IMG/VR virus record: IMGVR_UViG_3300044627_003496
Coordinates: 1-22,471 of that record
Strand: one strand, 5' to 3'
Source of the DNA: a virus
Length of the DNA stretch: 22,471 nucleotides
Shown here: in pieces, positions 1 to 22,471 of the stretch
Layout of the letters: every line of letters begins with the position of its first letter
Numbering within the stretch: position 1 is the stretch's first letter
The notes under the pieces: generated by a model
Database searches by the model: none
Told to the model about the DNA's origin: nothing
The model's input: the letters and a program-made list of their open reading frames with translations, nothing else
Program-made: the position numbers and the translations under genes

Positions 1-915
1 GTCAACGGTGCTGCGATAGCATTAAATGGTGGTGGTGGTGGTGGCGCAGAAATAAATCCGCCCAGTAGGATAAACTTATATCAATTACCCGATGCTAAAG
101 TTGCTAATCCAGGTATTTGGTTCGCGCAACAAAATTCTTTAATTTCTACAAATTATAAAGTACCAACTCACGAACCATACATCAGAGGTGATGCAGCAGC
201 AGTATTTCAGAGTCAAAGAGAAACAGTGGCTAGCTTGCCAAAAGATGTTTTGGGAGATCCTATTAATCCTCCAACCGACATCACTGATGTAGGGCCAACT
301 CAAGCAGCTACTGAAAACTTAACAGGAGCAGCACCAGCTGGAATTTTTATTGCTCAGCCCGAGCCCATTGATAGTATGGGCGTATTAGATAAAAATCAAC
401 TCAGAGCTGTTATGGCACAAATTGGACACAGTGAAAGCGGCGGGTCTTATCAAGCACAAAATGACGCAGGGTATCAAGGCAAGTATCAATTGGGGTCTCT
501 TGCACTGCAAGAGTTAGGATATATTAAGGCCGGAACGCCGCAGACAGCAGAAGCATTGAATAATCCCAACAATTGGACTGGAAAAGATGGTATTTCGAGC
601 TCGGATTCATTCAGAGAAAATGGGACCATTCAAGAAAAGGCAATGTATAACTATACTAAAGAGAACTATGCAAGATTACAAAAAAATGGTATTATCGCAG
701 CAAACAGCTCCGTAGACGATGTTGCAGGCATTGTTAGTGCTGCCCATTTAGTCGGATCTGCTGCTGCAACTAACTGGTATAAAACAGGGCAACCTACAGC
801 CGACGATAATGGCAGAACTGCTTCTGCTTTTTATAATCAAGGAAAATACAGTCAAACACAGGTTCCCGTTATACAAGCTAGTGTTGAAAGCTCTAATATA
901 ACTAGCACAGGGTAA
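1..915 (+). CDS. gp5: Baseplate hub protein with C-terminal lysozyme-like domain (gp5-like), 5'-truncated
   Basis: The frame is open from base 1, so the gene starts upstream of the window; 304 codons are visible. The first ~75 visible residues hold a Gly run (bases 28-48) and a 'VPTHEPYIRG' motif (about bases 160-190), which I associate with gp5-type hub proteins of T4-like aquatic phages. After a Pro/Ala-rich linker, a muralytic domain covers about bases 385-850. It carries 'GHSESGG' (candidate catalytic Glu at bases 433-435), then 'GYQGKYQLG', 'QEKAM' and 'VSAAHLVGS'. This resembles the lysozyme-like/transglycosylase superfamily rather than the GH24 domain of T4 gp5. The expected role is to cut host peptidoglycan at the tail tip during injection. 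Only ~20 residues follow the domain, and the VxG-repeat needle that ends T4 gp5 is absent. The hub assignment rests on the linker motif and on the gp25-gp6 neighbours; the enzyme domain is the firmer call. Confidence 0.75.
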   Translation, partial: VNGAAIALNGGGGGGAEINPPSRINLYQLPDAKVANPGIWFAQQNSLISTNYKVPTHEPYIRGDAAAVFQSQRETVASLPKDVLGDPINPPTDITDVGPTQAATENLTGAAPAGIFIAQPEPIDSMGVLDKNQLRAVMAQIGHSESGGSYQAQNDAGYQGKYQLGSLALQELGYIKAGTPQTAEALNNPNNWTGKDGISSSDSFRENGTIQEKAMYNYTKENYARLQKNGIIAANSSVDDVAGIVSAAHLVGSAAATNWYKTGQPTADDNGRTASAFYNQGKYSQTQVPVIQASVESSNITSTG

Positions 916-923
916 ATATAGTT

Positions 924-1301
924 ATGGTATTATACAACGGATTCAGCACATTAGAAAGTAACAAGAGATTTCGATTGACTGATTTTGAATTAGTCAAACG
1001 AGATCTACAAAATCATTTTAACATTCGCAAAGGCGAAAAGTTAATGAATCCCGAATTTGGTACTATAATATGGGATATGCTATTCGAACCCCTAAATGAA
1101 GAAAGTAAAACTACAATAATACAGGACATAAAACGTATTGTTGCAAACGATCCAAGGATTGCAGCCCAGAATGTGATTGTAACTCAGTATGACAGAGGAT
1201 TACAAATAGAATTAGATCTGATTTATATCCAAACAAATCAGACTGCTAAATTGGCTGTGCAGTTTGATCAGCAAATGATTCAAAATAATTCAATGCTTTA
1301 A
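924..1301 (+). CDS. gp25: Baseplate wedge protein gp25 (GPW/gp25 family)
   Basis: The protein has 125 residues; T4 gp25 has 132. Residues 36-60 carry the family hallmark 'KGEKLMNPEFG' followed by 'IWDMLFEPLNEES', containing the LFEP core. The remainder ('IKRIVANDPRI', then a beta-strand pattern 'LQIELDLIYIQT') fits the compact gp25 fold. In T4 and in related contractile systems (P2 GpW, type VI TssE), this protein sits at the top of the wedge and nucleates sheath polymerisation. The ATG lies 8 bases after the upstream stop. The only purine-rich candidate ribosome site is AGGG at 909-912, about 11 bases upstream and inside the end of the preceding gene, so translational coupling is plausible. 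No late promoter box precedes it, which suggests co-transcription with the hub gene. Confidence 0.95.
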   Translation: MVLYNGFSTLESNKRFRLTDFELVKRDLQNHFNIRKGEKLMNPEFGTIIWDMLFEPLNEESKTTIIQDIKRIVANDPRIAAQNVIVTQYDRGLQIELDLIYIQTNQTAKLAVQFDQQMIQNNSML

Positions 1302-1320
1302 AATACCATATTTTGTTCTC

Positions 1321-1328
1321 AATAAATA
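1321..1328 (+). promoter_or_regulatory. Probable T4-type late promoter box for gp6
   Basis: AATAAATA differs from the T4 late consensus TATAAATA at the first base only. It lies in the 45-base gap between gp25 and gp6, 18 bases before the gp6 ATG. A clear Shine-Dalgarno (GAGGA, 1337-1341) follows, 5 bases before the ATG. The downstream leader resembles that of the perfect box at 19598. Late promoters of this type need only this -10-like element, read by the phage sigma factor gp55. Confidence 0.6.
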
Positions 1329-1346
1329 CATAAAACGAGGACAGGC

Positions 1347-4300
1347 ATGGCACTTACAACCAGACAAAGTAGTCTTTTAGTCAATCAAGACTGGACTATT
1401 CTTTACGAAACTTTCAGAAACGCGGATTTCCAGAGTTATGATTTTCAAACTTTGCGTAAAACAATGTTGGATTATCTACGCATATACTATCCAGAAAATT
1501 TTAACGATTTTATCGAATCCAGTGAATACATAGCATTAATTGACCTTATCGCATTTTTAGGGCAAAGTCTTGCATTTCGCACAGATTTAAATGCCCGTGA
1601 AAATTTTATTGATACAGCAGAACGTAGAGACAGTGTTTTAAAACTAGCTAAATTAATTAGCTATGTACCTAAACGTAACCAAACGGCCAATGGTTTTATA
1701 AAATTCGATAGTGTACAAACCACTGAAAGATTACAAGACAGCAACGGCATCGACCTTACTAATCTTATTGTAAATTGGAACGATAACGGAAACGTTAATT
1801 GGTACGAACAATTTATTACAATAATTAACGCAGCCTTGCCAACCAATCAGCAAGTTGGTAAACCCAGTAATAGCAAGACTATTGCTGGAGTATTAAACGC
1901 AGAGTACAATATAAACTTACCACCTGGAACATTACCAGTTTTTGGATATAACACTCAAATTGAAAATGCAGCTTTAAATTTTGAAGTAGTCAGCGGCACC
2001 AGTGTAGACGAGAGTTACATTTATGAAGCAGCCCCGGCTCCAGGCCGCCCGCTTAACGTAATTTACAAAAATGATAATTTAGGTAATGCCAGCAACAACA
2101 CAGGATTTTTCTTTTATTTTAAACAAGGAAACTTGCAAACACAGACATTCCGGTTTCCTGAAAGCTTACCTAATAATTTAGCCAGTATCAATTTTGATAA
2201 CATTAATAATTCAGATGTGTGGTTATACGAAATTGGCAGTTTGGGTAACATAGGGCAAGCATGGAATCAAATTCCCAGTGTTAACGGGGTCAATATTATC
2301 TATAATAATAATGCAGCACAAAAAAGTTATCAAGTTAACACCAGGGCAGGAGATCAAATTGATTTAGTATTCGGCGATGGAACTTTTGCTGCTATCCCTG
2401 TGGGCAGTTTCATAACTTATTTTAGAACTAGTACTGGATTAAGTTATAAAATTACACCAGACGAAATGACAAATATTCGTCTGACTATACCTTATATTAG
2501 TCGTGCAGGTAGATTGGAAACATTAACCATTGTTGCCAGTCTAAAATATACAGTGGCCAATGCTATTCCTAGGGAAAGCATCACTGAAATTAAAACCAAA
2601 GCACCACAATTATACTATACACAAAATCGTATGGTCACTGGGGAAGATTATAATACTTTCCCTTATGCAAACTATAGCACAATCAGTAAAGTAAAAGCTG
2701 TTAATCGAACTAGCAGCGGAATTAGTAGATACTTAGATATATTTGATACCAGTGGCAGGTACAGCAGCACTAATATTTTCTCAGAAGACGGAATTTTATA
2801 TAAAGAAGATGCTGATTCTAGTTTTAGTTTTACATTTGGAACAACAGCAGATATTAATAGAATCATCGAAAATCAAATTTTGCCTAGCATAAGAAGTAAG
2901 TCACTGCAACATTTTTATTATGAATATTTTAATAGATTCTCTCTGACTAACTTATATTGGAATAGAAGCACCGCAGGATCTGGCAGTAGTACTGGATATT
3001 TCTTAGATTTTCCGTCTTCAGGAAATAAAGTTGCTGTAGGGACAGGTGTGGTGGGAAATAATAGATATTTGACCGAAGGCTGTATTATTGTATTCAGTCC
3101 TGGTCCTGGCAATTATTTTAACTCTGCCAACGAAATAGTAGCATTACCTTCTAGTGGTCAAGTACCGCAAAACGGACAACCTTTACTTTATGTTTCTATT
3201 ACAAATTTAGTGGGCAACGGTAATCAAGGCAATTTAAGTAATGGCGAAGGCCCAGTTAAATTAAGTTTAAATTTACCGTCCAATGCCCAAGCTATTACTG
3301 TAATACCTACATTTAGTAATACTTTTACAACAGAGTTTGTTTCTAAACTTATAGGATTAATTAGTAACTACAGTGAATTTGGTATCAGATATGATCAAAA
3401 CACTCAAACTTGGCAAACTATTAGTGCCCAAGATTTAAATTTGACTGATCCGTTTAGTCAAATCTATCAAGGTTCAACTAGCGGTCAAAATTTGGATGCA
3501 AGTTGGCTATTGAGCTTCACTGTTTCAAATTCGATTTATACAGTGCAAATTAGGGGATTAAGTTATATTTTTGAAAGCACACAAGAAACAAAATTTTATT
3601 TTGATAATAGAATAAAGATTTTTGATCCAATAACTGGGTTTACAGTTAACGATAGTGTAAATATTTTAAAAGTTAATGGAGATCCCGACACTGGTCAACC
3701 ACTAACAGAAAATGTACTCTGGTATATATACGATCAGATTGCAGAATCAGATGGGTATGTGGATGCTAGTAAAGTGTTGGTTACGTATAGTGATATAAAC
3801 AATGACGGAGTTCCAGATGATCCGGATATTTTCAATACCGTAGTGCAGCCGGATGTAAACAATGATCCTCCTACTAAGTTTGTTTTCTTTGAAAAAACTT
3901 ATGGGTATAATAGCTTTGTAACGTTCACACCTATTCCTTCGTCCGCAGTTGTGATTGTTGGAAATCGACTTGAGGTTATTCCAAATATTAACAATTATAT
4001 CGAAGGACAGATTTTTTATGCATACGAAGAAGAAACTTTTTATGTTTTAACCATCGATCTTACTACAAGATCGTTAACTGAAAGCAATGATTATATTGCA
4101 AGAGTTGGTCGATCATCATTGTATTTTCAATATAAACATAATGCACCTGGCAGTAGAAGAATAGATCCAAGCCCAAGTAATCTAATAGATTTGTATGTGC
4201 TAACTAAAGAATATGAAACAGAATATCGAGCATGGGTATTGGATACTACTGGAACAGTTCAGGAACCTGAAAAAGAAACAGGAGAAAGCCTAAAATTAGC

Positions 4301-4760
4301 ATTCGGAGATTTAGAAAATTATAAATCGGTCAGCGATGCTATCATTTATAATGCAGCAGAGTTTAAACCTTTGTTTGGCAATAAAGCCAGACCTGAACTT
4401 CAAGCTACATTTAAAATTATTAAAAATTCAAATATTAACTTAACTGACAGCGAAATCCGAAGCCAAGTACTTGCGTATATCAATGCATTTTTTGCAGTGG
4501 GTAACTGGGATTTTGGAGAAACATTTTATTTCACTGAATTGGCAACATATATCCAACAAGGTCTAGCGCCAAACATCAGTAGTATTATTATTGTGCCCAA
4601 CAGTACTAGTCAAACATATGGATCATTACAACAGATCAACAGCGAACCTAACGAAATTTTAATAAGCTGTGCCACAGTAGAAAATATTGAAATTATTAGT
4701 GCTATTACCGCAGCACAATTAAACATACAAAATTTAACGGTAAATACTATAATTAATTAA
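1347..4760 (+). CDS. gp6: Baseplate wedge protein gp6, enlarged form
   Basis: The protein has 1,137 residues, against about 660 in T4 gp6. The N-terminus has the pattern seen in gp6 of T4-like aquatic phages: 'NADFQSYDFQTLRKTMLDYL', 'YIALIDLIAFLGQSLAFRTDLNARE', then 'LKLAKLISYVPKRNQ'. The baseplate-J-like core is visible as 'DLVFGDG' (residues 339-345) plus 'PVGSFITYFRT', and 'QNRMVTGEDYNTFPYANYS' from residue 426. The C-terminal gp6 signature 'VGNWDFGETFYFTEL' is centred on W1054. gp6 dimers join neighbouring wedges into the inner baseplate ring and expand during sheath contraction. The extra ~480 residues lie mainly at about 110-330 and 470-950. They include an acidic loop, D816-I-N-N-D-G-V-P-D-D825, resembling a dockerin/thrombospondin-3 calcium loop. 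It has its own late promoter and a strong ribosome site, and it ends 8 bases before the giant gene. Confidence 0.93.
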   Translation: MALTTRQSSLLVNQDWTILYETFRNADFQSYDFQTLRKTMLDYLRIYYPENFNDFIESSEYIALIDLIAFLGQSLAFRTDLNARENFIDTAERRDSVLKLAKLISYVPKRNQTANGFIKFDSVQTTERLQDSNGIDLTNLIVNWNDNGNVNWYEQFITIINAALPTNQQVGKPSNSKTIAGVLNAEYNINLPPGTLPVFGYNTQIENAALNFEVVSGTSVDESYIYEAAPAPGRPLNVIYKNDNLGNASNNTGFFFYFKQGNLQTQTFRFPESLPNNLASINFDNINNSDVWLYEIGSLGNIGQAWNQIPSVNGVNIIYNNNAAQKSYQVNTRAGDQIDLVFGDGTFAAIPVGSFITYFRTSTGLSYKITPDEMTNIRLTIPYISRAGRLETLTIVASLKYTVANAIPRESITEIKTKAPQLYYTQNRMVTGEDYNTFPYANYSTISKVKAVNRTSSGISRYLDIFDTSGRYSSTNIFSEDGILYKEDADSSFSFTFGTTADINRIIENQILPSIRSKSLQHFYYEYFNRFSLTNLYWNRSTAGSGSSTGYFLDFPSSGNKVAVGTGVVGNNRYLTEGCIIVFSPGPGNYFNSANEIVALPSSGQVPQNGQPLLYVSITNLVGNGNQGNLSNGEGPVKLSLNLPSNAQAITVIPTFSNTFTTEFVSKLIGLISNYSEFGIRYDQNTQTWQTISAQDLNLTDPFSQIYQGSTSGQNLDASWLLSFTVSNSIYTVQIRGLSYIFESTQETKFYFDNRIKIFDPITGFTVNDSVNILKVNGDPDTGQPLTENVLWYIYDQIAESDGYVDASKVLVTYSDINNDGVPDDPDIFNTVVQPDVNNDPPTKFVFFEKTYGYNSFVTFTPIPSSAVVIVGNRLEVIPNINNYIEGQIFYAYEEETFYVLTIDLTTRSLTESNDYIARVGRSSLYFQYKHNAPGSRRIDPSPSNLIDLYVLTKEYETEYRAWVLDTTGTVQEPEKETGESLKLAFGDLENYKSVSDAIIYNAAEFKPLFGNKARPELQATFKIIKNSNINLTDSEIRSQVLAYINAFFAVGNWDFGETFYFTELATYIQQGLAPNISSIIIVPNSTSQTYGSLQQINSEPNEILISCATVENIEIISAITAAQLNIQNLTVNTIIN

Positions 4761-4768
4761 TCTTAAAG

Positions 4769-7700
4769 ATGCCAATTACTAAAACAATAAATTTTCTTCC
4801 AGCGGTATTCCAGTCTGATACCAACAAGCGGTTTTTAAACGCTACTCTTGACCAACTAATGACAGAACCAAATTTGGTTCCCATTAATGGTTATGTTGGA
4901 AGAAAATTTGCGCCCGGGTTCAAAGGAATCAACACGTATGTTAAAGAGCCTACTGCACTTCGTGCAGACTATCAACTTGAGCCCAGTATAGTCGTAAAAA
5001 ATAAAGAAACAGGGGAAGTGGATTTTCATACTACCTATCCTGAAGTTTTACAAAAAATAGATTTTTACGGCGGAAAGATTAGTAATCAAGACAATCTGTG
5101 GGAAAGTGATTTTTACAGTTATAATCCAAGAATAAATGCTGATGCATTTATTAACTTTAGTCAATACTATTGGCTACCAAATGGTCCAGAATCAGTTGAT
5201 GTATTTGCAGGCGAAGCAGATATGTTACGTACATTTAATATCTATGCCGAAAATGGTCTACAAGTCTATAATGTAAGTGGATATAACACTGCGCCTAATC
5301 CCGATATTGTATTGGCCCGCGGAGGAAATTACACATTTAAAGTTAATCAACCTGGCAAGCCTTTTTGGATCCAAACAAATCCAGGATTAAGCGGACTAAG
5401 TCCTCAAACTAATTTAAGTACAAGGCAAGTGTTGGGTGTACAAAATAACGGAACAGATGTTGGCACTATAACTTTCTTTGTTCCAGACCCAACAGCACAA
5501 GATTTCTATATTACTATGCCAACAGTGCAAACAGTAGATTTAGTAAGCACAATAAGCTATGCTAATTTACAAGGCAAACTGTTGTCTGACATTAAAAATA
5601 ATTACAGCGGCATTGACGGCCAAGTTGCAAATTTAAACGGAAAATATTTAATTTTTCCTACATTTAATTCAGACTCTGATTGGGTCGCTAACTCAACCGC
5701 AGTACCAATCGGGCAACGATATGGAATTTGGGAGATTGTATTAACACCTGCAGGAGCAGATTTCGTAATTAATCTAGTTTATTACTTACCTATACCTAAT
5801 GAAAATAAAGTGTTAGTCCTGTCAGGCATTAGTTATGGTAATACGGAATGGTATACAAATTCTGAAAATAAATTAGAACAGATACCAGTAATTACTGCTC
5901 CTTTGAATACATTGTATTATCAAGATGGATCGGATGCAAATCAAGTTGGTACGATCAGGCTTATAGATTCTAATAATAATATCATTAACATAGATGAAGA
6001 AGTAATTGGTAAAACAAATTATATTAGCCCCAATGGTATTGTTTTTACCAACGGACTAAAAATTAATTTCGACAACAGCGTTACGCCTGCATCTTATCAA
6101 AATAAAGAATATTATGTTGACGGAGTAGGAACAGGAATTCGATTAATTCCAGTGTCAGATTTAGTAGTTAACCAAGCACAAGCAAAATCGAATTATGACC
6201 CTGGCAACAAATTTGTATTGTATGCAACTGCTAATCTTAATTTGGCAGAAGATCAACTTACTATAACCACAACTAATTTCCCTGACGGTGTGAACGTAAA
6301 AGTTGGCACTTTTCCTAACAGTGTTAATACAAATTATATCGTCGCTCAAGATCTCAAATTGAAATATCCGTATAGACCCGGACTGAATGATCCTGGAGAA
6401 CACGACAATCTTACATACTCGTCTGACGTAATCGGGGTCACATTACCAGGAATTCTTATCAATGGTGTAAGCAATGGTGCTTCGGTTCCTGGATTAGACG
6501 GCAGTAAATGGAATTATGATACTACTCAGGTGCTAATAAATGGGCAAGACAGCTACGGCGGTTATCCATTGGAAAATGGTCGCTATGTTTATACAAATTC
6601 TAATTTTATTACAGCCAATGCATGGGGAAATGTATCGGGCTTTACTAATGGGTATTTAGATCCTACAACAAATCATAGTAAACTTATAGGATTCGCGGCA
6701 GACGGATATCCTATTTACGGACCGTTTGGGTATTCAAATCCAATAAACGCCGGCAGTTCTATTATTCGCATGGTGAGTTCATACGAATCTACCAATGACG
6801 GTCTATTTCGGCCCGTGCCACAAACTGTAACTATCACTGCTGATGTAATCAACAATAATTTAATTACTGTATCTAGTACGAATGGATTAAATCCTGGCAT
6901 GAGAGTAACAGTTAACTCTGGTGGGCTTGAGTCTGGCAGTGTATGGATTATCAATAACGGTCTAAAAACAGCAACAGGATTGTCGCCGTTCTCGGGCACA
7001 GCCAGCCAAGTGCAATTAAGCAGCAATGTTACATTAACAGCTGGTACAACTTTAACATTTGAATTTTTAGCAGGAGCCTTCATCGAAGATTATTCTTATG
7101 TAGAAGGCAGTGGCACATTGGATCAGTATAATGGCCGCTTTTGTGTAACACCAGAATTTCCAAATGGAACTTATGCATATTTTACAACACAGGCCAGCAA
7201 CGGATCTCCAATTTATCCTTATATAATTGGCAGAGCATTTTATGGAAGTACAAGCATAGACACCAATACCAGTTTGTCTACGCCTGACTATATTGTAATC
7301 AGTAGAGCTAGTAGGGATCTTAATCCGTGGACCAGAAGAAATCGTTGGTTTCATAAAGACATTATTGAATTAACTAGTTTATACAATAATACTCCGCAAA
7401 TTTTTGATTCAGAACAGCGAGCGAAAAGGCCCATAATTGAATTTGATGCAGATTTACAGTTAATTAATTTTGGAAAAACAGCCAAGCCGCCGGTTGATAT
7501 ATTTGATACAGTCTACACAAATGCATTTTTATCAATTGAAGGTAAAACTTCTATTTTCGTGGACGGTATTAATCTAGTGCAAGGAATGCGTGTAATCTTT
7601 GCTGCTGATCAAGATCCATTTGTAAGAAATAAAATTTGGGAAGTGACGCTGGAAAATGTATCTGGTAACCCGTTAGGCTCAGACATAATTCATTTAATTC

Positions 7701-10700
7701 AAGTGGACGTAATAGAAGAATTTAATACGGTCAGTGTTTTTAATGGTGTAGTTAATAACGGTAAAAGTTTTTACTTTCTAGGTGACAGTTGGGTCGAAGG
7801 TCAGAGTAAAACTAGCATAAATCAACCACCGTTATTTGATGTATTTGACACTGACGGAATTAGTTTTTCTAATCAAATAAAATATCCAGTTATTAACTCG
7901 GCTACTCAATTTTTGGGCACAAAGATTTTTAGTTATAAACTTGGTACCGGTACACCTGACCCGGTGCTTGGGTTTCCTTTAAGCTATAAAAATTTTAATA
8001 ATATTGGTGATATACAGTTCGAAAATAATTTCGATGTCGAGTCGTTCAGTTACGGAATCGACAAAGTTGTGTATACTAAAAAAATAGATTCAGGTTTGCT
8101 GTATAAAAACAATGCAGATGCTAGTATTACCAAACTTAATGTATGGACTAATGTTAATACTAACACTAGACAAATGCAAGATATACCATTTACGTATGAT
8201 GGTATAGATAACACATTCAAAATCGACGTCACTCCAGAAGTGGCAACTGTTAAACCTAACTTGTTGGTCTATGTCAATTTTAAAGAAATATCAATTAACG
8301 ATTATTTGGCATATACTGTACCAGATGGCATTTTAATTGTTATAAAAAGAAATAAACTACAAATAAATGATAGAATTGATATTCTTGTCTACAGTAAAAA
8401 TACCAGCAATCTTGGATTTTATCAAATACCCGATAATTTAAATTTAAATGCACAGAATAGGACGCTAGCAAGTCCAACATTGGGAGAACTACGTAACCAC
8501 ATAGGTTCATTGAGTAGAAATAGTTTATATTTTGTTGGAAATTATCCTGGGGTGAGTAATCTTAGAGATTTGTACATCGAAAATCAGTCTGGTACTATGT
8601 TGCAGCAAAGCGCACCAGTTAGCTTTGCTGCCATGTTCTTAAGCGATGAAAAGTATAATTTTGCATCTGGATTAATTAATGCTCAACAAGAATATACAAG
8701 ATTTAAAAATAAGTTTATAAACATTGCTAGTAACAGCAATCAGATTAACCCTAGTGATCCTGTTGGAGCAGTAGACTACATTATTAAACAAATAAATTCA
8801 GTTAAAGATAAAACTTTTCCATGGTACTACAGTGACATGGTACCGTACGGAGATAATAAAAATGTAATCACATACAACATTTTTAATCCGCAACAACGTA
8901 ATTATGAAATTACAACTATCTTTTCAAATGAAACATTAAGCAACAAGTCTATTTTAATTTATTTGAACGGCAGTCAACTATTATACGGACGTGATTATGA
9001 ATTTTTAGTAACAGGCCCTGGTGTCGGTATTAAAAACAATATAACATTAGCAGTTGGTAACACTCTTACTATTGTTGAATATCAAGACACAGACGGTAAT
9101 TGGATTCCTGAAACACCTTCAAAATTAGGACTTTATCCAAAATTTACACCAGCAATTTATACTGACATAACATATACAGAACCTCAACTTATGATCAGAG
9201 GTCATGACGGTAGTCTAACGCCTAGCTTCGGTGATTTTAGAGATAACATTGTTTTAGAATTAGAAAAGCGTATATACAACAATATTAAAGTTCAATATAG
9301 CAATAAATTAGTATCTCCTTACGATTCTATTCCGGGCAAATTTAGAGATACTGGATTTACGATATCCCAGTATAATAATTTATTATCTCGCTTTTATCTG
9401 CAATGGGCCAGTGTTAATAATTTAAATTATGTAGAGAATACTACGTATCAAAATGATGCACCTTTTAGTTATAATTACAGTACTGCGTTAGACATTGTTG
9501 ATGGTCAAATTCTACCTGGTTCTTGGCGTGCATGTTTTCAGTATTTTTATGATACTCAACGCCCCAATACTTCACCTTGGGAAATGCTGGGATTCAGTGA
9601 AGAACCAGACTGGTGGAGATCTACTTACGGTCCTGCTCCTTATACCTCGGGTAATAAAATTTTATGGGACGATTTAGAAGCCGGATATATTGCGGCCGGG
9701 CCTAGGGTTGGTACCGACCAAAAATTTGCGAGACCAGGCCTAAGTAAATTTATTCCAGTAAATGAAAACGGACAATTGTTGCCACCTATCGGTCTTTTAA
9801 CTAATAAGTATGATTCCACTCAGTTCAATGACAATTGGAATATGGGACAGTTCAGTCCAGTTGAAACTGCTTGGAGAAATAGCAGTGAATATCCGTTTGC
9901 AGTGCAATATACTGCTGCAATAATTAATCCTGGAAAATATTTTGCATACGGTATTACAACAAACAAATATCGATACAACCCTGATTTAGATCAATATTTG
10001 ATAACAGGGACAAATAACAGAATTACACAGGAAGATATCGACGTTAATGGGTATGTGAACTCTTCAGGGGATATATCCAGATCTTCAGGGTATTTAAATT
10101 GGATCAGTGATTATCAAGTAACTCGTGGAGCAACAAACAAAACTCCATTGTTAAATTTTGTTAGAGACTATTCTATTCAATTGTCTTATAGAATGGCAGG
10201 GTTCAGCGGCAAAAATTATTTAAAAATATTAGCTGAACAAAATAGTCCAAACAGCACTAATGAAACTATTATTATTCCAGATGATAACTATGCGTTAATA
10301 TTAAACAAGTCTACTCCTGTTTTTAATTCTAGGTATAGTGCTGTGATCATAGAAAAAACTGGCAACGGCTTTACTATTTCTGGATATGATAGCGCAAGGC
10401 CGTATTTTACAATTGTTCCACCTTCGCAGACTGGCGATTATCTACTAGTTACATCAGAAGGGCAAACTGTAAAGTACTTCAATGAATTTACGAATTTTAA
10501 AATTAATATACCATACGGTACTGAACTAACTACCTTACAACAAGTTGCAAACTTTATAAGTGGATACGAACAGTATTTGCAATTGCAAGGTTTTAAATTT
10601 GAGTACTATGACGAAACACTGGCCCAAATTAAAAATTGGCAATTAAGCACTAAAGAATTTTTATTCTGGGTACAGCAAGGATGGACAAATAACAGTGTTA

Positions 10701-13700
10701 TTGTATTAAGTCCTGCGTCTAATAATTTAAAATTATTCAATAACACCGCTGTAGTGGATGGAATCAATAATACATTCTACGGCACGAAAGTGTTAAATCA
10801 AAACTATAAAGTTTTGAATACAGACAATTATACTGTAACCAGAGATAATAACACATTTGCTCTATCATTAACTAGTACCACAGACCTAATAGGATATGTG
10901 GACCTTAATTTGGTACAATACGAACATGTTTTAATTTTTGATAATAAGACACAGTTCAATGACATTATATACGATCCTATAATGGGACAACGCCAGTATC
11001 GTTTAAAACTTATCGGTTCTAAAACAGGGGAGTGGACTGGAACATTATCTGCATCAGGATTTATTTACAACCAACCAGGTGTAGCTGCTTGGAGACAAAA
11101 TAAAGATTATTTACAAGGCGACTTAGTTGAATACAAGAGTTTTTATTATACTGCTAGTAAAAATCTGCCAGGGTCAACTGAGTTTAAATTCAGTGATTGG
11201 TTGCCTGTAGATAAGAATAAAATTAGAACAGGATTATTAAACAACTTTGCTCGAAATGCAGGCATTGGGGAAACATTTTATAATGTTGATAGAGTCAATT
11301 TGGAAAGCGAATTCGATCAGTACGCTTTGGGGCTAATTGGTTATAGAAATAGAAATTATTTAAATGATTTAGGTCTAGATGATACTAGCCAAGTTAAATT
11401 CTATCAAGGATTCATTAAAGAAAAAGGCACGTTAAATGCTATTAATGCCTTAGGTAAAGTTAGCTTCAGCGGTCGTCCAAGCGATGTGACTATCAGCGAA
11501 GATTGGGCATTTAGAGTTGGATCTTATGGCAGTACTGGAACAAATCAATCTATAGAATTGGTCCTTGACGAAAGATACGTATTAAGCAATCCCACTAGCT
11601 TAGAAGTTCGATCGAATAATTCTGTATTGTTTAGCTCTCTTTACAATGATAGTCAAGGACTGTATAAAACTAGTGTAGTTCCATGGTCGCCACCATTTTT
11701 AATAAACAGGACAATTGATAGCGATTACAGCGATGACATTCAAACTGCGGGTTATGTTAGCGTCGACGACATCGACTTTACACTATTTGATTTAACCAAT
11801 GTTTCTACATTAAATGTAGACATATCTAATATAACTGCTGGATCGACAATCTGGATAGCAAAAGATTATGAACAAAATTGGAATGTGTACAGAGTATCAG
11901 ATTCTGAATCCAATGTTATAAGTTTAAGCAATGCACTGAATACAAGAGTTCAGGTAACTACTAACAAATCACACGGGTTAGTAAAAAACGATACCATTTT
12001 ATTAACTGGAGTAGACAAATTTACTGGATTTTATAAAGTTCAAAGTATTGTTGGATTAACTAGTTTTATAATTGAATTTACGGGTGATCTCAGAGGATTT
12101 AGCACATTTAACCAGACTGGCCAGTTGTATAAATTAATCAGTATGAAAACTGAAAATCCTCTCGGTATTACCGAATTAACTCCGAGACTGGGATGGAGTG
12201 TTAACAATAAAGTATGGGTAAATTCTTATAATTCTAATAGTGATTGGGCAGTTTATAATAAAACAAATCCATGGAAATTAACTACAGCATTACAAAAAGG
12301 AACATTAGAAAATAATTTTCAATTTGGTGCAGCAGTAAATCTTGCAAGCGACGATAATTTTGCAGTAATCGGTCAACCTGGATACAATGGTAATGTTGGT
12401 GCTATTACTAACTATGTAATTAACTTTAACGGAATTCTAGTAGAAGATGTGACTCTTACTTCCAGCGCAAATGCTACAGTTGGATTGGGGTCTGTTATCG
12501 AAAGTGGAAATGCTAAGGTAATAACAGGAGCACCATCCAGCGGTAATGGTATCGGTTATGTTTTTATATACGAAAGAGAAAACATCGGAACATTGTCTGA
12601 CGTACAAATACTGTCGCCGGCCAGCAGTAACATTGGGAGTTTTGGAACTAGTATTGCTATTAGCGCAGATGATAACTGGTTATATATTGGCGCCCCAGAT
12701 GACGATATTGTTTACATATATGGGTATGATAACACTGTGCCTGATCAAGACGTAGTAACATTAACTCCAAACGGATCAGTTAGTTCGTTTACTCTGCCAT
12801 ATGTCCCAGTGAGTGCAGAAACCATTTATGTTCAAGGATCGTCGGCAACATATGTTCCCCACAGGGATTATACTGTAAGTTCGTCGACTATTACATTTAC
12901 GTCACCGCCGCCTGCAGGAACAATAATTATTTCCCAAGGGCCAGGTTATAATCTAGTAGGAACAATTTCAGGCAATGCAGGTAGCCAATTTGGTTATAGT
13001 TTAAGTGCTACCGTCGACGGGTCGCAAATCATGATTGGTGCCCCTTTAGAAGATGTAACAGCCAATATCAGTGGTAATATTACCACATATACAGGTTCTG
13101 GTGCAATACATTTATGGAACAGATCAATTAATAATTTTATTGTTCAAGATGAGTTTACTGTTACATTCGACGCCATTGCACCTATTACCAATTATACAAG
13201 AGTATATATTGATAACATAGAAAAATTTGTCGGGATAGACTGGTATGTCAGTAACAGTACACTGAATTTAATAACATTTTACAGCCCACCTGGACAAAGT
13301 AAAATATTAACTATAGAAACAAATGTATTTCATCCAATTCAAACTATAGTACCAAAGCAGCCATACACTGATCAACAATTTGGTTATAGTGTTGATATAT
13401 GCACAAACAGTTGTAGTTTATATACAGGGGCTCCTTATCAATCTCAGGTCAATTTATATAACGGGGCAGTATATCGATTCCTGAATCAGGGAAAGGTATA
13501 CGGTGAAATAGTAGGAACTAAAGCTAACGCTATAGTAAATAGTGGAGATTCTATTAGAATTAATAATTACGCCGTACAATTCACCGACACATCATTGTCA
13601 AGTGTAGTTAATGCTATTAACAATGTAAATGCACTCGGTGAACCTATTGGTCCTAAGATTCCAGGTGTTACCGCAAGTATTGAAAATAATAAATTAAAAT

Positions 13701-16700
13701 TAGTCAGTGATTCGGAAGTTACATTTGACAAATTGAATATATTGCCCGGCGTAGGAACGGCAATTTCAGATTTAGGACTAGATATTTTCCCCGAAGTGGA
13801 TATCATTTATAATAATTCAACTAAATCATATGATTACTTTGGAAAACTTGTCAAAGTAAACAACAACAGTGATATACTAGTGGTGGCCAGTGACATTGCA
13901 GCAACATTGCAATCTACTGTTTTTGATAACTCTAAGACGTACACACCAAGTCCTACGACGTTTGACGGAGAATTGACGATCTTCAGTGAACCTGTAGATG
14001 ACAGCGGTGCAGTTTGGATTTATTCATATTTGCCAAATAATGTATCTACTATAGAATTTCCTGGTATATTTACTTTCATACAGCAGTTAACTCCTACCAC
14101 TACAAACGATGGATTAAAAACAAATGATAGATTTGGTAGTGCTATATCTATTAGTAAATATGAGTTGATTGTTGGATCTAAGAATAACAAACAGTTAGCA
14201 TTCAATGGTGGAAGAGTTTATAAATTTGCTAACCCAACAAATCTATTAGGGTGGGATGTACTTAGAAGTCAAGAACCTACTGTTGATATTAATGGTATTA
14301 TTAAGTCATATACCTATAATGCACTAACACAAACAGTTCAATATAACTTAGATTATATTGATCCAGCAAAAGGTAAAATTCTTGGCCTAGCTGAGCAGGA
14401 ACTTACTTATAAAATTGATTATGATCCTGCTATCTACAACAATGCTAGTGTCGACAATGTAAGTGTTAACAATAACCTTTATTGGACTGACCAACAAGTA
14501 GGACAATTGTGGTGGGATTTAAGCACCGTTAGGTATATTGATTATGAGCAAGGTAGTATTAAGTACAGAACCACAAACTGGGGACGAGTATTTCCAGGCA
14601 GTAGCATAGACGTCTACGAATGGGTAGAAAGTTTATACCCCCCTAGTCAGTATGTTGCAAACGGCGGGGATGGAGAACCCAAATACAACGGTAATGGTGC
14701 ATACGTAACACTAACCTACGTAGATCCTGCTACAAATTTTGCCACAGTGAAATATTATTTCTGGGTAAAAAATAAAACAACTGTGTCCACTAATCAATTT
14801 GGAAGAACTATTCCTACCACGACTGTTGCAAGTTATATTGAGTCTCCTAAAAATAGCGGAGTGAAATATTTTGCCGCAGTGAGAAACGATTCGATTGCTC
14901 TTTATAATATGGTCAACGAAGCAGTGGGCAGGGATATCATATTTCATTTAGATTATGCAAAATTGTTAAACAGTAACATCATTCATAATGAATATGCATT
15001 GTTATCGGCCACTAATAACAAGTCTGAAAATATTCCAAATAATATATACAATAAATTATTAGATAGTGCCAGCGGGATTGATAGATTTGGTAATCCGGTT
15101 CCAGACCCAACACTTGCAGTGCAAAATAGATATGGCATTGATATCAGGCCTCGACAAAGTATGTTCATTAATAGAAATGAAGCTATTCGAGAAATGGTTC
15201 TCTATGTTAATTCTATCTTTGACTTAAATGTTATTAGTCAAGGTTATGATTTAACTAGACTAAGCGAAGGTGAGCCTGAACCAACTCCTAATTCTGGAGC
15301 TTATGATTTAAAAGTAGCTAACCTTGAAGAATTAAGTTATGTAAATATTGAAATTCTACCAATGGGCTACAAGGTATTAGTCCAGAGTGATAGTTCTGTG
15401 GATAATTTATGGACTATCTATATTAAAGATGGCGTAGTCGACAATTGGCAACCAAACACTCGATATTTAACAAATACAATCGTCAACTATAACGGCATCA
15501 CGTATACTGTAAATCAAACTATTACAACTGGTGCAACATTTGATGTAAACGATTATACTTACTATCAAGTACAAAATGAATGGAATTTAAATAGAGTACA
15601 AAGTTATGCAACCAGTGAATACTGGCAATATAAAGATTGGTATGCTCAAGGGTTTGATAGAACAGTCAAACCAACTTATATCATTGAAACTAGTGCTCAA
15701 TTAAATGATTTGACTCTAAGATCAAAAGATCTTGTTAAAATTAATAACAATGGTCAAGGCAAATGGTTCTTAATTCAGGTATATCCTAACACCGTGGTCA
15801 CGGTCGGGATTCAAGATGGTACCATTGAACTTAAGAAAAATCTTTACGCACTAGAAGAATTTGGGCTTGGTTTTGACGCAGATAATTTTGACACTACAAG
15901 ATTTGACCAAAACCCTGGAATCGAAACTCGACAGATTATTCAAACTCTTAAAGATGATATTTTTATTGATCAACTTGATTCTGAATTCTTAAATTTATTC
16001 TTTGTATTCATTAATTATATACTAGATGAACAAAAGTATGTGGATTGGTTATTTAAAACTAGTTTTATTAATGTATTGCAAAAGATACAGGGATTAAATC
16101 AACCTGCAATCTATATCAAAGAAAATCAAGAATTCTATAAACAATACATAGAGGAAGTTAAACCTTACAAAACTACTCTTCGAGAGTATGTAGTAGACTA
16201 TCAGGGTTATGACAACTATAACAGTTATGTGTCTGACTTTGATGTTCCGCCGACTTACGATAGTGTATTAAAAACTACAAGAAGTCCCAGCGGCGAATTT
16301 ATTCAAGATGCAAGATTGTTACAACAACCTGAATATGCCAATTGGTTATCTAATTATGCTTACAGTATCTCTTCTATAGATATAATAGATGGCGGCTCAG
16401 GTTATACCTTACCTCCAATTATTACAATTACAGGCAGTAGGAACGGAAACAATGCAGTTGCCCGGGCACTAATAACTGACGGAGTGCTAACAAAAATAAT
16501 ATTACTATACCCCGGCAGTGATTATGTTACAACGCCAGTGGTTACTATAGACGGCGGTAACGGTACAGGAGCTATCGCCAGAGCTAATTTAGTTAATGGA
16601 TTAGTCCGAAATGTTAAAACTACTCTGGTGTATGACAGATATACATATTCTACTACAATCGTAGATTGGAAACCAGAAACTACGTTCACACAAGGTACAA

Positions 16701-18790
16701 TAATTGATTACGCCGGTGTTGCGTACATCGTAAATCAGACATTTACTTCGCCTACAACATTCAATTCGAATGTTCTTAGTTTTTTAACAGTTTATCCTAT
16801 TGATAATATTAACAATGCAAATGATAGAATTCAAGCGTATTATCAGCCCGAATTAGGACAGCCTGGAAAAGATTTGTCATTATTGCAATCAGGCATCGAT
16901 TATCCCGGGGTAAAAGTAGAAGGCCCAACATTCAGCGATAACGGAGGATTCGGCGGATCAGGTCCTGAGCCCCCGCTACCTGGCATTAGTGCTGCTGATG
17001 GTTTTGATGCTACTCTATTCGATCCTTTGGAATTTGATGAAAACGGAATTCCTATTTTAAGTGATGCCATCTTAGATGCTAAAATAACCAGCACTTTCGA
17101 TGATATCACCTTAGGGACAAAACCCGAAGACATTATTGTTGATGGGGGACCTTTTGTTTATAGTTACTTCACTGAGTGGAAAGCTAATAGTTATTATGAC
17201 AAAGGCGATTTAATTTCTTATAACGATAAAGTATGGTATGTGGTTACACCAACTACTACAGGAAATGTATTTTCTACAGCCAATTTAACCATTTATAATG
17301 TAGGGCCATATGCAAGTCATGCTCCCGAAGAAATGGTTCCCGGAAGAGTATATGATACTTTAGATATGACGGTTACTACCATAGCAACGGATCCTACTGC
17401 TAGTTATTATACTAACTGGTCGACAGCTGGGGGAATACAACTTGATTATATACAAATTATTGATCCAGGAAGCGGATATTCTCCATCAGACATCGGTGTA
17501 ACGTTAACAGGCGGTTCATATTTTACACAAGCACAAGCACAGGTAATATTGAACTCAAACGGATCTGCGGTATCATTCCAAGTAGTTAATAATGGTGGAG
17601 GATATGATACTACACCCGAAGTAATAATAACAGGAGCCAATACATCTCCGATAATTGCTACGGCGATAATGAAATTAAGCGTTTCTCCAAACGGAAATGC
17701 ATGGCCGATGATGTCTTACCGAATCTTTAAAGATATGAATGATAACTTTACATATCTCAGAGAGGATGGTGCAAGTACCACTACATTGGCCGCAAATTTA
17801 AGTTTGACGGACACTACTATTCAAGTAACAGATGCCAGTAAGTTAGCCACTCCGTCTCCCAACGGAGGGCAACCTGGGGTTGTATATATTAACGGTGAAA
17901 GAATTACTTATTATTCTAAAGACTTATCAACTAATACTTTGGGAAGAATTCGCAGAGGAACCGGCGGCACCGGAGCTAAAAATCATTTTACAGGTAATGT
18001 GGTACTTGACGGAAGTCAGAATCAAGTAATACCTGAGTCTGGAAATTATGTTTGGTATGCAAGATCGCAGGGACCTGGTACAATTAATGTAAATGTTTAC
18101 AGTAGTACATTAGAAGGTGTGGGCACTACATTCACTACGTTAACTCCAGGGACACAAATATTTGCCGGTACTAATGAAGAAAATGCAGTAGAGTCAACTT
18201 TGGGAAATTCTAGTACAAGTTCTACTTTTACTGGTCAACAGTTAATAGGTACTATCAGCAGTGTATTAAGTGATACAGTTGCACTATTACAAGTTACAAA
18301 GAGAAATCCAAATGCACCAGAAGGAATCCCGGTTGAATGGGCATATATTTCTGCGAATAATACACCGTATTTTGTAGCTGCAAACATATCTAATGTCACC
18401 GTTCGATATACGGGAAATATTACAGCAAATAACAGCAGTAATATTGTTACCGGAAATGGTACAATATTCTTAGCCGAATTAAATGTTGGCAATGATTTAT
18501 ACGATAATGGTGGAAACTTAATAGGCACTATTAGTAATGTAGTAAGTAATACTTCTGCCTATATCAGCAGTAACTCTTCGGCAACTCTAACAAACGAAAG
18601 ATTCACTACATACTATACGTTTGAGGCAAATGTTGCTTATGTACAAACCAATAGTTGGTACAGTTTGGGCAATTCTGCTCAGGCAAATGCTACCGGAGTG
18701 CTAGGAAATACAACAGCCACAAATGGACAAGGATTGTTTAACGCCAATACTTTACCAATTAGTTTCTTAAAACAAGGATTGCAAGGGTAA
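4769..18790 (+). CDS. Giant modular baseplate/virion structural protein (gp7 position), 4,673 aa
   Basis: This is one unbroken frame of 4,673 codons, roughly 500 kDa. The N-terminus ('FLPAVFQSDTNKRFLNATLD', then 'VGRKFAPGFKG') resembles large structural proteins that follow gp6 in T4-like aquatic phages, so I infer the wedge-initiator (gp7) slot; T4 gp7 has 1,032 residues. Modules in order: YHYH-like domain 559-828; beta-sandwich-like units about 1140-1211 and 1373-1445; 'PWEMLGF..EPDWW' at 1603-1616; CBM5/12-like unit 2105-2148; 'FYQGFIKEKGT' at 2211; FG-GAP propeller 2519-3154; 'GQLWWD' at 3245-3250; 'RPRQSMF' at 3460; 'DWLFKTSF' at 3759; further W/Y units at 3560, 3967 and 4137; GSGY pairs at 3875-3945 and 4232-4300; 'VVYINGERI' near 4372; GxGTxF repeats at 4452 and 4562. 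No signal peptide or membrane segment is seen. The ATG follows gp6 by 8 bases without a strong ribosome site, suggesting coupling to gp6. The coding call is certain; the wedge role is inferred from position and similarity. Confidence 0.9.
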   Translation: MPITKTINFLPAVFQSDTNKRFLNATLDQLMTEPNLVPINGYVGRKFAPGFKGINTYVKEPTALRADYQLEPSIVVKNKETGEVDFHTTYPEVLQKIDFYGGKISNQDNLWESDFYSYNPRINADAFINFSQYYWLPNGPESVDVFAGEADMLRTFNIYAENGLQVYNVSGYNTAPNPDIVLARGGNYTFKVNQPGKPFWIQTNPGLSGLSPQTNLSTRQVLGVQNNGTDVGTITFFVPDPTAQDFYITMPTVQTVDLVSTISYANLQGKLLSDIKNNYSGIDGQVANLNGKYLIFPTFNSDSDWVANSTAVPIGQRYGIWEIVLTPAGADFVINLVYYLPIPNENKVLVLSGISYGNTEWYTNSENKLEQIPVITAPLNTLYYQDGSDANQVGTIRLIDSNNNIINIDEEVIGKTNYISPNGIVFTNGLKINFDNSVTPASYQNKEYYVDGVGTGIRLIPVSDLVVNQAQAKSNYDPGNKFVLYATANLNLAEDQLTITTTNFPDGVNVKVGTFPNSVNTNYIVAQDLKLKYPYRPGLNDPGEHDNLTYSSDVIGVTLPGILINGVSNGASVPGLDGSKWNYDTTQVLINGQDSYGGYPLENGRYVYTNSNFITANAWGNVSGFTNGYLDPTTNHSKLIGFAADGYPIYGPFGYSNPINAGSSIIRMVSSYESTNDGLFRPVPQTVTITADVINNNLITVSSTNGLNPGMRVTVNSGGLESGSVWIINNGLKTATGLSPFSGTASQVQLSSNVTLTAGTTLTFEFLAGAFIEDYSYVEGSGTLDQYNGRFCVTPEFPNGTYAYFTTQASNGSPIYPYIIGRAFYGSTSIDTNTSLSTPDYIVISRASRDLNPWTRRNRWFHKDIIELTSLYNNTPQIFDSEQRAKRPIIEFDADLQLINFGKTAKPPVDIFDTVYTNAFLSIEGKTSIFVDGINLVQGMRVIFAADQDPFVRNKIWEVTLENVSGNPLGSDIIHLIQVDVIEEFNTVSVFNGVVNNGKSFYFLGDSWVEGQSKTSINQPPLFDVFDTDGISFSNQIKYPVINSATQFLGTKIFSYKLGTGTPDPVLGFPLSYKNFNNIGDIQFENNFDVESFSYGIDKVVYTKKIDSGLLYKNNADASITKLNVWTNVNTNTRQMQDIPFTYDGIDNTFKIDVTPEVATVKPNLLVYVNFKEISINDYLAYTVPDGILIVIKRNKLQINDRIDILVYSKNTSNLGFYQIPDNLNLNAQNRTLASPTLGELRNHIGSLSRNSLYFVGNYPGVSNLRDLYIENQSGTMLQQSAPVSFAAMFLSDEKYNFASGLINAQQEYTRFKNKFINIASNSNQINPSDPVGAVDYIIKQINSVKDKTFPWYYSDMVPYGDNKNVITYNIFNPQQRNYEITTIFSNETLSNKSILIYLNGSQLLYGRDYEFLVTGPGVGIKNNITLAVGNTLTIVEYQDTDGNWIPETPSKLGLYPKFTPAIYTDITYTEPQLMIRGHDGSLTPSFGDFRDNIVLELEKRIYNNIKVQYSNKLVSPYDSIPGKFRDTGFTISQYNNLLSRFYLQWASVNNLNYVENTTYQNDAPFSYNYSTALDIVDGQILPGSWRACFQYFYDTQRPNTSPWEMLGFSEEPDWWRSTYGPAPYTSGNKILWDDLEAGYIAAGPRVGTDQKFARPGLSKFIPVNENGQLLPPIGLLTNKYDSTQFNDNWNMGQFSPVETAWRNSSEYPFAVQYTAAIINPGKYFAYGITTNKYRYNPDLDQYLITGTNNRITQEDIDVNGYVNSSGDISRSSGYLNWISDYQVTRGATNKTPLLNFVRDYSIQLSYRMAGFSGKNYLKILAEQNSPNSTNETIIIPDDNYALILNKSTPVFNSRYSAVIIEKTGNGFTISGYDSARPYFTIVPPSQTGDYLLVTSEGQTVKYFNEFTNFKINIPYGTELTTLQQVANFISGYEQYLQLQGFKFEYYDETLAQIKNWQLSTKEFLFWVQQGWTNNSVIVLSPASNNLKLFNNTAVVDGINNTFYGTKVLNQNYKVLNTDNYTVTRDNNTFALSLTSTTDLIGYVDLNLVQYEHVLIFDNKTQFNDIIYDPIMGQRQYRLKLIGSKTGEWTGTLSASGFIYNQPGVAAWRQNKDYLQGDLVEYKSFYYTASKNLPGSTEFKFSDWLPVDKNKIRTGLLNNFARNAGIGETFYNVDRVNLESEFDQYALGLIGYRNRNYLNDLGLDDTSQVKFYQGFIKEKGTLNAINALGKVSFSGRPSDVTISEDWAFRVGSYGSTGTNQSIELVLDERYVLSNPTSLEVRSNNSVLFSSLYNDSQGLYKTSVVPWSPPFLINRTIDSDYSDDIQTAGYVSVDDIDFTLFDLTNVSTLNVDISNITAGSTIWIAKDYEQNWNVYRVSDSESNVISLSNALNTRVQVTTNKSHGLVKNDTILLTGVDKFTGFYKVQSIVGLTSFIIEFTGDLRGFSTFNQTGQLYKLISMKTENPLGITELTPRLGWSVNNKVWVNSYNSNSDWAVYNKTNPWKLTTALQKGTLENNFQFGAAVNLASDDNFAVIGQPGYNGNVGAITNYVINFNGILVEDVTLTSSANATVGLGSVIESGNAKVITGAPSSGNGIGYVFIYERENIGTLSDVQILSPASSNIGSFGTSIAISADDNWLYIGAPDDDIVYIYGYDNTVPDQDVVTLTPNGSVSSFTLPYVPVSAETIYVQGSSATYVPHRDYTVSSSTITFTSPPPAGTIIISQGPGYNLVGTISGNAGSQFGYSLSATVDGSQIMIGAPLEDVTANISGNITTYTGSGAIHLWNRSINNFIVQDEFTVTFDAIAPITNYTRVYIDNIEKFVGIDWYVSNSTLNLITFYSPPGQSKILTIETNVFHPIQTIVPKQPYTDQQFGYSVDICTNSCSLYTGAPYQSQVNLYNGAVYRFLNQGKVYGEIVGTKANAIVNSGDSIRINNYAVQFTDTSLSSVVNAINNVNALGEPIGPKIPGVTASIENNKLKLVSDSEVTFDKLNILPGVGTAISDLGLDIFPEVDIIYNNSTKSYDYFGKLVKVNNNSDILVVASDIAATLQSTVFDNSKTYTPSPTTFDGELTIFSEPVDDSGAVWIYSYLPNNVSTIEFPGIFTFIQQLTPTTTNDGLKTNDRFGSAISISKYELIVGSKNNKQLAFNGGRVYKFANPTNLLGWDVLRSQEPTVDINGIIKSYTYNALTQTVQYNLDYIDPAKGKILGLAEQELTYKIDYDPAIYNNASVDNVSVNNNLYWTDQQVGQLWWDLSTVRYIDYEQGSIKYRTTNWGRVFPGSSIDVYEWVESLYPPSQYVANGGDGEPKYNGNGAYVTLTYVDPATNFATVKYYFWVKNKTTVSTNQFGRTIPTTTVASYIESPKNSGVKYFAAVRNDSIALYNMVNEAVGRDIIFHLDYAKLLNSNIIHNEYALLSATNNKSENIPNNIYNKLLDSASGIDRFGNPVPDPTLAVQNRYGIDIRPRQSMFINRNEAIREMVLYVNSIFDLNVISQGYDLTRLSEGEPEPTPNSGAYDLKVANLEELSYVNIEILPMGYKVLVQSDSSVDNLWTIYIKDGVVDNWQPNTRYLTNTIVNYNGITYTVNQTITTGATFDVNDYTYYQVQNEWNLNRVQSYATSEYWQYKDWYAQGFDRTVKPTYIIETSAQLNDLTLRSKDLVKINNNGQGKWFLIQVYPNTVVTVGIQDGTIELKKNLYALEEFGLGFDADNFDTTRFDQNPGIETRQIIQTLKDDIFIDQLDSEFLNLFFVFINYILDEQKYVDWLFKTSFINVLQKIQGLNQPAIYIKENQEFYKQYIEEVKPYKTTLREYVVDYQGYDNYNSYVSDFDVPPTYDSVLKTTRSPSGEFIQDARLLQQPEYANWLSNYAYSISSIDIIDGGSGYTLPPIITITGSRNGNNAVARALITDGVLTKIILLYPGSDYVTTPVVTIDGGNGTGAIARANLVNGLVRNVKTTLVYDRYTYSTTIVDWKPETTFTQGTIIDYAGVAYIVNQTFTSPTTFNSNVLSFLTVYPIDNINNANDRIQAYYQPELGQPGKDLSLLQSGIDYPGVKVEGPTFSDNGGFGGSGPEPPLPGISAADGFDATLFDPLEFDENGIPILSDAILDAKITSTFDDITLGTKPEDIIVDGGPFVYSYFTEWKANSYYDKGDLISYNDKVWYVVTPTTTGNVFSTANLTIYNVGPYASHAPEEMVPGRVYDTLDMTVTTIATDPTASYYTNWSTAGGIQLDYIQIIDPGSGYSPSDIGVTLTGGSYFTQAQAQVILNSNGSAVSFQVVNNGGGYDTTPEVIITGANTSPIIATAIMKLSVSPNGNAWPMMSYRIFKDMNDNFTYLREDGASTTTLAANLSLTDTTIQVTDASKLATPSPNGGQPGVVYINGERITYYSKDLSTNTLGRIRRGTGGTGAKNHFTGNVVLDGSQNQVIPESGNYVWYARSQGPGTINVNVYSSTLEGVGTTFTTLTPGTQIFAGTNEENAVESTLGNSSTSSTFTGQQLIGTISSVLSDTVALLQVTKRNPNAPEGIPVEWAYISANNTPYFVAANISNVTVRYTGNITANNSSNIVTGNGTIFLAELNVGNDLYDNGGNLIGTISNVVSNTSAYISSNSSATLTNERFTTYYTFEANVAYVQTNSWYSLGNSAQANATGVLGNTTATNGQGLFNANTLPISFLKQGLQG
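6443..7252 (+). other. YHYH-like domain inside the giant protein
   Basis: Residues 559-828. The segment contains 'HSKLIGFAADGYPIYGPFGY' (G641 to Y655), the hallmark of YHYH-domain proteins. After a ~90-residue inserted beta-rich segment follow 'GTLDQYNGRFCVTPEFPNGT' and then 'YAYF' at 802-805, where the family normally reads YHYH. Both diagnostic histidines are therefore replaced (A803, F805). The fold appears kept while the proposed metal- or ligand-binding signature is lost. The domain assignment is by motif recognition only. Confidence 0.75.
11081..11212 (+). other. Carbohydrate-binding-like (CBM5/12-type) W/Y module 1
   Basis: Residues 2105-2148 read 'AAWRQNKDYLQGDLVEYKSF', then 'YYTASKNLPG' and 'SDWLPVDK'. 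The spacing W-x6-Y-x2-G-x2-V-x-Y-x3-Y...W matches the short aromatic-rich CBM5/12 chitin-binding fold, which is common in phage tail proteins. W2108, Y2114 and W2144 are candidate ligand-stacking residues. No ligand can be deduced from the sequence. Confidence 0.6.
12323..14230 (+). repeat. FG-GAP-type beta-propeller repeats (six recognisable blades)
   Basis: Residues about 2519-3154. Six units start with an F-G(-x-S/A) turn at F2519, F2625, F2741, F2871, F3024 and F3122. Most are followed by a 'IGAP'-like turn ('VIGQPG', 'YIGAPDDD', 'MIGAPLED', 'YTGAPYQS', 'VVASDI', 'IVGSKN'). Most then have a closing strand such as 'GAIHLWNR', 'GAVYRF', 'GAVWIYSYL' or 'GGRVYKFA'. This is the integrin-alpha/FG-GAP blade pattern. 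Spacing is uneven (106, 116, 130, 153 and 98 residues) because extra modules sit between blades. The last two blades have degenerate GAP turns. A six- or seven-bladed propeller is likely. Confidence 0.8.
15446..17314 (+). repeat. Three further W/Y carbohydrate-binding-like modules
   Basis: Starts are at W3560 ('NWQPNTRYLTNTIVNYNGIT'), W3967 ('DWKPETTFTQGTIIDYAGVA') and W4137 ('EWKANSYYDKGDLISYNDKV'). Each has the W-x-(P/A)-x3-(Y/F)-x-x-(G/N)-x-(I/L)-(V/I/S)-x-Y-x3-x-(Y/W)-x-V pattern, followed by a Thr-rich strand and an 'FxxxxxxxY' ending. They are related to the unit at residue 2108 and to each other, but divergent, so this is old duplication rather than recent DNA repetition. The units are separated by other modules. 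Confidence 0.6.
16391..16600 (+). repeat. GSGY beta-repeat pair A in the giant protein
   Basis: Residues about 3875-3945. Two tandem copies: 'GGSGYTLPPIITITG' and 'PGSDYVTTPVVTIDGGNGTG'. Each is followed by an Ala-rich strand ('NAVARALITDGV', 'AIARANLVNGLV'). The copies are ~40 residues apart. This short repeat family occurs in bacterial and phage surface proteins and probably forms beta-hairpins. The second copy has Asp in place of the second Gly. Confidence 0.65.
17462..17659 (+). repeat. GSGY beta-repeat pair B in the giant protein
   Basis: Residues about 4232-4298. The copies are 'DPGSGYSPSDIGVTLTGGSY' and 'NGGGYDTTPEVIITGANTSP', again ~42 residues apart and each followed by an Ala-containing strand ('AQAQVIL', 'IIATAIM'). 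They have the same period and order as pair A about 1,060 bases upstream. The two pairs flank W/Y modules, so the whole block (GSGY pair plus W/Y unit) may have duplicated. Confidence 0.6.
18119..18580 (+). repeat. C-terminal GxGTxF repeats of the giant protein
   Basis: Two units begin at 'GVGTTF' (from V4451) and 'GNGTIF' (G4562). Each is followed by an L/G step ('LTPGTQIF', 'LNVGNDLYDNGG') and then 'LIGTISSVLSDTVALL' or 'LIGTISNVVSNTSAYI'. The period is about 111 residues. The pattern is common in beta-rich phage tail proteins. They follow a 'PGVVYINGERITYY' and 'RRGTGGTGA' segment at about residues 4368-4400. Confidence 0.65.
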
Positions 18791-18797
18791 AAAAGCA

Positions 18798-18805
18798 AAT
18801 AAATA
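18798..18805 (+). promoter_or_regulatory. Possible late promoter box after the giant gene
   Basis: AATAAATA, one mismatch from TATAAATA, in the 21-base gap after the giant gene. If transcription starts about 6 bases downstream, the ATG at 18812 would have almost no leader. The next in-frame ATG, at 18830, would then be the more natural start of the small gene. AT-rich spacing makes chance matches likely, so confidence is moderate. Confidence 0.4.
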
Positions 18806-18811
18806 TTAACA

Positions 18812-18982
18812 ATGAACACACAGAAGACCATGATAAATAACCATACAAACACTGATTTGGAACAAAAACTCGAAAAATCTGTTCCAGAAAAACCAAACGA
18901 ATCTACAGGAATTTATATGCGTGGTTTTGTAAAAATTACAGATCCAGAATCTGGTGATGTAATAGTAGAAACTGGAAATTAA
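18812..18982 (+). CDS. Small 56-aa protein resembling the N-terminus of the next gene product
   Basis: A complete 56-codon frame between the giant gene and the 197-aa gene. It has a charged, probably helical first half ('DLEQKLEKSVPEKPNE') and a second half with 'MRGFVKITDPESGD'. The latter aligns with 'IQGHIKIWDPATGE' of the next protein: over 24 aligned residues I count 7 identities (G, K, I, D, P, G, N), with many conservative changes. The protein stops exactly where the longer family continues with 'NAIHYENMS'. An alternative start at 18830 gives 50 residues. It ends 10 bases before the next ATG, so the two are probably co-translated. Function unknown. It could be a truncated duplicate or a genuine small partner. 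The frame is not a shadow: no other gene occupies this stretch. Confidence 0.7.
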   Translation: MNTQKTMINNHTNTDLEQKLEKSVPEKPNESTGIYMRGFVKITDPESGDVIVETGN

Positions 18983-18992
18983 TGGATCACTT

Positions 18993-19586
18993 ATGCTAGA
19001 TAAAACAAATACAATGATACAAGGACACATTAAAATTTGGGATCCTGCAACCGGCGAAATTTTCAGAGATAAACCCAACGCCATTCATTATGAAAATATG
19101 AGTGAAGCGTTAGCACAAAGCATTGCGAACAAAGGTATTGGGTATATACAAAACATGGCGTTCGGAAACGGAGCAACTGCGGTAGATAGTACTGGTGTTA
19201 TTACATATTTGCCTACTAATACTTTTGGACAAAATGCTAGTTTGTACAACCAAACTTACAGTAAAATAGTCGACAATACCAGTGCATTAAACACGGATCC
19301 AGCAAGAAATTACATCGAAGTAAGACATACACCAGGTTTGATCTATACTGATATTTTTGTAAGTTGTCTATTAGATTACACAGAACCAGCTGGACAACAA
19401 GCATTTGACAACAGTGCAACAATGAGCGGAACCTACGTATTTGACGAATTAGGATTAATCAGCGAAAGCGGAAAATTACTGACTCACGTAATTTTTCACC
19501 CAGTGCAAAAAGCACTTAACAGACTTATTCAAATTGATTACACTATCAGAATTCAAACTTTGACCAATTTGAGTACGAATTTGTAA
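18993..19586 (+). CDS. Conserved virion structural protein, 197 aa
   Basis: Residues 11-49 carry 'GHIKIWDPATGEI' followed by 'NAIHYENMSEALAQSIANKG', then 'NMAFGNGATAVDSTG' at about 54-68. I recognise these as features of a structural protein family in T4-like phages of aquatic bacteria; its exact place in the particle is not known to me. The C-terminal half ('YIEVRHTPGLIYTDIFVSC', 'GTYVFDELGLISESGKLLTH') looks beta-rich. It sits between the giant baseplate protein and the fibre genes, which fits a baseplate-periphery or fibre-attachment role (inference). The ATG at 18993 has a weak GGA six bases upstream. A second in-frame ATG at 19014 lies right before the conserved block and is a possible alternative start. 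Confidence 0.85.
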   Translation: MLDKTNTMIQGHIKIWDPATGEIFRDKPNAIHYENMSEALAQSIANKGIGYIQNMAFGNGATAVDSTGVITYLPTNTFGQNASLYNQTYSKIVDNTSALNTDPARNYIEVRHTPGLIYTDIFVSCLLDYTEPAGQQAFDNSATMSGTYVFDELGLISESGKLLTHVIFHPVQKALNRLIQIDYTIRIQTLTNLSTNL

Positions 19587-19597
19587 TTAAAAAGAAA

Positions 19598-19605
19598 TAT
19601 AAATA
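19598..19605 (+). promoter_or_regulatory. T4-type late promoter (perfect TATAAATA)
   Basis: An exact match to the T4 late -10-like consensus TATAAATA, in the 40-base gap between the 197-aa and 550-aa genes, 21 bases before the ATG at 19627. The leader that follows (ACACTAAACGGA) resembles the leader after the box at 1321 (CATAAAACGAGG), and its CGGA/ACGGA probably serves ribosome binding. This implies gp55-type late transcription of the fibre genes. Confidence 0.8.
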
Positions 19606-19626
19606 CACTAAACGGATACATGAACG

Positions 19627-21279
19627 ATGGCCTATACAATAACTTTAAGTAACGGTACACTTTTAACCACAATTCAAGATGGTACTGTTAATCAAACTAG
19701 TACCAGTTTAGCTCTGATAGGTAAAAACTATGCAGGCTACGGAACATTTTTGAATTCTGACTTAGTACACATGTTGGAAAATTTCGCCAGTGTGTCTACT
19801 GCTGGTGGCGATAGTTCAGCTATTCCTAACCCGTTAACAGGCCAGTTATGGTGGGATCTGGCTGGAAATTTAAAAGTTTACACTGGATCGACATGGCGCA
19901 CCATGGGAACGATGACTTCCAGTAACACACAGCCCACTGGTTCTAAGACAGGAAATGCATGGTGGGATACAAATTCTCAACAGTTGAATATTTATAATGG
20001 TTCAAGTTGGGTATTAATCGGTCCTGCATTTACAAGTAACGTCGGCCAGTCTGGAGTTAGCGTAGGACAAATTGCAGACAGTAATCCACTGGTGGCAGAT
20101 CACGTTGCAGTTAACGTGTTTGTTGGTACAACCTTAATAGGTATTATTAGTAGAGATCAAGAATATACACCAGCAGACAGTCCAACTGGATTTACAACTA
20201 TTAAACCTGGATTTAATTTAGCATCAACTTCAGTGGTCGGAAATATTGCATTCGTGGGTAATGCAACCAATTCTAATAATTTAGGCAGTCAACCTGCTAG
20301 TAGCTATGCCAGAACAGATATTGCTACTACGTTTGCTAATACAATTAATATAAACAATAACAGCGGACTAACAGTCGGCACAGGTAATAATTTTACAGTT
20401 TCTATTACCGGTAATACTACTCAACTAGTAAACAACGTGAATGGCGGAAACCTACAAGTTGTTGCCAACGTGCTAGGTGTTTCTACTCCTGTATTGACAG
20501 TAAATGGCCAAAACGGCGTTACTAGCATTGCAAATTTAAATACAACTGGCGCATTTGTTACTTCTGGTTTTATTCAGACTACCCAAGGGGATAATGCTAC
20601 TAGTAATGTAACTGGAGCCATTAGGGTAACTGGCGGTATTGGTCTAACCGGAAACTTGTTTACATCTAACAGTGTTATAACTTCTGGAAATGTAGTTGCT
20701 GGTGGGCGTGTTCAGGCCACGGGCAATGTATCAACTGCTGCTTACCTATTGGTAACTGGGGGCGAAGCTGCTACTAGTAACGTAACAGGCGCTGTTCGAA
20801 TTTCGGGCGGAATGAGTTTAACTGGAGCAATATTTGCACAGGGAAATGTGAATGGAGCATTCTTTAACGGTGTTGCAATTAATGCATTATATGCTGACTT
20901 GGCCGAAAGATTTGAAGCCGACGCATATTACCAGCCCGGCACAGTGTTGACCATGGGCGGCGAAAAAGAAGTTACATTAGCCGATGAAGAATTGAGCGAT
21001 GATGTATTCGGAGTTGTAAGTACACGAGCAGCTTATTTGATGAACAGTCAAGCTGGATCCAATGAAACTCATCCTCCTGTTGCGGTCAGTGGTCGTGTTC
21101 CTGTTAAAGTCATTGGCTCAGTGCGTAAAGGAGACAGGCTGGTTAGTGCTGGTCGGGGAATGGCTCGTGCCGCAAATAAGGATGAAATTACACCATTTAA
21201 TGTAATTGGCCGAGCACTGGAAAACAAGTCTGACGACGGCGAAGGAACAATATACGCCATCGTAACATTAAATAGTTAA
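19627..21279 (+). CDS. Tail-fibre-like protein with YADLAE C-terminal domain, 550 aa
   Basis: The N-terminal ~130 residues contain two copies of a WW-hairpin unit: 'GQLWWDLAGNLKVYTGSTW' (W75, W76) and 'GNAWWDTNSQQLNIYNGSSW' (W112, W113). The middle is a Gly/Asn/Thr/Val-rich beta shaft with a 58-residue repeat: 'ATSNVTGAIRVTGGIGLTG' at 324 and 'ATSNVTGAVRISGGMSLTG' at 382. The C-terminal ~130 residues start at 'NALYADLAERFEAD' (419-432), then 'PGTVLTMGG', 'FGVVSTRAAYLMNS', 'VAVSGRVPVKVIGSVRKGDR'. This end domain is widespread in fibres of T4-like aquatic phages and may act in trimerisation, or as a tip or chaperone-type domain. I cannot see a proven cleavage motif. The start is the ATG at 19627; the ATG at 19620 is out of frame and stops after 10 codons. 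The protein is expected in the late operon with the following fibre-like gene, 12 bases downstream. Confidence 0.85.
   Translation: MAYTITLSNGTLLTTIQDGTVNQTSTSLALIGKNYAGYGTFLNSDLVHMLENFASVSTAGGDSSAIPNPLTGQLWWDLAGNLKVYTGSTWRTMGTMTSSNTQPTGSKTGNAWWDTNSQQLNIYNGSSWVLIGPAFTSNVGQSGVSVGQIADSNPLVADHVAVNVFVGTTLIGIISRDQEYTPADSPTGFTTIKPGFNLASTSVVGNIAFVGNATNSNNLGSQPASSYARTDIATTFANTININNNSGLTVGTGNNFTVSITGNTTQLVNNVNGGNLQVVANVLGVSTPVLTVNGQNGVTSIANLNTTGAFVTSGFIQTTQGDNATSNVTGAIRVTGGIGLTGNLFTSNSVITSGNVVAGGRVQATGNVSTAAYLLVTGGEAATSNVTGAVRISGGMSLTGAIFAQGNVNGAFFNGVAINALYADLAERFEADAYYQPGTVLTMGGEKEVTLADEELSDDVFGVVSTRAAYLMNSQAGSNETHPPVAVSGRVPVKVIGSVRKGDRLVSAGRGMARAANKDEITPFNVIGRALENKSDDGEGTIYAIVTLNS
20596..20835 (+). 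repeat. Two-copy 58-residue shaft repeat in the fibre gene
   Basis: Residues 324-345 and 382-403 share 'ATSNVTGA(I/V)R(V/I)xGGxxLTGxxF'. At DNA level the copies still share GCTACTAGTAA(T/C)GTAAC but have diverged at most third positions downstream, so the protein is under selection rather than freshly duplicated. Such units usually make trimeric beta-shaft segments. Confidence 0.75.
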
Positions 21280-21291
21280 ACGGAACAAAAT

Positions 21292-22227
21292 ATGACATAC
21301 GCATCTGGTGGATTAATACAGGCAAGTGACTTTAATAATATAGTAGGTGCATCTGCTGGCACACAAGGTGGTGGAACCCAACTTAATCCAGTTTGGTCCA
21401 CCGGTCAAGGAAATTATGGATACGGTCAAACCGCAGTCAGTAACGTGTCTGTAAGCGGCACAGTAGCTGCAACTAACTGGGCAAGTTTAGTTAATACATT
21501 AAATTCTGCAAGGATACACCAAAGCGGCAGCGGATCTGGTATAAGTGCGCCCACTGCTGGAACTACTGTTACATTTTTATCGACACTGACATCAGCAGTT
21601 TCCACAGCAGCCACTAATCGTCTCAGTGCCGCTACTACTGGCACAACAACGTCATCGACTAAATCAACAACTTTGAATGCAGCAGCTGGAGTGTCTGCGA
21701 CTGGGACTATTACATTTACAATCACGTTTGGCAGCGGTGTTGACGCCACACGATATTTTTTCAATGCTGGCGGCTCCATTCTAATAGAACAGGTAGTTTT
21801 TACTAATACAGGCGGAACAAGTCGTGGCGCCAGTATCGGTACTCTTGCTTCGACTAATTTTTCCTCTAAGAGATTAAATGCCGCATCGTATGGAGCAAGG
21901 GCTGGTTCAGGCGGAACGTTAGTAACAGATACTACCACCGGCGGGTATTACGGTTTAACTACTACTCCTACACAAATGTTTCGAGTAAACAGCACCAGTT
22001 ACTATACGGGTGATTTTTTGTCTATTAACTATTCTACCAATGGCACTGCTGGGTCATATGGTGCAAATGGCAACGTTCTTACAATCACTATTACATTGTT
22101 CTCTGCAACCACAGGCTCTACTCAACCAGCAGATTCGATTAATGTTACCGATCAAATAACATGCACAGTACGATACCCAGAAACTACTAACTTAACAAAT
22201 ACCTGGGGAACAGCTACCATAACTTAA
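21292..22227 (+). CDS. Fibre-like virion protein, 311 aa, Ser/Thr/Gly-rich
   Basis: The N-terminus has 'SGGLIQASDFNNIVG' and then 'VWSTGQGNYGYGQT' (residues 34-47), a signature I associate with short fibre or appendage proteins of aquatic T4-like and other tailed phages. Residues ~75-150 are extremely Ser/Thr/Ala-rich. The rest is beta-strand rich, with 'GYYGLTTTPTQMFRVNSTSY' near 225-245 and a terminal 'ITVRYPETT'-like strand. It has no hydrophobic segment or signal peptide. The protein follows the 550-aa fibre gene by 12 bases with CGGA seven bases before the ATG, so the two are probably one late unit and may assemble together. Substrate and exact position in the virion are unknown. The strand and frame are supported by the tight spacing and the recognisable N-terminal motif, even though a long shadow frame exists on the other strand. 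Confidence 0.8.
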   Translation: MTYASGGLIQASDFNNIVGASAGTQGGGTQLNPVWSTGQGNYGYGQTAVSNVSVSGTVAATNWASLVNTLNSARIHQSGSGSGISAPTAGTTVTFLSTLTSAVSTAATNRLSAATTGTTTSSTKSTTLNAAAGVSATGTITFTITFGSGVDATRYFFNAGGSILIEQVVFTNTGGTSRGASIGTLASTNFSSKRLNAASYGARAGSGGTLVTDTTTGGYYGLTTTPTQMFRVNSTSYYTGDFLSINYSTNGTAGSYGANGNVLTITITLFSATTGSTQPADSINVTDQITCTVRYPETTNLTNTWGTATIT

Positions 22228-22238
22228 TTTTTCAAGAC

Positions 22239-22268
22239 TTGACATCTGAGATAGGTATATATTATAAT
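22239..22268 (+). promoter_or_regulatory. Consensus sigma70-type promoter
   Basis: TTGACA at 22239-22244 and TATAAT at 22263-22268, both perfect, with an 18-base spacer. Transcription would start near 22275, giving a leader of only about 13 bases before the ATG at 22288. In a T4-like phage this indicates an early gene read by the unmodified host polymerase. It marks the end of the late block. Confidence 0.85.
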
Positions 22269-22281
22269 AGTATATACCTAT
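22251..22281. repeat. Inverted repeat overlapping the promoter (possible operator)
   Basis: Perfect 11-base arms, ATAGGTATATA (22251-22261) and TATATACCTAT (22271-22281), around a 9-base centre that holds most of the -10 box and the base after it. The arms cover the spacer's 3' end and the expected start site. That is where a dimeric repressor would block polymerase. It could also act as a weak AT-rich hairpin at the 3' end of the fibre gene or the 5' end of the new transcript. Confidence 0.7.
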
Positions 22282-22287
22282 TATTTT

Positions 22288-22471
22288 ATGCCCAATATGA
22301 ACAGCACTGTCGAAGAAATAGTCAATCAGGTAAAACTGGCTACAGATTATCAAATCAATAAAAGAGTCTTGCGCGAGCGTATTTTAACAGAATTGCATAT
22401 GCCCTATGAAAACGGATTGTTCAAAATAAATCCGGAATTATTGGCATTTGTAGCAACGTGGCCCGATGATA
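22288..22471 (+). CDS. Conserved T4-like phage protein of unknown function, 3'-truncated
   Basis: The frame opens at the ATG 22288 and runs off the window after 61 codons. A second in-frame ATG at 22297 is an alternative start. The visible sequence 'EEIVNQVKLATDYQINKRVL' followed by 'RERILTELHMPYENGLFKI' and 'PELLAFVATWPDD' is mixed helical and acidic, with no signal peptide. I recognise the pattern as a small conserved hypothetical protein of T4-like aquatic phages but know no function for it. It has its own early-type promoter with an overlapping palindrome and no obvious Shine-Dalgarno, unlike the late genes upstream. It is therefore probably expressed early and not part of the virion set. 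Confidence 0.8.
   Translation, partial: MPNMNSTVEEIVNQVKLATDYQINKRVLRERILTELHMPYENGLFKINPELLAFVATWPDD

Follow-up and report, generated by a model that had tools for sequence, protein, structure and literature searches.

Gene order and coding integrity

The DNA analysed here (the window) is a viral stretch of 22,471 nt, and the genes described below all lie on its plus strand. It opens with the C-terminal part of a baseplate hub/tail lysozyme gene (positions 1–915; phrog_27932, E 2.3e-33), which in the related contig L004 is complete, with 718 aa, and is a homologue of PA5oct gp350. Next come a gp25-like baseplate wedge protein/sheath initiator of 125 aa (924–1301; PF04965, E 8e-13) and a gp6-like baseplate wedge protein of 1137 aa (1347–4760; phrog_10646, E 2.7e-299), the latter giving P 43–47% and E 0.0002 against T4 gp6 in hhalign. 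Eight nucleotides separate the stop of the gp6-like frame from the start of a giant gene (4769–18790) for a virion structural protein of 4,673 aa (517 kDa), which we propose as a gp7 equivalent. Downstream lie a gene of 197 aa (18993–19586), a homologue of PA5oct gp357 (37% identity, E 1.9e-34), and a gene of 550 aa (19627–21279), a homologue of PA5oct gp358/gp359 (45% identity over 147 aa to gp359).

The order hub, gp25, gp6, giant is syntenic with PA5oct. A longer array of PA5oct homologues can be followed in L004: gp347, gp348 (a gp53-type ORF), gp349, the hub with lysozyme, gp25, gp6, the giant, gp357, gp358/359 and gp360. The gp25 gene was found in eight of eight relatives. In 93 of 94 records a gp6 match ends within 200 nt of the giant on its upstream side (95 records were examined after omission of L104, a copy of RaK2; the same isolate is counted twice in places, as with RaK2 in L071/L191, apparently 121Q in L075/L202 and CBB in L105/L203). 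SCTP-2 is the sole exception, with gp6 ∼92 kb from the giant homologue.

The giant ORF has no internal stop in 4,673 codons; the same ORF with shuffled bases has ∼348 in-frame stops (mean of 20 shuffles). The whole 22,471-base window recurs at 99.98% identity in two contigs, L004 and L006. Six relatives of the same length, 90–95% identical to the giant, yielded dN/dS values of 0.050–0.061 (two of them, L005 and L009, have near-equal values and are possibly near-copies). When the giant was divided into segments, the six relatives gave values of 0.03–0.11, none of them higher. An assembly artefact is ruled out by the copies in two contigs together with the dN/dS values. The giant is thus one long gene under strong constraint, and the uninterrupted 14-kb frame directly behind gp6 reported in the preliminary description is real. 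The predicted mass is 517.4 kDa, and a putative six copies would amount to 3.1 MDa.

A family of giant virion proteins with inserted modules

Judged by sequence similarity, the giant belongs to phrog_10938, a family of giant virion structural proteins known from PA5oct, RaK2 and other jumbo phages; it matches the family profile with E 0 and 1,134.7 bits in three stretches of conserved core. Members include PA5oct gp355 (3,857 aa), RaK2 gp465/ORF070w (3,326 aa), 121Q gp582 and proteins of Atu_ph07, Phosso and XacN1 (ORF325). Identity of the giant to the forms from PA5oct, RaK2, 121Q, Phosso and SCTP-2 is 25–29%. PHROGs labels the family 'head and packaging', and the annotations in the records consulted read 'hypothetical', 'structural' or 'virion structural protein'.

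In tblastn searches of the phage collection, each of two C-terminal queries returned 57 records (sets that include GenBank/RefSeq doubles and were not matched to each other record by record). The records found include PA5oct, RaK2, 121Q, CBB, Munch, Atu_ph07, Phosso and SCTP-2, and XacN1 joins the family by profile (E 5.6e-73). The N-terminal query returned 505 records, many of them cyanophages; in three cyanophage rows the match is confined to residues 492–851, the YHYH region. The viral contig collection yielded 68 loci, and the 60 complete giants (61 complete ORFs less the one picked in L201, which is gp6, L201 containing no more than the beginning of the giant) span 3,313–4,975 aa. The PA5oct protein scanned against the viral contigs gave no match. 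Foldseek with the viral library produced 20 matches at E <= 0.001, including the Atu_ph07 structural protein and YHYH proteins of uncultured phages. Several of these 20 matches are nameless, and the weaker rows include cyanophage proteins.

Relatives of the giant are found in virions. PA5oct gp355 is annotated with ESI-MS/MS in its record, as are gp25, gp6 and gp357–gp360, the first of the latter being the homologue of the gene that follows the giant in the window. In the phAPEC6 protein table gp245, listed with 381.88 kDa and 17 unique peptides, stands beside gp244, a 'baseplate wedge' (PMC7247149); because its size and gene order fit, we take gp245 as a homologue of the giant. That such a protein is a precursor cleaved after translation into several virion proteins we regard as very improbable. 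The size and modular layout would suit a precursor, and in RaK2-type records the next gene, on the opposite strand, encodes a ClpA-like protease; the window has no such gene, and the single 381.88-kDa entry for phAPEC6, which may be a predicted mass only, speaks for an intact chain.

The core of the giant is homologous throughout phrog_10938. In five jumbo forms (PA5oct, RaK2, Phosso, SCTP-2 and 121Q) 2,060 residues of the window protein are aligned in all, in blocks 1–135, 839–2099 (with gaps), 2151–2374, 3183–3498 and 3615–3832, plus low-identity stretches beyond. Absent from at least one of the five are residues ∼160–837 (including YHYH), much of 2490–3180 (with the FG-GAP propeller), 3554–3599 (with CBM5/12) and parts of the C-terminus. 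Occupancy was counted in 43 giants, drawn from an alignment of 74 by requiring a length of >3,200 aa and coverage of the C-terminal region; close copies of the window giant are among them. The 2150–2290 core is occupied in all 43, the propeller stretch in 25, YHYH in 16 and the CBM at 3556 in 14.

Along the chain, the conserved N-terminal core aligned in all five jumbo forms (residues 1–135; 4769–5173) is followed by the YHYH module (residues 551–811; 6419–7201), matched in two Pfam stretches (PF14240, E 6.2e-29). YHYH is predicted in PMC7824862 to be a metal-dependent hydrolase whose triad consists of histidines and an aspartate; an active site in the window module is doubtful because its region holds only two histidines, 545 and 636. 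A long block of conserved core (residues 837–2106; 7277–11086) leads to a CBM5/12-like stretch, copy a (residues 2107–2140; 11087–11188), for which the Pfam E-value of 0.011 is below cut-off quality and a profile match to the deacetylase 4ny2 has E 5.9e-4. After the candidate first half of a gp7-like core (residues 2150–2290; 11216–11638) comes an E1-FCCH-like barrel at approximately residues 2376–2470 (11894–12178), mapped roughly from models of the RaK2 homologue, in which it scores Z 5.4 at 2.5–2.6 Å with 75–77 aligned residues, under the 'clear' level of the tool. The FG-GAP (integrin-like) propeller (residues 2519–3170; 12323–14278; FG-GAP_2, E 1.7e-9 and 6.5e-10) has seven blade-like repeats by eye and a profile match to integrin alpha-4 (E 0.0019).

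Conserved core resumes at residues 3181–3540 (14309–15388), again occupied in 43 of 43 giants, and continues at 3601–3860 (15569–16348) after CBM5/12 copy b (residues 3559–3589; 15443–15535), which matches PF02839 above cut-off (E 3.2e-7). GSGY-type beta repeats (residues 3863–3937; 16355–16579; phrog_460, E 2.9e-10) follow, with repeats of this type at 3876, 3916, 4234 and 4276. Two further CBM5/12-like copies are c (residues 3967–3995; 16667–16753; Pfam E 0.0077, below cut-off) and d (residues 4136–4164; 17174–17260; Pfam E 2.3e-5, just below it). A small beta module at ∼4336–4403 (17774–17977) is shared with cyanophage gp7 (hhalign P 57–60% to residues 55–130 of P-SSM2-type gp7).

Profile searches against the PDB with residues 2100–2640 returned 16 sequences matching either the CBM-like stretch (deacetylases, chitinases and two phage tail proteins) or integrins; with residues 837–2110 and 3170–3870 no sequences were returned at E <= 5. 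The kinds of module that reach the Pfam cut-off are three (YHYH, CBM_5_12 and FG-GAP_2), and two more, the GSGY-type repeats and the E1-FCCH-like barrel, are seen by weaker means, so that the earlier count of at least six kinds holds only if weak ones are included. That the giant carries adhesion and propeller modules which the 3,326-aa RaK2 form lacks is borne out: the window form is ∼1,350 aa longer and contains YHYH, the propeller and extra CBM5/12 inserts, whereas in the RaK2 form Pfam matches nothing at E <= 0.01.

Signals of a possible gp7-like core

The giant follows gp6 as T4 gp7 (1,032 aa) does; it is, however, 4.5 times longer and has neither a Pfam Gp7 domain nor a phrog_964 match. 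The gp7 families (phrog_964; Pfam Gp7_helical, Gp7_5th and Gp7_6th) did not match it, while T4 gp7 itself was matched. BLASTP of the giant against 13 T4 structural proteins gave chance matches only, and an HMM of T4 gp7 put none of 74 giants above the inclusion threshold (best E 0.2).

Whole-record searches covered T4, P-SSM2 and eight jumbo-type records, namely complete PA5oct and RaK2 and six contigs of relatives. phrog_964 matched T4 and P-SSM2 (E 8e-5) and none of the eight jumbo-type records. A separate gp7, which would speak against the assignment, was thus detected in none of the eight; since the contigs may be fragments, only for PA5oct and RaK2, whose records are complete, is this absence firm, and then in the sense of 'not detected'. 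PF23786 matched P-SSM2 alone, under the cut-off; as it misses T4 too, the lack of a match in the jumbo records carries little information.

Comparison with cyanophage gp7 gave weak signals. With its inner insert omitted, the cyanophage gp7 core had a best E of 0.0012 (P 19%) among 91 search windows along the giant, and residues 2101–2355 hold the three best of the 91 (score up to 27.3 vs 17.3 for the next). With the full cyanophage piece the C-terminal beta module came best (P ∼60%) and the core second (P 11%). For the T4 gp7 core alone, residues 2150–2290 were not among its five best search windows. When an HMM of the giant core was run against 806 ORFs from T4-like and cyanophage loci, a non-gp7 ORF ranked first (E 0.28). 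Among the top 15 rows (14 ORFs), 10 are cyanophage gp7 proteins (E 0.3–1.7), aligned at the KG motif; these E-values are non-significant, the 10 are mutually related and no T4-type gp7 appears in the top rows. By eye, the region shows an LP-type helix at 2155 and the KG motif at K2219–G2220. Such signals favour a gp7-like core at residues 2150–2290 and are suggestive rather than proof.

In T4 gp7, Pfam places the helical domain at 643–689, domain V at 766–861 and domain VI at 920–1012. Domain V is thus flanked by the KG stretch (738) on one side and the HP stretch (884) on the other, motifs that were again located by eye. The second half of a correspondingly split core in the giant is proposed at ∼3754–3811 (EEVKPYK at 3795), within the conserved block 15569–16348, on the basis of alignments with RaK2 models. 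This half has no sequence match to T4 gp7, and a profile of the joined halves performed against T4 gp7 no better than joins with random segments. Our gp6 profile, run against the giant for a shared domain, gave nothing.

The RaK2 homologue was modelled twice with AlphaFold2, once over residues 1291–2490 (pLDDT 67) and once over 1458–2462 (pLDDT 72); for the second model 48 of 52 listed rows were used, near-identical copies having been omitted beforehand. The core helices have pLDDT of about 47–61. In some of the structural alignments the aligned range reaches from the KG helices as far as a segment ∼900 residues further on. With the first model these include 7aeb_G (Z 3.8, 88 aligned), 7b5h_AH (Z 3.5, 107 aligned) and 5hx2_E (Z 3.6, 69 aligned), a chain of the T4 baseplate that we assign to gp6 from its length; the second run added 9gtp_1G (Z 4.3, 79 aligned). 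Four of the five listed split-core rows are chains of contractile baseplates (Z 3.5–4.3) and the fifth, 3kxw, is an unrelated ligase (Z 3.8); these rows were chosen by eye, after the fact, among the best 50 of each run, and all have Z <8. The alignments, read from their first and last aligned residues only, suggest that the two halves may pack together in the model. T4 gp7 is not among the best 50 rows of either VIA-align run, which does not exclude it. Another row from a T4-like baseplate, 9f4b_FA (Z 4.5, model residues 109–597), does not fall on the split core and is not included among the five.

The gp6 and gp7 types are reported to share a trifurcation-type domain in XM1 and in TssF/TssG (PMC10457771, PMC6300606), so the split-core rows cannot separate gp6 from gp7; with gp6 already present at the locus, gp7 is reached by elimination. 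Structural matches to wedge proteins are weak, neither plainly present nor plainly absent: wedge-type rows appear at low Z, and Foldseek against the PDB returned nothing at E <= 0.001.

An unrelated giant with a fold of its own could have taken over the gp7 position and the role of wedge scaffold. The empty Foldseek result and the lack of a significant sequence match to T4 gp7 would both be expected of such a non-homologous replacement. Against this, two profile tests and the HMM ranking all place the KG-region signal in register with cyanophage gp7, and most of the low-Z rows that fall on the split core are baseplate chains; we consider replacement unlikely.

The giant could also be a peripheral adhesin or fibre anchor that merely follows gp6, the true gp7 being small or diverged and encoded elsewhere. 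Its adhesion-type modules and the position of the SCTP-2 homologue away from gp6 would agree with this, and a gp7 orthologue as small as the 242 aa given for XM1 gp17 in PMC10457771 would be easily missed. Against it, the core persists in the RaK2 form, which lacks any Pfam module at E <= 0.01, homologues of the fibre-type genes of PA5oct lie downstream, and no gp7-family match was obtained elsewhere in the eight jumbo-type records; we give this possibility little credence.

The preliminary description had further suggested that the giant may cover some of the roles of gp8–gp12. None of 12 segments of the giant exceeded P 10.3% against the profiles of gp8, gp9, gp10, gp11 and gp12. The gp8 family (phrog_438) was matched in T4 and P-SSM2; elsewhere it hit only giants or other ORFs on the middle repeat stretch of the profile, with no gp8-family match in the RaK2 and PA5oct records. 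A single-protein search with T4 gp8, which lacked a positive control, matched nothing anywhere. Domains like the N-termini of gp9/gp10 occur in other genes of several relatives, e.g. at the start of a 377-aa ORF behind the G007 giant (this family also matches 6 of 14 control genomes), and the record of PA5oct gp358 carries the note 'T4-like gp10'. The suggestion is thus not upheld. A fusion that also bears gp8, gp10 or gp11 functions would explain why phrog_438 is unmatched in RaK2 and PA5oct; given the segment comparisons, the repeat-stretch nature of the phrog_438 hits in giants and the gp9/gp10-like N-termini in other genes, we find it scarcely credible.

A proposed wedge scaffold and its known counterparts

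We favour, with a probability of roughly 0.6, the reading that the giant serves a jumbo myovirus of the PA5oct/RaK2 type as its wedge scaffold, equivalent to gp7. In each of six wedges its core would connect a pair of gp6 chains, and the contact with gp6 would be made by a domain split into two pieces, ∼2150–2290 and ∼3754–3811. The order of elements would be that of T4 gp7 (LP helix, KG helix, inserted domain), with the domain V loop grown to ∼1,460 residues. YHYH, the FG-GAP propeller and CBM5/12 would sit on the outer face and make low-affinity contacts with surface glycans before irreversible attachment; we infer the contact with gp6, the six copies and glycan binding by CBM5/12 and the propeller. 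The inner wedge set speaks for a wedge role, since gp25, gp6 and a gp53-type match are all seen in relatives. The gp53 family was matched in 10 of 10 records, weakly in the eight jumbo-type ones (E 2.7e-6 to 1.6e-4), and also in 4 of 14 control genomes. Counting against a wedge role are the SCTP-2 homologue far from gp6 and the modest pLDDT of the core. Of the original proposal of a wedge scaffold in the gp7 slot, the slot, the presence of relatives in virions and the lack of another detected gp7 stand, whereas gp7 homology and wedge structure have weak signals behind them.

A giant gp7 does exist. The P-SSM2 gene behind gp6 is annotated as gp7, encodes 5,195 aa and carries YHYH, and a T4 gp7 core can be detected in its N-terminal part (P 88.7%, E 2.6e-6). 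P-SSM2 and S-CAM1 (with a 3,032-aa protein in the gp7 slot) share with the window the order gp25, gp6, giant and a similar size; P-SSM2 gp7 and the window giant both have YHYH and thousands of residues in this slot, and cyanophage giant gp7 and the window giant have in common the small beta module and a weak core similarity. The differences are that a T4 gp7 core and a phrog_964 match are detectable in P-SSM2 gp7 and not in the window giant, and that an annotated gp8 adjoins the giant in P-SSM2 and S-CAM1, whereas PA5oct and RaK2 give no gp8-family match. A structural protein of cyanophage ACG-2014d, of 6,817 aa, probably occupies the gp7 slot as well. In contractile systems described in PMC10457771 and PMC6300606, XM1 gp17, P2 gpI and TssG form the third wedge member with two copies of the gp6 type, and we liken the giant to them by description; XM1 gp17 has 242 aa (PMC10457771) compared with 4,673 aa in the window.

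The giant is therefore less exceptional than it had first seemed: its family is known, and a larger annotated gp7 is that of P-SSM2. A giant protein in the gp7 slot and the virion membership of the family are likewise already known. The assignment of phrog_10938 to gp7 and the split core may be new; we found no paper in the open literature that names the family as gp7. If true, the assignment would explain what a very large protein of RaK2/PA5oct-type phages does, and would tie the jumbo phages of enterobacteria and Pseudomonas to the giant gp7 of ocean cyanophages. The split core is the one exact place where the gp7 claim is checkable.

A more far-reaching picture, which we rate as rather improbable, would hold for the whole lineage: the gp7 trifurcation domain would be split by an insert of ∼800–1,460 residues whose outer decorations, on touching the cell surface, pull directly on the (gp6)2–gp7 joint, coupling attachment to contraction in one chain without the gp8–gp11 relay of T4, and loop growth would be a general route to host contact in marine and jumbo phages.

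According to a statement in a 2020 paper (PMC7029224), VrlC takes the place of gp7 in pelagi- and cyanomyophages. In S-CAM1 the 3,032-aa protein is separate and lies between gp6 and gp8, and a 'virulence associated protein' is encoded behind gp8; if the latter is VrlC, this layout sits badly with that statement.

Gene order around gp6

The giant gene of the window (4769-18790, + strand; 4,673 aa) belongs to phrog_10938, and in the annotated records examined, with the exception of SCTP-2, the phrog_10938 gene is situated directly behind gp6. The giant homologue of SCTP-2 (15977-27400) is preceded by a 3,096-aa gene and lies ∼92 kb away from the gp6 homologue, the sole gp6–giant separation seen among the 94 records compared. 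The PHROGs category of phrog_10938, 'head and packaging', contrasts with its position right behind gp6.

In the cyanophage S-CAM1 (13582-28264) the order is gp25, gp6, a 3,032-aa protein, gp8 and a 'virulence associated protein'. VrlC is said in PMC7029224 to replace gp7 in pelagi- and cyanomyophages; if the 'virulence associated protein' is VrlC, this statement sits badly with the S-CAM1 gene order.

Modules of the giant protein

The YHYH module region (residues 545-805) contains two histidines (545 and 636), whereas three are predicted as metal-binding in the YHYH site, according to PMC7824862.

An E1-FCCH-like barrel was found in AlphaFold2 models of the giant homologue of jumbo phage RaK2 (Z 5.4), the window equivalent being residues about 2376-2470. 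The annotated gp7 of cyanophage P-SSM2 (5,195 aa) has a weak, below cut-off Pfam match to E1-FCCH at residues 975-1029 (E 0.006). Perhaps this barrel is a tail module common to both proteins.

A short downstream ORF

The giant is followed by a short ORF (18812-18981) and then by the 197-aa gene (18993-19586, + strand), a homologue of PA5oct gp357; by eye, the end of the short ORF, MRGFVKITDPESGDVIVETGN, resembles the start of the 197-aa gene, IQGHIKIWDPATGEIFRDKPN. The matching position in PA5oct is occupied by the 41-aa gp356.
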